A stretch of DNA of 64,000 nucleotides from Catellatospora methionotrophica (GTDB taxonomy: Bacteria; Actinomycetota; Actinomycetes; Mycobacteriales; Micromonosporaceae): positions 1,240,001 to 1,304,000 of the forward strand of contig NZ_JAAOTJ010000001.1 in NCBI RefSeq assembly GCF_011297335.1. Direction: 5' to 3'. Shown here one piece after another: positions 1 to 64,000 of this stretch. Both the position numbers and the translations under genes were made by a program. The notes below the pieces were generated by a model. The model searched no databases, was not told where the DNA came from, and was given only the letters and a program-made list of their open reading frames with translations. Position 1 is the first letter of the stretch, and the number at the start of each line of letters is the position of its first letter.

Positions 1-1
1 C

Positions 2-427
2 GCGCACCTGGACATCGACCTGGACACCTTCCTCGCCGAGGCGGACATGGGCCGCCGCCTGCACGACCAGCGCCGCCACCCCGAGGCTCGGGAGGTGCTG
101 GCCGCCGCCGAACGCCGCTACACCGGCGACGTGTTCGAAGACGAGCCCTACGACGACTGGGCCGTGCCCACCCGCGAGGAGGCCCGCGCCGTCTACCTGC
201 GCATCACCCGACTGCTCGCGACGCTCGCCGGGCAGCGTGGCGCGGTCGACGAGGCCCTGGACTACCTGCTGCGCATCCTGTCCCGCGACCCGTACGACGA
301 GGCCGGGCACCGCGAGGTGATCGCCCTGCTCGACGCGGCCGGACGGCACGGCGAGGCCCGCCGGGCCCGGCAGCGCTATACCGCCGCGATGCGCGACATC
401 GGACGCGACACCGAGATCACGGCCTGA
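2..427 (+). CDS. BTAD-domain transcriptional regulator, C-terminal part (5' truncated by window)
   Basis: The reading frame is open from the first bases and ends at a TGA, so only the last ~141 residues are visible. They form helical TPR-like repeats (motifs ADMGRRLHDQ, YDDWAVPTREEAR, YLLRILSRDPYDEAGHREV) typical of the bacterial transcriptional activator domain of SARP/AfsR-type regulators, ending with the usual pattern of a small helix pair (RRARQRYTAAMRDIG). In that family this domain follows an OmpR-like winged helix and mediates dimerisation or co-activator contacts. The DNA-binding part lies outside the window, so the target is unknown. The domain call is strong; whether the full protein is a stand-alone SARP or a larger AfsR/LAL-like protein cannot be told. 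Confidence 0.8.
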   Translation, partial: AHLDIDLDTFLAEADMGRRLHDQRRHPEAREVLAAAERRYTGDVFEDEPYDDWAVPTREEARAVYLRITRLLATLAGQRGAVDEALDYLLRILSRDPYDEAGHREVIALLDAAGRHGEARRARQRYTAAMRDIGRDTEITA

Positions 428-448
428 CGGACACCACTGGGCCGCCCG

Positions 449-2656
449 TCACAGCCGCAGTGGCAGGCTGCGCAGCCGGGGGCCGCCCGCGGCGCGGATC
501 GCGTTGGCGACCGCGGCGGGCACCGGGCCGACCACCGGTTCGCCCATGCCGTACGGCACGTCGCCGCCACCGGTGAACGTCACCCGCACCGGCGGCGTGT
601 CGGCCATGCCCAGGATCGGGTAGCTGTCGAAGTTGTCCGACACGACCTGCCCGTCCCGGATCTGCAGGCTCTCCCGCAGCGCCGAGCTCAGCCCCATCAC
701 GATCGACCCCTGCGCCTGCAGTTTCGCCCCGGCCGGGTTGACCACCAGGCCGCAGTCGACCGCCGCGTCGATGCCGGTGACCCGCAGCCGCCCGCCGGTC
801 AGGTCGACCTCGGCGACCACGGCCACCACCGTGCCGACGTCACCGGAGCACGCGATGCCCCGGCCACGGCCGTCCGGCAGGGACTCGTGCCAGCCCGCCA
901 TCTGCGCCGCGGTACGCAGGACCGTACGCAGCCGATCCTCCTGCTCGCCGCCCCGACGCAGGTGGGCCAGGCGGTAGGTCAGCGGGTCGGTCCCGGCCGC
1001 CTCGGCCAGCTCGTCGAAGAAACTCTCCAGCGCGAACGTGTTCGGCATCAGGCCCAGCCCACGCCACGGCCCGGTCGGCACCGGCAGCTGCTCGCGGCGG
1101 TTCACCAGCCGGTACGCGGGCAGGTCGTACGGCAGGAACAGGCCCAGCAGCCCGCCCGGATCGAACCCGAGCAGGCTGCGGACCGGCTCGGGCAGACCCG
1201 CGACGGCCCAGATGATGTCACCGGCGGCGCTGTGCTGCTCGACGCCCCGGATCATGCCGTCGGACCCGATCGAGCCGCGCATCGTGGTGTGCGTCGGCGG
1301 CCGGTAGAAGGCCTGCCGCAGGTCGGTGTCGCGGGTCCAGCCGACGTGCACGGGGCGGCCGGTGGCCGCCGACAGCCGCGCGGCCTCCACCGCCAGGTGC
1401 TGGCCGCCCTTGCGGCCGAACGAACCGCCGAGCTGGGTCACGTGGACGACGACGTCGCGCTCCTCGCCCAGCGCGGCGTGCACGTCCTCCAGCACGCTCT
1501 CCGGGCTCTGGGTCGGCACCCACAGCTCCACCTTGCCCGCCGGGCCGGACTCCACCCGGGCCAGGGCCGCGAGCGGCTCCAGGTGGGCGTGGGCGGCCAT
1601 CGGCGTACGGTAGTCGGCTTCGACGATCCTGCCCCGCGACAGCGCGGCGCGGATGGAGCCCTCTCGGCGCAGCACCACGCCGTCACCGGCGGTGACCTGC
1701 CGGTCGAGTGCCGCCGTGTCGACCCGGGTGCCTTCGCTCCAGGTCACCTTCAGGGCGCGGGCAGCCGCCCAGGCACGGGTCCGGGTGTCGGCGACCACCC
1801 CGGCGAAGCCGGCCTCGACGTCGATGACGACCTGCTGCACGCCCGGCATGCCCGCGGCGTCACCGGGTTCGGCGCTCTCCAGTTCCGCACCGAAGCGCGG
1901 CGGCACGGCGAACGCCCCGTATGCCATGCCCGGCAGCCGGGCGTCGTAGCCGTAGGTCGCCTCACCGAGCAGTTTGGCCCGGAAGTCGACGCGCGGCACC
2001 GACCGGCCGATGCTGGTGAACTCCCCCGCCGGGCGCAACTCCGGCTGCTCGCCGGGCTCCTGCCACGGCCCCTGATGGGCGGCGATCACCTCGGTGTAGG
2101 CCAGCCGCCGATCCGATCCGGCGATCTGGAAGCCGCCGTCGGCCGCGGTCAGCTGCCGCCGATCGACGCCGAGCTGCCCGGCGGCCGCCAGCTCCAGCAT
2201 CGCCCGCACCGCCGCGGCCGCCTCCCGGATCGGGGTGTACAGCGAGGCCACCGACGTCGACCCGAAGGTGAACAGCGTCGACGCCGGGAACCCGCGGGCG
2301 GTGTCGGCCTGCACGACCGTCAGCCGCTCGGGCGGCACCCGCAGCTCCTCGGCCGCCACCTGCGCCAGCGCGGTGTGGATGCCCTGCCCCATCTCGATCT
2401 TCGGCACGTGCAGGGTGATGCCGTCGCGGGTCAGCTCGAACCACACCAGCGACGACTCGGGGATCTCCGTCGGCCCGGTGCCGCGTTCCAGCATCCACCG
2501 CACCAGCGACGGCCTGCCGTACTCCAGCGCGACCGGCACCCCGACCACCAGCGAGCCGACCGTCGCCCCGGCCCCGATCAGCAGGCGGCGGCGCGCGACC
2601 CGCCAGCGGCGGGAACGGCCGGTCGGCACGGGCGGCGCGGCGTCCATCCCGCTCAT
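449..2656 (-). CDS. Molybdenum hydroxylase large subunit (isoquinoline 1-oxidoreductase beta / aldehyde oxidase type), Tat-exported
   Basis: A 735-residue molybdopterin-binding catalytic subunit of the xanthine dehydrogenase superfamily. The ATG at 2656 overlaps the stop of the upstream 2Fe-2S subunit (ATGA), which fixes the start better than longer versions. Residues 14-45 hold an arginine-rich stretch with ARRRLLIG followed by a hydrophobic segment, a twin-arginine signal/anchor as in IorB-type enzymes. Family motifs seen: GQGIHTALAQVAAEEL (cofactor region), GGSFGRKGGQ and PTGPWRGLG. The N-terminal layout with a split Ald_Xan_dh_C2 domain resembles IorB/aldehyde dehydrogenase rather than cytosolic XdhB. 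No FAD subunit or XdhC chaperone gene is adjacent, so electrons probably go from the small subunit to a cytochrome or other acceptor. Substrate cannot be inferred. Confidence 0.88.
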   Translation of the reverse strand: MSGMDAAPPVPTGRSRRWRVARRRLLIGAGATVGSLVVGVPVALEYGRPSLVRWMLERGTGPTEIPESSLVWFELTRDGITLHVPKIEMGQGIHTALAQVAAEELRVPPERLTVVQADTARGFPASTLFTFGSTSVASLYTPIREAAAAVRAMLELAAAGQLGVDRRQLTAADGGFQIAGSDRRLAYTEVIAAHQGPWQEPGEQPELRPAGEFTSIGRSVPRVDFRAKLLGEATYGYDARLPGMAYGAFAVPPRFGAELESAEPGDAAGMPGVQQVVIDVEAGFAGVVADTRTRAWAAARALKVTWSEGTRVDTAALDRQVTAGDGVVLRREGSIRAALSRGRIVEADYRTPMAAHAHLEPLAALARVESGPAGKVELWVPTQSPESVLEDVHAALGEERDVVVHVTQLGGSFGRKGGQHLAVEAARLSAATGRPVHVGWTRDTDLRQAFYRPPTHTTMRGSIGSDGMIRGVEQHSAAGDIIWAVAGLPEPVRSLLGFDPGGLLGLFLPYDLPAYRLVNRREQLPVPTGPWRGLGLMPNTFALESFFDELAEAAGTDPLTYRLAHLRRGGEQEDRLRTVLRTAAQMAGWHESLPDGRGRGIACSGDVGTVVAVVAEVDLTGGRLRVTGIDAAVDCGLVVNPAGAKLQAQGSIVMGLSSALRESLQIRDGQVVSDNFDSYPILGMADTPPVRVTFTGGGDVPYGMGEPVVGPVPAAVANAIRAAGGPRLRSLPLRL

Positions 2657-3126
2657 GCCTTGCGGGCCAGTTCGGCGGCGCGGGCGACCGCCAGCTTGAT
2701 CGTGTTGTAGCCGCCGCACCGGCACAGGTTCGGCTGGGCCGCCTCGGCGATGGCGGCCTCGTCCGGCGCGGGATCGCGGGCCAGCAACGCGACCGCGCAG
2801 AGCACGTGGCCGGGCAGGCACCAGCCGCACTGCAGCGGGGTCTCCAGGAACGCCTCCTGCACCGGGTGCAGCGCGACGACCTCACCGGCGGCGTCGCGTT
2901 CGGCGAGGCCTTCGAGGGTCACCACGGGCCGGTCGCCGACCTCCGCTGCGGTGATCTGGCAGCTGCGCGCCGGGCGTCCGGCCAGCAGCACGGTGCAGCA
3001 GCCGCACATCCCGATCCCGCAGCCGTAGTGGGTGCCGGTCAGGCCCAGCTCGTCACGCAGCACCCACACCAGCGGCTCGTCGCCGTGCTCGACCTCGTGC
3101 TGCCGACCATTGATCAGCAACTGCAT
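2653..3126 (-). CDS. Molybdenum hydroxylase 2Fe-2S subunit (isoquinoline 1-oxidoreductase alpha type)
   Basis: 157 residues with the two iron-sulfur domains of the family. The plant-ferredoxin half has CGIGMCGCC at residues 36-44 with a later C in ARSCQIT; the helical half has CGWCLPGH and LCRCGGY. It transfers electrons from the molybdenum site of the large subunit encoded immediately downstream, with stop and start overlapping by 4 nt. It has no signal peptide of its own and would be co-exported with the Tat-signal-bearing partner, as known for this family. Start chosen at ATG 3126 because the MQLLINGR beta-strand is the standard N-terminus. Confidence 0.9.
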   Translation of the reverse strand: MQLLINGRQHEVEHGDEPLVWVLRDELGLTGTHYGCGIGMCGCCTVLLAGRPARSCQITAAEVGDRPVVTLEGLAERDAAGEVVALHPVQEAFLETPLQCGWCLPGHVLCAVALLARDPAPDEAAIAEAAQPNLCRCGGYNTIKLAVARAAELARKA

Positions 3127-3205
3127 CGCGACCGCATCCGGAGCACCATGGGCGGTAAGTCTAGGCAGGCGTCTGCCGGATCACCAGGCTCGATCAGGCG
3201 GCAGA

Positions 3206-3757
3206 TCAGACTGCCTGCTGCAGCAGGCCGTGGACGAACATCAGCCGGTGTACGGCACCGTTCGCGCCGGGCACGTCCACGCCCCAGCGGGCGGGGACCT
3301 CGGGGTCGCGCTGCCGTGCGCCGGGGAAGCCGGCCAGCACGTCGCCCACCACGCACGACCACGGCGCGAGCCGCTCGACCGGGCCCAGTTCAGGCACGGG
3401 TTCATCCGCCGCGCGTACCAGCCACGCGTGCAGCACGAAGTCCTCCGTGCCCACCAGCGCCTCCCAGCGCAGCTCCGGCCACAGGCCCGGCAGCCGCCAC
3501 TGGTGCGCCGTCATCACCGCGTCCCCGAACGGCACCTGCCGACGCTGTTCGGCCGGGCCGAGCACCGCCTCATACAACGCCAGGCCCTTCGGCGCCGTCC
3601 TGGAGCGCTGCATCGTCTGCCAGCGGTTGTGCGCCGCCATGTACTCGGCGTGGGTGGCCGACAGATCCGCGCACGCCGCCTCGACCAGGTCCGGCTGCAG
3701 GTCGGCCATCCGCCGCAACAGCATGAGCTGGAACTCCCGCCGCGCGAATCCCTTCAC
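3206..3757 (-). CDS. Uncharacterised 183-aa protein
   Basis: Not recognised. The protein is soluble, without signal peptide or membrane segment, and rich in Trp, Leu and Arg. It begins [26 protein letters not shown] and carries conserved-looking patches such as [11 protein letters not shown] (about residue 43) and [21 protein letters not shown] (about 76-96). Codon use matches its neighbours, with strong G/C at third positions, which supports a real gene. It sits alone between the molybdenum hydroxylase operon and the divergent lipoprotein peptidase, with about 80 bp on one side and 110 bp on the other. No function is assigned. Confidence 0.65.
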
Positions 3758-3867
3758 GCCGCGAGCCTAGGACAGCGGCACAGCTCACCGCGCGGCTACC
3801 GACTGAAAACGCGCCCGAGTGGGCATCAGGTTGCCACCATGGAACTCCCCGTGAAAGGACGGAGCCG

Positions 3868-4596
3868 ATGCCCGCCCGCCCCCGCAAGCGATGGACCGTC
3901 GCGCTGATCGCAGCCGCCGTGCTGACCCTGGGCTGCGGCGCGCTGCCCGACCCGGCCCTGCCCGAGGAGAGCGCGTCCCCGCCCGCCGCCCCGCAGACCA
4001 CCCCGACGGCCAAGGTCGACGGCACCAAGACCGTCGGCGAGTTCCAGGAGGACGCCAAGGACGCCGTCGGCCTCGCCGAGCTCTACTGGTCAGCCGTGTT
4101 CAAGGCCTCCGACGTCACCTTCCGGCCCGTCAGCGCGATCCGGCCGTATCGCGACAACGGCGAGCTCGCCTGCGGCCGCGAACCGATCCCGGCCGAGAAC
4201 GCCGTCTACTGCCCGGCCGGTGACTTCATCGCCTACGACGCCGACTGGGCCGTCACCGCCTTCCGCCGCATCGGCGACGCGTTCGTGTTCTACCTGCTCG
4301 GCCACGAGTACGCGCACGCCGTCCAGGCGCGCCTGGGCATCGAGCACCGCTACGGCATCGACCACGAGCTCCAGGCGGACTGCATGGCCGGGGCTTACCT
4401 CGGCGACTCGGTCCGCCGTGGCGACCTCAACCTCGACAAGGGCGACCTGGACGAGTTCCGCAGCGGGCTGCTCGCCGTCGGCGACCCGGAGGACCAGCCC
4501 TGGTTCGCCCCCGAGTCGCACGGCACCGTCGCCCAGCGCACCGACGCGTTCTTCTCCGGCTACGAGAAGTCGCTGAAAGCGTGCGATCTGAGCTGA
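3868..4596 (+). CDS. Lipoprotein neutral zinc metallopeptidase (PF04228/YpfJ-like)
   Basis: 242 residues. The N-terminus is a lipoprotein signal: RKRW, a hydrophobic run and a lipobox ending LGC at Cys23, so the mature enzyme should be membrane-tethered outside the cell. A Pro/Thr-rich spacer (about 25-50) leads into the catalytic domain. The zinc motif HEYAH is at 146-150 and the third ligand lies in HELQADCMAG (Glu167), the arrangement of neutral zinc metallopeptidases. Paired cysteines (GELACG, VYCPAG, ADC, KACDLS) suggest disulfides. A purine-rich GAAAGGACGGAG precedes the ATG. It is transcribed alone and followed by a hairpin. The substrate is unknown. Confidence 0.85.
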   Translation: MPARPRKRWTVALIAAAVLTLGCGALPDPALPEESASPPAAPQTTPTAKVDGTKTVGEFQEDAKDAVGLAELYWSAVFKASDVTFRPVSAIRPYRDNGELACGREPIPAENAVYCPAGDFIAYDADWAVTAFRRIGDAFVFYLLGHEYAHAVQARLGIEHRYGIDHELQADCMAGAYLGDSVRRGDLNLDKGDLDEFRSGLLAVGDPEDQPWFAPESHGTVAQRTDAFFSGYEKSLKACDLS

Positions 4597-4605
4597 CCTC
4601 GCCCG

Positions 4606-4645
4606 CGCCGGTGGAGCTGGCCGCGATCCGCCGGCTCCACCGGCG
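4606..4645. terminator. Bidirectional terminator hairpin
   Basis: Arms CGCCGGTGGAGC (4606-4617) and GCTCCACCGGCG (4634-4645) are perfect 12-bp complements around a 16-nt loop. It lies 10 bp after the stop of the zinc peptidase gene and between it and the convergent Clp_N-M48 gene. Confidence 0.65.
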
Positions 4646-4722
4646 ATCGCGGCGTTACTCCTGGTGCCGGACGCGATGTGGCGGCAGGTGCGGTCGCTGA
4701 CACCAACCGTGTGCTCCTCGTC

Positions 4723-5946
4723 TCAGGGGTGCTGGTCCTGCCGCCGCGCGAGCCACAGCCGCCAGGCGAACGGCGGATGGGTGAGCGACGGCCAGTGCCT
4801 GGACGAGTGGGTCCGCTCGATGTATGACGCCATCTGCTCGTGGCCGTGCAGCGCCACCGCGATCTGGTCGCTGCCGAGCTCGCCGGTCCAGTGTCGGATG
4901 ACGGTGTGCAGGACGAGACTGGCAGCGGTGCCGATCCACACCGACGGAGCGCCAGTGACCAGAGCCGGAAGCACGAGGCTCCACCACAGCTGCCGGGCGA
5001 CGAGGTGCCTGCCCGGATCGTTGCGCACCAGGTGGGCGAGTTCGTGCGCGATCACGTACGCGGATTCGGCGGGCCGGTGGTAGACCTCGCGCGAGACGCC
5101 GATGCGTGCCCTCGTGCCGATTCTCGCCGCGTGGTCGTCCAGGCGGTAGTCGTCACGTAGCCAGATCGCCAGGTCGGTGATCCCCCACCGGGCCACCAGC
5201 GCCGTCAGTTCCGGCGGGCTCGGCAGGAGGCTGGCCCCGGCGGGTGCCGGGACACGCACCCACCGCAGGCGGATGCCGTGTAGGAGCGTCGCGCCCGCCA
5301 GCCCGGCGGCGGCGAGGCCGACGACGAGTTCCGGGCCGACCTCGGACGGCCCGGCCAGCACGATGAAGGCGAGAGTGGCCAGGTACCCGAGCACGCTGAC
5401 CGCCGCTGACAGGACGTGGACGCGCGGCTTCGGCCAGTCGCGGCGCGCCTGGTCGACGAGCAGCGCCCGGAAATCGGCGGACAGTGCGGCATCGTCCGCG
5501 GGCAGCGACGGCATGTGGCCGGCGGTCACCGCCATCTCGATGACGGCGAAGTCGGCGCCCAGTCCCCGCATCGTCTGCGCCGCCACGGACTCCGGGTCGC
5601 GCACCATGGCCAGCACCAGGTGCCCCGTGCGCAGCACACCCTTGTGCTTGAGCCGCCGGGACAGGCGGTGGGCTGCGTCGATGAGAGCTGCCGTCTCCGG
5701 CGTCCACGGAACGGGGGCGTTCCGTTCGATGGCGAAGGCCGCCGGTCGGCTGGCGGCGATCTCGCGGTGCACCGACGCGAAGTTGATGCCCTGCTGGGCC
5801 AGTGCCCTGACGGCGGGGTCGGCGTGATCGGTGAGCAGGCCCAGCAGCAGGGTGCCGCTGTCGAGGGTGTCGTAGCGCAGTCCACCGGCGGTCCGCTGCG
5901 CCATCACCAGTGCCTGGCGTGCCTCCTCGGTGAAACGATCAAGCAC
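4723..5946 (-). CDS. Clp N-domain / M48-like membrane metalloprotease fusion
   Basis: 407 residues. Residues 1-145 form the double Clp_N repeat (MLDRFTEEARQAL at the start; HKGVLRTGHLVLAMV at about 101-115), normally the adaptor and substrate docking module of ClpA/ClpC. About 182-230 contains two hydrophobic segments. The C-terminal part has HELAH at 301-305 followed by a hydrophobic pair (321-350) and ELGSD at 356-360, the ExxxD third-ligand pattern of M48 peptidases such as HtpX. There is no AAA+ domain, so this is not a Clp ATPase. The likely role is membrane-bound proteolysis with Clp_N used for substrate or partner binding; this is inference from the architecture. It stands alone, with its promoter in 5947-6100. 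Confidence 0.8.
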   Translation of the reverse strand: MLDRFTEEARQALVMAQRTAGGLRYDTLDSGTLLLGLLTDHADPAVRALAQQGINFASVHREIAASRPAAFAIERNAPVPWTPETAALIDAAHRLSRRLKHKGVLRTGHLVLAMVRDPESVAAQTMRGLGADFAVIEMAVTAGHMPSLPADDAALSADFRALLVDQARRDWPKPRVHVLSAAVSVLGYLATLAFIVLAGPSEVGPELVVGLAAAGLAGATLLHGIRLRWVRVPAPAGASLLPSPPELTALVARWGITDLAIWLRDDYRLDDHAARIGTRARIGVSREVYHRPAESAYVIAHELAHLVRNDPGRHLVARQLWWSLVLPALVTGAPSVWIGTAASLVLHTVIRHWTGELGSDQIAVALHGHEQMASYIERTHSSRHWPSLTHPPFAWRLWLARRQDQHP

Positions 5947-6114
5947 GGCGCGCCCTTCGGGTCGGTAGATCCCGCAGATCCTGCCATGGCTGCGGCAGTC
6001 CGGTGGGGCGAGCCCGCGCCTGATCCCGTTGTCACCGCAGCCTGCAGGTCAGGCGGGTGACCGCAGTCGTTTCTGGATCGATTCGGCTGGCGGACGGGAC
6101 AGCGTCGTACGCAT

Positions 6115-6145
6115 GAGGGCCCGCGCACCCGGTGCGCGGGCCCTC
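6115..6145 (-). terminator. Terminator of the contractile injection system operon
   Basis: GAGGGCCCGCGCACC (6115-6129) and its perfect complement (6131-6145) flank a single C, giving a 15-bp-arm hairpin just beyond the last gene of the minus-strand operon (stop at 6154). Confidence 0.75.
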
Positions 6146-6153
6146 TCCGCAGG

Positions 6154-6918
6154 TCAGGTGGCTGCCGCGGCTTTGAGTTGCTTGGTGCTCTCGACGGTGA
6201 CCTGCACGGCGCGGATCAGCGCCGGGATCGCGCCGACGATCAGCACGATCGCCCACACGATGCCGACGATCGCGAACACGATCCCGGCGATGGCGTCGGT
6301 AATGCTGACCAGCACGCCGGGCACCATGCCGTGCAGGAAGACCGCCACCACGTTGCCGAGCAGCGACGTGATGACCATGGCGACCAGGCCCTTGTTCTGC
6401 AGGAAACGCTGCTGCGCCGCGACGAGGCAGACCACGGCGACGACCTTCAGGAACATGATCAGCGACAGCACCGTCGCCGCCTCCCCGCGCGGGAACGACC
6501 CGAACAGGATCAGGTAGACGATCGTGCCGAACGGGAACGCCAGCAGCAGCGACACCATCAGGATGAGCTTCGCGATCGCCACGAACAGCAGCACCAGCGC
6601 CGTGATGATCAGGATGATCGCGCCGATGAGCGTGGCCAGGCCCTGGAGGCGGGCGTGCACCCGCTTGGAGGCGAGGATCGCCACGCCCATCAGCGCCGCC
6701 GTGCCGAGCAGCACCACGTCGATGAGGGCGAGGTAGCTGATCGCGATGCCGCCGGGGCGTTCGGCGACGCCCGGTGGCACGTCCGCGCCGAGCTGGGTCG
6801 CGGTGTCCAGGGCCGGGGTGGTCAGGCCGAGCAGCCACGAGCTGCCGGTCTCGACGGCCACGACCAGTCCCAGCGCGACGAGCGCGACGAAGAAGAACGG
6901 TGTGCGCAACCTATCCAT
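6154..6918 (-). CDS. Polytopic membrane protein, last gene of the CIS operon
   Basis: 254 residues starting MDRLRTPFFFVALVAL; the ATG at 6918 has a GGGAGG ribosome site and overlaps the stop of the upstream gene. Hydrophobic segments lie near residues 7-28, 65-85, 95-125 (two), 130-155, 165-190 and 205-245, so five to seven membrane passes. A stretch with short polar linkers (RVHARLQGL, QQRFLQNKGL) separates them. No enzymatic motif was recognised. Because it is translationally coupled to the tail genes, it may anchor or position the injection machine at the membrane or act as a membrane-targeting effector; that is inference by location. Confidence 0.75.
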   Translation of the reverse strand: MDRLRTPFFFVALVALGLVVAVETGSSWLLGLTTPALDTATQLGADVPPGVAERPGGIAISYLALIDVVLLGTAALMGVAILASKRVHARLQGLATLIGAIILIITALVLLFVAIAKLILMVSLLLAFPFGTIVYLILFGSFPRGEAATVLSLIMFLKVVAVVCLVAAQQRFLQNKGLVAMVITSLLGNVVAVFLHGMVPGVLVSITDAIAGIVFAIVGIVWAIVLIVGAIPALIRAVQVTVESTKQLKAAAAT

Positions 6919-7360
6919 CGCTGCCTCCCACGGTGACGGTGCACTTGTCGCATTCGAGGGTGATGTCGACGCCCTGGTCGTCGACGGCGACGCGGACCGC
7001 CTCCCCGGCGGGTACGTCACGGTCGAGCACGGTGTCGTCGTGCGGGGCGCGGGTACGCAGCCGCAGGTCCCCGTCCGGCCGCAGTTCGACCTCGCGCAGG
7101 TCGCTGTCGGCAGCGGCGACGGTGAGCACGCAGCCGGTCTCGACGACGAGCACGCCGTCGGTCAGGCACGGTGCGGACATGTCCGCCGGGTCGACGGGGT
7201 CGGGGTCGCCGAACCAGTCGCCGAGCGTACGGACCAGGGCGTTGTCCTGCGGGTCGGCCATGGTGCCGTCGTCGGCGGTGGCGACACCGGTGACGAACAG
7301 CGCGACGATCAGCACCGCGACGGCGGCGAGGATCTTCTGGCCCCGGGTCAGCGCGGGCAT
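6911..7360 (-). CDS. Single-span membrane protein of the CIS operon
   Basis: 149 residues from ATG 7360 (MPALTRGQKILAAVAVLIV), which begins 1 nt before the stop of the upstream gene. Residues 8-29 form one membrane helix; the rest is an acidic, beta-rich domain with Cys residues in SAPCLTDG, ETGCVLT and LECDKCTVTVGG, plausibly disulfide-bonded outside the cell. The repeated beta pattern (VLDRDVPAGEAVRVAVDDQGVDITL) looks like a small sandwich. A longer ORF extends upstream but runs through the neighbouring gene and is rejected. The function is unrecognised; operon position ties it to the injection system. Confidence 0.7.
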   Translation of the reverse strand: MPALTRGQKILAAVAVLIVALFVTGVATADDGTMADPQDNALVRTLGDWFGDPDPVDPADMSAPCLTDGVLVVETGCVLTVAAADSDLREVELRPDGDLRLRTRAPHDDTVLDRDVPAGEAVRVAVDDQGVDITLECDKCTVTVGGSDG

Positions 7361-7361
7361 G

Positions 7362-8477
7362 TCAGTGCTCCAGGTAGACGCGCACGGAACCGGCCTCGGT
7401 CCCGGTGCCGTAGTCGTCGAGGACCTGGACGTTGACGATGACCCAGCCGTTGTCGCGCACGTTGTTGACGGTCGCGTAGTTGAGGGTGGGCATGGCCGGG
7501 GTGAACTGGCGCGCGGTGGCGATCTGGCTGGACACGGGCGGCGTGGGCTGGCAGACCTCACCGAACGCCGAGCGGGTGCAGCGTTCGATCTGGACGGTGA
7601 TCAGCCAGCGGACCGGCCACGAGTCGGGCTGGGTCCACAGCACGTTAGGCATGCGGCCGGGCGGCACGCTGGAGTTGGTGACCGGCTGGGAGATGACGGG
7701 CTTGGCCGCGGCGGCCGACACGCCCAGGTCGACGGTGCTGCCCTTGGCCGCGGTCGCACCGCCGGGCAGGGACTGGCGGGTGACCGCGCCGGGGCCGCGG
7801 GAGTTGTCCCAGCCGTACTGGATGGTCCCGGCGACGAACCCGGCCTTGGCCAGGGCGGCCTTGGCGTCGTTGGGCGGCAGGCCGATCAGCTTGGGCACGG
7901 CGACCAGTTCCACCGGGGCAGCGCTGGCCGACGGCTCGGCGCTGGCCGACGCGCTCGCCTGCGGCGTGGGCGGCGGCTGCTCGCCCTCGGGCCACACCAC
8001 CCAGGTGATCACGCCGATGACCAGGACGGCCAGGGCCGCGGCGACGACGATCCACCACGGGAACGGCTTCTTCTCCGGCGCGGGCGGAGCCGGGACGACG
8101 ACCGCGACGCGGCGGCTGAGCACCGACGTCTCCTCGGGCGCGTCGGACAGCTCGGCGTCGCGCTGCGCGCCCAGGGCCAGCGGCGGGGTCAGCCGGGCCT
8201 GGAACTCGTAGCGCCCGGCCGGGGCGTCCTGCGGCACGTTGATCTTCACGACGAGCGGGGCGGTCGCGCCGGGCTTGGGGCGCGGGTACTCCTCCACCGA
8301 GAACCACGACGCGTCGGTGTCCTGGCCGGTGTGGAAGTCGATGCCGGGACGGCCGGTACGCCGGGACTGGTTGGTGATGGTGAAGGTGACCTCGGCCGCG
8401 CGGTCCTGGCCGAGGGTCACCTCCGGCGTCGCGGTCGTGATGACCCACTTCTCGGTCTTGTCGGTCTTGTCGTTCAC
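7362..8477 (-). CDS. Ig-like / transmembrane / PASTA protein of the CIS operon
   Basis: 371 residues with a GTG start at 8477 overlapping the previous stop (GTGA). Residues about 10-128 form an Ig/DUF11-like sandwich (EVTFTITNQSR, PLVVKINVPQDAPAGRYEF). Residues 138-160 are one membrane helix (PWWIVVAAALAVLVIGVI). An Ala/Ser/Pro spacer follows, then a PASTA domain (about 190-255: VPKLIGLPPNDAKAALAKAGF ... GGATAAKGSTVDLGVS) and a C-terminal beta domain containing two cysteines (ERCTRS, GEVCQPT). PASTA domains bind peptidoglycan or beta-lactam-like ligands in kinases and PBPs. Here one could fasten a tail-like machine to the wall or membrane. The Ig part on the cytosolic side would face the baseplate. 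This topology and role are inference. Confidence 0.8.
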   Translation of the reverse strand: MNDKTDKTEKWVITTATPEVTLGQDRAAEVTFTITNQSRRTGRPGIDFHTGQDTDASWFSVEEYPRPKPGATAPLVVKINVPQDAPAGRYEFQARLTPPLALGAQRDAELSDAPEETSVLSRRVAVVVPAPPAPEKKPFPWWIVVAAALAVLVIGVITWVVWPEGEQPPPTPQASASASAEPSASAAPVELVAVPKLIGLPPNDAKAALAKAGFVAGTIQYGWDNSRGPGAVTRQSLPGGATAAKGSTVDLGVSAAAAKPVISQPVTNSSVPPGRMPNVLWTQPDSWPVRWLITVQIERCTRSAFGEVCQPTPPVSSQIATARQFTPAMPTLNYATVNNVRDNGWVIVNVQVLDDYGTGTEAGSVRVYLEH

Positions 8478-8935
8478 GGAAGGGTTCCCATCTCGAAGGT
8501 GGTGGCGGCGGGCTTGTCAAGCTCGACGATGTGCCGGACCCGCTCGGTCAGGTCGCTGCCGGCGGGGATGCGCACGATCAGGTGGAACGGCCGGTCGGCC
8601 GGCTCCTCGATCTCGATCTCGGTGAGACCGGTCGCGAGGGTCACGGCCTGGCGCAGCCCCTCGCGGGTGCCGCGCGACTGGGCCAGGGCGGTGCCGTGCG
8701 CGACCAGGTCGCGCCCGCTGCCCAGGTGGTCCACGGCGACCCAGCGGGCCAGGAACGGCACCAGCCGGTCGGGGGTGCGGTACGGGTGGAACAGGTCCTC
8801 GACCGTGTCGAGGCGGTCCTCGGCGGCCTCGTGCAGGGCCTCCATCACGTCCAGCAGCGCCCACAGCACCCCGGACGGGTGCATCGCCCGCTGGTAGGCG
8901 GCGGGCAGCATCGTGGCGATCGCGTCACGGCGCAT
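8474..8935 (-). CDS. Phage tail protein I-like baseplate protein (Cis12/gpI family)
   Basis: 153 residues from ATG 8935. It begins with YQRAMHPSGVLWALLDVMEALHE and contains the tail-protein signature DLFHPYRTPDRLVPFLARWV, then REGLRQAVTLATGL and a beta-strand end. This is the P2 gpI-like family (phage tail protein, TIGR02242-type) that in injection systems helps form the baseplate wedge with the J-like protein. Its gene overlaps the end of the baseplate J gene by 11 nt, consistent with stoichiometric assembly. Length is near the minimum of the family. Confidence 0.82.
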   Translation of the reverse strand: MRRDAIATMLPAAYQRAMHPSGVLWALLDVMEALHEAAEDRLDTVEDLFHPYRTPDRLVPFLARWVAVDHLGSGRDLVAHGTALAQSRGTREGLRQAVTLATGLTEIEIEEPADRPFHLIVRIPAGSDLTERVRHIVELDKPAATTFEMGTLP

Positions 8936-11459
8936 CCTCGGTCACCACCTCGATGTCGTGGTCGCCCGAGACGAGCAGCCAGGTGGGCGGGACGGTGACG
9001 AGCTGGCGCAGTTCCGTGTCGGCGGCCGACCGCCACTGGCCCGGTCCGGCGATCACGTGCGTGCCGCGGTTGCCGCCCGCGAACACCTGCGTGCCGCCCG
9101 CGACGGTGCGCACCGGCTCGAACCGGGTGCGGTCACGCAGCGGCAGGCCGCAGTTGACCGACGGGGACTCCCACTGCGGCGCCGACGCGGTCGTGTCCAG
9201 CCGCAGCACTCCCCCGCTCTGGCTGGCCGCGTACGCGGAGCCGTCGACGAAGTCCAGGCCCCAGCAGGTGCCGCCGGTCCACCCGGCCGACATCTCCTGC
9301 CAGCGCACGTCGGCCTCGAACAGCCGGGCCCGGTAGCAGCCCTTGCCGGGCTTGCGCGGGTCGGTGGTGCCGGTGCCGACCCACAGCACCGTGTCCGGGC
9401 CGTCGAGCTCCACCGCCAGGGCGCGGGTGTCGACGCCGTTGAGGCCGACGTGGACGAACGTGCCCTGCCTGCCCCCGGCGACCGACAGGTACACCCCGTA
9501 GGTCGTCTCGGCGGCCAGGGCCACGCCCCACACGCCGCGCTCGGACACGAACGTGCGCACCGAGTTGAACCCCCGGTCCTGGTCCTTGGCGTCGACGATG
9601 ATCTGCAGTGGGACCGCGCCGTCCAGCAGCGACATCTCGTACAGGCCGACGTCGGTGGCCAGCAGCAGCGACACCGCCTCCTCGCGGTCGATCCACGCGG
9701 CCTCCAGCACCACCGCGTCGATCTCGGTGAGCTTGCGCCACGTCTCGCCCAGGTCGCCCGACACGTACACGCACGAGCCGCCCTCGTCGGTGTTGGTGAC
9801 CACGGCGACCGCGCCGGGGCGGGCGACGACGCCGGGCCGGTCGGACACCGGCGCGGGCACCACCTGGCGCACCGCCTCGCCCGCGAACCCGGTCACCAGT
9901 TCCCAGCCGACGCCGTCGTTGGTGGACCGGAACACCTGCTCGCCACCCCCGGCGTACCAGGTGCCGAGCTGGTAGCCGTCGGCGGCGATGGAGCTGACGT
10001 CGCGGCTCGGCGCGTGCTCCAGCACGAAGCGCACGTCGTCGACGTAGCGCACGCCGGGTTCGGCCTGCTCGAGGATGCGGTACACGTTCGAGGCGCGCAG
10101 CGGTTCGCCGAACGCCCAGCCCTCGACGGTCGCGGGGGCGGGCAGCGGGCTGATCGTCTGGTGCAGGCGGTCGTGGATACGCCGCCGGACGGCGTCGACG
10201 TCCTCCTGCCGGCCGACCACGACCTTGCCCTTGATCGCCACCGTCTTGTAGCGGGCCCAGGTCGTGGTGACCGAGGTGCCCAGCGCGCGGCGGCGGTCCA
10301 GGTCGGCCTGCGTGTGCAGGCGCACCTCGTCGAGCTGGCGTTCCAGCAGCGCCGCGACCGGCAGCCGCCAGCCGGGCCGGGCCGACTCGGGCACGAACGG
10401 CACCAGTGTCACCTCGACCTCGCCGGGCCGCGCGAACGACCACATCGACGCCCGCGTGAACGCCCGCGCCCGTGCCACGGCCGGGGACCCGGCGGTGGCC
10501 AGCAGCTCGAAGTCACGCGCGGTGACCGCCCGGTGCAGGCTGAACAGCTCGTACGGCCCCCGGCGCGCGGCGGCGTCGACAGGTTCGATGTCCCGGCCGC
10601 CACGGGCGGCTTCGGCGTTGTTGACGCGTACGCCCGGGATCTGGTCGCGCAGCGCGGTCAGCGTGCCCGCCGCGACGTTGCCCGCCGCGCCGCCGCCGAC
10701 CCGGTACCACAGCCGGATCTCGCGATGCGCCCCCGGCACCGCGCCGGGGACCGTGCCGCCGTCCAGCGCGGGCGCGAACGTGATCGTGCCCGCCGCCGGG
10801 TCCAGCAGGTACGCCCGGTCGTCCGGGCCCAGCCCCGCGAACGTCTCGACCCGCTGCCAGATCTCGAACGTGCGCCCGTCGAACTCACGGGCCGCCCCGG
10901 TCACCGCCCCGGTCGTCTGCACGCCGAGCAGCACCTCCAGCGGCTCGCCGGTGGTGACCAGCGGCGCCCGGTCGGTACGCAGCACCTGGCCGGGCAGCCC
11001 CGAACCCAGGCCCATCAGCTCGCCGTCGACCAGCTCGCAGTGGTAGGCCCGCACCCGGACCTCGGTCTCCCCCTCCGCGAGCGCCACCGGGGCGGTCGTG
11101 GTGAACACGACCGGCTGCGGGTCCGCGCCGCGCGCCGCGATCACGCGGGTGCCCGCCGGGATCGCGATGCGGCCCGTGTCCGCGCCGGTGCGGGTGAAGG
11201 TCAGCTCGGCCCACGCCGCCGCGGGCGGGCGGCGGGTCACCCCGAGCAGGTTCAGGAACTCCAGGTACGCCTTCTCCGGCAGCCGGTTCAGCCGGTACAG
11301 CATCACCTCGGTCAGGTACGCGAACGCCTCCAGCAGGGCCGCGCCGGGATCGTGCACGGACAGGTCGGTCCAGTCCGGACACGAGCGGCGGACCCGCTCA
11401 CGGGCTTCGGCGACCAAGTCGCCGAACGTGCGGTCGTCCAGGTTCGGCACGGGGATCAT
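8925..11459 (-). CDS. Baseplate J-like protein with C-terminal BNR-type beta-propeller
   Basis: 844 residues. The first ~470 residues match baseplate assembly protein J of contractile tails: MIPVPNLDDRTFGDLVAEARERV, DLSVHDPGAALLEAFAYLTEVMLYRLNRLPEKAYLEFLNLLG, and the middle with GGRDIEPVDAAARRGPYEL. From about 490 onward, repeated strands with Asp-box-like motifs (RSTNDGVGWELVTG, VYVSGDLGETWRKLTE) suggest a sialidase/WD-like beta-propeller fused at the C-terminus. J proteins form the wedge that triggers sheath contraction. A propeller here would hang off the baseplate rim and could bind a target or host component; that is inference. Start at ATG 11459 overlaps the gp25 gene stop. Confidence 0.85.
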   Translation of the reverse strand: MIPVPNLDDRTFGDLVAEARERVRRSCPDWTDLSVHDPGAALLEAFAYLTEVMLYRLNRLPEKAYLEFLNLLGVTRRPPAAAWAELTFTRTGADTGRIAIPAGTRVIAARGADPQPVVFTTTAPVALAEGETEVRVRAYHCELVDGELMGLGSGLPGQVLRTDRAPLVTTGEPLEVLLGVQTTGAVTGAAREFDGRTFEIWQRVETFAGLGPDDRAYLLDPAAGTITFAPALDGGTVPGAVPGAHREIRLWYRVGGGAAGNVAAGTLTALRDQIPGVRVNNAEAARGGRDIEPVDAAARRGPYELFSLHRAVTARDFELLATAGSPAVARARAFTRASMWSFARPGEVEVTLVPFVPESARPGWRLPVAALLERQLDEVRLHTQADLDRRRALGTSVTTTWARYKTVAIKGKVVVGRQEDVDAVRRRIHDRLHQTISPLPAPATVEGWAFGEPLRASNVYRILEQAEPGVRYVDDVRFVLEHAPSRDVSSIAADGYQLGTWYAGGGEQVFRSTNDGVGWELVTGFAGEAVRQVVPAPVSDRPGVVARPGAVAVVTNTDEGGSCVYVSGDLGETWRKLTEIDAVVLEAAWIDREEAVSLLLATDVGLYEMSLLDGAVPLQIIVDAKDQDRGFNSVRTFVSERGVWGVALAAETTYGVYLSVAGGRQGTFVHVGLNGVDTRALAVELDGPDTVLWVGTGTTDPRKPGKGCYRARLFEADVRWQEMSAGWTGGTCWGLDFVDGSAYAASQSGGVLRLDTTASAPQWESPSVNCGLPLRDRTRFEPVRTVAGGTQVFAGGNRGTHVIAGPGQWRSAADTELRQLVTVPPTWLLVSGDHDIEVVTEDAP

Positions 11460-11851
11460 GACGGTTCTCCGAGGTCGAGGGGGTAGTCGAGGACGCCGGT
11501 GGCCAGGGTCTGCCTGACCCGGTAGCGCAGGTGCACGTTGAGCCGCGTGGCGACGTCGGGGTCCGGGTCGGCGTCGACCTGCTCGACCTCGACGCGCGGC
11601 TCCCAGCGTTCGAGCGCGTGGCGTACGTAGTGGATGGCCAGGCCCGCGGTCGTCTGGTCGTTGGGCGCGAACAGCAGCCGGTGCAGGTGCGAGCCGTAGT
11701 CGGGGCGCATCAGGCGCTCGCCGGGCACCGTGCCGAGCAGCAGCATGATGGCCTGGCGGATGGCGTCGTCGCCGTGCACGAACGCGACCCGCCCGGCGGC
11801 GGAGGTGACGATCCCCTCGCCCTCGTCGAAACGCAGTGAGGTAGCGGTCAT
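11456..11851 (-). CDS. gp25/GPW-like baseplate wedge protein (Cis9)
   Basis: 131 residues with the gp25-lysozyme-like fold family pattern: REAL start MTATSLRFDEGEG, then DAIRQAIMLLLGTVPGERLMRPDYGSHLHRLLFAPND, AGLAIHYVRHALERWEPRVEV and a short beta tail. The motif PGERLMRPDYG is diagnostic. gp25 links the J-type wedge to the sheath in T4, T6SS and extracellular injection systems. Both ends overlap neighbours by 4 nt (ATGA), indicating strict translational coupling. Confidence 0.92.
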   Translation of the reverse strand: MTATSLRFDEGEGIVTSAAGRVAFVHGDDAIRQAIMLLLGTVPGERLMRPDYGSHLHRLLFAPNDQTTAGLAIHYVRHALERWEPRVEVEQVDADPDPDVATRLNVHLRYRVRQTLATGVLDYPLDLGEPS

Positions 11852-12186
11852 GACGATGCCTCCACGAAGGACTGGCCGGGCACGCGTACCCGGTAGTGGA
11901 CGGTGCCGGGCACGGTGCCGTCGGTGAGGCCGTCGAGGCTGTCGAGCACGACGGCGTGGCCGTCGACGCTGATCCAGTCGCTGTAGCCGGTGAACACGCG
12001 CAGCGTCTTCACGCAGGGCTTCATGGTCGCGCCGATGTTGGGGCAGCGGGCGATGGCGCGGCCCTGCGGGTCGTCGTCGACGAGCACCGGGTGCCCGGCG
12101 ATCTCGACCCAGTGCTGGGACGGGTTGTTGGCGACCTTGCCGTCGTGGTCGCAGCGCACGTCGAACGACGTCTCGACGATCCTCAC
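11848..12186 (-). CDS. Small Cys-containing protein, PAAR-like spike-tip candidate
   Basis: 112 residues starting at GTG 12186, which overlaps the VgrG-like stop (GTGA). The sequence begins VRIVETSFDVRCDHDGKVANNPSQHWVEI, and has GHPVLVDDDPQGRAIARCPNIG and TMKPCVKTLRVFTGY. Its position between spike and gp25, its size and the Cys/His spacing (C..H ... RCPN ... KPC) resemble PAAR or PAAR-like (DUF4280) proteins that cap the spike with a metal-bound tip. The match is by pattern and context only. Longer in-frame versions would run through the spike gene and are rejected. Confidence 0.6.
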   Translation of the reverse strand: MRIVETSFDVRCDHDGKVANNPSQHWVEIAGHPVLVDDDPQGRAIARCPNIGATMKPCVKTLRVFTGYSDWISVDGHAVVLDSLDGLTDGTVPGTVHYRVRVPGQSFVEASS

Positions 12187-13664
12187 GGGATCACCTCGGT
12201 GGGCAGCCCCGGGACCAGCGAGCGCTCGAAGTCGACGTTGGCCGCCCGGATGGTCATCCGGTGCCCGGGGGCCTCGATGACCAGGTCGGTGCGGGCCAGC
12301 AGGCGGACCTTGCCCGGCGCTAGTTCCAGGGTGCTGCCGTCGGCGTTGGCCAGTTTGATCGACTTGTCGGTGTCGTCGACGATCACCTGCTGGCCACCGG
12401 GGCTGTGCAGGCTCCACCGGCGTACCCGGCCGCCGCTGACGCCGCTGTCGGGCGGCGACTGCGCGCCGAAGACCGCGCCGAGCACGATCGCCTCGGCCGG
12501 ATCCTCGTGCGGCAGCGCGAGCACGACCAGGTCGTCGGGGTCGGGCAGGGCGACGATGCCCTTGCCGGGCCCCGCGCCGGGGCACAGCACCGGAAGCCAG
12601 CCGAGGTCCAGGTCGCCGTGGCCGGGCAGGACCACCCGCACCCGGCCGCGCCCGTCGGGGTCGTCGACCTCGGTGACCCGGCCCAGCGCGACCGCGGCGG
12701 CCCCGGACAGAGCCGGGCCCTCGGGCGCCTCGGTGCCGAACGCGGTGCGGTAGCCGGTGGCGTCGATCGTGTGCACGGCCGTACACACCGGATACGTGCC
12801 GTCGACGGCGTCGTCGACACCCGCGATCTCGACCGCGCGGCCGGGCCGCAGCGCCGGGTCGCCCTGGGCGGTGCCGCTGACACACAGCACCCGCGCCGCC
12901 GCCCGGTCCAGTGCTGCCTGCGCCGCCTCGGCCTGGTGGCCGGCGGGCTGGTCGATCAGCGCCCGGTCACCGTCCCCGGCCAGTCCGGGCAGGAAGTCCG
13001 CAGGCCCCGGCCGGTACGCGGGCGCGGCGACCCGGCCCGTCGTGAACTCCCCACCGGGGTGCCACCCGAAGGTCGCCACCCCGCCGACGGCCCGGTCCGC
13101 GTGACCCTCGATCCGGCACTGCCACAGCGTGTCGCCGAACTTCAGCGCCACCGCGGCACCGCGCGGACGCAGCGCCTCCAGGGTCAGCGTCCGCCCCTCC
13201 AACACCGGGTACCGGCCGAGCCGGGCGGCGGTGCGGGCGAGCAGGTCCCAGTCGGTCGCCCGGTGTTGCAGCACCCGCTCCAGCGGCGGCCCCGGATCGG
13301 GGCAGCGGACCGTCAGGCCCAGCCCGGCGGTGAGTTCGCGGGCCAGGTCGGCGAGGGTGACGCCGGTGAACACGCGCGGGCGCTGCCGGGCCCGCAGGCG
13401 GTGCAGCAGGTCGTGGGCGACGACGGTCCAGCCGGTCTCCGAACCCGGCCCCCGGACCAGTTCGACCGTGGCGACCTCGCCCTCGAACAGTTCCTCGCCG
13501 TCGACCTCCAGGCTCAGCCGCCCGCCGAAGGGCCAGCCGGCGGCCGTGTCCACGGTCAGCTCCGCCTGCGCTGGCAGGCCGATGCGCTGCGTCACCCGCA
13601 CGGACAGGACCCGGCCGGGCACGGTCACGCCGTCCAGGCGCACTGACACGACAGGAATGATCAT
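12183..13664 (-). CDS. VgrG-like spike protein (phage late control D / gp5 fusion, Cis8)
   Basis: 493 residues from ATG 13664 (overlapping the LysM gene stop). Residues 1-330 resemble the gp27/late-control-D hub (VSVRLDGVTVPGRVLSVRVTQ ... VLQHRATDWDLLARTAARLGRYPV ... LWQCRIEGHADRAVGGVATFGW). Around 365-430 is a gp5-type OB fold (GRVTEVDDPDGRGRVRVVLPG, then WLPVLCPGAGPGKGIVALPDPDDLVVLALPHEDPAEAIVLG). The C-terminus carries short beta-helix-like repeats (QQVIVDDTDKSIKLANADGSTLEL ... RTDLVIEAPG) as in VgrG needles. It forms the trimeric central spike that sits under the tube. No extra effector domain is fused. Confidence 0.9.
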   Translation of the reverse strand: MIIPVVSVRLDGVTVPGRVLSVRVTQRIGLPAQAELTVDTAAGWPFGGRLSLEVDGEELFEGEVATVELVRGPGSETGWTVVAHDLLHRLRARQRPRVFTGVTLADLARELTAGLGLTVRCPDPGPPLERVLQHRATDWDLLARTAARLGRYPVLEGRTLTLEALRPRGAAVALKFGDTLWQCRIEGHADRAVGGVATFGWHPGGEFTTGRVAAPAYRPGPADFLPGLAGDGDRALIDQPAGHQAEAAQAALDRAAARVLCVSGTAQGDPALRPGRAVEIAGVDDAVDGTYPVCTAVHTIDATGYRTAFGTEAPEGPALSGAAAVALGRVTEVDDPDGRGRVRVVLPGHGDLDLGWLPVLCPGAGPGKGIVALPDPDDLVVLALPHEDPAEAIVLGAVFGAQSPPDSGVSGGRVRRWSLHSPGGQQVIVDDTDKSIKLANADGSTLELAPGKVRLLARTDLVIEAPGHRMTIRAANVDFERSLVPGLPTEVIP

Positions 13665-14299
13665 GACGGAACTCCGAGGACAGACCCGGCGCGTACGGCC
13701 AGGGGGTTGTCGATGCCGTTGTGCTCGGCCAGTTCCCGCCACCGGGTCGGGTCGCCCAGCGCCTCGGCGGCGAGCAGGTCGAACCGCGCCCCGCCACCGT
13801 CCGAGCCGTCCCCGGTCGCCTCCACGGCGCTCGCGGCGGTACGGGCCGGTGGCGCGGCGGGCTCGCCCTCGCTGCGGACCAGCTTGAGCCGCAGCCAGGA
13901 CCGGCGCGGCATACCGGAGGCGTCGATGGCGTCCAGGCGCTCGGCCACGTTCACCACCACGCCCGGCAGGTTCCACGTCTTGCCCCAGACCAGGCGTACC
14001 AGCGGCGGGCGGCCCTGCCCGTTCTCGGCCAGGTGCCACAACCGCCCGGTGAGCCGCCGCACGTCGTCGGGCCGGTGCGCGGGCTCGACCAGGTCCACAT
14101 CGAACAGCAGGTCCAGGACCAGCTCGGTGCGCCCGCCGCCGGTGAACAGCAGCGCGTCGTCGACCCCGGTGCCGACCACCGCGCCGGGCAGCGCCGCAGG
14201 GCGCACCCCGGCCAGCCGCCGTACCACCAGGGTCTCGGGGTTGACCAGGCAGTCGATGCGCTCGCCGGTGGCGTCGACGAGAAAGGCTATGCGTTCCAC
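13661..14299 (-). CDS. LysM-containing tube/spike adaptor (CIS tube protein, Cis7)
   Basis: 212 residues from GTG 14299, chosen because AGGAGGG lies just upstream and the N-terminal pattern VERIAFLVDATGERIDCLVNPETL is the usual start of this family. Middle strands contain FTGGGRTELVLDLLFDVDLVEP; the C-terminus (about 165-212) is a LysM-like repeat (ALGDPTRWRELAEHNGIDNPLAVRAGSVLGVP). In injection systems this protein bridges the inner tube and the VgrG hub. Neighbours on both sides overlap it. Confidence 0.88.
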   Translation of the reverse strand: MERIAFLVDATGERIDCLVNPETLVVRRLAGVRPAALPGAVVGTGVDDALLFTGGGRTELVLDLLFDVDLVEPAHRPDDVRRLTGRLWHLAENGQGRPPLVRLVWGKTWNLPGVVVNVAERLDAIDASGMPRRSWLRLKLVRSEGEPAAPPARTAASAVEATGDGSDGGGARFDLLAAEALGDPTRWRELAEHNGIDNPLAVRAGSVLGVPS

Positions 14300-15708
14300 G
14301 GCCTGCCCTCCTGTTGGCTCTGCCGCAGTCGCCTGCGGTCGGGATCGGTGCGCTCGGGTGCGGCGACGGCCCACAACTCAACGTCGTCGAGCAGTTCGGG
14401 CCAGGGCCCGGGCTCCGGCTCCACGCCCTGCCCGGCAAGCCGCGGCCACGGCGCAGAAGCAGAAACCGCAGGTGGCGTATCAGCAGCCGGCGGCATGCCC
14501 GACGCCCCGGATGCCGACCCGGATGCCGACGCGAACGGCCCCCGCCAGTCGGACCCAGCAGCCACCTCCTCGCCGGACCTGCTCACCGCATGTAGCGATG
14601 GCTGGCGGGCCTCCACAGGACGCCGCCGGGCCGGAGAGGTGGACGGCGTCAGTGCCGCCTCGGGCTGGACCGGCGACGTGACCGGCGATGCCGCCACGGA
14701 CAGAGGCGATGCGATGTCCGTGGCCGGTGATGTCATCGCAGGCTGGGCCGATGTCGCCACCGCAGGTGAGGCGTCTGATCGGATCGGCGAGGCAACCGGG
14801 CGCATCGGCTCCGTCCAGGTCGGATCCGCCCGCACAGCGAAGCGCGGGAGGTCGTCCCGGCTGCGCGACGGCGTCTTGACCTGCTCCGCCTGCCCGGCAC
14901 GGCCGAAGTTCTCGACCCGGTCGGCCCGGTCAGGCTGGTCGGCCCGGTCAAGCTGGTCGGCCCGGTCGGCCTGGTCGGGCTGGTCGGCCTGGTCGGGCTG
15001 GTCGGCCTGGTCGGGCTGGTCGGCCTGGTCGGGCTGGTCGGGCTGGTCGGGCGTCGAGGGTTCCGCTACGTCGGAGCTGCGGTCGGTGGTTTCGGCGCCG
15101 TCGGACTCACCGGCGGCGACGAACCGGATCGCCGTCCCGGAGGTATCACCCAGTGCGGGCCACACCTTCTCTGATGTGGACTCATCGGAGAAGATGTGCT
15201 CCGACGGCGATGATGTGGTCCCGGCAGGCCCTGTCTCCGCGCGGGCAGGCCCCGTCCCCACGCCAGCAGGCTCCGCCCGGCGCGGTTCGGAGGTCCCCAC
15301 AGCCCGCGAGCCCGGCACCAGTGCCTGACGCTGCGGCTGCGGCTGCGGCTGCGGCTGCGGCTGGGCGATCATCACCGGGCTGGCCTGCGGCTCGGCCGCC
15401 GCACGGGCGGCCGAGCGCTCGCCGTCCAGCCACCGGGTGGGGCCGGACCAGGCTACCGGCGCATCGGGCATCGCCGAGCCGGGGTCGGCCGGGATGGCCG
15501 CGACGGCGACGAAGCCGTCGGCCGGGAGCGGATACAGCGGGGTGGCCGGGCGCAGGAGCAGGGTGGGCGGGGCGTCCGGTGCGGGCGTGCGCCCGCCGAG
15601 CCGGACGGCCCCGTCCCCGGGAGCGGGCATCCTCGGCTGGGGAGCGGCGCCCCTCAGGCCGAGGAGGCGCCGCAACCAGCCGAGCATGTCACGCAGCCGC
15701 GCCGACAT
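14287..15708 (-). CDS. Long disordered repeat protein in the CIS operon
   Basis: 473 residues with almost no predicted fold: a short amphipathic N-terminus (MSARLRDMLGWLRRLLGLRG), PQ dipeptide repeats around 115-126, a central acidic tandem repeat built on DQPDQAD (about 215-265), then Ser/Ala/Pro-rich sequence with several TSP motifs and a slightly more ordered acidic end (WPELLDDVELWAVAAPE). Codon use is typical of the window and the gene overlaps its neighbours on both sides, so it is a real member of the operon. It is the only candidate for a tape-measure or tube-lumen protein, but it lacks the long helical pattern of Cis14. Alternatives: a lumen scaffold, an effector carrier, or a linker to the membrane components. 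Confidence 0.7.
   Translation of the reverse strand: MSARLRDMLGWLRRLLGLRGAAPQPRMPAPGDGAVRLGGRTPAPDAPPTLLLRPATPLYPLPADGFVAVAAIPADPGSAMPDAPVAWSGPTRWLDGERSAARAAAEPQASPVMIAQPQPQPQPQPQRQALVPGSRAVGTSEPRRAEPAGVGTGPARAETGPAGTTSSPSEHIFSDESTSEKVWPALGDTSGTAIRFVAAGESDGAETTDRSSDVAEPSTPDQPDQPDQADQPDQADQPDQADQPDQADRADQLDRADQPDRADRVENFGRAGQAEQVKTPSRSRDDLPRFAVRADPTWTEPMRPVASPIRSDASPAVATSAQPAMTSPATDIASPLSVAASPVTSPVQPEAALTPSTSPARRRPVEARQPSLHAVSRSGEEVAAGSDWRGPFASASGSASGASGMPPAADTPPAVSASAPWPRLAGQGVEPEPGPWPELLDDVELWAVAAPERTDPDRRRLRQSQQEGRPWNA
14922..15056. repeat. Tandem repeat encoding DQPDQAD units
   Basis: A GGTCGG/GGTCGGGCT-type unit of about 9 or 18 bp, reading CTGGTCGGGCTGGTCGGC on the plus strand, is repeated with small variations through this stretch. 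It encodes the acidic Asp-Gln-Pro/Ala-Asp series of the disordered CIS protein. Such near-identical DNA repeats are prone to copy-number change. Confidence 0.85.
15328..15361. repeat. GGCTGC hexanucleotide repeat encoding Pro-Gln
   Basis: About five consecutive GGCTGC-type units (CTGCGG phase) encode the PQPQPQPQPQ run of the disordered CIS protein on the minus strand. Confidence 0.85.
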
Positions 15709-16183
15709 TGCTGGTCTCCCGCTGGATGCCGTCGTGTGCCAGCACCAGCGTCTCCACCGCCAGTTCGCGGCTCATCGCGTCCAGCGGCGAGCCGTACCAC
15801 TCCTGCGGCCAGGCGTTGACCAGGTTCCAGCGCAGCGCCTCGGCCGAGCCCGAGCTGTCGAGCATGACGATCGAGACGTTGCGGCGGCTGACCCGGCCCT
15901 CGACGGCGGTCATCAGCCACTCCCACAGTTCGAGGGACGAGGTGAGACCGAACCGCAGGGTCACCGGGGCGTACGTGACCCGGCCGGGGATGGCGCGCAC
16001 CACCGAGTTGTTGCCGGCCTCGCGGTACGAGATGGTCTCGACCTTGATGCCCAGCCCGCCGACCTCGGTGAAGTGGCCCTCGGTGACGTTGTTGATGAGC
16101 AGCTTGAAGTTGTACGCGCGGTACGGGTCCACCAGGTTGCCCGGCTGGGCGGCGGGGGCGGGGGTCGCGGTCACCTCGGGCAT
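15689..16183 (-). CDS. Contractile tail tube protein (T4 gp19 family, Cis1)
   Basis: 164 residues from ATG 16183, which starts 1 nt before the stop of the sheath gene. After a Pro/Ala-rich N-terminus come the tube-fold signatures DPYRAYNFKLLINNVTEGHFTEVGGLGIKVETISYREAGNN, RVTYAPVTLRFGLTSSLELWEWL, and the end ELAVETLVLAHDGIQR. This is the gp19-like family that stacks hexamers to form the inner tube. Only one tube gene exists in the operon, whereas many extracellular systems have two or three. Confidence 0.93.
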   Translation of the reverse strand: MPEVTATPAPAAQPGNLVDPYRAYNFKLLINNVTEGHFTEVGGLGIKVETISYREAGNNSVVRAIPGRVTYAPVTLRFGLTSSLELWEWLMTAVEGRVSRRNVSIVMLDSSGSAEALRWNLVNAWPQEWYGSPLDAMSRELAVETLVLAHDGIQRETSNVGAAA

Positions 16184-16184
16184 G

Positions 16185-17399
16185 TCAGGCTCCTGCCTGG
16201 TCGCCGCCGGCACCGGCGGACTGGCTGATCTTGAAGATGACGAACTCGGCGGGCTTGACCGGCGCGATGCCGATCATGGTCACGACCTGGCCGGCGTCGC
16301 GGACGTCGGCGGGGTTGGTCTCCTCGTCGCACTTGACGAAGAAGGCCTCCTGCGGCGAGCGGCCCTGCAGCGCGCCGTCGCGCCACACGCGGGTGAGGAA
16401 CGCGCTGACGTCGCGGCGGATCGACTTCCACAGCAGGGTGTCGTTGGGCTCGAACACGATCCAGCGGGTGCCGTCGCCGATGGACTCCTTGAGCATGTTG
16501 AACAGCCGCCGGACGTTCAGGTAGCGCCACTCGCTGCCGGAGGCGGCCAGGGTGCGGGCGCCCCAGATGCGGATGCCCTCGGCCGGGAAGTGCCGGATGC
16601 AGTTGACCCCGGCCGGGTTGAGCACGTCCTGCTCGACCTTCGTGACGCGGTACGACAGGTCGACCGCGCCGCGCACCGGCTCGTTGGCCGGGGCCTTGTG
16701 CACCCCGCGCAGGGTGTCGGTGCGGGCCCACACCCCGGCGACGTGGCCGCTGGGCGGGGTGTTGACGACATCGCCGGTCAGCGGGTCGCGGACGACCAGC
16801 CACGGCACGTAGAAGGTGCCGTAGTCGGACTGGCGCGGGCGCAGCCCGCTGTTGTCCTCGGCCGCCGGGGCGTCGCCGTCGACGGGCTTCTTCGTCGCGG
16901 GCTTGGGCGTGGTCACGCCGCCGACGCGGGTCAGCCGCTCGACGTCGCCGGTGTGCTCCGGCCCGTCGAGGATGGCCATCCGGTCGCCCATCAGCTCGCA
17001 GTGCGCGAGCAGGTCCTCGTACGACAGCGCGTCGGTGTAGCCGGGCGCGGCCACGATGGCGACCTCGTCGATCGCCTCCAGCAGGCGCAGCCCGCTGCGC
17101 TGGCGGCCCTTGCCCGCGACCGGGTCACCGGGGGCGATGTTGACGACGTAGCAGCGCCCGCCGCCGTTGTCGAAGAAGCCGTAGACGGCCCGCGACAGCG
17201 GGGTGCTGTCGTTGCTCTCGCCGACGAAGATCCGGACGAACTCCGACCAGCTGTTGACGGCGACCGCCTCGTTGCGGCGCGCGGTGTTGTCCGGTGCGGT
17301 GCCGACGAAGCCGGCGGTGCTGGTGCCGACCGACTCGATCGGCCTGCTGCCGCCGGACACCTCCTCGACGTAGATGCCGGGAGAGGAGTACACAGGCAT
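16185..17399 (-). CDS. Contractile tail sheath protein (Cis2)
   Basis: 404 residues starting at ATG 17399. The N-terminus MPVYSSPGIYVEEVSGGSRPI is the classic sheath start, followed by STSTAGFVGTAP-like sequence, an insertion-rich variable region with a Thr/Lys/Pro linker (TTPKPATKKPVDG, about 175-190), and the conserved core INCIRHFPAEGIRIWGARTLA, EWRYLNVRRLFNMLKESI and the C-terminal EFVIFKISQ. The last strands interlock neighbouring subunits. Only one sheath gene is present. ATG to upstream stop distance is 3 nt. Confidence 0.95.
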   Translation of the reverse strand: MPVYSSPGIYVEEVSGGSRPIESVGTSTAGFVGTAPDNTARRNEAVAVNSWSEFVRIFVGESNDSTPLSRAVYGFFDNGGGRCYVVNIAPGDPVAGKGRQRSGLRLLEAIDEVAIVAAPGYTDALSYEDLLAHCELMGDRMAILDGPEHTGDVERLTRVGGVTTPKPATKKPVDGDAPAAEDNSGLRPRQSDYGTFYVPWLVVRDPLTGDVVNTPPSGHVAGVWARTDTLRGVHKAPANEPVRGAVDLSYRVTKVEQDVLNPAGVNCIRHFPAEGIRIWGARTLAASGSEWRYLNVRRLFNMLKESIGDGTRWIVFEPNDTLLWKSIRRDVSAFLTRVWRDGALQGRSPQEAFFVKCDEETNPADVRDAGQVVTMIGIAPVKPAEFVIFKISQSAGAGGDQAGA

Positions 17400-17401
17400 T
17401 G

Positions 17402-18094
17402 CTAGACCTCCTGGATTTCGCAGGTGATGACGACAGGTTCGGCCGTGACGGCCGCGACCTCGGCGGTGAGCAGCAGCCCGCGACCGGAGACCAGCAGGCG
17501 CTGGGGCCGGTCGGCGACGACGGGCAGCTCGAAACGGCCCCGGATGTCGGTGTACGCGGCGGCGGTGCCGTCCTCGGCCGAGATCCGCATGCCGACCAGG
17601 GCCACCCCGCCGGGGGTCTGCACCCGTCCGGCGAGCCGCCGCAGCGCCACGGTGTCCAGCCGGGGCGGCTGGGTGACCCGTGGAACCCTGGGCGCGACCG
17701 TGGCGACCTGCACCGCGACCTCGCACAGCAGCGCGATCCGCAGCCGTGCGCCCAGCGCCGTCCACAACGTGTCCGGCACCGGCTCGGCCAGCAGGTACGG
17801 CACCCCGCCGGTGAGGATCCGGTCGAGTGCCTCGATGGCCGTGCTGTCGGGGCCGTCGGCGTGCAGCAGGAACCTGACCCGCAGCCGCAGCGGGTCACCG
17901 GGTCGTGCGGGCAGCGTCTCCGGCAGCACCGCGTACGGCCAGGCGGCCACCCACGGTCCGCCGAAGGCACCGGACTGCACGCCGACCGACGCGGCCGGAT
18001 GCTCGATCCGCACCGCGACGTCGACCTCGGCCAGGCTGGCCAGCAGCAGCGCGGACGCCCTGGCCAGGGGCCCGTGGTCCTCGTGGTGGCGCAT
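17402..18094 (-). CDS. DUF4255 tail-cap protein (Cis16-like), first gene of the CIS operon
   Basis: 230 residues from ATG 18094 with GGAGG at -10. The N-terminal half matches the DUF4255/Pvc16 pattern (DVAVRIEHPAASVG, RPGDPLRLRVRFLLHADG, IEALDRILTGGVPYLLAEPVPDTLW). The second half adds a beta-sandwich of carboxypeptidase-regulatory type (LAGRVQTPGGVALVGMRISAEDGTAAAYTDIRGRFELPVV). Cis16 proteins cap or terminate the tail distal to the baseplate. The fused sandwich is an extra. As the first cistron it fixes the operon start; a promoter must lie in 18095-18214. Confidence 0.85.
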   Translation of the reverse strand: MRHHEDHGPLARASALLLASLAEVDVAVRIEHPAASVGVQSGAFGGPWVAAWPYAVLPETLPARPGDPLRLRVRFLLHADGPDSTAIEALDRILTGGVPYLLAEPVPDTLWTALGARLRIALLCEVAVQVATVAPRVPRVTQPPRLDTVALRRLAGRVQTPGGVALVGMRISAEDGTAAAYTDIRGRFELPVVADRPQRLLVSGRGLLLTAEVAAVTAEPVVITCEIQEV

Positions 18095-18214
18095 AGCGAC
18101 CTCCGCCTCGTCTCGTGCCGGGGCGGCACGATCGCAGGACAGAGCGCTCAGTCACGGGCGGTGATACACCTACTGCTGTCAGCTCCGTGACGCGGAAGTC
18201 GCTGATTTCCGACG
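18095..18214 (-). promoter_or_regulatory. Leader/promoter region of the CIS operon
   Basis: This 120-bp gap between the CHAT gene stop and the first CIS gene is the only sizeable non-coding space upstream of the whole operon. On the minus strand it contains GTAGGTGTATCACC, whose TATCAC could serve as a -10, and a widely spaced pair GTCACGG/CCGTGAC (18151-18157, 18185-18191). No confident -35 was found, so a non-housekeeping sigma factor is possible. Confidence 0.35.
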
Positions 18215-20767
18215 TCAGGCGGCCCCGGAGCCGAAGCAGCTGAAGCTGTACGCGGTCGCCCAGCGCTCCACCGGGGCGGCGGCCTGCGCGGCGGCCAGCG
18301 CGGCAGCGGGGTCCTGACCGGCGCGCAGCCGCTGGTGAAGGCCGAGCATCAGCTCGCGGGTCGCCTCGTCGTCGACGGGCCCGGTGCTGGCGACCAGGGT
18401 CCGCGCGCCCGCGCCGAGCAGGGCCGCGGTCAGGCCCATCAGCTCGTCGCCGGGATGCACGGCGGACAGGCCGGTGTCGCATGCGGACAGTACGACCAGG
18501 TCCGGGGCGCGGCGCAGGGTCGTCAGGTCGTGTACGGTCAGCGGCCCGTCGGCGAGGTCGAGGTGCGAGAACAGTGGATTGTCGGCGCGGAACTCACCGT
18601 GCGCGGCCAGGTGCACCCGCCGCGCCCCGTCGATCGCGGCGAGCGTGGCGGCGACCGTCGCCCGTGGACCGATCAGCAACCGCGCGGACGGGGCCAGCTC
18701 GGCCAGCGCCCGCACCTCGCCGATCGCGTGGTCCGGCCGGGCGGCGGCGACCAGCACGAACCGCTCGTCCAGCTCGGTACGGCGGTTGACGGTGCCGCGC
18801 ACCCAGGCCGTCGCCGACGGCGCGACGGTGACCGGCCGCCCGCCACAGCTCGGCAGGGCCGCCCACGGCAGCGCCTGCAGCGCACCGGTCGGCACCACCA
18901 CGAGATCCCGGTCCCCGGTCAGCCCCGCGACGGGTTTGAGCAGCCAGTCGTCGAGCTGCCGCAGGCCGTGCCGGGCGGCGGCCTCGGCGGCGGCCAGCGA
19001 CGCGGGCGAGCCGTAGCGCAGCACGAGGCGCCGCATCGCGAACCGCAGCGCGGCGGTCTCCGGACCGAGCGCGGCCGCCTCGACCAGCGGGCACAGCCGC
19101 ACCTGCCCGCCCGCGACGACGACGGCCAGCAGCCGCCCGTCCTGCTCGACGAGTTCGACCAGCGCGCGGTCGCCGAGCCCGGCCGTGATCTCGTCCACCG
19201 AACCGGGGGTGTCCACCGGAGACGTTCCCGGTTCGGTGCGCCAGGTGCGGCGGCGGATCGCGTCCTCCAGCGCGCGCTGGCGCTGCAACGGCCGGGTGCG
19301 GCGGATCGCGTCCAGGGAGTCGCCGGCCAGTTCTGCGGTGACGCGGCGCAGCTGCGCGAGTTCGCGTACCAGGTCGGGGTCGTCGTGCGGGGTGCTCGGG
19401 GGCAGCCGCAACGTGGCCGCGCGCCACCGCTCGGCCCAGGCGAGGACCTGGCGCGCGGAGCGTTCCGACACGGCCAGCCGCACCCCGAGCGCGGCCAGGT
19501 CACCGCCCTCGGCGGAGCTGAGCACCCGCAGCTCGGTCGCGCCGAGCGCGGCCCGGTACTGGTCGAGCAGGCGCAGCCCGGCCCGCAGCGCCCGCCTGGC
19601 CCCGGCCAGGTCACCCTGGTGCAGGCGGCTCAGCGCCTGCGCGTGGCAGGCCCGGATGCGCAGCCGGGCGGTGCCCCGTCCGGGCCGGACGGCAGCCAGG
19701 TCGGCCAGCGCGGCGGGGTCGCCGCTCTCGGCCGCGTACAACCGCGCCTCCAGCGCCTGCTCGGGCCAGCCCGCCGCGTCCAGCGCGTCGGCCAGCGCCC
19801 GCAACCGGGCCGTACGCCGCCCCGGCGCGGCCCGCACCTGCAGATACTCGGCGTGCACCGCCCACCGGCCGCGCTCCTGCCGGGTGAACGCCCGCCGGGC
19901 CAGCCGCGCCGGTTCCCGCGCCCCGGCCACGTCCCCGGCGGCCAGCGCCGCCTGCGCCTGCAGCAGTCGGGCCTGCGGCAGCAGCGTGCCGAGCCGGGCC
20001 GCCGCGGCGGTCTCGACGGCCTCCTGCGCGGCCTGGTGCGCCTCGGGCAGCAGCCGCGCCGCCAGCAGCAGCTCCGCCCGGTCGATCAGGGCCTCGGCGG
20101 GCCGCGACCCGCTGCGCCGAAAGTGCTCGTCAGCCCGGTCGTACCAGGTCAGCGCCGTGACGATGTCGCCGCTCTGCGCCGCGACGAAGCCGAGGTTGTG
20201 CTGCGCCTGCGCCGCCGCCGACGGCAGTGCCAGCTCGCGGTACAGCTGCTCGGCCCGCCCGAGGTCGGCCCGCGCGGCGGCGAACGCGCCCCGGTAGGCC
20301 TGCAGCACTCCCCGGTTCGTCAGCGCCCTGGCCTGCCACAGCCGGTCGTCGTGCCGCCGGAACGCGGCCAGCGCCGACGTGTACGCGGCCAGCGCCTGGT
20401 CGACGCGCCCCAGCCGCCGCAGCAGGATGCCGTGCTGCATCCGCGCCCGCGCCAGCGGTAATCCGTCCAGCGCCGACAGCGCCCGCCCGATCTCGGCCAG
20501 CGCCGCGTTCGGGCGGCCGAGGTCGTTGAGCACCAGCGCCAGGCTCATCCGCGACAGTGCCGCCAGCTCCGGCAACCGGGCCCGGCCCGCGACCGCGACC
20601 GAACGCCGCAGACGGGACGCGGCCAGCGCCGGGTCCTGGAGTTCGCGGGCGGCCAGGCCGAGGATGCGCAGGGACACCGCCGCACCGGCGGGATCGCGTT
20701 CGCGTTCGGCGCGGGCCAGCAGCCGTTCGCCGAGCACACCGGCCCGGCGCGGATCGGCCATCACCAT
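18215..20767 (-). CDS. TPR-CHAT caspase-like protein
   Basis: 850 residues. The first ~480 are helical TPR-like repeats (for example LALVLNDLGRPNAALAEIGRAL, AQHNLGFVAAQSGDIVTALTWYDRADE). The C-terminal ~350 residues form a CHAT domain (caspase HetF-associated with TPRs), with VHLAAHGEF placing the catalytic His at 723 and VVLSACDTGL placing the Cys at 763, followed by GLTAALLGAGARTLVAS and the final YSFSCFGSG. Both catalytic residues are intact. CHAT proteases act in prokaryotic cell-death and conflict systems, for example craspase in type III-E CRISPR. It is divergent from a subtilase gene and lies upstream of the CIS operon on the same strand. Substrate unknown; a role in suicide or activation of the neighbouring system is inference. 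Starts at 20767 or 20761 are both possible. Confidence 0.88.
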   Translation of the reverse strand: MVMADPRRAGVLGERLLARAERERDPAGAAVSLRILGLAARELQDPALAASRLRRSVAVAGRARLPELAALSRMSLALVLNDLGRPNAALAEIGRALSALDGLPLARARMQHGILLRRLGRVDQALAAYTSALAAFRRHDDRLWQARALTNRGVLQAYRGAFAAARADLGRAEQLYRELALPSAAAQAQHNLGFVAAQSGDIVTALTWYDRADEHFRRSGSRPAEALIDRAELLLAARLLPEAHQAAQEAVETAAAARLGTLLPQARLLQAQAALAAGDVAGAREPARLARRAFTRQERGRWAVHAEYLQVRAAPGRRTARLRALADALDAAGWPEQALEARLYAAESGDPAALADLAAVRPGRGTARLRIRACHAQALSRLHQGDLAGARRALRAGLRLLDQYRAALGATELRVLSSAEGGDLAALGVRLAVSERSARQVLAWAERWRAATLRLPPSTPHDDPDLVRELAQLRRVTAELAGDSLDAIRRTRPLQRQRALEDAIRRRTWRTEPGTSPVDTPGSVDEITAGLGDRALVELVEQDGRLLAVVVAGGQVRLCPLVEAAALGPETAALRFAMRRLVLRYGSPASLAAAEAAARHGLRQLDDWLLKPVAGLTGDRDLVVVPTGALQALPWAALPSCGGRPVTVAPSATAWVRGTVNRRTELDERFVLVAAARPDHAIGEVRALAELAPSARLLIGPRATVAATLAAIDGARRVHLAAHGEFRADNPLFSHLDLADGPLTVHDLTTLRRAPDLVVLSACDTGLSAVHPGDELMGLTAALLGAGARTLVASTGPVDDEATRELMLGLHQRLRAGQDPAAALAAAQAAAPVERWATAYSFSCFGSGAA

Positions 20768-20914
20768 GGCTAGTACGCGCTCATGCTGGCCGACTCTTCC
20801 ACAACCGTCCCATCACGACGCAAGGTCGTGTCGCCGTTACGACACATCCCGATGTATCAGCAGGCCTCGCCCCGCACTCTGTTGCAGGACGCAACACGAA
20901 ACGGAGGAACGACG
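20768..20914. promoter_or_regulatory. Divergent regulatory region, CHAT vs subtilase-sigma operon
   Basis: 147 bp separate the divergent starts. It contains GTGTCG-N6-CGACAC (perfect 6-bp arms, about 20828-20845), GTTGC-N5-GCAAC (20881-20895), and ACGGAGGA as the subtilase ribosome site at 20901-20908. The dyads could be operators or an extracytoplasmic-function-type promoter; not decidable by eye. Confidence 0.4.
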
Positions 20915-22096
20915 ATGGCTATGCCGCAGGATCGTCTGCACCGCTGGCAGGACCGCCGTGCCCGGCGGATGGCCGGGCTGCCCTGGCTCGGCCAGGAGAC
21001 CCGGGCCGACCGCAAACCTGTCTGGTACACCCGCAACGAGCTGCTGGTCCTGTCCGACCACCGCGCCTCCGCGGAACGTGTCCTCGGCACCCTCGGGCAC
21101 AAGGGCGTCGCCGAGAGCGAACTCGTCCCCGGCCTGGTCCGGCTGAGCGCCGACGGCCTGGACGTGCCGGCCGCCGCCCGCCGCGTACGCGAGGCCGCCG
21201 CCCGCGACGGCGACACCCGCACCGTCGTCAGCCCCAACCACGTCTTCGTGTCCACCACCCCGTTCGAGCACGGCGGCCCGTTCGGCCCGCCGGTGCCCGC
21301 GCCCAAGCCCGGCGAGCGCCCCGGTCCCGCCCGGCCCGGCCGCGCCGTGAGCGTCGCCGTCATCGACACCGGCGTATGGCGCAACAGCCCGCTGCCCGCG
21401 CACGCCTACACGGCGGCGCCGACCGACTACGAGGTCGACACCGACGTCGACGACGACGGTGTCATCGACGGCGACGTCGGGCACGCGAACTTCATCATCG
21501 GCGTCATCGGCGCGCGCACCGGCAAGGCCGACGTACGGGCCCTGCGGGTGCTCGACACGTTCGGCCTGTGCACCGAAGCCGACCTGATCACCTCGTTCGC
21601 CCGGCTCAGGGACGAGAAGCTGATCAACCTGTCGCTGGGCGGCTACACCCTCGACGACCAGCCGCCGCTGGCCCTGGCCACCGCCCTGTCGGCGCTGCTG
21701 ACCGGCCGCGACCGGCTCGTGGTCGCCGCGGCGGGCAACGACGGGCTGCGCGACCGGCCGTTCTGGCCCGCCGCGTTCGCGGGCACCGACGTGCCGTGGG
21801 CCGGGCAGGTCGTCGCGGTGGCCGCCCACGACGGCAGCGAGCTGTGCGACTGGAGCAACGCGGGCCCGTGGGTCAGCGTGACCGCCCCCGGCGCGGACAT
21901 CACCAGCACGTTCGTCAAACACGACCAGTTCCCGTCCGGCTGGGCGCTGTGGAGCGGCACCTCGTTCGCCACCCCGCACGTGGTCGCGCTGCTCGCCGAG
22001 CAGACGGCCCGCTCCGGCTCGACCGAGGTCGCCCTCAAGTCCGTGCTCAACACGGCCGCGGCCCGCTCCTTCGGCGGATACCCGGGGCTGTCGTGA
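20915..22096 (+). CDS. Cytosolic S8 subtilisin-like serine protease
   Basis: 393 residues from ATG 20915, chosen because GGAGGA lies 7 nt upstream; a longer in-frame start at 20783 has none. There is no signal peptide. Residues 1-110 resemble an inhibitor/propeptide-like region, and a Gly/Pro linker (120-142) leads to the catalytic domain: Asp151 in SVAVIDTGV, His190 in DVGHANFIIGVI (the usual HGT is HAN here), oxyanion Asn275 in AAAGND, Ser350 in SGTSFATPH. All triad residues are present. A cytosolic subtilase beside a CHAT protease and sigma factor suggests a regulatory or death protease rather than a digestive one (inference). Its stop overlaps the next gene's GTG. Confidence 0.88.
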   Translation: MAMPQDRLHRWQDRRARRMAGLPWLGQETRADRKPVWYTRNELLVLSDHRASAERVLGTLGHKGVAESELVPGLVRLSADGLDVPAAARRVREAAARDGDTRTVVSPNHVFVSTTPFEHGGPFGPPVPAPKPGERPGPARPGRAVSVAVIDTGVWRNSPLPAHAYTAAPTDYEVDTDVDDDGVIDGDVGHANFIIGVIGARTGKADVRALRVLDTFGLCTEADLITSFARLRDEKLINLSLGGYTLDDQPPLALATALSALLTGRDRLVVAAAGNDGLRDRPFWPAAFAGTDVPWAGQVVAVAAHDGSELCDWSNAGPWVSVTAPGADITSTFVKHDQFPSGWALWSGTSFATPHVVALLAEQTARSGSTEVALKSVLNTAAARSFGGYPGLS

Positions 22097-22662
22097 CCCA
22101 GACGCCCCCGCACACGCTGCCCGACGCCGACACCGCCGCGCTGCTGCGCCAGGCCGGCGACGGCGACCAGCGCGCCTGGAACACCATCGTGGACCGCTAC
22201 TCCGGGCTGGTCTGGTCGGTGGCCCGCAGCCACCGCCTCGGCCAGGCCGACGCCGCCGACGTCTTCCAGGCCACCTGGCTGCGCCTGGTCGAACACCTCG
22301 GCGCGATCCGCGAACCCGAACGCCTCGGCTCCTGGCTGGCCACCACCGCCCGCCGGGAGTCCCTGGCAGTGCTGCGCCGCGCCGGTCGCGACCTGCCCGT
22401 CGGCGACCTGCTCACCCTCGAACCCCGCGACCGCCCCACCGCCGAGGTCGACAGCGACCTGCTGCGCCGCGAACGCGACGGCGCGCTGTGGCAGGAGTTC
22501 GCGCGGCTGCCCGGCCAGTGCCAGTCGGTGCTGCGGCTGCTGATGATGGACCCCGCCCCCAGCTATGCCGAGGTCAGCGCGGCATTGGACATCCCCATCG
22601 GCAGCATCGGCCCGACCCGTGCGCGCTGCCTCGACCAGCTCCGCCGGAGGTTGAACCCCTGA
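22093..22662 (+). CDS. Sigma-70 family (ECF-like) RNA polymerase sigma factor
   Basis: 189 residues from GTG 22093, overlapping the subtilase stop (GTGA). Region 2 is AAALLRQAGDGDQRAWNTIVDRYSGLVWSVAR ... DAADVFQATWLRLVEHL ... RLGSWLATTARRESLAVLRR; region 4 is the C-terminal helix-turn-helix (LPGQCQSVLRLLMMDPAPSYAEVSAALDIPIGSIGPTRARCLDQL). It is a two-domain alternative sigma factor. The coupled expression with the subtilase suggests it either controls this module or the neighbouring CIS operon. No classical anti-sigma gene with a ZAS motif is adjacent; the next gene is a soluble 145-aa protein. Confidence 0.9.
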   Translation: MTQTPPHTLPDADTAALLRQAGDGDQRAWNTIVDRYSGLVWSVARSHRLGQADAADVFQATWLRLVEHLGAIREPERLGSWLATTARRESLAVLRRAGRDLPVGDLLTLEPRDRPTAEVDSDLLRRERDGALWQEFARLPGQCQSVLRLLMMDPAPSYAEVSAALDIPIGSIGPTRARCLDQLRRRLNP

Positions 22663-23099
22663 TGCCGTACGACGATGACATGCCCGCCGACTTGCGCGGG
22701 CTGACCACCCGGATGGACCCGGTGCCCTTACACCTGGTCGCGCTGGCCAAGGAGAGCCTGGCCTGGCGGGACACCGACGCGGCGCTGGCGAGGTTGGTGG
22801 CCCAGGTCGACCTCGCCGGCGTCCGCGGCGAGGACCTGCCCGACCTGTTCACGTTCACCGCCGGTGAGCTCACCATCGAGGTCGAGATCGCGGTGGCCGG
22901 GCAGACCGCCGCGCTGACCGGCCAGCTCGTGCCGCCGCAGCCCGCCCGCATCCGCGTCGACCACGCCGACGGGCCCACCTGGGTCGAGGCCGACGGCCTG
23001 GGCCGGTTCTCGGCGGCCGGGATCGCCCGCGGCCACCTGCGCCTGCACTGCCACCCACCGCAGGGCGGCCCGGTCCAGACCTCCTGGACCCTCGTCTGA
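22662..23099 (+). CDS. 145-aa partner protein of the sigma/subtilase/CHAT module
   Basis: Starts at ATG 22662 in a TGATG overlap with the sigma gene, with GGAGG at 22646-22650. It begins MPYDDDMPADLRGLTTRMDPVPLHLVALAKESLAWRDTDAALA, an acidic helical part, followed by a beta-sandwich-like part (FTAGELTIEVEIAVAGQTAALTGQLVPPQPARIRVDH ... GHLRLHCHPPQGG). The second half resembles carboxypeptidase-regulatory-like sandwiches. No membrane helix or ZAS zinc motif is visible. It could be the anti-sigma or modulator of the upstream sigma factor by position only; not recognised as a known family. Confidence 0.7.
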   Translation: MPYDDDMPADLRGLTTRMDPVPLHLVALAKESLAWRDTDAALARLVAQVDLAGVRGEDLPDLFTFTAGELTIEVEIAVAGQTAALTGQLVPPQPARIRVDHADGPTWVEADGLGRFSAAGIARGHLRLHCHPPQGGPVQTSWTLV

Positions 23100-23100
23100 G

Positions 23101-23286
23101 TCACAGCACCTCCCGGGGCTCCACGCCGAGCCCTCGCAGCGCGGCCAGCGCCGCGGCCCGCAGCTCCGCTGCGTCGCCGATCCCGTCGCTGGCCGCGCTC
23201 AACTGCACCGCCACCGTGCCGCCCGGCGTCTCGGCCAGCACGGCGTTGAGCCGGTCAGGCCCGGCTCGATTCGTTCGTTCAGCTCA
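23101..23286 (-). pseudogene. Possible gene remnant (C-terminal fragment)
   Basis: The minus strand stays open from a stop near 23286 to a TGA at 23101, encoding ~60 codons that end GDAAELRAAALAALRGLGVEP. The amphipathic, Ala/Leu-rich pattern and third-position G/C bias look like real coding sequence, but there is no good start with a ribosome site (only GTG CTG near 23240). It may be the end of a deleted gene or a very small protein. It is downstream of, and convergent with, the sigma-partner operon. Confidence 0.3.
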
Positions 23287-23360
23287 CCGCGCACCTGATC
23301 CGAACGCGCGGTCGGGTACGTTCGACATCCGGGCCAAGGTCACCTCGAGAAGGGCGAGTC

Positions 23361-23798
23361 CTGTCCACGACGAGCGCGATCAGTCGGCTGTGGCTGGCCG
23401 GCAACCTCCCGATCCGAGACGGCCTCTACCGGGCCGACGGGTCGACCCGCTCCGTGCGAGCCGACCCCTCGACGCCCGGCGGGCTCGCGCTGCTCGAGCC
23501 GTTCGACCTCGAAGCGTGGCTGCTGGCCAACCGCGGATGGCATACCTGCGTCGACACCACCACCGAACTCCCGTTGCCCGACGGTTCCGGGCACCTCTGC
23601 TGCGGCGAGGGGTCCCACGGTTCGGAAGGATTCTTCGCCCGACTCGACCACACCAAGACCCTCATCTGGGTCGTATACCTGCAAGAGTCCAACCCGTTTG
23701 TCGAAGTAGCGATCCACGGACGACACGCCACGATCAGATCGAGCTCGGACTTGTCCATTCAGGTGGACCTCACCAGCCCAAACTTCGGCTCCCGTTAA
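23361..23798 (+). CDS. Uncharacterised 145-aa protein, uncommon start
   Basis: An open frame with sensible protein sequence begins near 23361: STTSAISRLWLAGNLPIRDG leads into the region from GTG 23454 (VRADPSTPGGLALLEPFDLEAWLLANRGWHTCVDTTTELPLPDGS). No ATG or GTG precedes 23454 in frame, so either a CTG start at 23361 (AGAAGGGCGAG just upstream) or the GTG at 23454 is used; the upstream codons look coding. The protein has a C-terminal beta-rich part (TLIWVVYLQESNPFVEVAIHG). Function is unrecognised. GC content is slightly lower than neighbours. Confidence 0.5.
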   Translation: MSTTSAISRLWLAGNLPIRDGLYRADGSTRSVRADPSTPGGLALLEPFDLEAWLLANRGWHTCVDTTTELPLPDGSGHLCCGEGSHGSEGFFARLDHTKTLIWVVYLQESNPFVEVAIHGRHATIRSSSDLSIQVDLTSPNFGSR

Positions 23799-23838
23799 TG
23801 GCCGCACGGGAGCGCCGACGCGGAGGCCTGGCGCGACG

Positions 23839-24183
23839 TCACCAGCGGCGGAAATCGGCCATGTCCCGGATCAGCGAGGACACCAGGCGGTCCGATCTGC
23901 GGAAGTGCAGTGTGCCGCTCGCGACGCGGGTGTAGCGGCGGGTCGCCGGGACGACCGTCAGCACCCCTACCCACCCGACGACGACCGAAAGCCCGGTTGC
24001 GACGAGTACCAGGATCAGCAAGGGTTTGATCGCCGCGGACCCGGTGAGCCAGCCGATGATCGACAGCGTGACGAGAGCAGCGAAGCCCGTCGCGGAAACC
24101 CGCATACTGCGGACCGTGACGCTATAGCGGTTCGACTGGCGCATTGCGCCCAGTTCGCGGTCGCCGTCTTCGATCGCACCCAC
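23839..24183 (-). CDS. Small two-span membrane protein
   Basis: 114 residues: a short polar N-terminus, two adjacent membrane helices (about 32-50 and 55-78; FAALVTLSIIGWLTG, PLLILVLVATGLSVVVGWVGVLTVV), then a basic tail (RRYTRVASGTLHFRRSDRLVSSLIRDM). It resembles nothing specific. It stands alone and is convergent with the 145-aa gene before it. Confidence 0.6.
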   Translation of the reverse strand: MGAIEDGDRELGAMRQSNRYSVTVRSMRVSATGFAALVTLSIIGWLTGSAAIKPLLILVLVATGLSVVVGWVGVLTVVPATRRYTRVASGTLHFRRSDRLVSSLIRDMADFRRW

Positions 24184-24216
24184 CTCCGATTGCTCCGGTG
24201 CCGCAGTATGCCAGCC

Positions 24217-24256
24217 GCAGGCACCGCCAGCCGGCGAGTCGGCTCGCGGTGCCTGC
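24217..24256 (-). terminator. Terminator downstream of rox
   Basis: GCAGGCACCGC (24217-24227) pairs perfectly with GCGGTGCCTGC (24246-24256) across an 18-nt loop; it begins 12 bp past the rox stop on the minus strand. Confidence 0.6.
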
Positions 24257-24268
24257 CTTAGGCCGAGA

Positions 24269-25826
<1,558 letters not shown>

Positions 25827-25863
25827 GGGTCTCACCTCCTCGGGCAGCGTCACGTTCAGCAGC

Positions 25864-25893
25864 AAACTACAAGGCCGAGCCCTGTCGCGTCCA
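25864..25893 (-). promoter_or_regulatory. Candidate promoter of the leader peptide-rox transcript
   Basis: Reading the minus strand, TGGACG (25893-25888) and TAGTTT (25869-25864) are separated by 18 bp and lie 38 bp upstream of the leader ATG. The -10 fits the actinobacterial TAnnnT; the -35 is weak. The remaining sequence up to the amidase gene is AT-richer (25925-25995) and probably holds that gene's promoter. Confidence 0.35.
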
Positions 25894-26028
25894 GTCCGCT
25901 GCCCCCCACGTGAGCACGCGCCGTAGGAAATAGTCAGTCGGCAAAGAATTTACGTAGAACATCTTCATAGATGAATGCACATGTAATAGATTCACGCCGT
26001 CCCCGTCCCTCGCCCCCAGAGGTGAACC

Positions 26029-26667
26029 ATGAACGGCAACTCCCACCTGCGCAGACGCACCCTGCTGGCCGCCGCCGCGGGTGTCGTCGCGGCCCCCTTC
26101 GCCGCCGGACCCGCCTTCGCGGCCGCGCCGAAGGTCTACATCGATCCGGGCCACGGCGGCACCGACCCCGGGGCGGTCGCCAACGGCCTGCAGGAGAAGA
26201 CCCTCACCCTCAACATCGCCCTGCAGACCCGCGACATCCTCAAGGCGAGCTACAGCGTCGACGTGCGGATGTCGCGCACCACCGACATCACCCGCAGCCT
26301 GGCCTACCGCACCGACGACGCCAACGCGTGGGGTGCCGCGATCTTCGTGAGCATCCACATCAACGCCGGTGGCGGCACCGGCTTCGAGAGCTACCGCTAC
26401 CCCGGCACGACCGGGACCACGCAGCGGCTGCACAGCCTCATCCACTCCAACGTGCTGAGCAACATGCGCTCGGTCGCATCCGTCACCGACCGGGGCCAGA
26501 AGACCTCGAACCTGCATGTGCTGCGCGAGTCGAACATGCCCGCCGTGCTGACCGAGAACCTGTTCATCGACACGGTCGCCAACGCCAACCTGCTCAAGCG
26601 CGCCGACTTCATCACCGCGACCGCCCGCGGGCACGCCCGCGGCATCGCCGCGTTCCTCGGGCTATGA
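26029..26667 (+). CDS. Secreted N-acetylmuramoyl-L-alanine amidase (Amidase_3), Tat-type signal
   Basis: 212 residues. The N-terminus LRRRTLLAAAAGVVAAPFAA ending AFA-A looks like a twin-arginine signal peptide, cleaved near residue 35. The mature enzyme has the Amidase_3 zinc signature: His in YIDPGHGGTDPGA, Glu in LQEKTLTLNIALQ, His in IFVSIHINAGG and catalytic Glu in PAVLTENLFIDT. It hydrolyses the amide bond between muramic acid and the stem peptide. There is no cell-wall-binding domain. It has its own AT-richer upstream region and is followed by a hairpin. Start ATG 26029 has GAGGTGA upstream. Confidence 0.92.
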   Translation: MNGNSHLRRRTLLAAAAGVVAAPFAAGPAFAAAPKVYIDPGHGGTDPGAVANGLQEKTLTLNIALQTRDILKASYSVDVRMSRTTDITRSLAYRTDDANAWGAAIFVSIHINAGGGTGFESYRYPGTTGTTQRLHSLIHSNVLSNMRSVASVTDRGQKTSNLHVLRESNMPAVLTENLFIDTVANANLLKRADFITATARGHARGIAAFLGL

Positions 26668-26671
26668 GGCG

Positions 26672-26708
26672 CCGGTGCGGGCCCGTAGTCCTCACGGGCC
26701 CGCACCGG
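26672..26708. terminator. Bidirectional terminator, amidase vs DUF3040 gene
   Basis: CCGGTGCGGGCCCGT (26672-26686) and its perfect 15-bp complement (26694-26708) enclose a 7-nt loop between two convergent genes. Confidence 0.8.
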
Positions 26709-26710
26709 GT

Positions 26711-26965
26711 TCACCACCTGACGGCGACGGCGGTGCTCGTCTCGGCGAGCGCACCGGCCAGCCAGCCCACCGCGAGCACGAGGCCCGCCAGCGCCGATCC
26801 GGCGGCGGCCAGCGCCGAGGCGAGCCGCGCCCGGTGCAGCCTGCGGTACTCGACCGGCGGCAGGGCGACCCCGTTGGCCAGTCCCGCGACGAACGCCGGG
26901 TCGCTGACGCGGGTGTACGCGGCCAGCCCCTCCAGAAGCTCCTGCTCCTCCGGACGCAACGACAT
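26711..26965 (-). CDS. DUF3040-family small membrane protein
   Basis: 84 residues beginning MSLRPEEQELLEGLAAYTRVSDPAF, the typical DUF3040 start (MSLxxxEQ...LE), then two hydrophobic segments at about 47-72 (LASALAAAGSALAGLVLAVGWLAGAL). DUF3040 proteins are small actinobacterial membrane proteins of unknown function. Slightly shorter than many members. Confidence 0.75.
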   Translation of the reverse strand: MSLRPEEQELLEGLAAYTRVSDPAFVAGLANGVALPPVEYRRLHRARLASALAAAGSALAGLVLAVGWLAGALAETSTAVAVRW

Positions 26966-27024
26966 CGGTCCACCTCCTGTGCCGTCTGACTACCCGCACA
27001 GGCGCGCGGATACCGCCCGAGCCG

Positions 27025-28170
27025 TTACTCGTTCAGCCCGGTCTTCGGCTGGTCCACGGCCACCCACAGGTCGGTGCTGCCGTCGTCGGCCGGGCTCTCG
27101 ATCACGTGCGTGCCGAATCCGGACCGGGCCAGCGCCCCGAACCGCGCGAACATGTCGGCGAAGCCCGTCATCGCCCGGCGGGCGCCGAGCCAGTGGTTCT
27201 CCCCGTACGCGTGGTACGCGTCGCCGTAGGTGACCCCGTCGGTCAGGGCCAGCAGACCCTGGCCGCGCCCGGCGCGCACCTTCATCACGGCCGCGAAGCT
27301 GACCAGCATCAGGCCGAACACGTTGCCGGCCCAGGTCAGGTTGAACTCGTCGACACCCGGAACCCGGTTGCGGCCGCCGGCGGCGGCGGTGAAGCTCACC
27401 GTCTTGTTCTTCTTGTGGTACGACTGCACCCAGCCCGTGTTGCCGTCCAGCGGATGGTTGGGCGTGGTGCTGGCCAGCCCGCCCCGGTGGATGTGCGTCG
27501 GGGTCTCCAGGATGAACGGGCGGCTGAAGTCGATGTTCGCAGCGCCCAGGCTCAGCAGCCCGAGCGGCGCGCTGTTCGCCGCGATCAGCTTCTCCCGGTG
27601 CGCGATCAGCAGCCGCTCGCCCTCCAGCTCGGCGAGGATGTCGGCGCCGCTGAACGGGTCCTCCAGCGACGGCACCCCGTAGTACGGCAGGTGCGGCACG
27701 GTCCCGCCGGACGGGCAGAACATCGACAGCATCCCCCAGAACGGCGACCACGAGGTGGTGTCCTCGAACTCCTTCTGGAACTCCTCGGGCACCGGCTGCG
27801 GGTAGGTGTGGTTCAGGTAGGCGTGCTCCTTGCCGAGCCGGTTCTTGCGCCGCAGCGCCCAGGTGAATCCGACGAAGTACGGGCTGCGCGGGCGGTAGGA
27901 GCCGTCCTTGGCATTGGACTGCGCCTCGCACGCCTCGGCCAGCTTCGCCATGCCCACCCCGCCCTTGTCGCACATGGCGATCGGCGCGAGCTCGGGCTTG
28001 GCCAGGTCGAAGTCGGCCCCGGTGGTCTCCTTGGCGAGCTTGGTGAACTCGGCCTCGGCGAGGTCGTGCACCGCCACGCCGACGAGCAGGTTGAGCCGCT
28101 CGAGGTTGACCCGGAACGTCATCAGCGCGCGCTGCTTGAGAAGCTCGAACTTGCTCGGGTCTGGTTGCAT
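27025..28170 (-). CDS. Uncharacterised 381-aa cytosolic protein
   Basis: Starts at ATG 28170 with GAGGAACC upstream (MQPDPSKFELLKQRALMTFRVNLERLNLLVGVAVHDLAEAEF). No signal peptide or membrane helix. The N-terminal ~60 residues are helical; the middle is rich in aromatic and Gly/Pro motifs (PRSPYFVGFTWALRRKNRLGKEHAYLNHTYP, TSWSPFWGMLSMFCPSGGTVPHLPYYGVP) and the C-terminus has TDGVTYGDAYHAYGENHWLGARRAM. It looks like a dedicated globular protein, perhaps an encapsulated or cargo-type protein, but I do not recognise the family. Codon use is normal for the window. It stands alone. Confidence 0.7.
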   Translation of the reverse strand: MQPDPSKFELLKQRALMTFRVNLERLNLLVGVAVHDLAEAEFTKLAKETTGADFDLAKPELAPIAMCDKGGVGMAKLAEACEAQSNAKDGSYRPRSPYFVGFTWALRRKNRLGKEHAYLNHTYPQPVPEEFQKEFEDTTSWSPFWGMLSMFCPSGGTVPHLPYYGVPSLEDPFSGADILAELEGERLLIAHREKLIAANSAPLGLLSLGAANIDFSRPFILETPTHIHRGGLASTTPNHPLDGNTGWVQSYHKKNKTVSFTAAAGGRNRVPGVDEFNLTWAGNVFGLMLVSFAAVMKVRAGRGQGLLALTDGVTYGDAYHAYGENHWLGARRAMTGFADMFARFGALARSGFGTHVIESPADDGSTDLWVAVDQPKTGLNE

Positions 28171-28276
28171 TTGGTTCCTCCTCGGGCCACGCGGTCGGGG
28201 GTGACCGCCTACGCCAGAGAAGATGAGCCGGGACCGGCCGCTGATACGGCGGCAGGTGGCGGGCATCGGACAGCGG

Positions 28277-29650
28277 CTAGCGCGTGTCCATGTCGCGCAG
28301 CGCGTCCTCGACGGCCCGGCAGAAGGTGGGGTACGCGTAGATCATGTTCCGCAGCACCGGCAGTGGCGTACGCGCGTGGACGGCCAGCGTGAGCAGCCCC
28401 AGCACCTCGCCACCGGCGGGACCGGCCGACACCGCGCCGACCAGGACGTCCCGGTCGGCGTCGGCGAGCAGCGTGATGAACCCCGCGTTGCCCGCGTGGT
28501 GCAGGAATCCCCGCGCCGACTCCGGGATGCACGCCCGTCCGATGCGTACCCGCAGCCGCTGCTCCTCGGCCTGGGCTCGGGTCAGCCCGACCGCGCCGAT
28601 CTCGGGGTCGACGAACACGCAGCGCGGCACGGCCCGGTAGTCGGCGCGGTCACCGTCCTGGCCGAGCACATCGGCGGCGGCGATGCGCCCCTGGTACGTC
28701 CCGACGTGCGTGAACTGTCCCCGGTCGGTGATGTCGCCGACCGCCCACACCCCGTCGGCGACGCGCAGCCGGTCGTCGGCGTCGAGGCTCTTAGCCTGCG
28801 GGTCGAGCCCGATCGTGTCCAGCCCCAGCTCCCGCAGGTTGGCCTCGCGCCCGGTGGCGACCAGCAGCCGCTGCGAGGTCACGCTCTGCCCGTCGGCGAG
28901 CCGGACCACGAACCCGCCGCCGTACTCGACCCGCTCGGCCTTCACGCCGGTGACCACCCGCACCCCGTCCCCGGCGAGCACGTCCTCGGCGAACGCGGAG
29001 ACCTCCGGGTCCTCGCGGCCGAGCAGCCGGTCCTCGGCCTCGACGACCGTCACCTCCGCGCCGAACCTTCGCAGGACCTGCGCGAACTCCAATCCGACCG
29101 GTCCGCCGCCCAGCACCGTCACCGACCGTGGGACCTCGGTCAGCTCCGCGACGTCCCGGTTGGTCCAGTACGGCGTCCCGGCCAGTCCGTCGATGTCCGG
29201 CACCGCGGGCCGCGTCCCGGTCGCCAGCACGACTGCGCGGGCGCTGAACTCTTCGGTCCCGCCCGACGCGCGGTCGACGACGACCTTCCCCGGCCCGGCG
29301 AGCCTGGCACTGCCCCGGACCAGCCGCACTCCGGCGTCAGTCAGTTCCTCGGCGATCTCGGCGTCGTTCCAGTCGTGGGTGGCCTCGTCGCGGATACGGC
29401 GGGCGACCAGCGACCAGTCCGGGGTGACCGTGGCGGTTCCGGCCAACTGCGGCACCCGGTGCGCCTCGGCCAGCACGTTGCCCGCGCGGACCATCATCTT
29501 CGTCGGCACGCAGGCCCAGTTGTGGCACTCGCCGCCGAGCAGGTGCTCCTCGACGCCCACGACCGTCAGCCCGCCGTCACGCAGCCGGTGGGCGACGTCC
29601 TGACCGGCCACGCCGAGACCGATGACCACCGCGTCCACCTGCTCACCCAT
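28277..29650 (-). CDS. NAD(P)/FAD-dependent pyridine nucleotide-disulfide oxidoreductase
   Basis: 457 residues from ATG 29650. FAD-binding VVIGLGVAGQDVAHRLRDGGLTVVGVE, redox-active GGECHNWACVPTK (two Cys spaced CxxxxC as in the family, with HNWA instead of the usual LNxG), NAD-binding VTVLGGGPVGLEFAQVLRRFGAEVTVVE, and the second FAD motif GVWAVGDITDRGQFTHVG, then a dimerisation domain ending in HARTPLPVLRNMIYAYPTFCRAVEDAL. It resembles mercuric reductase/dihydrolipoyl dehydrogenase relatives but lacks the C-terminal HxxHPTxSE dimer motif of those enzymes (here YAYPTFCRAVED), so the substrate differs. Not part of an operon. Confidence 0.85.
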   Translation of the reverse strand: MGEQVDAVVIGLGVAGQDVAHRLRDGGLTVVGVEEHLLGGECHNWACVPTKMMVRAGNVLAEAHRVPQLAGTATVTPDWSLVARRIRDEATHDWNDAEIAEELTDAGVRLVRGSARLAGPGKVVVDRASGGTEEFSARAVVLATGTRPAVPDIDGLAGTPYWTNRDVAELTEVPRSVTVLGGGPVGLEFAQVLRRFGAEVTVVEAEDRLLGREDPEVSAFAEDVLAGDGVRVVTGVKAERVEYGGGFVVRLADGQSVTSQRLLVATGREANLRELGLDTIGLDPQAKSLDADDRLRVADGVWAVGDITDRGQFTHVGTYQGRIAAADVLGQDGDRADYRAVPRCVFVDPEIGAVGLTRAQAEEQRLRVRIGRACIPESARGFLHHAGNAGFITLLADADRDVLVGAVSAGPAGGEVLGLLTLAVHARTPLPVLRNMIYAYPTFCRAVEDALRDMDTR

Positions 29651-29762
29651 GCACGGACAGTGCCCGAAGGGCCACGGCCGCAAACCCGGCGCGGTTGACA
29701 CCCGGCGGCGGATCCTCTTGTCTGGCTGCCGACATCCAGCGCGGGAAGGACGGAGATCGCCG

Positions 29763-30869
29763 ATGGGACTGCAGGCGCCGCTGTGGCGGGCGGTCACCGT
29801 GTTCCGGGTCGCGGCACTGGTGTACGCCACGGTCCTGATGTTGACCGGTTTCCGTGACTTCACCCGCCCGTGGCTGGGCTGGGCCGTGCTCGCCGCCATG
29901 ATCGCGTGGACCGCCGTCACCGGCGTGCACTACCACGACCCCGCCGGGCGCAACCGCAGCTGGCTGGCGGCCGATCTCGCCTTCACCCTGGCCTGCCTGC
30001 TCGCCTCCATGCTGGTCGTCCCCGCCGCGAAGCTCAGCTCCGGCGGGGCGACGCTGCCGATGGCCTGGGTCGCCGGGGCGGTCCTGGTCTGGGCACTGCG
30101 CGGCGGCCGCCGCGCGGGCGGGATCGCCGCGCTGATCGTCGGCGCGGCCGACCTGTTCCTGCGCGGCGAGATCACCTCCGCGACCGTCAACGGCACGGTG
30201 CTGCTGCTGCTCGCGGGCGGCGTCATGGGATACGTGTCGCGGCTGACCGACGACGCTGAGACCAGACTCCAGCGGGCCGTGGAACTGGAGGCCGCGACCC
30301 GCGAACGCGAGCGCCTGGCGCGCGGCATGCACGACTCCGTCCTGCAGGTGCTCGCCCTGGTGCAGCGACGCGGCACGGAACTGGGCGGCGAGGCCGCCGA
30401 ACTGGGCAGGCTCGCCGGGGAGCAGGAGGCGGTGCTGCGCTCGCTGGTCGGCGTACACGTCACCGCGGCCGTCGCGGGCACCGCCGACCTGCGCCTGCTG
30501 CTGGGCCGGTACGGGTCGCCGCTGGTCACCGTCGCCACCCCGGCGACCCCGGTGCTGCTGCCCGCGGCGGTCGCGGCGGAACTGGCCGCGGCGGCGGGCA
30601 GCGCCCTGGACAACGTCGCCACCCACTGCGGCTCGTCGGCACGGGCCTGGGTGCTGGTCGAACAGGAACCCGACGCGGTCACCGTGTCGATCCGCGACGA
30701 CGGCCCCGGCATCGCACCGGGCCGGCTCGCCGAGGCCGCGACGTCGGGCAGGCTCGGCGTCGCGCAGTCGATCCAGGGCCGCGTCCGCGACCTCGGCGGG
30801 ACCGTCGCCATCACCAGCGGGCCCGGTCAGGGCACCGAGGTGGAACTACGCGTGCCGCTGCCCCGCTAG
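29763..30869 (+). CDS. Sensor histidine kinase (HisKA_3, NarL-partner type)
   Basis: 368 residues from ATG 29763 with GGAAGGACGGAG upstream. Residues 10-165 form about five membrane helices (FRVAALVYATVLMLTGF, WLGWAVLAAMIAWTAV, and others). The dimerisation box ERERLARGMHDSVLQVLALVQRR carries the phospho-acceptor His (MHD). The ATPase domain has N-box sequence SALDNVATHCG, and G boxes RDDGPGIAPGRL and SGPGQGTEVEL. The sensor domain is purely transmembrane, resembling MacS-type kinases. Stop to regulator start is 10 nt, so the pair forms a two-component operon. Confidence 0.92.
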   Translation: MGLQAPLWRAVTVFRVAALVYATVLMLTGFRDFTRPWLGWAVLAAMIAWTAVTGVHYHDPAGRNRSWLAADLAFTLACLLASMLVVPAAKLSSGGATLPMAWVAGAVLVWALRGGRRAGGIAALIVGAADLFLRGEITSATVNGTVLLLLAGGVMGYVSRLTDDAETRLQRAVELEAATRERERLARGMHDSVLQVLALVQRRGTELGGEAAELGRLAGEQEAVLRSLVGVHVTAAVAGTADLRLLLGRYGSPLVTVATPATPVLLPAAVAAELAAAAGSALDNVATHCGSSARAWVLVEQEPDAVTVSIRDDGPGIAPGRLAEAATSGRLGVAQSIQGRVRDLGGTVAITSGPGQGTEVELRVPLPR

Positions 30870-30879
30870 GCTGTCGCCC

Positions 30880-31521
30880 GTGGTGGACGTGATGGTGGTC
30901 GACGACCATCCGATGTGGCGGGACGGCGTGGCCCGTGACCTGACCGACGCCGGTTACCGGGTCGTCGCGGCGGTGGGCGAGGGCGCGCAGGCGGTGCGCA
31001 TCGGCCCGTCGGTGCGGCCCGAGGTGGTCGTGCTCGACCTGCAGTTGCCGGACCTGTCCGGCGTGGAGGTCATCCAGGGGCTGGTCGCGGCCCTGCCGCA
31101 GGTGCGGGTGCTGGTGCTGTCGGCCAGCGGCGAGCAGCAGGACGTGCTCGACGCCGTCAAGGCCGGTGCGGCCGGATACCTGCTCAAGTCGGCCGCGCGG
31201 GAGGAGTTCCTGGACGCGGTGCGGCGCACCGCCGAGGGCGACGCCGTGTTCACGGCCGGGCTCGCTGGCCTGGTGCTGGGCGAGTACCGGCGGCTGGCCG
31301 CCGCGCCCGGCGACGGGGCCGACGCGCCCCGGCTCAGCGAGCGCGAGACCGAGGTGCTGCGCCTGGTCGCCAAGGGCATGACCTACCGGCAGATCGCCGA
31401 ACGCCTCACCCTGTCGCACCGCACCGTGCAGAACCACGTGCAGAACACGCTGGGCAAACTCCAGCTGCACAACCGGGTCGAGCTGGTCCGCTACGCCATC
31501 GAGCAGGGCCTCGACGACTGA
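30880..31521 (+). CDS. NarL/LuxR-family response regulator
   Basis: 213 residues from GTG 30880. Receiver domain: acidic pair in VVDDHP, phospho-acceptor Asp in VVVLDLQLPDLSG, Ser/Thr in VLVLSAS and Lys in GYLLKSA. The C-terminal LuxR helix-turn-helix is LSERETEVLRLVAKGMTYRQIAERLTLSHRTVQNHVQNTLGKL. Cognate partner of the kinase just upstream. Its targets are unknown; the KAS-HDO operon begins 82 bp downstream on the same strand and is a plausible target. Confidence 0.93.
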   Translation: MVDVMVVDDHPMWRDGVARDLTDAGYRVVAAVGEGAQAVRIGPSVRPEVVVLDLQLPDLSGVEVIQGLVAALPQVRVLVLSASGEQQDVLDAVKAGAAGYLLKSAAREEFLDAVRRTAEGDAVFTAGLAGLVLGEYRRLAAAPGDGADAPRLSERETEVLRLVAKGMTYRQIAERLTLSHRTVQNHVQNTLGKLQLHNRVELVRYAIEQGLDD

Positions 31522-31602
31522 CCCGCCGTTGAGTACGCCGCACATCGCGAGTGAGTGTGTGAGCGGATTCGCTTTCACCCCGGACGTGGCTGAATCGGGA
31601 GC

Positions 31603-33534
31603 ATGACTGCTTCCCCGAACGTGTACCTGACCGGTTTCGGCGCCTACCTGCCCGGCGAGCCGCTGGACGCCGACCAGATCGCGCAGCGGCTCGGCGCAGG
31701 CGCACGCGGCGCGGGCCTGCGGTCGCGGGTGCTGGCCGCCAACGGCATCCGGACCAGGCACTACGCGCTCGACGAGCAGGGCGCGGTCACCATGCTCAAC
31801 GAGGAACTGGCCGCGGCCGCCGTGCAGGAGGCGCTCAAGGACCGCGACCTGCCCCTGGACGCGGTCAGCATGCTGGCGGCGGGCACCACCCAGGGCGACC
31901 TGCTGGTGCCGGGCTTCGGTTCGATGGTGCACGGGCGGCTCGGCGGCCCGCCGATGGAGGTGCTGTCGGCGGGCGGGGTGTGCGCGTCGAGCATGACCGC
32001 CCTGGCCGCCGCGGCGCGCGCGGTCCGGCTCGGCGAGCACCCGGCGGCCGTCGTCGTCGGATCGGAGCTGGTCAGCCGCTCGCTGCGGCAGAGCCGGTAC
32101 GAGGGCGACCGGTCGACCTTCGACGCCGAGTTCCTGCGCTGGACGCTGTCCGACGGGGCGGGCGCGGTGGTCCTGGAGCCGAACCCGCGCCCCGACGGGC
32201 TGAGCCTGCGCCTGGACTGGACCCACCTCGTGTCGTACGCCGGGGAGCGGCCGGTGTGCATGTCGGCCGGTGGGGAGCCCGTCGCCGGTCAGACGTGGCT
32301 CGACGGGCCGGACGTGGCGACCGCCGAGCAGGCCGGGCTGATCCGGCTGCGCCAGGACGTGAAGGCGCTGCCCGCGCTGTTCCGGCTCGGGTTGCGCGAG
32401 TACATGGGGCTGGTCCGGGCGGGCCGGTTCACGCCCGACGGCATCGACCACGTGCTGTGCCACTACAGCGCCGAACACTTCCGGGGCGAGATCTTCGGGC
32501 TGCTCCGCGAGGCCGACCTGATGATCGACGAGGAGCGCTGGTTCACCAACCTGCACACGCGCGGCAATACGGGGGCTGCCAGCATCTTCGTGATGCTGGA
32601 GGAGGCGTGGCGGACCGGCCGGTTCACCCCCGGCGACCGCATCCTGCTGATCGTGCCCGAGTCCGGCCGCTACTCGCTCGCGTTCGCGCAGCTCACCTGC
32701 GTCGCCGCGGACGACCCGGCATCCCCGGTGGGCGGCGGCGAGGTGGCGCGCGTCGCGGTCCACGGCGACGCCGCCACGCCACCCGCGGCGCAGCTGACTG
32801 GTGCACTGCCGGGCGCCCGGTCCGCGTCCGTCGGGGGTACGCCGTCGCCGCTGGTCGCACAGGACGGCGACGGTGAACTGGTGCGCTGGACGGTGCTGGA
32901 GCTGGCCAGGGTGTGGGACGACTTCGAACGGCAGGTGCGCTCCACTGCCCTGGTCCGGCGGATCGACACCGGCACGGCGACGCTCGACGACTACCGGCGG
33001 CTGCTGGTGCACCTGCGCCAGCAGGTCGTCGAGGGCGGGCGGTGGATCAGCCGGGCCGCGTCGAACTTCTCCGTCGAGATGTTCGCGCTGCGCAGCGCAG
33101 CGATCAAGCACGCGGCCGAGGAGCACCGCGACTACCAGCTGCTCGAACGCGACTACTGCGCGGTCGGCGGCACGATCGAACAGATCCAGGGCGCGCGCAA
33201 GAACATCGGGTCGGAGGCGCTGTCGGCGTACGTGTTCCACCAGGCGAGCCAGCCGGACCCGGTGGACCTGCTCGGGGCCATGTTCGTCATCGAAGGGCTC
33301 GGCGCGGGACTGGTGCTGGGCTGGGCGCGTGCCCTACGCGAGCAGCTGGGCCTGCGCGAGGACCAGGTGAGCTTCCTCAGCTACCACGGCGACGCCGACG
33401 ACGCGCACTTCGCCGAGCTGGCACACCTGCTGCGCGAGGCGCTGCCCGACCGCGCGGCGGCGGCCCGGGTGGTGCGCACGGCCGAGGTCGTCGCCCGGCT
33501 GTACGCGATGCAGCTCGCCGAGGTCGACGCGTGA
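31603..33534 (+). CDS. Fusion: KAS III-type condensing enzyme / heme-oxygenase-like diiron oxidase (HDO)
   Basis: 643 residues in one uninterrupted frame. Residues 1-375 are a thiolase-fold KAS III (FabH-like) domain: active Cys127 in SAGGVCASSMTA, His287 in LCHYSAEHF, Asn322 in TRGNTGAASIF, and the typical N-terminal YLTGFGAYLPGEP. A disordered, Gly/Ala/Pro linker runs ~376-425. Residues ~428-643 are a heme-oxygenase-like/Haem_oxygenas_2 domain with KHAAEEHRDYQLLERDY, FVIEGLGAGLVLG (Glu564) and SYHGDADDAHFAEL (His595, Asp599, His602), the metal-ligand pattern of HDO enzymes such as UndA. KAS III makes 3-oxoacyl thioesters and HDOs cleave C-C or C-N bonds oxidatively. Acyl chain decarboxylation or tailoring is inference. 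Good ribosome site CGGGAGC. Its stop overlaps the next GTG. Confidence 0.85.
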   Translation: MTASPNVYLTGFGAYLPGEPLDADQIAQRLGAGARGAGLRSRVLAANGIRTRHYALDEQGAVTMLNEELAAAAVQEALKDRDLPLDAVSMLAAGTTQGDLLVPGFGSMVHGRLGGPPMEVLSAGGVCASSMTALAAAARAVRLGEHPAAVVVGSELVSRSLRQSRYEGDRSTFDAEFLRWTLSDGAGAVVLEPNPRPDGLSLRLDWTHLVSYAGERPVCMSAGGEPVAGQTWLDGPDVATAEQAGLIRLRQDVKALPALFRLGLREYMGLVRAGRFTPDGIDHVLCHYSAEHFRGEIFGLLREADLMIDEERWFTNLHTRGNTGAASIFVMLEEAWRTGRFTPGDRILLIVPESGRYSLAFAQLTCVAADDPASPVGGGEVARVAVHGDAATPPAAQLTGALPGARSASVGGTPSPLVAQDGDGELVRWTVLELARVWDDFERQVRSTALVRRIDTGTATLDDYRRLLVHLRQQVVEGGRWISRAASNFSVEMFALRSAAIKHAAEEHRDYQLLERDYCAVGGTIEQIQGARKNIGSEALSAYVFHQASQPDPVDLLGAMFVIEGLGAGLVLGWARALREQLGLREDQVSFLSYHGDADDAHFAELAHLLREALPDRAAAARVVRTAEVVARLYAMQLAEVDA

Positions 33535-34346
33535 ACGGCCCCACCGTGTGGACCGCGATCATGGCCGACCCGACCGTGCCGATCGACCGGGACGTGCTCG
33601 CGATGGTGGTCGCCGACCAGCGGCAGTGGACCCGCCGGTGGCTGTACCCGCCCGCGCGGATCGTGTCGCGGGTCGCGGTGTGGCTGATCCGGGTCGTCAA
33701 GGCGCTGCTGCCGTGGACGTTCTCGGCGCATACGACGATGGATCGGTTGTGTGTCTGGTTCCTGCGCCGGTTCGTCTCGCCGCGCGCCGGTGAGCTGCTG
33801 ATCCGGCACTTCCTCATCGAGACGAACCTGCTGGCGTTCATCGCCCGCAACAGCGCCGTCACCGGGGTCACCGAGCCGGTGCTGCGCCCCACGACCCTGG
33901 CCGGGCTCGGCAACAGTGCGGTCATCGAACACGACGTCAACGTGTACGACGTGCTCATCGCCCTCGGCGCGGGGCGGCGCGGGCCGCGCGGGCCGCTGGA
34001 CTTCTCGATGCTGGCGGTGCCGCCGGTCGACGCGTCACCAGGGTTGCGGCGGCTGCTGCGGCTGGACATCCAGACCGCGCTGTGCCTGATGAACATCCCG
34101 TTCGCGCTGTGCCTGACCAGGGAGGAGTATCGGCGCGCGGTGCACTCGATGCGGCTCGACGAGTCGCTGATGACGGTGCTCGCGGAGCTGACCGGCGACG
34201 ACACGTTCCTGCGCTGGCGGCCGGGCGGGGTCGTGGTCCGCGTCGACAGCGGCCTGGACGTGCCCCGCGCGGTCTACGAGCACGCGGTCGTCCACGAGTA
34301 CGCCCACGCCCGGCTCGTGAACCTGGCGGCCGGTGACCCGGCGTGA
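33531..34346 (+). CDS. Partner protein of the KAS-HDO fusion, membrane-associated
   Basis: 271 residues from GTG 33531, overlapping the KAS-HDO stop (GTGA), which argues for joint action. One amphipathic/hydrophobic segment (residues ~37-60: PARIVSRVAVWLIRVVKALLPW) suggests membrane association. Conserved-looking motifs: RFVSPRAGELLIRHFLIETNLLAFIARN, IEHDVNVYDVLIALG, DIQTALCLMNIPFALCLTREEYRRAVHSMRLDESL. Near the C-terminus is VVHEYAHARL (HExxH), but with only ~12 residues following, a metalloprotease role is not supported. The family is not recognised; helical pattern could suit acyl-substrate handling or an enzyme with a fatty ligand (inference). Confidence 0.75.
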   Translation: MNGPTVWTAIMADPTVPIDRDVLAMVVADQRQWTRRWLYPPARIVSRVAVWLIRVVKALLPWTFSAHTTMDRLCVWFLRRFVSPRAGELLIRHFLIETNLLAFIARNSAVTGVTEPVLRPTTLAGLGNSAVIEHDVNVYDVLIALGAGRRGPRGPLDFSMLAVPPVDASPGLRRLLRLDIQTALCLMNIPFALCLTREEYRRAVHSMRLDESLMTVLAELTGDDTFLRWRPGGVVVRVDSGLDVPRAVYEHAVVHEYAHARLVNLAAGDPA

Positions 34347-34353
34347 TGATGCG

Positions 34354-34383
34354 GGCGCAGGCCGCCGAGGGACGGCCTGCGCC
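34354..34383. terminator. Bidirectional terminator after the KAS-HDO operon
   Basis: GGCGCAGGCCG (34354-34364) pairs perfectly with CGGCCTGCGCC (34373-34383) over an 8-nt loop, between convergent genes. Confidence 0.7.
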
Positions 34384-34390
34384 GGTCGCG

Positions 34391-34870
34391 CTACTCCCGG
34401 TCTGTTGCCGCCTTGGCGAACAGCTCCAGGACGGCACGCCAGTCGCCGCCGCCGACGAGCCCGTCGCGCAGTTCCTGGCCGGCGACGAGACGGTCCAGGT
34501 GGCGGTGTTCCAGCTCGACCGTCGTCTGCTCGGGGCCGTCCTCGGTGAACCGGATCTCGATCTCGCTGGCGTGCGCCGGGTCGGCGTCGTACTGCCAGCT
34601 GCCGTTGATCTGCCAGGTGAGGACGAGGCGGTGCGGCGGCTGCCAGGCGAGGACCCGGCCCCAGTCGCACTCGCTGCCGTCGACGCCGCGCTCGTACCAG
34701 CGGCCGCCTTCGCGTGGCTCGACGACGACCTCGGCCAGGTCCGCCTCGCCGATCTGGTACTGCGCGGGCCACCAGGTGTCGAACGAGGCGGTGAAGAAGT
34801 CGAACGCCCGCGCGGCGGGCAGGGCGACGGTGACCTTCGCGTGCAGGGGCGGGATGGGTGCAGCGGTCAT
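34391..34870 (-). CDS. SRPBCC (AHSA1/START-like) domain protein
   Basis: 159 residues with the AHSA1 pattern: KVTVALPAARAFDFFTASFDTWWPAQYQIG, VEPREGGRWYERGVDGSECDWGRVLAWQPPHRLVLTWQI, and the helical end AVLELFAKAATD. These hydrophobic-cavity proteins bind lipids or drugs, and are often paired with an ArsR regulator. Its ATG at 34870 overlaps the ArsR stop by 1 nt (TGATG), so both are made from the same transcript. Confidence 0.88.
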   Translation of the reverse strand: MTAAPIPPLHAKVTVALPAARAFDFFTASFDTWWPAQYQIGEADLAEVVVEPREGGRWYERGVDGSECDWGRVLAWQPPHRLVLTWQINGSWQYDADPAHASEIEIRFTEDGPEQTTVELEHRHLDRLVAGQELRDGLVGGGDWRAVLELFAKAATDRE

Positions 34871-35199
34871 CAGGACTCCTGTTCGGATGCGGGGGAGGCC
34901 GCTTCGGCGGCCTTCTGGAACGCCGTCAGCGCGTCCTCCCAGACACGGTCGAGGTAGGCGCGCAGCGCGGTCACGCCGTCGGGGTTGAGCTGGTAGACGC
35001 GGCGGGTGCCGTCGGCCCGGCTGACGACCAGGCCACCGTCCTTGAGAACCCGCAGGTGTTGCGACACCGCAGGGCGGCTGACCGGCAGGAGATCGGCCAG
35101 TTCGCCTACCGAACTGGGCCGCCGTGCCAGCAGCTCGAAGATCGCGCGCCGGGTCGGGTCACCCAGCAACCCCAGGCCGCTCTCTCCGTAAGTCTCCAC
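34870..35199 (-). CDS. ArsR-family transcriptional regulator
   Basis: 109 residues using GTG 35199, the first in-frame start downstream of the palindromic operator; upstream starts would place the operator inside coding sequence. Winged helix: LLGDPTRRAIFELLARRPSSVGELADLLPVSRPAVSQHLRVLKDGGLVVSRADGTRRVYQL, then a C-terminal helix DALTAFQKAAE. There is no ArsR-type metal site (no CVC), so it likely belongs to the SRPBCC-linked subgroup. It probably autorepresses through the adjacent 20-bp palindrome. Confidence 0.88.
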   Translation of the reverse strand: METYGESGLGLLGDPTRRAIFELLARRPSSVGELADLLPVSRPAVSQHLRVLKDGGLVVSRADGTRRVYQLNPDGVTALRAYLDRVWEDALTAFQKAAEAASPASEQES

Positions 35200-35202
35200 G
35201 AA

Positions 35203-35222
35203 CGGTAAGTCTAGACTTACCG
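35203..35222. promoter_or_regulatory. ArsR operator, 20-bp perfect palindrome
   Basis: CGGTAAGTCTAGACTTACCG is a perfect 20-bp inverted repeat 3 bp upstream of the ArsR start, with a degenerate half-site (GTAAGTCT) at about 35187-35194. The TAGACT inside can act as a -10, so repressor binding would block the promoter. A dyad this long and perfect immediately upstream of an autoregulated repressor is strong evidence. Confidence 0.75.
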
Positions 35223-35404
35223 AGTTCGGCAACACAACACGCGTGGGCCGACCTCGGCAGCTAAGGCCAGCAGCCCCTTTGCTCACGGCAGCGCGAACGT
35301 GGCCGCTTTAGCTGCGGGCACCCTGCCACGCCGATCGGAGGGCCGCTAGCTCAGCACGGGGGAACGGTCGACCCACGCGGTCCGGTAGCCAGCCGCGCCG
35401 TGGT

Positions 35405-36391
35405 TCAGTGCAGTTCGGCGTTGAGGTGCGGGGTGGTCGCGCCCTCGTAGCCGCGCTGCTCGGTGTAGGTGAGCAGGATGCCCGCGAACTGGAACATCGT
35501 GACCGGCAGCTGGATGACCGCGCTGAGCACGACCGACACGATGGCGCCCATGGTGACCAGCGCGACGCCGTTCACCGTCGGCCCGAAACTCTGGTCGCTG
35601 ACGGCATTGACGACCGCCTCGATGATGGCCTCGATGATCGACACCGCGAACCCGAGCCCGATGGTGATCAGCACGATCAACGCGAGGCGGCCCAGCACCC
35701 GGCCGCCGCTGTTGTGGAGCATCTTGAAGGAGCGGCCGATCGGGTTGATCCGCTCGAACAGGAAGATCGGGCCGACCAGGGCGGTGGCGGCCGTCAGGTA
35801 GATGCCCGGCAGGAGGCAGGCGAGCGCACCCACGAGGATCATCAGGCCGACCGGGATGTACCAGGCGAACAGCCCGAGGCTGCGACGGAAGCCGTAACCC
35901 AGTGACTCACCGATGGTGGCAGGCGTTCCGGCGGCCTGCCGGGTGACGGAGTGGGTCGCGGCGGCGTACCCGGCCAGTTGCAGGATGTAGAGCAGGATGG
36001 CCACGACCACCACCGCGGCGATCAACGGCAGCACCGTCGCGAAGTCGAACTCACCGGTGCCGGTCCCGGTGCCGGTCCCGGCCTCCGGGACCAGGTTCAC
36101 GATCTCCAGGCCGACGTACACCCCGACGAAGATCGCGCCCACCCCGATGACCATGCCGGGCAGCAGCTGGGTGATCGCGAGGATGGTCAGGGTGGACTTC
36201 CAGCTGTGCTGGAACAGGCTGCCGATGCGCTTGAACCAGCCGCCGACGCCGCCGTTGGGGGGCGCGACCAGCGGGTCGTCGTACAGGTCGCCGCCGGGCT
36301 GCACGAACGCCGACTGCGGCGGCAGGTAGCCGCCCGCGGGCGCGTAGGGGGACGGCACGGCGGGGCCGTAGGGGTCGGGCAGCTGGGACAT
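35405..36391 (-). CDS. Polytopic membrane protein, proline-rich N-terminus
   Basis: 328 residues. The first ~50 are Pro/Gly/Tyr-rich and cytosolic, ending with FKRIGSLFQHSWKS. Membrane helices follow near 66-95 (ILAITQLLPGMVIGVGAIFVGV), 120-148, 183-205, 205-225, 242-275 and 283-305, joined by short polar loops. A GTG/GT repeat (TGTGTGTGEF) follows the first helix pair. It matches the general DUF7544/glycerophosphoryl-membrane-domain type of actinobacterial protein, but I cannot assign a function. Confidence 0.75.
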   Translation of the reverse strand: MSQLPDPYGPAVPSPYAPAGGYLPPQSAFVQPGGDLYDDPLVAPPNGGVGGWFKRIGSLFQHSWKSTLTILAITQLLPGMVIGVGAIFVGVYVGLEIVNLVPEAGTGTGTGTGEFDFATVLPLIAAVVVVAILLYILQLAGYAAATHSVTRQAAGTPATIGESLGYGFRRSLGLFAWYIPVGLMILVGALACLLPGIYLTAATALVGPIFLFERINPIGRSFKMLHNSGGRVLGRLALIVLITIGLGFAVSIIEAIIEAVVNAVSDQSFGPTVNGVALVTMGAIVSVVLSAVIQLPVTMFQFAGILLTYTEQRGYEGATTPHLNAELH

Positions 36392-36714
36392 CGAAACTCC
36401 AGGTCGGCGCGGAGGGGCGGCCTAGTGTGCCACGCCCCGGCCAGCCGTATCGCCCCCCTTCCTCGATGACGTGGGCCACCTCGACGACACCTCCGCCTCC
36501 GGGCCGGAGGACATTCGCGCCAGAGGGTGCTCATATCGGGACGCATGAGCGTCCGCATATGAGCACGCCCCGTCAGAGACACCTTCCTGAGAAGGCCTCC
36601 ATCCAGCGGGGCCGGGCCGAACCGTGAACGCGCGCCGCTCGCACGGGCGATAATGATGCGACGCCCCCCGGAACGCGGACCGGCACCAGGTCCGTGCCGA
36701 CGATGGGGGCGATG
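36392..36714. promoter_or_regulatory. Divergent intergenic region with a 40-bp imperfect palindrome
   Basis: This gap lies between the membrane protein gene (minus) and poxB (plus). At 36527-36566, GTGCTCATATCGGGACGC pairs 16 of 18 with GCGTCCGCATATGAGCAC around ATGA, and it contains an inner perfect GGACGC/GCGTCC. Being between divergent starts, it may be an operator or a recombination-type palindrome. Sequences GGAGGACATTC near 36506 and AGAGACACCTTCC near 36572 are present but no confident -35/-10 pair. No ORF looks real here. Confidence 0.5.
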
Positions 36715-38451
36715 ATGGCGCGCACGGTGGCGGACCTGATGGTCGCGACGCTCAAGGCCTCGGGCGTACGGCGCATGTACGGCGTGCCCGGCGACTCGCT
36801 GAACGGGCTCACCGACGCGCTGCGCCGCGACGGCGGGATCACCTGGCAGCACGTACGCCACGAGGAGGCCGCCGCCTTCGCCGCCGCGGGCGAGGCCGCC
36901 GTCACCGGCGAGCTGGCGGTCTGCGCGGGCAGCTGCGGACCCGGCAACCTGCACCTGATCAACGGATTGTTCGACGCCAACCGCAGCCGCGTGCCCGTGC
37001 TGGCGATCGCCGCGCAGATCCCCCGCGACGAGATCGGCTCCGGCTACTTCCAGGAGACCCACCCGCAGGACCTGTTCCGCGAATGCTCCGTGTACACCGA
37101 ACTGGTCAGCGTCCCCAGCCAGCTGCCCTGGGTGCTGCACATCGCGATGCGCACCGCGCTGGCCCGCAACGGCGTCGCCGTCGTCGTGGTGCCCGGCGAG
37201 GTGTTCCTCGCCGACGCCCCGGCCGACGCCAAACCCCAGTCGATCCGCCCTGTCGTGACGATGACCCGGCCCGACGACGCCGCGCTCGACGCCGCCGCCG
37301 AGGTGCTGAACGCCGCCAGGAGCGTGACCATCCTCGCCGGGGCGGGCTGCGCGGGCGCGCACGACCGGCTGCTCGCGGTCGCCGGGGCGTTGCAGGCACC
37401 GGTCGTGCACGCGTTCCGCGGCAAGGAGTTCGTCGCCTACGACAACCCCTACGACGTGGGCATGACCGGGCTGATCGGGTTCAGTTCGGGATACCGGGCC
37501 ATGGAGCACTGCGACGCGCTGCTGATGCTCGGCACCGACTTCCCCTACCGCCAGTTCTATCCCGAGGGCGTGCCGATCGTGCAGGTCGACGTACGCGGCG
37601 AGCAGATCGGCCGCCGGGTGCCCGTCGACGTGCCGCTGGTCGGCACCGTCCGCGACACCGTCGACGCGCTGCTGCCCCGGCTGACCGCCAAGACCGACTC
37701 GGCGCACCTGGACCGGATGACCGCCCACTACCGCCGCGCCCGCGCCCGGCTGGACAACCTGGCCACGTCAGCCGCCGACGAGTCGCCGCTGCACCCGCAG
37801 CACGTCACCGCCGTCATCGACCGGCTCGCCGCCGACGACGCGATCTTCACCGCCGACGTCGGCACGCCGTGCATCTGGGCGGCGCGCTATCTGAACATGA
37901 ACGGCCGGCGGCGGCTCATCGGCTCGTTCAACCACGGCTCGATGGCCAACGCCCTGCCGCACGCGATCGGCGCGCAGGCTGAGCACCCGGCCCGCCAGGT
38001 CGTGTCGCTGTCCGGCGACGGCGGGCTGGCGATGCTGCTCGGCGAGCTGATCACGCTGCGCCAGATGCGCCTGCCGGTGAAGGTCGTGGTCTTCAACAAC
38101 GGCGCGCTGTCGTTCGTGGAGCTGGAGATGAAGGCGGCGGGCTTCGTCACGTACGCCACCGAGCTGGACAACCCCGACTTCGCCGCGATGGCCGAGGCCG
38201 CGGGGCTGTTCGGGGCGAAGGTCGAGAAGGCGGGCGACCTGGAGGACGCGCTGCGGGCCGCGTTCGCCCACCCCGGCCCGGCGCTGGTCGACGTGCACAC
38301 CGCCCGCCAGGAGCTGTCCCTGCCGCCGAAGCTGACCTTCGGCCAGATCAAGGGCTTCACCTTGTACGCCACCAGGACGATCCTGTCCGGGCGCGGCTCC
38401 GAGATCGTCGAACTCGCCAAGACGAACCTGCGCGACCTCGACGCCGAATGA
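36715..38451 (+). CDS. poxB: Thiamine diphosphate-dependent pyruvate dehydrogenase/oxidase-like enzyme (PoxB family)
   Basis: 578 residues from ATG 36715 (another ATG is one codon earlier), with GGGGGCG upstream. Three ThDP-enzyme domains: the Pyr domain with catalytic Glu in VRHEEAAAFAAAGEA; a central FAD/nucleotide domain; the PP domain with the GDG motif SLSGDGGLAMLLGEL ... KVVVFNNGALSFVELE. The stretches SGYFQETHPQDLFRECS and NHGSMANALPHAIGAQ are characteristic of PoxB. Known members decarboxylate pyruvate to acetate, passing electrons to quinone through a C-terminal membrane-binding helix. The short Gly-rich end here makes the acceptor uncertain. Confidence 0.85.
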   Translation: MARTVADLMVATLKASGVRRMYGVPGDSLNGLTDALRRDGGITWQHVRHEEAAAFAAAGEAAVTGELAVCAGSCGPGNLHLINGLFDANRSRVPVLAIAAQIPRDEIGSGYFQETHPQDLFRECSVYTELVSVPSQLPWVLHIAMRTALARNGVAVVVVPGEVFLADAPADAKPQSIRPVVTMTRPDDAALDAAAEVLNAARSVTILAGAGCAGAHDRLLAVAGALQAPVVHAFRGKEFVAYDNPYDVGMTGLIGFSSGYRAMEHCDALLMLGTDFPYRQFYPEGVPIVQVDVRGEQIGRRVPVDVPLVGTVRDTVDALLPRLTAKTDSAHLDRMTAHYRRARARLDNLATSAADESPLHPQHVTAVIDRLAADDAIFTADVGTPCIWAARYLNMNGRRRLIGSFNHGSMANALPHAIGAQAEHPARQVVSLSGDGGLAMLLGELITLRQMRLPVKVVVFNNGALSFVELEMKAAGFVTYATELDNPDFAAMAEAAGLFGAKVEKAGDLEDALRAAFAHPGPALVDVHTARQELSLPPKLTFGQIKGFTLYATRTILSGRGSEIVELAKTNLRDLDAE

Positions 38452-38604
38452 CGCGTTGAGCTGCGCGACAACCCCGCCACAACCCTGCCGCAACCCCGTC
38501 ACAGCCCGGTTCGCCTTCGCTGTGCGCAGCGGCCGGGACCTCCGGCCCGTTCCCGGCACAGCAGCCGCGCGGCCCACCGGACCCGCGGCGGAACGGAGTC
38601 CCCC

Positions 38605-39198
38605 ATGCAGACCACATCCCTCCTGCGCAGGATCGGCGTGCTCGGCGCGCTGACCGGCGTGTCGCTGGCGGCAGGCCTCGCCGTCAGCTCACCGGCGCAG
38701 GCCGCCACGACGCTTAAGGTCACCACGGTCATCTGCAACGAGGAGACCGACGAGCTCGGCGACGACAGCCCGTACTTCCTGGTGTTCGCCGCCAGCACGA
38801 CCAACCCGGGCGCGACGGCGTTCGGCAAGTGGGGCCCCGGCGGCTGGGACGACGAGATCGCCAGCGGCGACTCGTACAGCCCGAACGGCACGGTCGCCAC
38901 CGGGGTGAGCAGCAGTAGCTGGCGGCTCATCTCGCTCATGGTGGAAGAGGACTACGACAACGACCTCACCGCCAGCGAGATCACCTGGATCGGCAACAAC
39001 ATGTTCAACCAGTATCAGATCTCGTTCTGGAAGCCGACCTCGACGATGATCTCGGAGATGCGGGCCGCGCTGCGCAACACGACGGCGATGTACCTGTCCA
39101 ACGACGACATGGTCGCGACGGACGACAGTTCGATCGGCGGCTGGGCCTACTACGTCGGCGATGGTGGCTCGTACCAGGTCAAGTACACCCTGCCCTGA
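38605..39198 (+). CDS. Secreted protein of unknown function
   Basis: 197 residues with a Sec signal peptide (SLLRRIGVLGALTGVSLAAGLAVSSPAQAA, cleaved near residue 33). The mature part is a beta-rich domain with ETDELGDDSPYFLVFAAST, GKWGPGGWDDEIASGD, EEDYDNDLTASEI and AYYVGDGGSYQVKYTL, Asp-rich and possibly calcium-binding. Resembles small secreted proteins in actinobacteria. It is followed by a strong hairpin. Not assigned. Confidence 0.75.
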   Translation: MQTTSLLRRIGVLGALTGVSLAAGLAVSSPAQAATTLKVTTVICNEETDELGDDSPYFLVFAASTTNPGATAFGKWGPGGWDDEIASGDSYSPNGTVATGVSSSSWRLISLMVEEDYDNDLTASEITWIGNNMFNQYQISFWKPTSTMISEMRAALRNTTAMYLSNDDMVATDDSSIGGWAYYVGDGGSYQVKYTLP

Positions 39199-39208
39199 TC
39201 CGGGCGGC

Positions 39209-39244
39209 GACGCCGGTGGCGGCCTGACGGCCGCCACCGGCGTC
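39209..39244 (+). terminator. Terminator of the secreted protein gene
   Basis: GACGCCGGTGGCGGCC (39209-39224) and its perfect 16-bp complement (39229-39244) enclose a 4-nt loop, 11 bp after the stop. Confidence 0.85.
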
Positions 39245-39315
39245 GTCCTACTCCGACCTGTTCCGCCTGGTGGGCGGCCTGTGCACCCGACCGGGTCGTG
39301 ACCCGCGGCGCTGGC

Positions 39316-40062
39316 ATGATCGCCCTCGTGACGACACGCGTGGCACTCATCACCGGCAGCTCCCGGGGCCTGGGCCGGGCCATCGCCCGGCGGCTGGCCC
39401 GCGACGGCATGGCCGTCGCCGTCAACGGCCGCCAGGTGCACACCCTGGCCGGACTCGTCGACGAGATCCGCGCCGAGGGCGGCACCGCGGTCGCGTTCCC
39501 GGCCGACGTCACCGACGCGCAGGACGTGGCCCGGCTCGCCGAGACGATCGCGGCCACCCTCGGCCCGGTCGACGTGCTGGTCCTCAACGCGACCGGCCCG
39601 CAGCCCGAGGCCCTGATCGCCGACGCCGGGCGGGCCGCGTTCGAGGCGCAACTGGCGTTCTTCGTACACAGCCCGGTACTGCTCGGGCAGGCGCTCATCC
39701 CCGGCATGACCGCGCGCGGCCACGGCCGCATCGTGCACCTGGACTCCGAGGTCGCCGACCGCCCCGCGCCCGGCTGGTCCGCGTACGCCACCGCGAAGAA
39801 CGCGCAGATCGGCCTCGCCCGCGCCTGGGCACGCGAACTGGCCCCGCACGGCATCACCGTGAACAGCGTCGCCCCCGCCTGGATCCCCGTCGAGCGCCAC
39901 GAAGGCGCGGCCGTCGACGACTACCTGGCCACCGTGCCCGCCGGCCGGATGGGCACCCCCGACGACATCGCCCACGCCGTCAGCTTCCTGGCCTCCGACG
40001 CCGCCTCCTTCATCACCGGCCAGCGCATCACCATCGACGGCGGCCGCAGCCTCCACCCCTGA
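39316..40062 (+). CDS. SDR-family oxidoreductase
   Basis: 248 residues from ATG 39316 (GTG 39328 also possible). Classical SDR: TGSSRGLGRAIARRLA, a DV of ADVTD, NAT of VLVLNATGP, Ser/Tyr/Lys catalytic residues in LDSEV ... SAYATAKNAQIGLARAW and PAWIPVE. The end FLASDAASFITGQRITIDGG is typical of the FabG-like group. NAD(P)-dependent, substrate unknown. Followed by a very long palindrome. Confidence 0.88.
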   Translation: MIALVTTRVALITGSSRGLGRAIARRLARDGMAVAVNGRQVHTLAGLVDEIRAEGGTAVAFPADVTDAQDVARLAETIAATLGPVDVLVLNATGPQPEALIADAGRAAFEAQLAFFVHSPVLLGQALIPGMTARGHGRIVHLDSEVADRPAPGWSAYATAKNAQIGLARAWARELAPHGITVNSVAPAWIPVERHEGAAVDDYLATVPAGRMGTPDDIAHAVSFLASDAASFITGQRITIDGGRSLHP

Positions 40063-40097
40063 CCCCCGCCCGCCCGGCCCCGACCCCCGCTCCCGTC

Positions 40098-40158
40098 GCA
40101 ACTCTTAAAGACTTGCGGCCTCAGATGCCCTCTGAGGCCGCAAGTCTTTAAGAGTTGC
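40098..40158. repeat. 28-bp-arm perfect palindrome (terminator or repetitive element)
   Basis: A 28-bp left arm (40098-40125) is exactly complementary to the right arm (40131-40158) around TGCCC. It starts with GCAACTCTTAAAGACTTGCG. The core GCAACTCTTAAAGA recurs at 41778-41791 in a second, less perfect palindrome. Far longer than a normal terminator, it may be a bidirectional terminator or a REP/MITE-like repeat. The following ~235 bp before the next gene show no other recognisable signal. Confidence 0.9.
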
Positions 40159-40393
40159 CGCAGGTGGGGGGCGGGGTCTGGGGGGCGGGCTCCTCGCTGG
40201 CGCGGGTCGCGTGGCGGGGGCTGGGCGTCGCCTGTGAATCCTGGGCGTCCGCTGACCGCAAAGCGCGCTTCCAGCAGCAAAACGGTCGGCGTCGCGTATT
40301 TCTGCCAGGTCCCTCGGAGGTTGTCTGCGCGTTCCGTCGAGCCTGACGCGGCAGCGTCGGAGACTCACCGATCGCAAGGAGACGAGCCTCATC

Positions 40394-40846
40394 ATGATGA
40401 AGTTCTCGAAGAAGACCCTGGTCACGGTCGGCGCGGCAGGCGTGCTGGCGCTCGGCGTCGCAGTTCCCGCCGCAGCCTGGGCCGCAGAGGGCAGCGACCC
40501 CGCGCCCGCCGCCACCTCCCAGGACAAGAGCGGCCAGCGCGCCGAACATCAGCAGAAACTCGCCGAGGCGCTGGCCAAGGAGCTGGGCGTCGACCAGGCG
40601 AAGGTCTCCGCCGCCCTGGAGAAGGTGCAGTCCCAGCTGCGCCCCGACGGCAAGAACCGGGACAAGACCGGCGACAACGCCGCCGACCGCACCCAGCGCC
40701 TCAAGGACCGTCTCGCCGCGGCCGTCAAGGACGGCAAGCTCACCCAGGCCGAAGCCGACGCGATCCTCAAGGCGACCGAGGCGGGCGTCCTCGGCGGCCA
40801 TGGCCACTCACCGGACCGAGCCTCCTCCCCCGAGTCCGGTAAGTGA
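40394..40846 (+). CDS. Small secreted/periplasmic helical protein
   Basis: 150 residues, ATG 40394. Signal peptide FSKKTLVTVGAAGVLALGVAVPAAAWA, cleaved near residue 31. The mature part is almost all charged helix (QQKLAEALAKELGVDQAKVSAALEKVQ ... AADRTQRLKDRLAAAVKDGKLTQAEADAIL), and resembles DUF2680/CpxP-like exported small proteins. Probably stress-related or calcium-binding-like; function inferred only from type. Followed by a strong hairpin, and divergent only to the palindrome upstream. Confidence 0.75.
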   Translation: MMKFSKKTLVTVGAAGVLALGVAVPAAAWAAEGSDPAPAATSQDKSGQRAEHQQKLAEALAKELGVDQAKVSAALEKVQSQLRPDGKNRDKTGDNAADRTQRLKDRLAAAVKDGKLTQAEADAILKATEAGVLGGHGHSPDRASSPESGK

Positions 40847-40851
40847 TCCGT

Positions 40852-40887
40852 GCGGGCGGCGTCCGAAGCAGGGCGGACGCCGCCCGC
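40852..40887 (+). terminator. Terminator of the secreted helical protein gene
   Basis: GCGGGCGGCGTCCG (40852-40865) and CGGACGCCGCCCGC (40874-40887) are perfect 14-bp arms over an 8-nt loop. Confidence 0.75.
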
Positions 40888-41056
40888 GGCGGACCGGCGT
40901 GAGAACCCCGTGAGCGAAGCAGCTCATGCTGGGCTAACAGCCGGTGCGGTGGGGTGGGCACCATGGCAACACCGCTCCCCCACCGACGACCACCACACCA
41001 CCACCGGCCACCGCACGGCCGGCCCTGCCCCGGGCAGCGGTGAGCGAACTCGCGCC

Positions 41057-41746
41057 ATGACCCGCGTACTGCTGATCGACGACCACCGCACCGCACGCGA
41101 GGGCCTGCGGCTGGCCCTGACCCGGCACGGCCACGCCGTCGCCACCGCCGACAGCGGCGAACAGGGCCTGGCCCGGCTGCGTACGTTCGCCGCCGAGGTC
41201 ATCGTCCTCGACCTCACCCTGCCCGGCATGGACGGCTTCGACCTGTGCCGCCACCTGCGCACCGAAGGCGACCTGCCGATCATCGTGCTGACCGCCCGCG
41301 ACGACGACATCGACGTCGTCGCCGCCCTGGAGGCGGGCGCCGACGACTACGTGATCCAGCCCGTGCACTCCCGCATCGTCGAGGCCCGCATCCGCGCCGT
41401 CCTGCGGCGAGCCGCCCGCCAGCCCACCCGGCCGACCGGCCGCGAGCAGCACGGAGCACTCTGCATCGACCGTTGCTCGCTCAGCGTCGGCAAGTCCGGA
41501 CGTCGCGTCCGCCTCGCCCCGACCGAGATGCGGCTGCTGCTCACCCTGTCCGCCGAACCCGCCCGCGTACACACCCGCCACCAGCTGCTCGAAGCCGTCT
41601 GGCAGCACGACTTCCTCGGCGACTCCCGCCTGGTCGACGCCTGCGTCCAGCGCCTGCGCGCCAAAATCGAAGACGACCCCCACACCCCCGTGTACGTCCA
41701 AACCGTCCGCGGCTTCGGCTACCGCTTCGGCCCCGTCCCCGCATGA
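41057..41746 (+). CDS. Orphan OmpR-family response regulator, switch lysine replaced
   Basis: 229 residues from ATG 41057. Receiver: acidic pair in VLLIDDH, phospho-acceptor Asp52 (VIVLDLTLPG), Thr79 (IIVLTAR), but at the position of the conserved Lys the sequence is DDYVIQPVHSRIVEARI, giving Gln101-Pro. The OmpR winged helix (LAPTEMRLLLTLSAEPARVHTRHQLLEAVW ... VYVQTVRGFGYRFGPVP) is intact. No histidine kinase gene adjoins. Replacement of the Lys usually disturbs phosphorylation-dependent switching, so it may work constitutively or by another input (inference). Its 3' end overlaps the convergent acyltransferase gene by 28 bp. Confidence 0.9.
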   Translation: MTRVLLIDDHRTAREGLRLALTRHGHAVATADSGEQGLARLRTFAAEVIVLDLTLPGMDGFDLCRHLRTEGDLPIIVLTARDDDIDVVAALEAGADDYVIQPVHSRIVEARIRAVLRRAARQPTRPTGREQHGALCIDRCSLSVGKSGRRVRLAPTEMRLLLTLSAEPARVHTRHQLLEAVWQHDFLGDSRLVDACVQRLRAKIEDDPHTPVYVQTVRGFGYRFGPVPA

Positions 41747-42861
41747 TCGTCCGACCTGCCCGGCAACTCGCCTGCCGCAACTCTTAAAGAGTCGCGGTCG
41801 TGCCAAGGTGTGAAGGCGCGACTTCCTGAGAGTTGCGGCAGCTCGAACAGCCACGACGCGCCCAGCCGGCGCAGCGCCCGGTGAATGAGCAGGCAGAGCG
41901 CGATCACCACGGCTGACAGCACCGCCGGGTAGACGACGGCCGCGACGATCTGGCCCGTCGCACCGAGACCCGACACCGGGTCGTGCAGGACCAGGTGCAG
42001 CAGCGCCAGCACCGGCATGTGGATCACATAAATCGGCAGCGTACGCCGTCCAAGTGCGGCGAGTGGGCCGCCGATCGCGGGTCGCCTCGCGAGCCGGGCT
42101 GCGGCCGTGACGCCGAACGCGACCGCGATCACTCCTACGGCCAGCCATACGCCCGGCCATCGCTGTGCCCCCACGGCGGCCATCGCCGCGAGCGCTGCCG
42201 CGTATGTCGTGAACGTCAGCACGAGACGGCGTCGCGTCGCGGTCTCCGCCCAGCGTTCGATCCGGGGACGCAGGTGGACGCCGGCGAGGAAGAACACCAG
42301 GTTCTGGTACAGGCCGCCGCGGTCACCGGGCGTCGCGAGCAGGCCCGACGCGGTGGCCACCGACAGGGCTGCCGCCGCGGCGAGCACTGCGGCGCGGGGG
42401 GCGTGGCGCAGCGCCTTGGCGATGACGAAGTAGACGGCGAGGGCGTAGAGGTACCAGAGGTTCGACGGGGTGATGGTGAGCTGTTCCAGCAGGGCGAGGG
42501 CGGAGTCGGCGCGGGCGGTCGCGAAGCCGGGGACGGTGCTCAGGATCGCGGTGTGGATCAGGAGCCAGGCGGTGTAGAGGTAGAGGAATCTGGCGATGCG
42601 CGGTCGGGCCGTCTGCCGCCAGGTGCGGGTCAGGGCGGTGGTGGCGAAGACGCCGGAGATGGTGAAGAACAGCGGCATACGCAGCGGGAGAAGCTGCTCG
42701 CCGAGGGTGCCCCAGGCACCGGGCAGGGGAATGCCGATGTGCCAGTCCACCTGCAGGTAGTCCTTCATCACCACATGCCAGAGCACGACGAGCACGATGC
42801 ACGCGCCCTTGGCGGTGTCGGCCCACTGTGCGCGCGGCTGTGGTCGGGTGTCGAACGGCAT
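41719..42861 (-). CDS. Acyltransferase 3 family membrane protein
   Basis: 380 residues from ATG 42861 (a GTG five codons upstream is also possible). Acyltransferase_3 topology: ACIVLVVLWHVVMKDYL with the catalytic His region near the first helix, then about nine more membrane helices (RMPLFFTISGVFATTAL, ARFLYLYTAWLLIHTAIL, LWYLYALAVYFVIAKAL, etc.), and LPIYVIHMPVLALLHL. Such enzymes O-acylate sugars or cell-surface polymers. The last ~40 residues are encoded across the palindromic repeat at 41773-41840 and are Arg/Ser-rich (SRAFTPWHDRDSLRV), unlike the conserved family end, suggesting the element extended the reading frame. Confidence 0.85.
   Translation of the reverse strand: MPFDTRPQPRAQWADTAKGACIVLVVLWHVVMKDYLQVDWHIGIPLPGAWGTLGEQLLPLRMPLFFTISGVFATTALTRTWRQTARPRIARFLYLYTAWLLIHTAILSTVPGFATARADSALALLEQLTITPSNLWYLYALAVYFVIAKALRHAPRAAVLAAAAALSVATASGLLATPGDRGGLYQNLVFFLAGVHLRPRIERWAETATRRRLVLTFTTYAAALAAMAAVGAQRWPGVWLAVGVIAVAFGVTAAARLARRPAIGGPLAALGRRTLPIYVIHMPVLALLHLVLHDPVSGLGATGQIVAAVVYPAVLSAVVIALCLLIHRALRRLGASWLFELPQLSGSRAFTPWHDRDSLRVAAGELPGRSDDHAGTGPKR
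41773..41840. repeat. Second copy of the GCAACTCTTAAAGA palindromic element
   Basis: TGCCGCAACTCTTAAAGAGTCGCG (41773-41796) pairs 20 of 24 with the arm at 41817-41840, around a 20-nt loop; both outer ends are identical over the first 12 bp. It lies inside the 3' end of the acyltransferase coding sequence and downstream of the response regulator. Shares GCAACTCTTAAAGA with the 40098 palindrome, indicating a repeat family. Confidence 0.75.
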
Positions 42862-43078
42862 CGGTTCTTTGAGCACCCGGCGAAACTGCCAGCGCGATGT
42901 CCCCGGCCGTCGAGGAACATGTCACAAGACCGTCACACCGGGACGCGGCTGCACCAGGCCTGACGGACTGTGGCCGACCTGGCCACGAATCCTGTTCGCC
43001 ACGCTGATTAGTGAAGGGGGGACAAGTCCATACCCGACAGTCTGTTGCAGACGGCATCGGATGGGCAAGGATGGGCCC

Positions 43079-43804
43079 GTGTGGGATCTCGTGATCAATC
43101 TGCTGGCGAGCGCGATCGCCGGCGCGGCGGTGTGGCTGACCCAGTTCGCGCTGCGCCGGCGGCGACTGCACCGGATGCGGACGTTCTTCGGGTTGGCGGC
43201 TGGGGCGACGTGCGTCTTCTTCGTGTCCCGGCACGCGTCGTCACCGCATCCCCAGAGCGTGCACCGTTCCGACATGGGTGCGCTGCTGGAGGTGGCGGTG
43301 ATCGCGCGGGACTGCGGGAGCGTGCCTCGGATCGCCTCCTTCGAAGACGCGCCGACCGGACCGGGCGAACTCACCGAGTTCAGCGTCGGTGGGCCCACCT
43401 TCAATCCTCGTACCGGAAGCCACCTGCGACGCACGTTGCCGGGAGTGGCGATCGTCAAGGACGGCGAACGCCCGCTGACTTTGGTGGTCGGTGGGCAGTC
43501 CTACGTCTGCGAGCCGGGGACCAGCGAGTACGTGCTGCTGGCGAAGGTGTTCGGACCCGGCGGCGGGCGGCCGGTCTTTCTGCTGTGCGGGCAGACCGCG
43601 TTGTCCAACCAGGCTGGCGCCCGGCATCTGCGCGCGCAGTACCAGCAGCTGGCGCGCGAGCACGGCAACCGGCCGTTCGCCCTGCTACTGCGGGTGGTCG
43701 ACACCGACGCGTACGGTCCGACCCTGGTCGAGGTGGTCGCCGACGTGACCGCCGATGCGTCGCGCCACCCGCTGCCGGAACAGCAGCCGTCCGCCACGGC
43801 CTGA
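43079..43804 (+). CDS. Membrane-anchored protein of unknown function
   Basis: 241 residues using GTG 43079, because AAGGA sits 8 nt upstream; an ATG at 43061 lacks one. Residues 5-25 are a hydrophobic anchor (LVINLLASAIAGAAVWLTQF) followed by a basic stretch. The soluble part has GLAAGATCVFFVSRHASSPHPQSVHRSDMGALLEVAVIAR, TEFSVGGPTFNPRTGSHLRRTLPGV, RPLTLVVGGQSYVCEPGTSEYVLLAKVF and GRPVFLLCGQTALSNQAGARHL. The Gly-rich Cys turns suggest a nucleotide- or ligand-binding fold on the cytosolic face, seen in actinobacterial proteins of unknown role. No enzymatic motif is clear; a signalling or conflict-system sensor is one possibility. Confidence 0.7.
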   Translation: MWDLVINLLASAIAGAAVWLTQFALRRRRLHRMRTFFGLAAGATCVFFVSRHASSPHPQSVHRSDMGALLEVAVIARDCGSVPRIASFEDAPTGPGELTEFSVGGPTFNPRTGSHLRRTLPGVAIVKDGERPLTLVVGGQSYVCEPGTSEYVLLAKVFGPGGGRPVFLLCGQTALSNQAGARHLRAQYQQLAREHGNRPFALLLRVVDTDAYGPTLVEVVADVTADASRHPLPEQQPSATA

Positions 43805-43809
43805 CCCTC

Positions 43810-43842
43810 GATCGTTCGACTTGCCGGGCACGTGTGCTCGTC
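43810..43842. repeat. Dispersed motif, copy 2
   Basis: GATCGTTCGACTTGCCGGGC followed by ACGTGTGCTCGTC, just 6 bp beyond the stop of the membrane-anchored protein gene. Shares the core with the 55490 and 41745 copies. The ~150 bp between it and the MerR promoter contain no other recognised feature. Confidence 0.5.
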
Positions 43843-43988
43843 GCCACGGCTCTGCGGGGGCCGGGTATCGGCTGTACGCACTCCGTGGGGCCCTCGCACC
43901 CGCTTGATCCGCGCCTGGGACGGCGGCCGGTTCGCCCGTACCCCGATGGTTCCGGCACCCGTAGGCGGGCTGCGCGTGACAATAGCCG

Positions 43989-44019
43989 TTGACTTTGACG
44001 TTACGTCAACTTCTACGGT
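43989..44019 (+). promoter_or_regulatory. MerR-type promoter of the TipA-like regulator
   Basis: TTGACT (43989-43994) and TACGGT (44014-44019) are separated by exactly 19 bp, the over-long spacer typical of MerR-regulated promoters. The spacer contains a perfect dyad TTGACGT-T-ACGTCAA (43995-44009). A ribosome site GGAGG (44037-44041) follows before the GTG start, and the gene is probably autoregulated. Confidence 0.8.
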
Positions 44020-44050
44020 GGGTGTACCGACGAGAACGGAGGTGCGGACC

Positions 44051-44800
44051 GTGGAGTGGTCGATCCAGGATGTGGCCCGGCTGGCGGGCACCACGAGCCG
44101 GACGCTGCGTCACTATGGCGAGCTGGGGCTGCTCACGCCCAGCCGGGTGGGCGGCAACGGCTACCGCTACTTCGACCAGGGTTGCCTGGTACGCCTGCAG
44201 CGGATCCTCCTGCTGCGCGAACTCGGCCTGGGCCTGCCCGCGATCGCCGAGGTGGTCGACGGCGGGCCGCAGGACACCGCGACCGCGCTGCGTACCCATC
44301 TGGAGTTGCTGGAGCGGGAACGCGAGCGGATCGGGCGGCAGATCGCGTCGGTGCGGACGACATTGCGTAAGACCGAGGAGGGCGAGCAGCTCATGGCAGA
44401 GGAAGTATTCGACGGCTTCGACCACACGCAGTACGAGCAGGAGGTGACCGAGCGCTGGGGACGTGACGCCTACCAGAGCGCCGACCGTTGGTGGCGTTCG
44501 CTGAGCCAGGCCGACAAGGACGAGTTCCAGCGGCGGCAACGCGACATCGCCAAGGACTTCGCCCAGGCGCACCTGGCCGGTAGGGCGGCCGACAGCGACG
44601 AGGTGCAGGCGATCACCCAGCGCCACTTCGACTGGTTGTCGATCACCGGCCGACCGGCCAAGCCGTACTTCGTCGGGCTGGGCGAGATGTATGTCGCCGA
44701 CCCGCGCTTCACCGAGAACTACGACCGGCACGGCGAGGGCACGGCGGTCCTGGTCCGTGACGCGATGAGGGTGTACGCGGACCGCAACCTCACGGACTGA
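44051..44800 (+). CDS. TipA-like MerR-family regulator with TipAS domain
   Basis: 249 residues from GTG 44051 (GGAGG 9 nt upstream). MerR DNA-binding domain: WSIQDVARLAGTTSRTLRHYGELGLLTPSRVGGNGYRYFDQ, then a coiled-coil (LERERERIGRQIASVRTTLRKTEEGEQLM), then a TipAS-like antibiotic-recognition domain (about 120-249) with FDHTQYEQEVTERWGRDAYQSADRWW, the stretch ITQRHFDWLSITGRPAKPYFVGLGEMYVADPRFTENYDRHGEGTAVLVRDAM. TipA responds to thiopeptides and other peptide antibiotics. Cysteine use in TipAS is not visible here. Strong call for type, ligand unknown. Confidence 0.9.
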   Translation: MEWSIQDVARLAGTTSRTLRHYGELGLLTPSRVGGNGYRYFDQGCLVRLQRILLLRELGLGLPAIAEVVDGGPQDTATALRTHLELLERERERIGRQIASVRTTLRKTEEGEQLMAEEVFDGFDHTQYEQEVTERWGRDAYQSADRWWRSLSQADKDEFQRRQRDIAKDFAQAHLAGRAADSDEVQAITQRHFDWLSITGRPAKPYFVGLGEMYVADPRFTENYDRHGEGTAVLVRDAMRVYADRNLTD

Positions 44801-44804
44801 GCGC

Positions 44805-44847
44805 GCTGAACACCGGCACCGGGAGTGCGGTCCTGCCGGTGTTCAGC
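44805..44847. terminator. Bidirectional terminator, TipA-like vs GNAT gene
   Basis: GCTGAACACCGGCA (44805-44818) and TGCCGGTGTTCAGC (44834-44847) are perfect 14-bp arms with a 15-nt loop; the right arm covers the GNAT gene's last codon. Confidence 0.8.
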
Positions 44848-45613
44848 CGTGCGGCGGCAGGTCCACGGAGAGCACGCGGGTGCGCACCTGGAAGCCCACG
44901 CTGTCGTACAGGCGGCGGGCCGGGTTGCTGTCGGCGACTTCGAGGCCGAGCCGGGGCAGCCCGGCCGCGCGGGAGCCGTGCATCGCGTGCACCAGCAGCG
45001 CCCGGCCGAGCCCGAGGCCCTGTGCCCGTGGCGCGACGCCGAGGTTGAGGATCCAGGCGCACTCGTCCTCGGTCCACGGCACCGGTCCCGCGCACAGCAC
45101 GTGCCCGGCGCTGCGCCCGTCGGCGCCGGCGACCCGTGCACAGGCCCCGGCCAGGGGCGGCACGGGGTCGCCGTGCCCGAACACGGCCTTGATCTGCGCG
45201 GTGTCGCCGTCCTGCCACGGGCCGTCGGGGTGCTCGGGCCCGTACGCGGCGGCGAGCCCTGCGGCCAGGTCGTCGTCCCAGCCGCCGGCGCGCAGGGACC
45301 ACCCGGCGGGCAGGGCGGGAAGCGGCGGGAGCGCGGTGAGGTCGTGGCGCATGTCCGTGGCGGCGCGCCGCAGCCGCAGGCCGCCGTCGACCAGGGCGCG
45401 GGCCAGCGCGTCGACGCGGGTGGTGAGCCGCCGTCCGGCGAGGTCGTGGCGGGCCTGCGCGGCGACCTGGGCGAGGTCCGCGCCCGGCACGGGCTGTACG
45501 TGCTCGGCGAGCAGGGTGCCGTCGCCGTCGCGCAGCCGCAGCCGGGCGAGCGGGGTGCCGTCGTCGGCGTGCAGCAGCGTGGCGGGGTCGCCGGGCTTGG
45601 AGCGCAGGGGCAT
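44843..45613 (-). CDS. GNAT-family N-acetyltransferase
   Basis: 256 residues. The N-terminal ~120 are a divergent domain rich in Arg/Asp/Leu; the C-terminal ~140 form a GNAT fold with the acetyl-CoA motif VAPRAQGLGLGRALLVHAM and the beta-bulge VADSNPARRLYDSVGF. Arrangement suggests a tandem or degenerate-plus-active GNAT pair. The substrate is unknown. Confidence 0.8.
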   Translation of the reverse strand: MPLRSKPGDPATLLHADDGTPLARLRLRDGDGTLLAEHVQPVPGADLAQVAAQARHDLAGRRLTTRVDALARALVDGGLRLRRAATDMRHDLTALPPLPALPAGWSLRAGGWDDDLAAGLAAAYGPEHPDGPWQDGDTAQIKAVFGHGDPVPPLAGACARVAGADGRSAGHVLCAGPVPWTEDECAWILNLGVAPRAQGLGLGRALLVHAMHGSRAAGLPRLGLEVADSNPARRLYDSVGFQVRTRVLSVDLPPHG

Positions 45614-45642
45614 TCCGGCACCCTATCGGGTTGATCTTCGGG

Positions 45643-46116
45643 TCAGCTGCCGCCGCTCAGCCAGGCGCGTACGGCGTCGAAGGCGGTCGGGCCGTTGTCG
45701 GCGGTGACGTCGCGGGCCAGGTCGGCGACGGTCATCTCGCGCAGCGCGGCGCGCCAGGCCTGGTCGGCGGCGCCCATGGCGCGGGCGACGGGGCAGGGTT
45801 TGGTGCAGGCCTCGGCGGGGGTGGCGAGCGGGCCGCGTTGGCGGATCTCGGTGCAGACGAACGCGGGTCGTGCACCGTCGACGGCTTCGACGATGTCGAG
45901 CAGCGAGATGTCCTCCGGCGCCCTGGTGAGGACGTACCCGCCCGATTTGCCCTGTATGGAGCGGACCAGACCGGCCCGCGAGAGGTCCTGGAGCTGCTTG
46001 GCTAGGTAGGTGCCGGAGACGTCGTGCAGCTCGGCCAGGCGTGCCGCGGGCACGGGGCGATCCGCTGCGGTCAGCACCACGCAGCAGTGCAGGGCCCATT
46101 CGACGCCTGAGGACAT
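45643..46116 (-). CDS. rsrR: RsrR-type Rrf2-family [2Fe-2S] redox regulator
   Basis: 157 residues from ATG 46116. Winged helix VSGTYLAKQLQDLSRAGLVRSIQGKSGGYVL. Known RsrR of Streptomyces ligates a [2Fe-2S] cluster with Cys plus Glu and His near the N-terminus; here Glu6 and His10 in VEWALHC have that E-x3-H spacing and Cys residues are in FVCTEIRQ, AEACTKPCPVARAMG (C-x15-C-x3-C). It is divergent from an NAD(P)-binding gene, the same context as in Streptomyces. Probable role: repress the partner gene, responding to redox/NAD(P) state. Confidence 0.85.
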   Translation of the reverse strand: MSSGVEWALHCCVVLTAADRPVPAARLAELHDVSGTYLAKQLQDLSRAGLVRSIQGKSGGYVLTRAPEDISLLDIVEAVDGARPAFVCTEIRQRGPLATPAEACTKPCPVARAMGAADQAWRAALREMTVADLARDVTADNGPTAFDAVRAWLSGGS

Positions 46117-46155
46117 TTTCACAATTCCCAGTGTACGCGTTACCCGGATACAACC

Positions 46156-46177
46156 TGTCCGAGTACAGTCTCGGACA
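46156..46177. promoter_or_regulatory. Rrf2/RsrR operator between divergent genes
   Basis: TGTCCGAG-N6-CTCGGACA (46156-46163, 46170-46177) is a perfect 8-bp-arm inverted repeat lying in the rsrR/NAD(P)-binding intergenic region, with an extra half-site ATCCGAG at 46184-46190. The obvious candidate for the Rrf2-family regulator. Confidence 0.8.
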
Positions 46178-46212
46178 AGAAACATCCGAGTTTGCGTGAA
46201 CGGAGAAGGACC

Positions 46213-46965
46213 ATGAAGATCGTCATCATCGGCGGCACCGGCCTGATCGGCTCCAACGTCGCCAAGCGGCTGCGCGAGCAGGGCCACGAGGTGCTGGCCG
46301 CCTCGCCGAGCACCGGCGTCAACGCCGTCACCGGCGAAGGTCTCGACGACGCGCTCCAGGGCGCCGACGTCGTCGTGGACGTGGCCAACTCGACGAACTT
46401 CGAGGACGACGCGATCCTGGAGTTCTTCCGGGCATCGTCGGGCAACCTGCTCGCCGCCGAGAAGACCGCCGGGGTCAAGCACCACGTGGCGCTGTCGATC
46501 GTCGGCGCGGAGCGCAACCCGGAGAGCGGCTACATGCGCGCCAAGGTCGCCCAGGAGGAGCTGATCAAGGCCGCGGGCGTGCCGTACACCATCGTGCGGG
46601 CGACGCAGTTCTTCGAGTTCACCGGTGCGATCGCGTGGGGCGGCACCCGTGGCGAGGAGATCCACCTGCCGTCGGCGATGATGCAGTCGATCGCGGCCGA
46701 CGACGTCGCCGCCGCCGTGGCCGACGCCGCGAGCGCCGAGCCGGGCGACCGCACCCTCGACATCGCCGGTCCCGACAAGATCCGCCAGGACGACATGGTC
46801 CGCCGGCTCTTCGCCGCCGACGGCGACCAGCGCCCCGTCATCACCGACGACACCGCCACCTACTTCGGCGCGCCGGTCAACGACACCTCCCTGGTCCCGC
46901 TCGGCGAGGCCCGCATCGGCAAGATCGACTTCGCCACCTGGCTCGCCAACCGCCCCACCGCCTGA
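46213..46965 (+). CDS. NAD(P)-binding NmrA/SDR-like protein, partner of RsrR
   Basis: 250 residues from ATG 46213 with GAGAAGGA upstream. Rossmann motif IVIIGGTGLIGSNVAKRLREQGHEV, then VVVDVANSTNFEDDAILEFFRASSGNLLAAEKTAGVKHHVALSIVG and YMRAKVAQEELIKAAGVPYTIVRATQFFEF, as in atypical NmrA-like/YwnB proteins that bind NAD(P) without obvious catalytic tetrad. Probably under repression by RsrR through the operator between them. Likely an NAD(P)/redox-sensing or quinone-type reductase. Confidence 0.88.
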   Translation: MKIVIIGGTGLIGSNVAKRLREQGHEVLAASPSTGVNAVTGEGLDDALQGADVVVDVANSTNFEDDAILEFFRASSGNLLAAEKTAGVKHHVALSIVGAERNPESGYMRAKVAQEELIKAAGVPYTIVRATQFFEFTGAIAWGGTRGEEIHLPSAMMQSIAADDVAAAVADAASAEPGDRTLDIAGPDKIRQDDMVRRLFAADGDQRPVITDDTATYFGAPVNDTSLVPLGEARIGKIDFATWLANRPTA

Positions 46966-47054
46966 GCGACCCCGCCGCCGCGCGCCGCCGCCGGCCGCCG
47001 GCCGCCGCCCGACGGCCGCCGTGCGCCGGACGCCGGACGCCGTGCGCAGCCTCG

Positions 47055-47121
47055 CATGATCACTGTTTCCGGTCAGAACCTGTGGTCCGACCAAAGGTTC
47101 TGACCGGAAACAGCGATCATG
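47055..47121. repeat. 33-bp-arm near-perfect palindrome
   Basis: A 33-bp left arm (47055-47087), starting CATGATCACTGTTTCCGGTC, pairs 31 of 33 with the right arm (47089-47121) around one base. It lies between two same-strand genes, ~90 bp after the NmrA-like stop, next to a low-complexity GCC/GGC tract (46970-47040). Too long for a simple terminator; a repetitive element, operator or structured RNA is possible. Confidence 0.9.
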
Positions 47122-47176
47122 GCCCGGCGCAGCGGCGCTGGCGGCGTCACCCATACCGCAAGGAGATGAGACCGAT

Positions 47177-47938
47177 ATGGCATCCACCGACCTGTCCTTC
47201 GCCGACCGCGTGGTCATCGTCACCGGCGCGGGTTCCGGCATCGGCCGGGCCACCGCGCTCGCGTTCGCCGAGCACGGCGCGCATGTCCTGGGCGTCGGAC
47301 GGCGCGCGCAGGCCCTGGCGGAGACCGCCCGCCTGCATCCGGGGGTCGTCCCGCTGGCGATCGACGTACGCGCCCCGCACGCGGCCGACGCCATCGCGCA
47401 GGCGGCGGCCGACCGGTGGGGACGGATCGACGTGCTGGTCAACAACGCGGGCATCACCGCGCTGATCCCGCTGGCGCAGGCGAGCGCCGCGCAGATCACC
47501 GACCTGTTCGAGGTCAACGTCACCGCGCCGAGCCTGCTCGCGACCGCCTGCCTGCCGCTCCTGCGCGAGCACCGCGGCTCGATCGTCAACGTGTCCAGCA
47601 CGTACGGCCGCCGCCCGCTGGCGGGAGCCTCGCACTACGCGGCGACGAAGGCCGCCGTCGAGCAGCTCACCCGCAGCTGGGCGCTGGAACTGGCCGCTGA
47701 CGGCATCCGCGTCAACGCGGTCGCGCCGGGGCCCACCGAGAGCGAGGCGCTGGGCGCGGCGGGGCTGTCCGCGGAGCTGCTAGCCCAGGTCAAGAAGCAG
47801 GAGGCGGCGAGCATCCCGCTCGGCCGGCGCGGCGAGCCGCACGAGGTCGCCACCTGGATCCTGCGGCTGGCCGACCCCGGCGCGGTCTGGCTGACCGGGC
47901 AGATCCTGGCCGTCGACGGCGGCCTGGAACTCGTCTGA
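47177..47938 (+). CDS. SDR-family oxidoreductase
   Basis: 253 residues from ATG 47177 with AAGGAGATG upstream. Classical SDR: TGAGSGIGRATALAFAEHGAHVLGV, IDVLVNNAGITA, VNVSSTYG, and the catalytic YAATKAAVEQLTRSWALELAADGIRVNAVAPGPTESEAL. The end GAVWLTGQILAVDGG is standard. Soluble NAD(P)-dependent dehydrogenase; substrate unknown. Not in an operon. Confidence 0.92.
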   Translation: MASTDLSFADRVVIVTGAGSGIGRATALAFAEHGAHVLGVGRRAQALAETARLHPGVVPLAIDVRAPHAADAIAQAAADRWGRIDVLVNNAGITALIPLAQASAAQITDLFEVNVTAPSLLATACLPLLREHRGSIVNVSSTYGRRPLAGASHYAATKAAVEQLTRSWALELAADGIRVNAVAPGPTESEALGAAGLSAELLAQVKKQEAASIPLGRRGEPHEVATWILRLADPGAVWLTGQILAVDGGLELV

Positions 47939-48019
47939 CCACGAGGCGGCGTCGCGCCCGACGGTGACCACACGTCCGGACGCAAGGGGTCGGGACCTCA
48001 TCTGAGCACAGGAGGCGTC

Positions 48020-48643
48020 ATGGCCGAGGGTGACTACCTGCCCGGACGCAACGGGCTGCTGCTGATCGACACCGTGAACGAGGTGTTCGACCCCGGCGGC
48101 AAGGGTTATCCGCTGTACGCGGCGGAGTTCGACCGGATCGGCACGTTCGCCAACCTGCGGCGGCTGCTGGCCGGGGTCCGCGAGCGCGGCGTGCCGGTGT
48201 TCTTCTCGGGGATGTCCTACACCGAGCAGGACTACGCGTCCTGGGGCCGGCTGACCGGCATCCACCGCGAGATGTTCGACAACCGGCTGTTCGCGGCGGG
48301 CACGTGGAACACCGAGTTCCACCCGGAGCTGTCGCCGGGGCCCGGCGAGGTGGCGCTCGCGCCGCACAGCAACATCGACGTGTTCGCCAGCACCGACCTC
48401 GACGCCCAGCTGCGCCACCACGGGGTGGAGTTCTTCGCGGTGGCGGGGATGATCGGCAGCATGTGCGTGGAGTCGACCGCGCGCAGCGCGATGGAGCGCG
48501 GTTACCACGTCACGACGATCCCCGATGCCACCGCGTCGGAGGCGGGGCCCGCCGCGTACGACGCGATGGTCGCCCGTTATCCGCTGTTCTCGCACGCCAC
48601 CCTGGCGGTCGACGAGTATCTGCGGGCGCTGGACGGGAACTGA
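48020..48643 (+). CDS. Cysteine hydrolase (isochorismatase-like superfamily)
   Basis: 207 residues from ATG 48020, GGAGG upstream. Strand LLLIDTVNEVFDPGG holds the catalytic Asp17-equivalent; the nucleophile is in GMIGSMCVESTARSAMERGYHV; between them NIDVFASTDLDAQLRHHGVEFFAVAG carries the position where related enzymes have a Lys (here PHSNIDVF, His or none). So the usual Asp-Lys-Cys triad is altered. Substrate unknown (isochorismate, nicotinamide, N-carbamoyl or amide type). Confidence 0.82.
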   Translation: MAEGDYLPGRNGLLLIDTVNEVFDPGGKGYPLYAAEFDRIGTFANLRRLLAGVRERGVPVFFSGMSYTEQDYASWGRLTGIHREMFDNRLFAAGTWNTEFHPELSPGPGEVALAPHSNIDVFASTDLDAQLRHHGVEFFAVAGMIGSMCVESTARSAMERGYHVTTIPDATASEAGPAAYDAMVARYPLFSHATLAVDEYLRALDGN

Positions 48644-48676
48644 ACCGGGGCGGTGCGAGATCCGCACCGCCCCGGT
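48644..48676. terminator. Bidirectional terminator, hydrolase vs DUF11 protein gene
   Basis: ACCGGGGCGGTGCG (48644-48657) pairs perfectly with its 14-bp complement at 48663-48676 over 5 nt. Positioned between convergent genes. Confidence 0.85.
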
Positions 48677-48692
48677 CTCCTTCAGCCGAGCG

Positions 48693-50840
48693 TCAGTTCT
48701 TCTTCTTGTAGACGTAGAACGTGATGGTGCTCGTGTTGTTGTCCGGGTTCGGGTCCGGGGTGGTGCTCGACACCGTGGCGGTGTTGGTGAGCTGGCCTTC
48801 GGTACGCACCTTCAGCTTGATCGGGAAGACGAGCGTCTCGCCCGCGGCCAGGCTGTCGGCGGTGCAGGTCACGACGTGGTCCTGGCCCGAGTCGTAGGTG
48901 CAGGCCGACGGCAGGGACTCCACCGAGACCTTGTCGGGGCGCAGCGGCAGGGTGTCGAGCACGGTGATGTTCTGCGCGGCCGAGGGACCGAGGTTGCGCA
49001 CGGTCACCGTCAGCAGCACGACCGTGCCCTTGTCCTTGTCCTTCTTGTCGCTCAGTGCGGCCGCTTCCTGCTGCTGCCACTCCTGGGTCGCCGCGGCCTC
49101 GATCGCGAGGTCGGCCGAGGTCTCCACGGTGGTCTCCGTGGTGGCCGTGTTGTTGCCGCTGTTCGGGTCGGGCGTCGAGGACGACACCGTGACCGTGTTG
49201 GTCAGCGTCGAGCCGTCCGCGACGTCCGCGCCGACCGTCACCGTGAGCACGACCTCGCGGTCCTGGCCCTGCGGCAGCGTGCCGAGCGCGCAGACGACCT
49301 CGTCGTCGTCGTTCGCGGTGCACACGGCGTCGCCGCTGCTGTCCACGTACGTCACGCCGTCGGGCAGCGTGTCGGTCAGCACGACCTCCTGCGCGTCGGA
49401 CGGGCCGTCGTTGTTCGCGGTGATCGTGTACTTCAGCTCGGTCCCGGCCGTGACCGGGTCCGGCGAGTCGGTCTTGGTGACCGACAGGTCGGCCGACGCG
49501 GCGACCTCGGTGCGTACGCTCTCGCGGACGTCGTCGTTGTCCGGGTCGGCGGTGTCGCTGGACACGACGGCCTCGTTGAACAGGATCGTGCCGGGCACCT
49601 GGTCGGCGGCCACCCGGCCGACGACGGTGATCGTCGCGGTCGCGCCGCTGGCCAGGTTGCCCAGGCCGCACTCCAGGCGGCCGCCGTTGGGCTGGCCGTT
49701 GGTGCACGAGCCGACCGAGGCGGTGACGGAGTCGAAGGTGACCCCGGCGGGCATGGTGTCGTGCACGACCACGTCACGGGCCGTGGACGGCCCGCCGTTG
49801 GTGACCGTGATGACGTAGGTCAGGTCGGTGCCCGCGTCGACGGTCTCCGGGCCGGTCTTGTCCAGGCTCAGGTCCGCCGAGCCGACGAAGTCGACGCGTC
49901 CGGTGGCCTTGTTGTTGCCCTTCTCCGGGTCGGCGGTGGTGCTGCGTACCGTCGCGACGTCGTTGATCTGGGTGACGTCGGCGGCGGTGACCACGACCCG
50001 CACGACGCCCCGCGCACCGGCCGCGATCGTGCCCAGCTCGCAGTTGATGGTGACGTCGCGGGTCGAGGCGGTCGAGGTCGGGGTGCAGGTCCCCGGGCTC
50101 ACCCGCACCCGCGACACCTGGAACGGCGCCGCGGAGGTCAGCACGTCGCGCAGGGTCACGCCCTGTGCGTCGGACGGGCCGAGGTTGTCGACGTAGATGT
50201 CGCAGTAGCCCTCGCCACCGGCCGGGGCCGGCTCGTCGGGCTTGCAGACCTTGGTCAGTGACAGGTCGGCCGCGGTCTGCACGACGGTCGTCGTGGTGAC
50301 GCTGCTCGGCGACTCGTCGCCGCCGCCGGTGACGGTGGCGGTGTTGGTGAGCGTGAGGCCGGCGAAGTTCGCCGGGACGCTGACCTGGATCACGAGCGGG
50401 ACCGACTGGCCCGCCCCCAGGTCGCCCAGCCCGCAGGTGAGCGTTCCCGCGACGTTGGTGCACAGCGGCGCGCTGTTGACCAGCGTGACTCCGGCGGGCA
50501 GCACATCGGTGACGGTCACGTCGGTCGCGGTGGCGTCGCCGTTGTTGGTGACGGTGACCGTGTAGGTGACCTCCTCCCCGGCGAGGACCGGGCTGGGCTC
50601 CCCCACCTTCGTGATGGCCAGGGAAGGCTGCAGCGCGAGTTGCGACAGCGTCCGGTTGACGGCGCGCGTGGCCAGCGCGCCCTTGCTGATGGTGTTCGCC
50701 GCGCGCAGCGGGCTGCCGACCGGCACGGACCGGTCGGCTCCGGCCTGCGGGCCCGCGGCCGCTGCCGCCGGCGTGGCTACCGCGAGCCCGCCGGCCATGG
50801 CCAGCGCGGCGTACGCGGTGAGAAGACGTCTACGAGACAA
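48693..50840 (-). CDS. Secreted protein with five DUF11 repeats
   Basis: 715 residues. Sec signal peptide (RRRLLTAYAALAMAGGLAVATPAAAA). After a disordered segment come five DUF11 beta-sandwiches of 100-125 residues each, marked by motifs such as SLAITKVGEPSPVLAGEEVTYTVTVTN, ADLSLDKTGPETVDAGTDLTYVITVTNGGPSTARDV, ADLSVTKTDSPDPVTAGTELKYTITANNDGPSDAQEV. The last copy contains a Lys/Asp/Gln insertion (EWQQQEAAALSDKKDKDKGTV). The end YVYKKKN has no LPxTG, so it is secreted or wall-associated by charge. DUF11 proteins are surface/structural components; role here unknown. Confidence 0.88.
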   Translation of the reverse strand: MSRRRLLTAYAALAMAGGLAVATPAAAAAGPQAGADRSVPVGSPLRAANTISKGALATRAVNRTLSQLALQPSLAITKVGEPSPVLAGEEVTYTVTVTNNGDATATDVTVTDVLPAGVTLVNSAPLCTNVAGTLTCGLGDLGAGQSVPLVIQVSVPANFAGLTLTNTATVTGGGDESPSSVTTTTVVQTAADLSLTKVCKPDEPAPAGGEGYCDIYVDNLGPSDAQGVTLRDVLTSAAPFQVSRVRVSPGTCTPTSTASTRDVTINCELGTIAAGARGVVRVVVTAADVTQINDVATVRSTTADPEKGNNKATGRVDFVGSADLSLDKTGPETVDAGTDLTYVITVTNGGPSTARDVVVHDTMPAGVTFDSVTASVGSCTNGQPNGGRLECGLGNLASGATATITVVGRVAADQVPGTILFNEAVVSSDTADPDNDDVRESVRTEVAASADLSVTKTDSPDPVTAGTELKYTITANNDGPSDAQEVVLTDTLPDGVTYVDSSGDAVCTANDDDEVVCALGTLPQGQDREVVLTVTVGADVADGSTLTNTVTVSSSTPDPNSGNNTATTETTVETSADLAIEAAATQEWQQQEAAALSDKKDKDKGTVVLLTVTVRNLGPSAAQNITVLDTLPLRPDKVSVESLPSACTYDSGQDHVVTCTADSLAAGETLVFPIKLKVRTEGQLTNTATVSSTTPDPNPDNNTSTITFYVYKKKN

Positions 50841-50925
50841 CGGTGTCCCCCTGTCCTGGTTGATCTGGGTGCGTCACCCACTTCATCAACGCGCCAGGGT
50901 CACTTTGCGTAAGGGGTCGGCTACT

Positions 50926-51417
50926 TTAAGAAGTAGGAGGTCTTTCCTTGTGCCCCGCCGCGAGCAGTTCGATCATCGCGGCGATCCGCACCGGACGCTG
51001 CTCCGGGCGGCGCCTGGTGGCGTCGATCCAGCGCAGGTAGGCCTTGCGGTAGAACTGCGCGAGCGCGTCGAAGAACGCCCCCGCCGCCGGGTTGGCGTCC
51101 AGCGCGGCGGCCACGTCCTCGGCGAGGTCCGCGCGCTGCGGCCCCTCCGCCACGAGCTCGACCGGCACGGTCGCACCGGCCCGCACACCGCAGTCGCGCA
51201 GCCACGCCGGACCCAGGGTGAAGCCGAACCCGCCGCCCGCCGCCTCGACGACTCCCCGCACGCGTATCCCGCCGACGGTGCCCGCGACATGGTGACGCGG
51301 CTTGCGGCCCCATACCGTGTCGGGGTCGAAAGGCACCGGGACCAGGACCGCGCCGCGGGCGGCCACGCCGATCACGGCGTCGAATCGCACAGGTTCCACA
51401 GCATCCGATCCTCGCAT
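50926..51417 (-). CDS. YdeI/OmpD-associated and DUF1905-domain protein
   Basis: 163 residues from ATG 51417. DUF1905-like first half (VRFDAVIGVAARGAVLVPVPFDPDTVWGRKPRHHVAGTVGG), then VRAGATVPVELVAEGPQRADLAEDVAAALDANPAAGAFFDALAQFYRKAYLRWIDATRRRPEQRPVRIAAMIELLAAG, the helical YdeI/OmdA-like half. A small cytosolic protein of unclear biochemical function that is widespread in actinobacteria. Alone on its strand. Confidence 0.8.
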   Translation of the reverse strand: MRGSDAVEPVRFDAVIGVAARGAVLVPVPFDPDTVWGRKPRHHVAGTVGGIRVRGVVEAAGGGFGFTLGPAWLRDCGVRAGATVPVELVAEGPQRADLAEDVAAALDANPAAGAFFDALAQFYRKAYLRWIDATRRRPEQRPVRIAAMIELLAAGHKERPPTS

Positions 51418-51455
51418 CCGGAGCCGACGAAACGGTGCCCACGGGCCGCAATGGA

Positions 51456-51490
51456 GCGGGGCCCCGGACGATGCTCGTCCGGGGCCCCGC
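51456..51490 (-). terminator. Terminator after glsB-like gene
   Basis: GCGGGGCCCCGGACGA (51456-51471) and its perfect complement (51475-51490) enclose TGC. Placed 14 bp past the stop of the GlsB-like gene on the minus strand. Confidence 0.85.
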
Positions 51491-51503
51491 TGCGGCGCGA
51501 TGG

Positions 51504-51773
51504 TCAGACGGTGCCGCGGCCCCGCACGCCCGCGATCAGCGCGACGCCGAGGGCGGCCAGGCCGACCTGGAAGACGAGTTCGATCCAGTCGATGCCGTCG
51601 GTGACGGCGACGCCGACAGCCTGCGCGATCGCGGTGCCGATGAGGGCGGCGACGATGCCGACCAGGATGGTCAGCCAGATCGGCATGTTCTGACGGCCGG
51701 GCACGACCAGGCGTCCGAGGGCGCCGACGACGAGTCCGACGATGATGGCCGAGATGATACCGGCGACGGTCAT
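51504..51773 (-). CDS. GlsB/YeaQ/YmgE-family stress membrane protein
   Basis: 89 residues. Three hydrophobic stretches: MTVAGIISAIIVGLVVGALGRLVVPG, LTILVGIVAALIGTAIAQAV and a final IELVFQVGLAALGVALIAG. This is the transglycosylase-associated/GlsB small-membrane family, typically stress-induced. Strong ribosome site GGAGCACACC region upstream. Convergent-like arrangement with the previous gene via the hairpin. Confidence 0.9.
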   Translation of the reverse strand: MTVAGIISAIIVGLVVGALGRLVVPGRQNMPIWLTILVGIVAALIGTAIAQAVGVAVTDGIDWIELVFQVGLAALGVALIAGVRGRGTV

Positions 51774-51972
51774 GGTGTGCTCCTTTATGTGCGAGTAGGG
51801 GTTGCTCCGCGACGCTTGGCTGCCCGCATCTACACCGTGTCAAACCTCGCCGTGCTCAGCGCACCCGCGCGGGCCGAGGTTGGCCAACCCGGCCCGCGGC
51901 CATGGCGTTTCCATCAGGATGGAACGTGGCTCCACGGGGGTGGGGGTCGAAGCGGAGGAAGGGACGAACACG

Positions 51973-52869
51973 ATGGTGGAGCACACGAGCAGCGGCGGTT
52001 CGCACGGACACGACCATGCGGACATGGCGGGCGACATCGACACGATGACCGTCAGCCAGCTGCGCGGCTGGCTCAAGGACCACGGCGTGACCGGGACCTC
52101 GGGCATGCGCAAGGAAGACCTGGTCAAGGCAGCGGTGAAGACCATGCGCTCGGACCAGGGCACAGCCTCGCCGAACATCGCGACCGGCAAGAAGAGCACC
52201 ACCGCCCACAGCCCGGCCAGGAGCACGCCGAGCAGCGCGGCCGCGCACAAGACCGCGCCGGGCAGCCCGCCCGCGCACAAGACCGTCACCAGCAAGAAGA
52301 CCGCCCACGGCACGGCGACCCCGCGCACCGAGACCGGCTCCGGCCAGGCCGCCGAGACGGCCTGGGAGAGCGGCCACGACGACGTGATCGACCTGCTGCT
52401 GTCCCACCACGAGCAGATCAAGCAGCTGTTCAGCCGGATCGAGCGGGTGCAGGGCCAGCAGAAGCAGGAAGCGTGGGAGCAGCTGGTACGCCTGCTGGTG
52501 CTGCACGAGACCATCGAGCAGCAGCTGGTGCACCCGCTGGCCGCCCGGCGCGTGCCCGACGGCGAGGACGTCATCGAGTCACGCCTGCAGGAGGAGCAGC
52601 AGGCCACCGAGGACCTGTCCCGGCTGTACGGCCTCGGCATCGACGACCCGCAGTTCGACGACGGCCTCATCGAGCTGCGCGACGCCGTGGTCGAGCACGC
52701 CGAGCTGGAGGAGGACGAGGAGTTCGGCTACCTGCGCGAGAACGTGCCCGCCGAGCAGCTGATCGGCATCGCCACCGCGGCCCGCGCCGCCGAGCGCGTC
52801 CAGGCGTCGGGCTCACCGTCGGCGATCACCGAACGGCTCCGGGGCGCGCTGCGTGACGCCGTGAAGTGA
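51973..52869 (+). CDS. Hemerythrin-like protein with an N-terminal Rho_N/SAP-like motif
   Basis: 298 residues from ATG 51973 with GGAGGAAGGG upstream. Residues 21-58 form a Rho_N/SAP-like helical motif (DIDTMTVSQLRGWLKDHGVTGTSGMRKEDLVKAAVK), which in related proteins binds nucleic acid. A Thr/Lys/His/Ala-rich linker (60-130) contains histone-like HKTAPGSPPAHKT. The rest is a hemerythrin four-helix domain with ligands in LLSHHEQIKQLFSRIE, HETIEQQLVHPLAAR, and VVEHAELEEDEEF. Likely O2/stress-related. SAP+hemerythrin fusion suggests a nucleoid-associated stress protein. Confidence 0.85.
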   Translation: MVEHTSSGGSHGHDHADMAGDIDTMTVSQLRGWLKDHGVTGTSGMRKEDLVKAAVKTMRSDQGTASPNIATGKKSTTAHSPARSTPSSAAAHKTAPGSPPAHKTVTSKKTAHGTATPRTETGSGQAAETAWESGHDDVIDLLLSHHEQIKQLFSRIERVQGQQKQEAWEQLVRLLVLHETIEQQLVHPLAARRVPDGEDVIESRLQEEQQATEDLSRLYGLGIDDPQFDDGLIELRDAVVEHAELEEDEEFGYLRENVPAEQLIGIATAARAAERVQASGSPSAITERLRGALRDAVK

Positions 52870-52877
52870 ACCGGTCC

Positions 52878-52921
52878 CGCCGCCGCGCCCGCCGTGCACC
52901 TGACCGGCGGGCGCGGCGGCG
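52878..52921. terminator. Bidirectional terminator, hemerythrin vs UvrA-like gene
   Basis: CGCCGCCGCGCCCGCCG (52878-52894) pairs perfectly with the 17-bp arm at 52905-52921. Between convergent genes. Confidence 0.8.
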
Positions 52922-52926
52922 TCCGG

Positions 52927-55431
52927 TCAGGACCGCACCCGGCGGGCAAGGTAGCGGGCGGTGTGCCCGCCGGCCGCCGCGACCTGCTCCGGGGTGCCCG
53001 CCGCGACGATGCGGCCGCCCGCGTCGCCGCCGCCCGGCCCGAGGTCGACGACCCAGTCGGCGGTCGCGACCACGCCCATGTCGTGCTCGACCACGATCAC
53101 CGTGTTCCCGGCGTCGACCAGGTCCCGCAACTGGCCCATCAGCAGCTCGACGTCGGCCGGGTGCAGGCCGGTGGTCGGCTCGTCCAGCAGGTACAGGGTG
53201 TGCCCGCGGTGGGCGCGCTGGAGTTCGGTGGCGAGTTTGATGCGCTGCGCCTCGCCGCCGGACAGCTCGGTGGCAGGCTGGCCCAGCCGCAGGTAGCCCA
53301 GGCCGACCTCGCGCAGGGTGCCCAGGCTGCGTACGGCCGCGGGCACGTCGTCCAGGAATCGCCCGGCCTGCTCCACGGTCATCGCCAGCACGTCGGCGAT
53401 CGTCGCGCCCCGGTAGGTGATCTCCAGCGTCTCCGGGTCGTAGCGCGCGCCGTGGCAGTCGGGGCAGGTCGCGTACGTGCCCGGCAGGAAGATCAGCTCG
53501 ACGGTGACGAAGCCCTCGCCCTGGCACGTCGGGCACCGCCCGGCGGCCACGTTGAACGAGAACCGGCCGGGGTCGTAGCCGCGCTCGCGGGCCTGCGCGG
53601 TGCCGGCGAACAGCTTGCGTACGGCGTCGAACATGCCGGTGTAGGTGGCGAGGTTGGAGCGCGGGGTGCGGCCGATCGGCTTCTGGTCCACCCGTACCAG
53701 CCGGTCGAAGTGCTCCAGCCCGCGTACGTCGGCGGCGAGCACGTCCTGGTCGTCGACCGGCCCGAGTTCGGACTCGGCGTCGGGCTCACCGGGTTCGGCG
53801 GCGGCGACGCCCAGGTGGCGGGCGACGACGTCGGCGACGACCTGGGTCACCAGCGTCGACTTGCCGGAGCCGGACACTCCGGTGACCGCGGTGAGCACCC
53901 CCAGCGGCAGGTCAGCGGCCAGGTCGCGCAGGTTGTGCCGGTTGACGCCGCGCAGCCGCAGCCAGCCCGTGGGTTCGCGGCGCTCGCGCCGCCGGGGGCG
54001 GGCCCGGCCGGGGAACAGGTACGGCCGGGTGGCCGAGTCGGCGGCGTCGCGCAGCCCGTCGACCGGTCCGCTGTAGACGATGCGGCCACCGGCCTCGCCC
54101 GCGCCGGGGCCGACGTCGACCAGCCAGTCCGCGCGGCGTACCACGTCCATGTCGTGCTCGACCACGAAGACGGAGTTGCCCGCGGCGCGCAGGTGGCCGA
54201 GCACCTGCAGCAGCGGTTCGGCGTCGGCGGGGTGCAGGCCCGCCGAGGGTTCGTCGAGCACGTACACCACGCCGAACAGTCCCGAGCGCAGCTGGGTGGC
54301 GATGCGCAGCCGCTGCGCCTCACCCGGCGACAGGGTCGGCGCGGGCCGGTTGAGCTGCAGGTAACCGAGGCCCAGCTCGACCAGTACGCCGATCCGCGCG
54401 CACAGGTCGGCGGCGAGCGTACGGGCGACCTCGGTGCGCTCGCCCGACAGCGACGACTCCCACGCCGGTTCCGGATCGGCCAGCGCGGCGGTCGGGGCCA
54501 GCACGTCGGCCAGCGCCGACAGCGGCAGCGCGACGAGGTCGGCGATCGTGTGCCCGGCGAAGGTGACCGCCAGCGCCTCGGGCCGCAGCCCGGTCCCGTC
54601 GCAGGTGGGGCAGGCCCCGATGGTCACGAAACGCAGTGCGCGGGCCCGGTTGCGCTCGCTCTTGGAGTTGACCAGCGTGTGCATGATGTGCGACCGCGCG
54701 CTCCAGAACTGGCCGTTGTACACGGCCTCGCCCCGGTCGCGGTGCGGATGCACCTCCACGACCGGCTGCTCGTCGGTGTAGAGGATCCAGTCCCGCTGCT
54801 TCCTGGGCAGTTTGTGCCAGGGGCGGTCCACGTCGACACCGAGGGCGACCAGGATGTCGCGCAGGTTGACGCTCTGCCACGCGCCGGGCCAGGCCGCGAC
54901 CGCGCCCTCGCGGATGCTCAGCGCCGGATCGGGCACCATGAGCCGTTCGGCGACCACGTGGGTACGGCCCAGGCCGTGGCAGGTCGGGCACGCGCCGGCG
55001 ACGGTGTTCGGGGAGAACGCCTCGGCCTCCAGGCGCTGCGTGGTGCCGGGCGGGTAGGTCCCGGCACGCGAGAGCAGCAGCCGCAGCAGGTTCGACAGCG
55101 TGGTCAGCGTACCGACGGTGGAGCGGGCCCCGCCCGAGCCGCGGCGCTGCTGGAGCGCGACCGCCGGGGGCAGCCCGCTGATCTCCTTGACCTGGGGCGC
55201 GGGCAGCTGGTTGAGCAGGCGGCGGGCGTACGGCGCGACCGACTCGAAGTAGCGCCGCTGGGCCTCGGCGTAGATGGTGGCGAAGGCGAGCGAGGACTTG
55301 CCGGAGCCGGAGATGCCGGTGAACGCGACCAGCGCGTCACGCGGCAGGTCCACGTCGACGTCGCGCAGGTTGTGCACCCGCGCGCCCCGCACCCGGACGA
55401 ACGGGTCGTGAAGCGGCGCGCTGCTGGGCAC
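52927..55431 (-). CDS. UvrA-like excinuclease ABC protein (short, UvrA2/DrrC class)
   Basis: 834 residues with two ABC ATPase halves: first Walker A GISGSGKSSLAF, signature LSPGEAQRLRIA; second GVSGSGKSTLV, signature ELSGGEAQRIKLA, and Walker B LDEPSAGLHPAD and LDEPTTGLHPADVELL. Zinc-type Cys motifs (CPTCHGLG, CPTCDGTGLRP, CPTCQGEGF, CPDCHG) are present. It is shorter than canonical UvrA (~950), lacks some insertion sequence, as in UvrA2 or antibiotic-resistance DrrC proteins. Not next to uvrB or uvrC. May help DNA repair or tolerance to DNA-binding drugs. Confidence 0.88.
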   Translation of the reverse strand: MPSSAPLHDPFVRVRGARVHNLRDVDVDLPRDALVAFTGISGSGKSSLAFATIYAEAQRRYFESVAPYARRLLNQLPAPQVKEISGLPPAVALQQRRGSGGARSTVGTLTTLSNLLRLLLSRAGTYPPGTTQRLEAEAFSPNTVAGACPTCHGLGRTHVVAERLMVPDPALSIREGAVAAWPGAWQSVNLRDILVALGVDVDRPWHKLPRKQRDWILYTDEQPVVEVHPHRDRGEAVYNGQFWSARSHIMHTLVNSKSERNRARALRFVTIGACPTCDGTGLRPEALAVTFAGHTIADLVALPLSALADVLAPTAALADPEPAWESSLSGERTEVARTLAADLCARIGVLVELGLGYLQLNRPAPTLSPGEAQRLRIATQLRSGLFGVVYVLDEPSAGLHPADAEPLLQVLGHLRAAGNSVFVVEHDMDVVRRADWLVDVGPGAGEAGGRIVYSGPVDGLRDAADSATRPYLFPGRARPRRRERREPTGWLRLRGVNRHNLRDLAADLPLGVLTAVTGVSGSGKSTLVTQVVADVVARHLGVAAAEPGEPDAESELGPVDDQDVLAADVRGLEHFDRLVRVDQKPIGRTPRSNLATYTGMFDAVRKLFAGTAQARERGYDPGRFSFNVAAGRCPTCQGEGFVTVELIFLPGTYATCPDCHGARYDPETLEITYRGATIADVLAMTVEQAGRFLDDVPAAVRSLGTLREVGLGYLRLGQPATELSGGEAQRIKLATELQRAHRGHTLYLLDEPTTGLHPADVELLMGQLRDLVDAGNTVIVVEHDMGVVATADWVVDLGPGGGDAGGRIVAAGTPEQVAAAGGHTARYLARRVRS

Positions 55432-55489
55432 TGCCCCCTCCCGCCCGAGTGGATCACACCCCAGCCGAGCATAGCGAGGCGGTGGCCCC

Positions 55490-55532
55490 GATCATCGGAC
55501 TTGCCGGGCACCTGTGCGCATCTCGTGCTCGT
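55490..55532. repeat. Dispersed motif, copy 3 (GATCATCGGACTTGCCGGGCA)
   Basis: GATCATCGGACTTGCCGGGC at 55490 with CACCTGTGC...CTCGTGCTCGTC following. It resembles 43810-43842 (GATCGTTCGACTTGCCGGGC, CACGTGTGCTCGTC) and, more weakly, 41745-41770 (GATCGTCCGACCTGCCCGGC). All three lie just beyond gene ends. Confidence 0.55.
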
Positions 55533-55577
55533 CCACGCCCAGGTGCCTGGCGAATCTGCCGATCTTGACCGGGCAGG

Positions 55578-55700
55578 TCAGGACTGGCGGGTCTTCTGGC
55601 GCGGGTCGGCCTTGTTGATCACGAAGACGGCGCCGTGGCGGCGCACCACGATCGAGTTCGGCCGGTTCTTGAGACTGCGCAGCGAACTTCTGTTCTTCAT
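55578..55700 (-). CDS. rpmJ: Ribosomal protein bL36, cysteine-free (zinc-independent) paralogue
   Basis: 40 residues (123 bp), missed by routine length cutoffs. Begins at ATG 55700: [19 protein letters not shown], then [20 protein letters not shown]. This is the bL36 C-minus (YkgO-type) form; the C+ form has CxxC...CxxxxH zinc ligands, which are lacking here. Such paralogues are typically derepressed by zinc limitation (Zur) to replace the zinc-binding form. Ribosome site AAAGGGCAGG precedes. A dyad upstream is a candidate operator. Confidence 0.9.
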
Positions 55701-55767
55701 CTGGCACCTGCCCTTTCTAGGCGAACCCCATCGACAACCACCACGATCCGACCGGCATTCCCGCAGG

Positions 55768-55786
55768 TCATAAGCATTGCTGATGA
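55768..55786 (-). promoter_or_regulatory. Candidate Zur-like operator upstream of bL36 paralogue
   Basis: TCATAAGCATTGCTGATGA is a 19-bp palindrome with 8 of 9 paired positions around a central T, 68 bp upstream of the bL36 start, in an AT-rich patch. Zur-family operators in actinobacteria are AT-rich dyads containing ATGA/TCAT; the match is to this general pattern rather than a strict consensus, so it is an inference from gene context. Confidence 0.4.
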
Positions 55787-55868
55787 CAAACCAGGCAAAA
55801 GCCCATGTTAAGGCGATCAGACGCGCGATGATCAGGCTGACCGAACCTGACCTGAGCGAAGGAGCAAC

Positions 55869-56399
55869 ATGAGCGCGTCGTCAGCGGCGGGAACCGGCGG
55901 CTTCGGCGGCCAGCCGGTGCCCGTCCAGCCCGTCGACCCCAGCCGGGCGATGGTGTCCGTCGCCACCTACCCGGAGTACGCCGACGCGCAGCGCGCGGTG
56001 GACTTCCTGTCCGACAGCAAGTTCCCCGTCGAGCACGCCGCCATCGTCGGCACCAACCTGCGCATGGTCGAGCAGGTGCTCGGCCGCATGACCACCGGCA
56101 AGGCCACCGCGTACGGCGCGGCCGGCGGAGCCTGGTTCGGCCTGTTCATCGGCCTGCTGTTCGGCATCTTCGTGCCGACGAACTGGTTCGCCGTCGTGAT
56201 CACCGCCGTCGTGATCGCCGCGATCTGGGGTGCCATCTTCGGCGCCATCGCCCACGCCATGTCCCGCGGCAAGCGCGACTTCACGTCCAGCCGCTCGCTG
56301 CAGGCCGGGGAGTACGCCGTCAGCGTCACCGCGGAGAACGCCGACCAGGCCCGGCAGCTGCTCGCCCGGCTCCCCGCCGCCCCGGCCGCCAGGGCCTGA
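55869..56399 (+). CDS. General stress protein 17M-like two-span membrane protein
   Basis: 176 residues from ATG 55869, GGAGCAAC upstream. N-terminal soluble stretch (Gly/Pro-rich), then the YflT-like domain [34 protein letters not shown], then two membrane helices ([40 protein letters not shown]), then a soluble end ([21 protein letters not shown]). Matches the actinobacterial general-stress family. Function unknown, probably sigma-B-like-stress induced. Confidence 0.82.
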
Positions 56400-56422
56400 C
56401 GTGCGCGGGCCGCAGGGCCGTC

Positions 56423-56935
56423 CTAGAACAGCCGGCCCTCCTTGACCTCGGCGGGCTCCTCCAGTTCGAGCAGGAAATGCTTGCGCTGCAGGCCACCGGC
56501 GAACCCGGTGAGGCTGCCGTCGCTGCCGACGACCCGGTGACAGGGCACGATCACCGAGACCGGGTTGCGGCCCACCGCCTGCCCGACCCGCTGGGCGAGC
56601 GCCGGGTTGCCCAGCCGCGCGGCGAGCGCCCCGTACGTGGTGGTCTCGCCGTGCGGGATCTCGCGCAGCAGCGCCCATACCCGCTGCTGGAAGTCGTCGC
56701 CGCGCAGCGCGACCGGCACGTCGAACGACGTGCGCCGCCCGGCCAGGTAGTCGGCGAGTTCCGCGGCCACCCGGGTGAACAGCGGGTCACCGGCCGCGTC
56801 GACGTACGGGCCGATGGCCTCCGGCTTCGGCGGGTACCAGTGGCCCGGGAAGTAGAGCCCGATCAGCTCGTCCCCGTCGGCGACGAGCATCAGCTTGCCC
56901 AGCGCGGTGGCGATCCGGGTGTGCCGTGCGGTCAT
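56423..56935 (-). CDS. ogt: Methylated-DNA-[protein]-cysteine S-methyltransferase
   Basis: 170 residues. The Ogt/AGT signature PCHRVVGSDGSLTGFAGGLQRKHFLL, with the acceptor Cys in IVPCHRV, the helix GETTTYGALAARLGNPALAQRVGQAVGRNPVSVIV, and an N-terminal beta domain. Repairs O6-alkylguanine by transferring the alkyl group to itself. No Ada-type DNA-binding domain is attached. A single gene. Confidence 0.95.
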   Translation of the reverse strand: MTARHTRIATALGKLMLVADGDELIGLYFPGHWYPPKPEAIGPYVDAAGDPLFTRVAAELADYLAGRRTSFDVPVALRGDDFQQRVWALLREIPHGETTTYGALAARLGNPALAQRVGQAVGRNPVSVIVPCHRVVGSDGSLTGFAGGLQRKHFLLELEEPAEVKEGRLF

Positions 56936-57096
56936 TGTCCGCTCCTTCCGCCTTTCAGCCGATCATCTCACCGAGACCGCGTGCACGGCTCGCGGGAAAC
57001 CGACGTCACACCCGGCCTGCGGTGACGCGCCGTCGTGGCGCCGCCCGCGCGGCGGTGCCACCGGCGGCCAGGCGGGTCACGCCGGTCGGGGCGTGG

Positions 57097-57747
57097 TCAC
57101 GGCCACAGACGTTCGGTGCGCCAGCCCTCGGGGGTACGCCGGTAGCGCAGCCGGATGTGCCGCCGCTCCGCATCCGCCTGCCAGAATTCCACGCTCATCG
57201 GCTTGAGCAGGTACACCGTGTGGTGTTCGGCGACCAGGAGCGGATCGGCCTCCAGCCGGGCTTGCGCGGCGAGCAGCTCGGCGGCCAGGTCGGCGGGGTC
57301 GTGCAGCACGGTGCTCTGCCGTCCGAGCAGGCTCGCCGTCCGGGAGCCGAGCGGCCGGGCCAGGAAGTCCTGGGCGCTGACCTCGGGACCGGCTGGCTGC
57401 ACCGGCCCCCGGACCCGGATCTGGCGGCCCTGCTCGCGCCAGTAGAACCCGAGGGCGGCCTGCGGGTTCACGCCTAGCTGCGCGCCCTTGGCGCTGATCG
57501 ACTCGGTGGCGAAGTACAGGCCCTCGGCGTCGAGGTCCTTCAGGATCAGCACCCGCAGGTCCGGCATGCCGTCAGGTCCGGCGGTGGCCAGGGTCATCGC
57601 GTGCGGTTCGGACACCCCCGCCGCGACGGCCTCGTGCAGCCAGGCGGCCAGCAGGTCGGCGGGGTCGGGCGCGGCGGCGTCCGGGTCGAAGGTCGGCAGC
57701 GGGCGGGCGAAGACCGGCAGCCCTCGCAGAAGATCACGCATGGACAC
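57097..57747 (-). CDS. pdxH: Pyridoxamine 5'-phosphate oxidase
   Basis: 216 residues. FMN-binding pattern: EPHAMTLATAGPDGMPDLRVLILKDLDAEGLYFATESISAKGAQLGVNPQAALGFYWREQGRQIRVRGPVQPAGPEVSAQDFLARPLGSRTAS, and the terminal family motif HIRLRYRRTPEGWRTERLWP. Catalyses the final oxidation to pyridoxal 5'-phosphate. It diverges slightly (SISAKGAQL vs SxKxxQL), but all key binding stretches are present. Alone. Confidence 0.93.
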   Translation of the reverse strand: MSMRDLLRGLPVFARPLPTFDPDAAAPDPADLLAAWLHEAVAAGVSEPHAMTLATAGPDGMPDLRVLILKDLDAEGLYFATESISAKGAQLGVNPQAALGFYWREQGRQIRVRGPVQPAGPEVSAQDFLARPLGSRTASLLGRQSTVLHDPADLAAELLAAQARLEADPLLVAEHHTVYLLKPMSVEFWQADAERRHIRLRYRRTPEGWRTERLWP

Positions 57748-57809
57748 GCCGCCATTCTCCCGGATCGTCCCCGATGGTTGCGCGACCAGTCCCCGCTTCC
57801 GTACGCCGG

Positions 57810-60800
57810 TCAGTACACGTCGCGCAGGTAACGCCGGTCGGCCGCGAGCTGCTTGACGTACGCGGTCGCCGCCGCCGGGTCGAGCCGCCCGTGCACCGCC
57901 GCGATCTCCCGCAGCGCCGCGTCGACGTCCTTGGCCATCCGGCCCGCGTCACCGCAGACGTAGAAGTGCGCGCCGTCGCGCAGCCACGCCCACAGCTGCG
58001 CGCCGTGCTCGCGCATCCGGTCCTGCACGTACACCTTGCTCCGCTGGTCACGCGAGAACGCCAGGTCGAGCCGGGTGAGCGTGCCGTCGGCGGTCAGTTC
58101 GGCGAGCTCGTCGGCGTAGTAGAAGTCGGTGGCCCGGCGCTGCTCGCCGAAGAACAGCCAGTTGCGCCCGCGCGCGCCCGAGGCCCGCCGCTGCTGCAGG
58201 AACGCCACGAACGGCGCGACGCCGGTGCCCGGACCCACCATGATCATCGGTGTGGCATCGTCGGCGGGTGGCCGGAAATGCGGCGTACGCTGCAAGAAAA
58301 CCGGCACCGGCGTGTCCGGGGCCGCGTCGGCGAGATAGGACGAGCAGACGCCCTTGCGTGCCTGGCCGCCCTGGTTGGCGAACCGCACGACGGACACGGT
58401 GATGCTGACCCGGCGCGGGTCGAGCAGCGGCGACGAGGAGATCGAGTAGAGGCGGGGCTGCAGCTTCGGCAGGACCGCGACCCAGTCCGCCGCCGCGGCC
58501 CGCACCGCGTGCTCGGCCACGACGTCGACGGCCTGCCGGTCCCACGTCCACTTGGCCAGCTCGCCCTTGTTGTCGGGGCGCAGCAGGGTCTTGAGGTGCG
58601 CGTCGTGGCCGCGCTCGGCGACGAAGCGCAGCAGGCCCGGCGTGACCCGGGTGATGTCGAGCCGCCGCGACAGCGCCTCGGCCAGCGGCACCGGCCCACC
58701 CGCGTCGACGACCTCATCGGGGTGCAGGCCCGTGACGGCCAGCCACTCGGCGACCAGGCCGGCGCAGTTGGTCGGCCAGATCCCCAGCGCGTCCCCGGCC
58801 GCGTAGTCCAGCGTGCCCGCGCTGGTGTCGAACGTGAACCGGCGCACCTCCTTGGCCGAGCCCGCCAGGCTGAGCAGCCGGTTACCGGCCAGCACCGCCG
58901 TGAGCAGCCGGGAAACCGGCCTGAGGCCGGGCGGCTGGGCCGGGCCGGACGCGGCGGGCAAGGGCTTGGCGACCCTCGTGGCGGGCACCCGCTCGGGCAC
59001 CGATCCGCCCGGGCCGTGCGAGCCGCGTACGTCCGGCAACCTGAACAGCCCCGGCGACCCTGATGGCAGGTCCGGGCCCGGATCGGTGGCGAGCGCGGCC
59101 ACGATCCGGTCGAGCCAGGCGACCGCGGTGTCGTCGTAGTCGGGCTCGCAATCGACCCGCTCGGCCAGCCGCACCCCGCCCAGCTCGCGCAGGCGGCTGT
59201 CCAGGCGGCGGCCGTGGCCGCAGAAGTCGGCGTACGAGGAGTCGCCGAAGGCCAGCACGGCGTAGCGGCGGCCGTCGAGGCGGGGCGCGTCGGGCCGGTC
59301 CAGGAAGTCCCAGAACCCGGCACCGTTGTCGGGGGCGTCGCCGTCGCCGAAGGTGCTGGTGATCACCAGCAGCGGAGCGTCGCCGGAGGACAGGTCCGGC
59401 ACCGGGCCGTCCATGCCGCGCAGCCGCGCCTGCCAGCCCGCGTCGGCCAGCCGCCGGGCGGCCGTGGCGGCGAACTCCTCGGCGTTGCCGGTCTGCGACG
59501 CCCACAGCACCTGCACCACCGGCACGTCCGGCGGAGCCTGGTCCGGCGGCGCCTGCGCGACCGGCGTGCGGGAGTGCCGGCCCGCCAGGAAGCCGTTGAT
59601 CCACAAGACCTGGCCGGGATCGAACGGGGCGTCGCCGGGCAGGCACGGCGCGCTCGCCGGGGCCGGTGGCACGGCGGCCACCCCGGACAGGAAACCGGCC
59701 AGGTAGCGCCGCTGCTCCGGGCTGAACACGGGCGGGGCCAGGTCCTCGGCCGGGAGCAGCGCCGGTGCGCCGGCATCGGGCGGCGGCAGGAGCGCGGTGT
59801 CGGCCACCGGCTGCGCGGCGACGGCGTCCGGTGGGGCGGCCACCTTCGTCAGCGCGACCGCGCAGACCTTCAGCTCCGGCTGGAACGACAGCGGGTCGAC
59901 GGCGTCGCTGGTCACCGCGTTGACGCTCAGGTACTCGCCGTACAGGTCGTTCCAGTGGAACGGGGCGAAGCATGAGCCGGGCAGCACCCGCTCGGTGAGC
60001 ACGGCCGGGAGCACGGCCCGGCCCCGGCGGGACGCGACCTCGACCAGATCGCCGTCGTGTACGCCGAGCGCGGCGGCGTCGGCCGGGTGGAGTTCCACGA
60101 ACGGGGCCGGGTTGAGTTTGTTGAGCTTGGCGACCCGGCCGGTCTTGGTCATGGTGTGCCACTGGTGCTGCAACCGCCCGGTGTTGAGCACGAACGGGAA
60201 GTCGTCGTCGGGCAGCTCCGCGGCGGGCAGGTGCGGTCGCGGGTGGAACACCGCCCGGCCGCTGGCCGTCGGGAAGGTCAGCCGCGGCCCGTCGGCGGAC
60301 TGTCCGGCCAGGTAGCGCACGGGGTTGCGGGCAGGGCCGTCCGGCGCGGCGGGCCACTGCACCGGGGTCTGCCGGAGCCGTTCGTAGGTGACACCGCCCA
60401 GGTCGTAGCCGGTCTGCGGGTTGGCGAAGGCGCGCAGTTCGGCGAAGACCTCCTCGGCGCTGGTGTAGCCGAACGCGTCGGCGTAGCCCATCTCGGCGGC
60501 CACCCGGGCGATGAGCAGCCAGTCCGGCAGCGCCTGCCCCGGTGCCGGAACGGCGGCGGAGACCAGGGTCAGGTTGCGCTCAGAATTGATCATGATGCCG
60601 TCGGTCTCGGACCAGGTCGCGGCGGGCAGCATCACGTCGGCGTACGCGTTGGTCTCGGTCTCGCCGTAGGCGTCCTGGGTGATGACCAGCTCGGCGGCCT
60701 CCAGCCCGGCGATGACGGTGCGCCGGTTGCCGACCGAGGCGACCGGGTTCGTGCACATGATCCAGCAGGCCTTGATCTGCCCGTCGGCCATCCGCTCGAA

Positions 60801-61991
60801 CATCTCCACGGTGCCCTTGCCGACCTCGGTGCGCAGCGTGCCGCCCGGCAGGCCCCAGGCCCGCTCGGTGAACTCGCGGTCGGCCGCCACCAGCACCGAG
60901 CGCTGCCCCGGCAGGCCCGGACCCATGTAGCCCATCTCCCGGCCGCCCATCGCGTTCGGCTGGCCGGTGAGCGAGAACGGACCGCTGCCGGTGCGGCAGA
61001 TCGCGCCGGTGGCCAGGTGCAGGTTGCACAGCGCGTTGGTGTTCCAGGTGCCGTGGGTGCTCTGGTTGAGCCCCATGGTCCAGCAGCTCATCCAGTTCGG
61101 GGCCGCGCCGATCAGGGCGGCGGCGGCCCGGATGTCCGCCTCGGGGATGCCGGTGATCCGGGCCACCGCCGCGGGCGGGTAGTCGGCCAAAAACTGCGGC
61201 ATCGCCGCCCAGCCCTCGGTGTTGGCGGCGATGAAGCTCTCGTCGACGTCCCCGGCCTCGACCAGCAGCTGCAGCAGCCCGTTGAGCAGCGCCAGGTCGG
61301 TGCCTGGCGCGATCTGCAGGAACAGGTCGGCCTTGTCGGCCGTCGCGGTGCGGCGCGGGTCGACCACGATCAGCTTCGCCCCGGCCTTGACCCGGTCCAT
61401 CATCCGCAGGAACAGGATCGGGTGGCAGTCGGCCATGTTCGAGCCGATCACGAAGAACAGGTCGGCGTGGTCGAAGTCGTCATAGGAGCCGGGCGGCCCG
61501 TCCGCGCCCAGCGACAGCTTGTAGCCGGTGCCCGCGCTGGCCATGCACAGCCGCGAGTTGGACTCGATCTGGTTGGTGCCGATGAACCCCTTGGCCAGCT
61601 TGTTCGCCAGGTACTGCGCCTCCAGCGTGAGCTGGCCGGACACGTACAGCGCCACCGCGTCCGGGCCGTGCTCGTCGATGATCGCGCGCAGTCCCCGCGC
61701 GGTGCGGCTGATCGCCTCGTCGACCGTGGCGTCCACCGGCTCGGCTCCGCGCACCGGGCGCACCCGCGCGGCGGCCAGGCGGCCGGGCGCGGCCAGCATC
61801 TCGGCGCTGGTGGCGCCCTTGGTGCACAGCCTGCCTCGGTTGGCGGGGTGTTCCCGGTCGCCGGACACCTTGAGGACGCGGCGGTCGCCGCCGGGGCCCT
61901 GCCCGATGTGCAGGATCATCCCGCAGCCCACGCCGCAGTACGAACACACTGTCCTGACCTGGGACGTTCCAGCGCGGTCAGCGGACGCCAT
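57810..61991 (-). CDS. Assimilatory nitrate reductase fused to a CysJ-like flavoprotein reductase
   Basis: 1393 residues in one frame. Residues 1-~700 are a molybdopterin-oxidoreductase of the NarB/NasA type with an N-terminal 4Fe-4S site ([10 protein letters not shown] ... GRLCTKG), the stretch [15 protein letters not shown], and a C-terminal molybdopterin dinucleotide domain ([20 protein letters not shown]). After a Pro/Ala-rich linker containing [11 protein letters not shown] comes a flavodoxin-like domain ([13 protein letters not shown] ... [13 protein letters not shown]), then an FAD domain ([10 protein letters not shown]) and an NADP-ferredoxin-reductase-like domain ([38 protein letters not shown]). 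NAD(P)H electrons should pass FAD-FMN-FeS-Mo to nitrate. No signal peptide. Known bifunctional arrangement in some actinobacteria. Confidence 0.92.
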
Positions 61992-62240
61992 GCCTGTTCC
62001 TCCACTGTCGGCGAAGGCACCCGGGTGACGGCCCCGTGGATGCCTCCCGACGGTAGGAACCCGCCGTTACCGAGGCGTCACGCCACCCGACCCAGCACAT
62101 TACGCGTGCCACACATCGGCAACCAGCCATGTGTGAGCCCGGGTCGTGGATACGACGCCGGGAAGCGGCCGTCATGGTGCCATTGCCCTCGAAACATTTG
62201 CATGTGACGATGACCGCACCGTCGAGGGAGAGGCCGCGCC

Positions 62241-64000
62241 ATGCGAAAGACCTTGCGAACAGCTGGGCTCGTAGCGGGAGTCCTGGCACTGACACTGGCC
62301 GCCGGATCGGCCTGGGCACACGACCCGAACAGCGCCGAGGGCCGCGAGGAAGTCCGGCGCATCATGGCCGACTACGAGGCCCCCGTCCGCGCCGAGACCG
62401 CCGCGCTCGCCGCCACCCCCTGCTCCGGCGGCTTCGCCGGGGCCTACCCGTGCAGCAACGTCGACCTGCTCAGCGTCCTGCCGCTGGGCTCGATCGGCGG
62501 CGGCAACGGCAACAGCATGTGGGGCTGGACGGACAGCAGCACCGGCAAGGAGTACATCATCTTCGGCCGGTCCACCGGCGCGTCGTTCATCGACGTCACC
62601 GTGCCGACCGCCCCGGTCTACCTGGGCAACCTGCCGTCCTACAACGGCACGTCGAGCTCCTGGCGCGACATCAAGGTGTACGCGAACCACGCCTACATCG
62701 GCGCGGACTCGATCAGCTCGCACGGCATGCAGGTCTTCGACCTCACCCGGCTGCGCACGGTGACCACCCCGCAGACGTTCGCCGCCGACGCCCGCTACAC
62801 CGGCTTCGGCAACTCGCACACCCTCGCCGTCAACGAGCAGACCGGGTTCATCTACGCCGTCGGCACCAACACGTGCAGCGGCGGCGTGCACATGGTCAAC
62901 GTGCAGAACCCGAAGGTCCCGGTCAACGCGGGCTGCGTCAGCAACGACGGGTACGTGCACGAGAACCAGTGCGTGGTCTACCACGGGCCGGACACGGCTT
63001 ACACCAACCACGAGATCTGCTTCAACTACAACGTCGACACGCTGACCATCGTCGACGTCACCAACAAGGCCGCGCCCGTGCAGCTGTCGCGCACCGGGTA
63101 CGTCGGCGTCGGATACACCCACCAGGGCTGGCTGACCGGCGACCACGCCCGGCTGCTGATGGACGACGAGACCGACTCGGACCTGCCCGGCACCAAGACC
63201 TTCATCTGGAACGTGTCCGACCTCAACGCCCCGGTCAACACCGGTGTGCACGTGTCGCCGACGATCCAGGCCACCGACCACAACCTGTACATCATCGGCA
63301 CGAAGGCCTACCAGGCCAGTTACCGCGCCGGGCTGCGCATCCTCGACATCACCGGGATCGCCTCGAACTCACTGAGCGAGATCGCCTACTTCGACATCTA
63401 CCCGGCGTCGAACAACACCGGTTTCAACGGAGCCTGGAACGTCTACCCGTTCTTCGCCAGCGGCACCATCGCCATCAGCGGCATCGAGCAGGGCCTGGTG
63501 CTGGTCAAGCACAACCCCGGAGCGCCCGTCACCACGGTGTGGAGCGACACCTTCGAGACCGCCACCGGCTGGACCGTCAACCCGTCCGGCACCGACACCG
63601 CGACCCTGGGCCTCTGGGAGCGCGGCGACCCCGCAGCGACCACCTCCAGCGGCACCAAGCAGCTCGGCACCACCGTGAGCGGCGTGAACGACCTGGTCAC
63701 CGGTCGCCTGGCCGGGTCGGCCGCGGGTGACTACGACATCGACGGCGGCATCACCAGCGTGCGCTCGCCGTCGGTCGCCCTGCCCGGCAGCGGCGTGCTG
63801 AAGCTGAACCTGTCCTGGTATCTGGCCCACGGCAGCAACGCCTCCAGCGCCGACTACTTCCGGGTCTCGGTGGTCCACTCCGGTGGCACCACACAGCTGT
63901 TCAACCAGGCCGGGGCGGCGTCCAACCGCAACGGCGCGTGGACGGCCGGCAGCTGGGACCTGTCGGCGTACGCCGGCCAGTCGGTCCAGATCCTCGTCCA
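62241..64000 (+). CDS. Choice-of-anchor B family secreted protein (3' truncated by window)
   Basis: ATG 62241 after GAGGGAGAGG; the frame is open to the window end (~586 residues). Signal peptide VAGVLALTLAAGSAWA, followed by choice-of-anchor-B sequence: YPCSNVDLLSVLPLGSIGGG, NSMWGWTDSSTGKEYIIFGRSTGASFIDVTVPTAPVYLGNLPS, NSHTLAVNEQTGFIYAVGTN, ENQCVVYHGPDTAYTNHEICFNYN, and LRILDITGI. Then a beta-sandwich begins (TVWSDTFETATGWTVNPSGTDTATLG). It is an extracellular beta-propeller protein likely linked to the cell surface. Full length and anchor lie outside the window. Confidence 0.9.
   Translation, partial: MRKTLRTAGLVAGVLALTLAAGSAWAHDPNSAEGREEVRRIMADYEAPVRAETAALAATPCSGGFAGAYPCSNVDLLSVLPLGSIGGGNGNSMWGWTDSSTGKEYIIFGRSTGASFIDVTVPTAPVYLGNLPSYNGTSSSWRDIKVYANHAYIGADSISSHGMQVFDLTRLRTVTTPQTFAADARYTGFGNSHTLAVNEQTGFIYAVGTNTCSGGVHMVNVQNPKVPVNAGCVSNDGYVHENQCVVYHGPDTAYTNHEICFNYNVDTLTIVDVTNKAAPVQLSRTGYVGVGYTHQGWLTGDHARLLMDDETDSDLPGTKTFIWNVSDLNAPVNTGVHVSPTIQATDHNLYIIGTKAYQASYRAGLRILDITGIASNSLSEIAYFDIYPASNNTGFNGAWNVYPFFASGTIAISGIEQGLVLVKHNPGAPVTTVWSDTFETATGWTVNPSGTDTATLGLWERGDPAATTSSGTKQLGTTVSGVNDLVTGRLAGSAAGDYDIDGGITSVRSPSVALPGSGVLKLNLSWYLAHGSNASSADYFRVSVVHSGGTTQLFNQAGAASNRNGAWTAGSWDLSAYAGQSVQILV

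What the first reader, a model, noticed from the sequence alone, without database searches (positions are those of the whole stretch)
18215..23099. CHAT protease, cytosolic subtilase and sigma factor module beside the injection system
Two potential proteases (TPR-CHAT with intact His723/Cys763 and subtilase with intact Asp/His/Ser triad, no signal peptide), a sigma factor and a 145-aa partner sit directly against the CIS operon, separated from it by ~120 bp. CHAT and subtilase proteases occur in bacterial cell-death systems. A sigma factor overlapping the subtilase gene could switch on the CIS operon and protease together. This is the best candidate for a novel programmed cell-death or conflict system in the window.
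Basis: partly seen in the sequence, partly recalled or inferred. Interest (0 to 1): 0.78.

Follow-up and report, generated by a model that had tools for sequence, protein, structure and literature searches.

The report
Sigma-protease switch controlling an injection machine
A widespread actinobacterial set of four genes (a sigma factor, a small partner protein and two proteases) has, in one group of soil bacteria, been wired to a phage-tail-like injection machine, because the machine's genes and several likely cargo genes carry the same rare promoter as the sigma factor's own operon.

Summary
[quoted passage not shown] Two things change the picture. First, the quartet is not special to the CIS: it is an old actinobacterial module (partner profile in 44 of 396 phylum genomes; 48 fetched module-related loci have no CIS nearby). 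Second, the CIS link is nevertheless functional by comparative evidence. One promoter, GTATCA-N17-CTCT with a GTC-N8-GAC element upstream, precedes both the subtilase-sigma-partner operon and the CIS operon. An exact search of 101 genomes gave 15 hits, all in the 7 genomes with the CIS-linked module: 7 CIS promoters, 6 module promoters, 2 before effector-like genes. The GTATCA/CTC core also precedes module genes in 12 of 20 distant loci (14 regions against 0.055 in shuffles), so it is probably this sigma's own promoter. Further sites precede deaminase-like, papain-like and unknown genes, including window 27025-28170. Best model: the TPR-CHAT protease frees the sigma from its partner (Craspase-like, inferred), switching on module, CIS and cargo. 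Cell death is untested.

The parts
18215..20767 (-). TPR-CHAT cysteine protease (850 aa; His723, Cys763)
   Evidence: PF12770 E 6.9e-42, TPR_12; His/Cys invariant in 14 homologues; nearest solved CHAT domains are Csx29 chains
20915..22096 (+). cytosolic subtilase (393 aa; D151, H190, S350)
   Evidence: PF00082 E 3e-21; triad invariant in 16 homologues; no hydrophobic N-terminus
22093..22662 (+). ECF sigma factor (189 aa)
   Evidence: PF04542 45.2 bits, TIGR02937 69.8 bits, both over cut-off; conserved across Actinomycetota beside the partner
22662..23099 (+). partner protein (145 aa): N-terminal helices plus Ig-like beta-sandwich; proposed anti-sigma/protease substrate
   Evidence: no known family; AF2 pLDDT 82: helices 7-16 and 23-48, strands 61-131; homologues in 56 of 101 family genomes
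20830..20883 (+). promoter of the subtilase-sigma-partner operon: GTC-N8-GAC-N10-GTATCA-N17-CTCTGT
   Evidence: exact motif, conserved in 6 of 7 CIS-linked genomes
18138..18191 (-). the same promoter upstream of the CIS operon
   Evidence: exact motif in all 7 CIS-linked genomes of the 101-genome scan
17402..18094 (-). first gene of the CIS operon (230 aa, CarboxypepD_reg-like C-terminus)
   Evidence: weak PF13620; syntenic in all CIS-linked loci
16185..17399 (-). CIS sheath
   Evidence: PF17482, PF04984 over cut-off
15689..16213 (-). CIS inner tube (gp19-like)
   Evidence: PF06841 E 5.6e-38
13661..14374 (-). CIS_tube family protein
   Evidence: PF19266 38.3 bits, over cut-off
11456..11851 (-). 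baseplate wedge gp25
   Evidence: PF04965
8925..11459 (-). baseplate J-like protein
   Evidence: PF04865
8474..8935 (-). tail protein I
   Evidence: PF09684
7362..8477 (-). PASTA-domain CIS-operon protein
   Evidence: PF03793; syntenic in L039 and L112-L122
28221..28271 (-). sigma-type promoter (2 mismatches to the motif) of a candidate CIS cargo gene
   Evidence: the same promoter precedes the orthologues in C. vulcania and C. coxensis
27025..28170 (-). 381-aa protein of unknown family; candidate CIS cargo/effector
   Evidence: promoter above; of 101 genomes searched only the window genome and C. vulcania have a clear copy, plus C. coxensis; all three carry the CIS-linked module

Best explanation
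The four genes are one regulatory module: an ECF sigma factor, its translationally coupled 145-aa partner, a subtilase and a divergently transcribed TPR-CHAT protease. In the ancestor of the Catellatospora/Rhizocola/Allorhizocola group the sigma factor's promoter was placed in front of a contractile-injection-system operon and several cargo-like genes. The active sigma therefore transcribes its own operon, the CIS and the cargo together. Proposed switch: the partner holds the sigma inactive; the TPR-CHAT protease, which has no such promoter of its own and so may stand ready as the sensor, cleaves the partner when it detects a stimulus; the freed sigma amplifies its own operon and builds the loaded CIS; the cytosolic subtilase finishes degradation of the partner or processes cargo. 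Shown by computation: gene identities, intact catalytic residues, conservation, the shared promoter and its near-exclusive genome-wide placement. Inferred: that this sigma reads that promoter (strong), that the partner is an anti-sigma and CHAT substrate (moderate), the roles of the subtilase and cargo (weak).
For: Promoter GTC-N8-GAC-N10-GTATCA-N17-CTCT is at the subtilase and CIS operons with identical spacing. Exact search of 101 genomes: 15 hits, all in the 7 genomes with the CIS-linked module; 7 CIS, 6 module, 2 effector-like genes; reversed-pattern controls 0. In the wider phylum GTATCA-N15..17-CTC lies upstream of module genes in 14 regions in 12 of 20 loci against 0.055 in shuffles and 0 reversed, and in Salinispora and Dactylosporangium, so the core belongs to this sigma family. 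Seven of 7 tubes with at least 90% identity sit beside the module; 9 sister CIS (53-62%) have none. Two Catellatospora genomes without the module also lack the tube and the motif. CIS-linked CHATs form one clade, 100/99. Promoters are conserved before cargo-like orthologues: the 381-aa gene in 3 species, the 271-aa gene in 2, deaminase-like genes in 2 genera. The sigma was found next to the partner in 19 of 20 distant loci. TPR-CHAT/ECF-sigma/small-protein sets act this way in Craspase, where Csx29 cleaves Csx30, which inhibits CASP-sigma (PMC10028731).
Against: No expression or biochemical data. The partner has no detectable relation to Csx30 or to any known anti-sigma fold; its ordered domain is a common Ig-like sandwich. 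The GTC-N8-GAC element is confined to the CIS clade and may be another regulator's site. The module promoter of Allorhizocola has diverged. No motif precedes CHAT itself. Several cargo-like genes have no assignable domain, so 'cargo' rests on promoter and rarity only.
Confidence: 0.7

Rival explanations
1. Sigma-CIS regulon without a CHAT-driven switch: the sigma drives its operon and the CIS, but the partner is a sigma co-factor and the two proteases are simply regulon outputs, for example effectors or CIS-maturation proteases.
For: The promoter evidence shows only transcriptional coupling. The partner fold gives no anti-sigma signature. Some Dactylosporangium loci carry a subtilase-CHAT pair and a separate subtilase-sigma-partner set, so protease and sigma genes can be parted.
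Against: Sigma, partner, CHAT and subtilase mostly stay together across the phylum; CHAT, unlike an output gene, has no sigma promoter in the window.
Confidence: 0.35
2. Dedicated programmed-cell-death or anti-phage system: CHAT and subtilase are death proteases that fire together with the CIS to kill the own hypha, as CIS do under stress in Streptomyces coelicolor.
For: CIS-dependent cell death is known in Streptomyces (PMC10066040, PMC10020575). CHAT and subtilase domains give weak hits to defence models BovA and subtilase.
Against: The module is widespread without CIS across the phylum. Defence-model scores are weak (24 and 32 bits). No toxicity evidence.
Confidence: 0.22
3. Coincidence: the module merely happens to lie beside the CIS and travels with it by inheritance.
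For: One origin of the link; many modules without CIS; sister CIS without the module.
Against: The promoter motif at the CIS operon is conserved in spacing and core in all 7 genomes of the scan and is otherwise almost absent from the genomes; unlinked genes on other contigs carry it too.
Confidence: 0.06

Closest known systems
Type III-E CRISPR Craspase output arm: Csx29 (TPR-CHAT) - Csx30 - CASP-sigma
   Same: TPR-CHAT protease with His/Cys dyad, ECF sigma factor and a small non-enzymatic protein in one locus; sigma motifs within its own locus; CHAT domain of the window is nearest in sequence to Csx29 among solved CHAT chains
   Different: partner unrelated in sequence to any solved chain; an additional subtilase; the output is a CIS operon; Cas7-11 was not looked for; the trigger is unknown
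Cytoplasmic CIS of Streptomyces (CISSc/SLP)
   Same: actinobacterial contractile system with sheath, tube, gp25 and baseplate J; likely dedicated effectors
   Different: Streptomyces CIS control is tied to BldA and a cluster-encoded regulator (PMC10020575), not to an ECF sigma with CHAT and subtilase
EACC/caspase/TRADD-N conflict systems with ECF sigma neighbours (PMC8195603)
   Same: caspase-clan peptidase next to an ECF sigma factor in multicellular bacteria, with proposed proteolytic activation and a transcriptional output
   Different: no TRADD-N or EACC2 domain was identified here; different gene set (TPR-CHAT, subtilase, beta-sandwich partner)

Membership tests
CHAT-domain peptidase | PF12770 over cut-off and His/Cys dyad | tested here: met
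   144.3 bits against cut-off 24; H723 and C763 invariant
Peptidase S8 | PF00082 over cut-off and Asp/His/Ser triad | tested here: met
   76.4 bits against 21.8; D151, H190, S350 invariant
ECF sigma factor | sigma2 and sigma4 regions only, over curated cut-offs | tested here: met
   PF04542 45.2 bits; TIGR02937 69.8 bits over residues 28-187 of 189
ECF sigma factor | autoregulated promoter | tested here: inconclusive
   conserved motif before module genes across the phylum; no expression data
Craspase (type III-E CASP) | TPR-CHAT protease that is a Csx29 orthologue | tested here: not met
   TPR and CHAT are present, but the NCBIfam csx29 model scores 19.2 bits against a cut-off of 300: same architecture, not an orthologue
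Craspase (type III-E CASP) | Csx30 homologue | tested here: inconclusive
   partner profile finds no solved chain at E < 1; sequence and fold comparison only
Craspase (type III-E CASP) | Cas7-11 effector and CRISPR array | not tested
   no search was made for them
Contractile injection system | sheath, tube, gp25 and baseplate J genes | tested here: met
   PF17482, PF04984, PF06841, PF19266, PF04965, PF04865 over cut-off
Anti-sigma factor | binds and inhibits its sigma factor | not testable with these tools
   only coupling, co-conservation and an N-terminal helical region
Programmed-cell-death system | activation kills the host cell | not testable with these tools
   no computational test available

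The most novel reading that the evidence does not exclude
A CRISPR-free, Craspase-like protease switch: a TPR-CHAT protease, with a subtilase, cleaves a new kind of soluble anti-sigma factor; the freed ECF sigma simultaneously builds a contractile injection system and its cargo, scattered in the genome, from one rare promoter. The same switch drives still unknown outputs in many other actinobacteria.
Probability: 0.4. Interest if true: 0.82.

Novelty: new variant of a known kind. Interest (0 to 1): 0.66.

Why it matters
It gives a concrete, testable answer to how one family of actinobacterial injection systems is turned on. It also supplies a sequence signature that finds candidate cargo genes anywhere in the genome, including a deaminase-like and a papain-like family. 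And it suggests that TPR-CHAT protease/sigma switches, known from type III-E CRISPR, are a general bacterial signalling device whose actinobacterial members have not been described in the papers that could be searched here.

Tried and rejected
First pattern with a miscounted spacer (N9) gave no genome hit; corrected to N8. An upstream ATG for the subtilase (437 aa) was rejected: the ATG at 20915 has the ribosome site and the conserved start. Coincidence of module and CIS was considered and rejected on promoter evidence. Sigma-70-type promoter and terminator scan: nothing. Partner fold search: only common Ig-like sandwiches; best Foldseek match CrdA E 0.014, VIA Z 9.7, rmsd 2.3 over 87 residues of the beta domain; no anti-sigma or Csx30 match appeared, which is no evidence of absence. 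AlphaFold of the 381-aa candidate cargo failed (pLDDT 30, three sequences). The relative of the deaminase-like family in a third genome (G718) has neither CIS nor motif within the fetched 19 kb, so the family is not CIS-specific. Literature searches for a CHAT/subtilase/sigma module and for the GTATCA motif found none; subscription journals and supplements are not covered, and the large ECF re-classification paper is not held. Plasmid records: CHAT hits only up to 44.5% identity.
Full report
WHAT IS THERE. The window belongs to an 8.39 Mb actinobacterial genome; its nearest named relatives for the CHAT gene are Catellatospora species, Micromonosporaceae. On the minus strand a TPR-CHAT protease gene (18215-20767) is followed after 120 bp by a contractile-injection-system operon that starts at 18094 and runs down to about 7362, with sheath, tube, a CIS_tube protein, gp25, baseplate J, tail protein I and a PASTA protein. 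Divergent from CHAT, across a 147-bp gap, lie subtilase (20915-22096), sigma factor (22093-22662) and a 145-aa partner (22662-23099), each overlapping the next by a few bases. The subtilase has no hydrophobic N-terminus.

THE MODULE IS OLD AND MOSTLY NOT LINKED TO CIS. The partner is the most diagnostic piece. It has homologues in 56 of 101 genomes of the same family, often several per genome, and its profile is found in 44 of 396 genomes drawn from the phylum. Twenty loci from the phylum-wide search were fetched; the sigma factor is recognised next to the partner in 19, and CHAT and subtilase homologues in most. None of 48 module-related loci outside the CIS-linked group carries CIS genes within the fetched stretch. 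So the quartet is a general actinobacterial module.

THE CIS LINK IS ONE CLADE. The same gene order with the CIS operon occurs in Catellatospora (7 of 11 genomes in the genus carry the promoter pair), Rhizocola hellebori, Allorhizocola rhizosphaerae and one further genus. In the CHAT tree these form a single clade with support 100/99. In the 101-genome sample all seven tubes with at least 90% identity are beside the module, and nine sister CIS with 53-62% identical tubes have no module. Two Catellatospora genomes that lack the module also lack this CIS and the promoter motif. Module and CIS thus appear to be gained or lost together.

A SHARED PROMOTER JOINS THEM. Aligning the CHAT-subtilase gap and the CHAT-CIS gap of seven genomes showed one conserved block in both: GTC-N8-GAC-N10-GTATCA-N17-CTCT. 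In the window it is at 20830-20880(+) and 18191-18141(-). An exact search of 101 whole genomes returned 15 matches, all in the seven CIS-linked genomes: seven at CIS operons, six at subtilase operons and two in front of other genes; the reversed control pattern gave none. In the window's own genome the only exact matches are the two promoters. The GTC..GAC part is confined to this clade, but GTATCA-N15..17-CTC is not: it lies before module genes in 12 of 20 distant loci, 14 regions in all, against a mean of 0.055 in dinucleotide shuffles and 0 for the reversed pattern, and between CHAT and subtilase in Salinispora and Dactylosporangium. The economical reading is that GTATCA and CTCT are the -35 and -10 of this sigma family, used first for autoregulation and later placed at the CIS operon.

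THE REGULON REACHES FURTHER. Sites with the same layout, each followed at short distance by a ribosome site and start codon, precede: a 381-aa gene at window 27025-28170 and its orthologues in C. vulcania and C. coxensis; a 271-aa gene on another contig of the window's genome and its orthologue in the C. vulcania genome; two genes from two genera that encode homologous proteins (40% identical) with a deaminase-like HGE...CAAC motif; a 303-aa protein with a papain-like QGPSCW start and a weak YopT-type peptidase hit, E 0.01; a 376-aa unknown protein; and a 218-aa Zn-ribbon-like protein in C. tritici. These differ between species and are rare, as expected of cargo or effector genes, but none has been shown to be loaded.

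MECHANISM. Shown by computation: the parts, their conservation and the shared promoter. Strong inference: the sigma transcribes its own operon and the CIS. Moderate inference: the partner restrains the sigma and is cleaved by the TPR-CHAT protease. The grounds are genetic coupling, co-conservation, absence of the sigma promoter in front of CHAT, and the precedent of Csx29, Csx30 and CASP-sigma (PMC10028731), whose CHAT domain is the closest solved CHAT sequence. The partner's modelled structure (pLDDT 82) is an N-terminal helical part and an Ig-like sandwich, with no informative fold match. Weak inference: the subtilase completes degradation of the partner or processes cargo. Cell death is possible, since CIS mediate it in Streptomyces (PMC10066040, PMC10020575), but nothing here tests it.

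VERDICT. Observation confirmed; interpretation half right. The sigma-CIS link is real by promoter evidence; the CIS-specific death system is not supported as such. I rate it a new variant of known kinds: CIS regulation on one side, TPR-CHAT/sigma switches on the other.

Noticed in passing
window 27025-28170 (-): 381-aa protein without any known domain; promoter of the same type as the CIS operon; found in the window genome, C. vulcania and C. coxensis. Candidate CIS cargo.
   Followed up: partly
L082:6528-7124, L083:5923-6543: Homologous ~200-aa proteins with an HGE...NCAAC deaminase-like motif behind sigma-type promoters in two genera; family found in only 4 of 355 family genomes.
   Followed up: partly
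L035:10491-11399 (-): 303-aa protein starting with a papain-like QGPSCW motif behind an exact copy of the promoter, next to the partner gene in C. bangladeshensis.
   Followed up: partly
L164:7595 (+), L122 about 7378 (+): An additional full copy of the promoter just 3' of the partner gene in three Catellatospora genomes, without a convincing reading frame behind it; small RNA or decayed gene.
   Followed up: partly
upstream part of the promoters, window 20830-20844 and 18177-18191: GTC-N8-GAC (often a perfect TGTCG-N6-CGACA dyad) is present only in the CIS-linked clade; it may be the site of a second regulator.
   Followed up: no
L114 and L119: C. tritici carries the CIS-linked module on two scaffolds with the same layout; a real duplication or an assembly artefact.
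   Followed up: no
Dactylosporangium loci L123-L125, L128, L130, L131 and L040, L041, L043, L044: The module is split: a CHAT-subtilase pair lies tens of kb from a second subtilase-sigma-partner set, and both often carry the GTATCA-N17-CTCT promoter.
   Followed up: partly
L104 (G040:C1:342500-362400): A second, sister CIS in Rhizocola hellebori lies directly behind large biosynthetic genes that look lanthipeptide-like by eye; not annotated with a library.
   Followed up: no

Follow-up and report, generated by a model that had tools for sequence, protein, structure and literature searches.

Gene organization of the locus

The stretch of the Catellatospora methionotrophica genome (8.4 Mb) analysed here, 64,000 nucleotides in length and referred to as the window, contains a gene in which a ketosynthase (KS) is fused to a heme-oxygenase-like dimetal oxidase (HDO) domain, followed on the same strand by a gene for a DUF6999 protein (Table 1). 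The two open reading frames share 4 nt (GTGA), and both had been placed at the correct coordinates in the initial annotation. The fusion and the coupling of the two genes described there are also borne out: KS III families match residues 6-367 of the first product, PF14518 matches residues 512-634, and DUF6999 adjoins KS-HDO not only through the overlap here but in 46 of 49 named loci.

Table 1 Features of the KS-HDO-DUF6999 locus, in window coordinates.
Feature	Position	Strand	Evidence
MacS/MacR two-component pair	29622-31521		MacS 463 bits vs cut-off 300
Fused KS-HDO gene, 643 aa	31603..33534	+	ORF and domain matches; KS-HDO pair in 49 named loci
KS domain, residues 6-367	31618..32703	+	NF005293 E 7e-98; StlD 5gk2 Z 50.4; invariant residues
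KS Cys127	31981-31983	+	invariant residue
KS Glu155	32065-32067	+	invariant residue
KS His287	32461-32463	+	invariant residue
KS Asn322	32566-32568	+	invariant residue
Linker, residues ~373-424, variable length	32719..32874	+	pLDDT <50 at 373-414; gapped in alignment
HDO domain, residues 425-643	32875..33531	+	PF14518; profile match to HO-fold 3dde_A, E 2e-12
HDO metal-ligand candidates E477 and, on helix 1, H503, E507, D510	33031, 33109, 33121, 33130	+	invariance in 77 rows
HDO metal-ligand candidates, helices 2-3: E564, H595, D599, H602	33292, 33385, 33397, 33406	+	invariance in 77 rows
DUF6999 partner gene, 271 aa, GTG start	33531..34346	+	PF22523 E 4e-83

The ketosynthase belongs with StlD and DarB

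Among the KS III families that match, the best is NF005293 ('StlD/DarB family'), for which the window KS scores 328 bits and stays below the curated cut-off of 450 bits; a fused cyanobacterial homologue (L040) lies above it with 453.6 bits. The Cys-His-Asn triad, previously described as intact, is indeed present as Cys127, His287, and Asn322 and is invariant in the alignment of all 59 cassette KS and all 15 DarB and StlD sequences. Glu155 is kept as well and aligns with Glu154 of StlD. By sequence, the closest solved relative is StlD, the isopropylstilbene ketosynthase (PDB 5gk0-5gk2; E 5e-74, 39-40% identity), whose active-site His (H302 in 5gk2) is also conserved in the cassette KS. The predicted KS model fits StlD 5gk2 with an rmsd of 1.9 over 361 residues, while the next family by fold reaches a Z of 39; OleA and PqsD are among these next matches, with OleA 11 Z units below StlD. 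StlD differs in having no HDO domain and in its operon.

In a maximum likelihood tree of 85 KS, with support given as paired values, the cassette KS, DarB, and StlD form one clade against FabH (100/100). The subclade of DarB and StlD (99/100) leaves out the cassette KS, among which fused and split forms are interleaved. Tree and fold together rule out a generic FabH identity, and the window KS is assigned by its sequence to the StlD/DarB superclade, outside the DarB+StlD subclade. The earlier picture, in which a generic KAS III enzyme elongates chains, therefore gives way to one in which the KS sits with ring-forming ketosynthases in tree, fold, and sequence. The product of DarB is a 4-carboxy-2,5-dialkylcyclohexane-1,3-dione, and that of StlD is the styryl analogue (PMC5515871). 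Since the cassette KS falls outside their subclade, this ring chemistry may not carry over.

A non-canonical putative metal site in the HDO domain

The C-terminal domain matches PF14518 (Haem_oxygenas_2) with E 1e-9 and 38.7 bits against a gathering score of 28.9. Its fold is assigned by profile match, as the fold-search list of the full-length model was filled with KS matches. The helix-2 residue E564 and the helix-3 motif H595-x3-D599-x2-H602 are kept in 77 of 77 alignment rows, which include near-duplicates, and these two features are shared with the HDO superfamily (UndA, SznF, AetD, BesC, PolF). His595 thus stands as a metal-ligand candidate, as had been proposed.

The E/H/H/D diiron pattern of the initial annotation needs revision on helix 1, which is non-canonical and reads H503-x3-E507-x2-D510 in all 77 rows. 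The usual E...H ligand pair is absent there, E507 being followed by D510 and the His lying at 503, whereas stand-alone HDO paralogues in the same profile alignment carry E-x2-H on helix 1 and no His at 503. From the alignment, the helix-1 histidine appears to have shifted upstream by two helical turns, with an Asp in its old place. About 85% of HDO groups fit the pattern E-H-X-H-D/E-H, and UndA, CADD, SznF, and BesC show the canonical E-H-E-H-D-H (PMC11363339). The iron ligands of AetD are D76-x2-H79 on helix 1, E140 on helix 2, and H172-x3-E176-x2-H179 on helix 3. Besides helix 1 and the KS fusion, the cassette HDO differs from the superfamily in an additional carboxylate, E/D477, which resembles by spacing alone the seventh carboxylate ligand of SznF and RohS, a mark of non-substrate-triggered HDOs. 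The HDO-like DtpC of Acinetobacter was considered as a related system and set aside, since the text searched describes it as a katE partner and mentions no KS.

The DUF6999 partner

The second gene product, formerly taken to be of unknown family, is a clear member of PF22523 DUF6999 (278.9 bits against a gathering score of 27). The family is thus a named one, and what persists of the earlier description is that its function is undescribed: none was found in the open-access literature searched. R92, H93, H134, D135, D179, D210, H251, and E256 are invariant in an alignment of 31 sequences, and the His, Asp, and Glu residues among them (H93, H134-D135, D179, D210, H251, and E256) point to a catalytic or metal-binding site. 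The predicted model is confident and all-helical (pLDDT 86.4, pTM 0.85). A fold search of the PDB gave no convincing match (best E 0.59 with Foldseek, best Z 3.9 with VIA-align), so no fold relative is named for DUF6999, and this result does not by itself make the fold a new one. No transmembrane segment is evident in the window protein on the Kyte-Doolittle scale; its best 19-residue mean is 1.47, and relatives reach up to 1.97. A weak form of the membrane association proposed in the initial annotation is possible.

Distribution and conservation of the cassette

A scan of named genomes yielded 55 loci, 49 of which hold a KS together with an HDO, either fused (39) or split into neighboring genes (10). 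The split loci belong to Halomonadaceae and relatives, one myxobacterial MAG, and one alphaproteobacterial MAG. DUF6999 follows on the same strand in all but three of the 49, and two of these three end at or near a contig end. The order KS, HDO, DUF6999 is kept in fused and split forms, and KS-HDO retains ~40-90% identity over its whole length across phyla. As judged from these sequences, the conservation of KS-HDO and DUF6999 is far beyond chance.

The full set is present in Micromonosporaceae, Acidimicrobiia, Bacteroidota, Acidobacteria, myxobacteria, cyanobacteria, and Proteobacteria. Of 101 relatives sampled within Micromonosporaceae, 19 carry DUF6999, which always adjoins KS-HDO there. 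DUF6999 is found in one of 198 genomes of the Actinomycetota sample, namely this one, in 6 of 240 of the alphaproteobacterial class sample, in 6 of 229 of the gammaproteobacterial class sample, and in 2 of 198 of the Bacteroidota sample, both among the loci found earlier. Reading of the flanks showed the whole set at five more alphaproteobacterial and three gammaproteobacterial loci. One further DUF6999 gene (L105:7889-8947) has neither KS nor HDO and a transposase-like ORF just beyond it, and is possibly a decayed cassette. Such rare and patchy occurrence with constant content is the pattern of a specialised-metabolism unit moving between lineages. Neither a KS-HDO fusion nor the combination of KS, HDO, and DUF6999 is described in the open-access papers searched, nor does the family appear there characterised under a known name, an outcome that the initial annotation had allowed for. 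The three components are a real and conserved cassette, undescribed as far as the open-access literature goes.

Genes flanking the cassette

The MacRS two-component system adjoins the cassette in the window and is not a conserved part of it. The cassette lies directly 3' of MacRS in several Catellatospora and in Rhizocola, and ~2-2.5 kb from it in two other congeners. In a cassette-free congener (G005), MacRS is followed after 36 bp by the counterpart of the window gene at 35396-36456, so window positions 31522-35395 are missing there; in C. sichuanensis (L023) the same flanks enclose just the two cassette genes. Ten of the 12 Micromonosporaceae tested, among them cassette-free ones, have a MacS orthologue, and MacS lies away from the cassette in two genomes (G032 and G049). 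MacRS is therefore a neighbor and not a demonstrated controller, which speaks against the regulation by the upstream pair suggested at first, and MacRS was rejected as a general regulator of the cassette. An AHSA1-domain gene and an ArsR-type regulator stand beside the window cassette (34394-35286, - strand) and are absent from the G005 empty site and from L023. Further away, 27028-28266 (- strand) encodes a 413-aa protein without a Pfam or NCBIfam match.

In other phyla, membrane-type oxidase genes often adjoin the cassette: FA_hydroxylase in Bacteroidota, FA_desaturase in Acidobacteria and Corallococcus, and both in a gammaproteobacterial locus (L103). The natural reading is lipid-chain tailoring. 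The idea that a conserved membrane enzyme is a constant fourth component was rejected, because its type changes from phylum to phylum and the window copy has none beside it; no desaturase or hydroxylase adjoins the cassette in the window's own genus. In Halomonadaceae and two further loci (L062 and L064), a 188-aa His-rich membrane protein without a Pfam match (L056:9435-10001 and equivalents) lies directly 5' of the split cassette and may be a new membrane oxidase replacing the desaturase or hydroxylase. An acyltransferase/AMP-ligase gene (Aas-like) and a DUF2339 membrane protein gene occupy this position in the alphaproteobacterial MAG (L060:3486-8404). Downstream of DUF6999, a hemerythrin-domain gene (Pfam match) follows after 4 nt in Rhizocola (L037:12622-13302), and truncated-globin-like and ferredoxin-like ORFs, judged by eye, follow in Corallococcus (L053:9595-10975); these are in keeping with O2 chemistry. 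ACP, aminotransferase, and adenylation genes do not recur in the cassette neighborhoods, which agrees with the earlier remark that no ACP gene is adjacent.

Comparison with the DarB/DarA system

DarB/DarA dialkylresorcinol synthesis resembles the cassette in its KS superclade and triad, its patchy spread across phyla, and its two-gene logic of condensation and ring oxidation. DarA is annotated as a DAR-aromatase (PMC3949708), and CHDs are DAR intermediates. A protein of 303-311 aa adjoins nine of nine Bacteroidota DarB genes and five of six desulfobacterial DarB-like loci. Its sequence start is flavodoxin-like; as no Pfam or NCBIfam model names it, we take it to be DarA from its position and from annotation. 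No homologue of it was found at any cassette locus. A genome-wide search with one DarA query, which could miss a diverged DarA, found it in all four DarB control genomes and in none of 13 of the 14 cassette genomes, the fourteenth being that of Zobellia (G296), which has a separate DarA-DarB locus. From genomic position and this one query, HDO and DUF6999 would thus occupy the place of DarA. The cassette differs further in that its KS lies outside the DarB+StlD subclade and no ACP or aryl-polyene genes are adjacent.

Proposed route and alternatives

Most likely, the cassette produces an oxidised ring-type lipid along an undescribed pathway. Our preferred reading, to which we give somewhat less than an even chance, is an O2-dependent counterpart of the DarB/DarA route with inferred chemistry, in which the KS builds a ring of the dialkyl cyclohexanedione type and HDO with DUF6999 oxidises it. 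The KS would condense two fatty-acyl-derived thioesters from general ACP or CoA pools, a beta-ketoacyl and an enoyl or acyl unit, to a product of the 2,5-dialkyl-1,3-cyclohexanedione type. The HDO domain would take this substrate straight from the KS, and with a dimetal center and O2 it would oxidise the ring, either by dehydrogenation to a resorcinol or by oxygen insertion to a hydroxylated resorcinol or quinone; E/D477, with its SznF/RohS-like spacing, would favor oxygenation. DUF6999 would perform or assist a subsequent step. The membrane-type fatty-acid desaturases or hydroxylases of other phyla would tailor the chains there. The base of this proposal is what can be read from sequence, namely a superclade KS with its triad, relocated HDO helix-1 ligands, an obligate-looking DUF6999, and the absence of DarA; arguments from adjacency and replacement do not establish the order of reactions. 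It retains the initial idea that one protein pairs C-C bond formation with oxidation, the latter likely O2-dependent. Tentatively, we extend it to an undescribed and widespread lipid pathway. Within one fused protein, an HDO whose His is relocated would oxygenate or aromatise a KS-made 1,3-cyclohexanedione in place of the flavodoxin-like DarA, and DUF6999 would be a new enzyme or carrier family.

A linear product seems unlikely to us. Here the KS would form a beta-keto acyl chain in the manner of OleA, FabH, or PqsD, and the HDO would turn it, by oxidative cleavage or decarboxylation in an UndA-like manner, into an olefin, a methyl ketone, or a shortened acid; HDOs that cleave fatty acids to olefins are known (review PMC13108848), the two domains are fused or adjacent, and OleA and PqsD rank among the nearest fold matches after StlD. 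The grouping of the KS with StlD/DarB and not FabH, the distance in fold to OleA, and a metal site unlike that of UndA, CADD, SznF, and BesC (PMC11363339) argue against it. The oxidative cleavage to an olefin, methyl ketone, or nitrile put forward earlier is possible but less well supported; no nitrogen-chemistry gene recurs in the neighborhoods. Quite unlikely, in our estimate, is an action of HDO before or beside condensation, in which it would desaturate or hydroxylate an acyl chain and, with the membrane enzymes of other phyla, supply the enoyl unit to the KS. HDO desaturation and sequential desaturation are on record in the same review, and the recurrent FA_desaturase and FA_hydroxylase genes would fit; however, the absence of DarA or any aromatase would stay unexplained, and DarB enzymes already obtain enoyl thioesters from fatty-acid synthesis.

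We attach little probability to a nitrogen-containing product (nitrile, N-oxide, or isonitrile) arising from an amino-acid- or amine-derived group. The review gives amino acids as substrates of many HDOs, and the 477 carboxylate is spaced as in the N-oxygenases SznF and RohS, but genes for an aminotransferase, adenylation, PLP, or carrier function do not recur next to the cassette. That the cassette merely belongs to a MacRS envelope-stress output, with no separate pathway, is highly improbable and largely refuted: its position 3' of MacRS in several Catellatospora and Rhizocola is outweighed by cassette-free and unlinked MacS, the G005 empty site, and other cassette locations in other genera.

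Under our preferred reading of an O2-dependent DarB/DarA counterpart, the suggested substrate class of cyclic diketones or resorcinols is not among the characterised HDO reactions in the available text of the recent review. The cassette provides a first functional context for DUF6999 and adds a sharply delimited subgroup of HDOs, whose putative metal site is non-canonical. With two or three genes, it could be transferred to a heterologous host for direct detection of its product. In other bacteria, dialkylresorcinols and cyclohexanediones act as antibiotics, as signals, and as components of pigments. An aerobic counterpart would therefore be of interest as a natural-product lead in actinomycetes, myxobacteria, and marine Bacteroidota. 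Pairs of DarA-like and DarB-like genes are also present in Desulfobacteria (L070-L075), a mostly anaerobic group, which suggests O2-independent resorcinol synthesis there as a counterpart to the HDO cassette.
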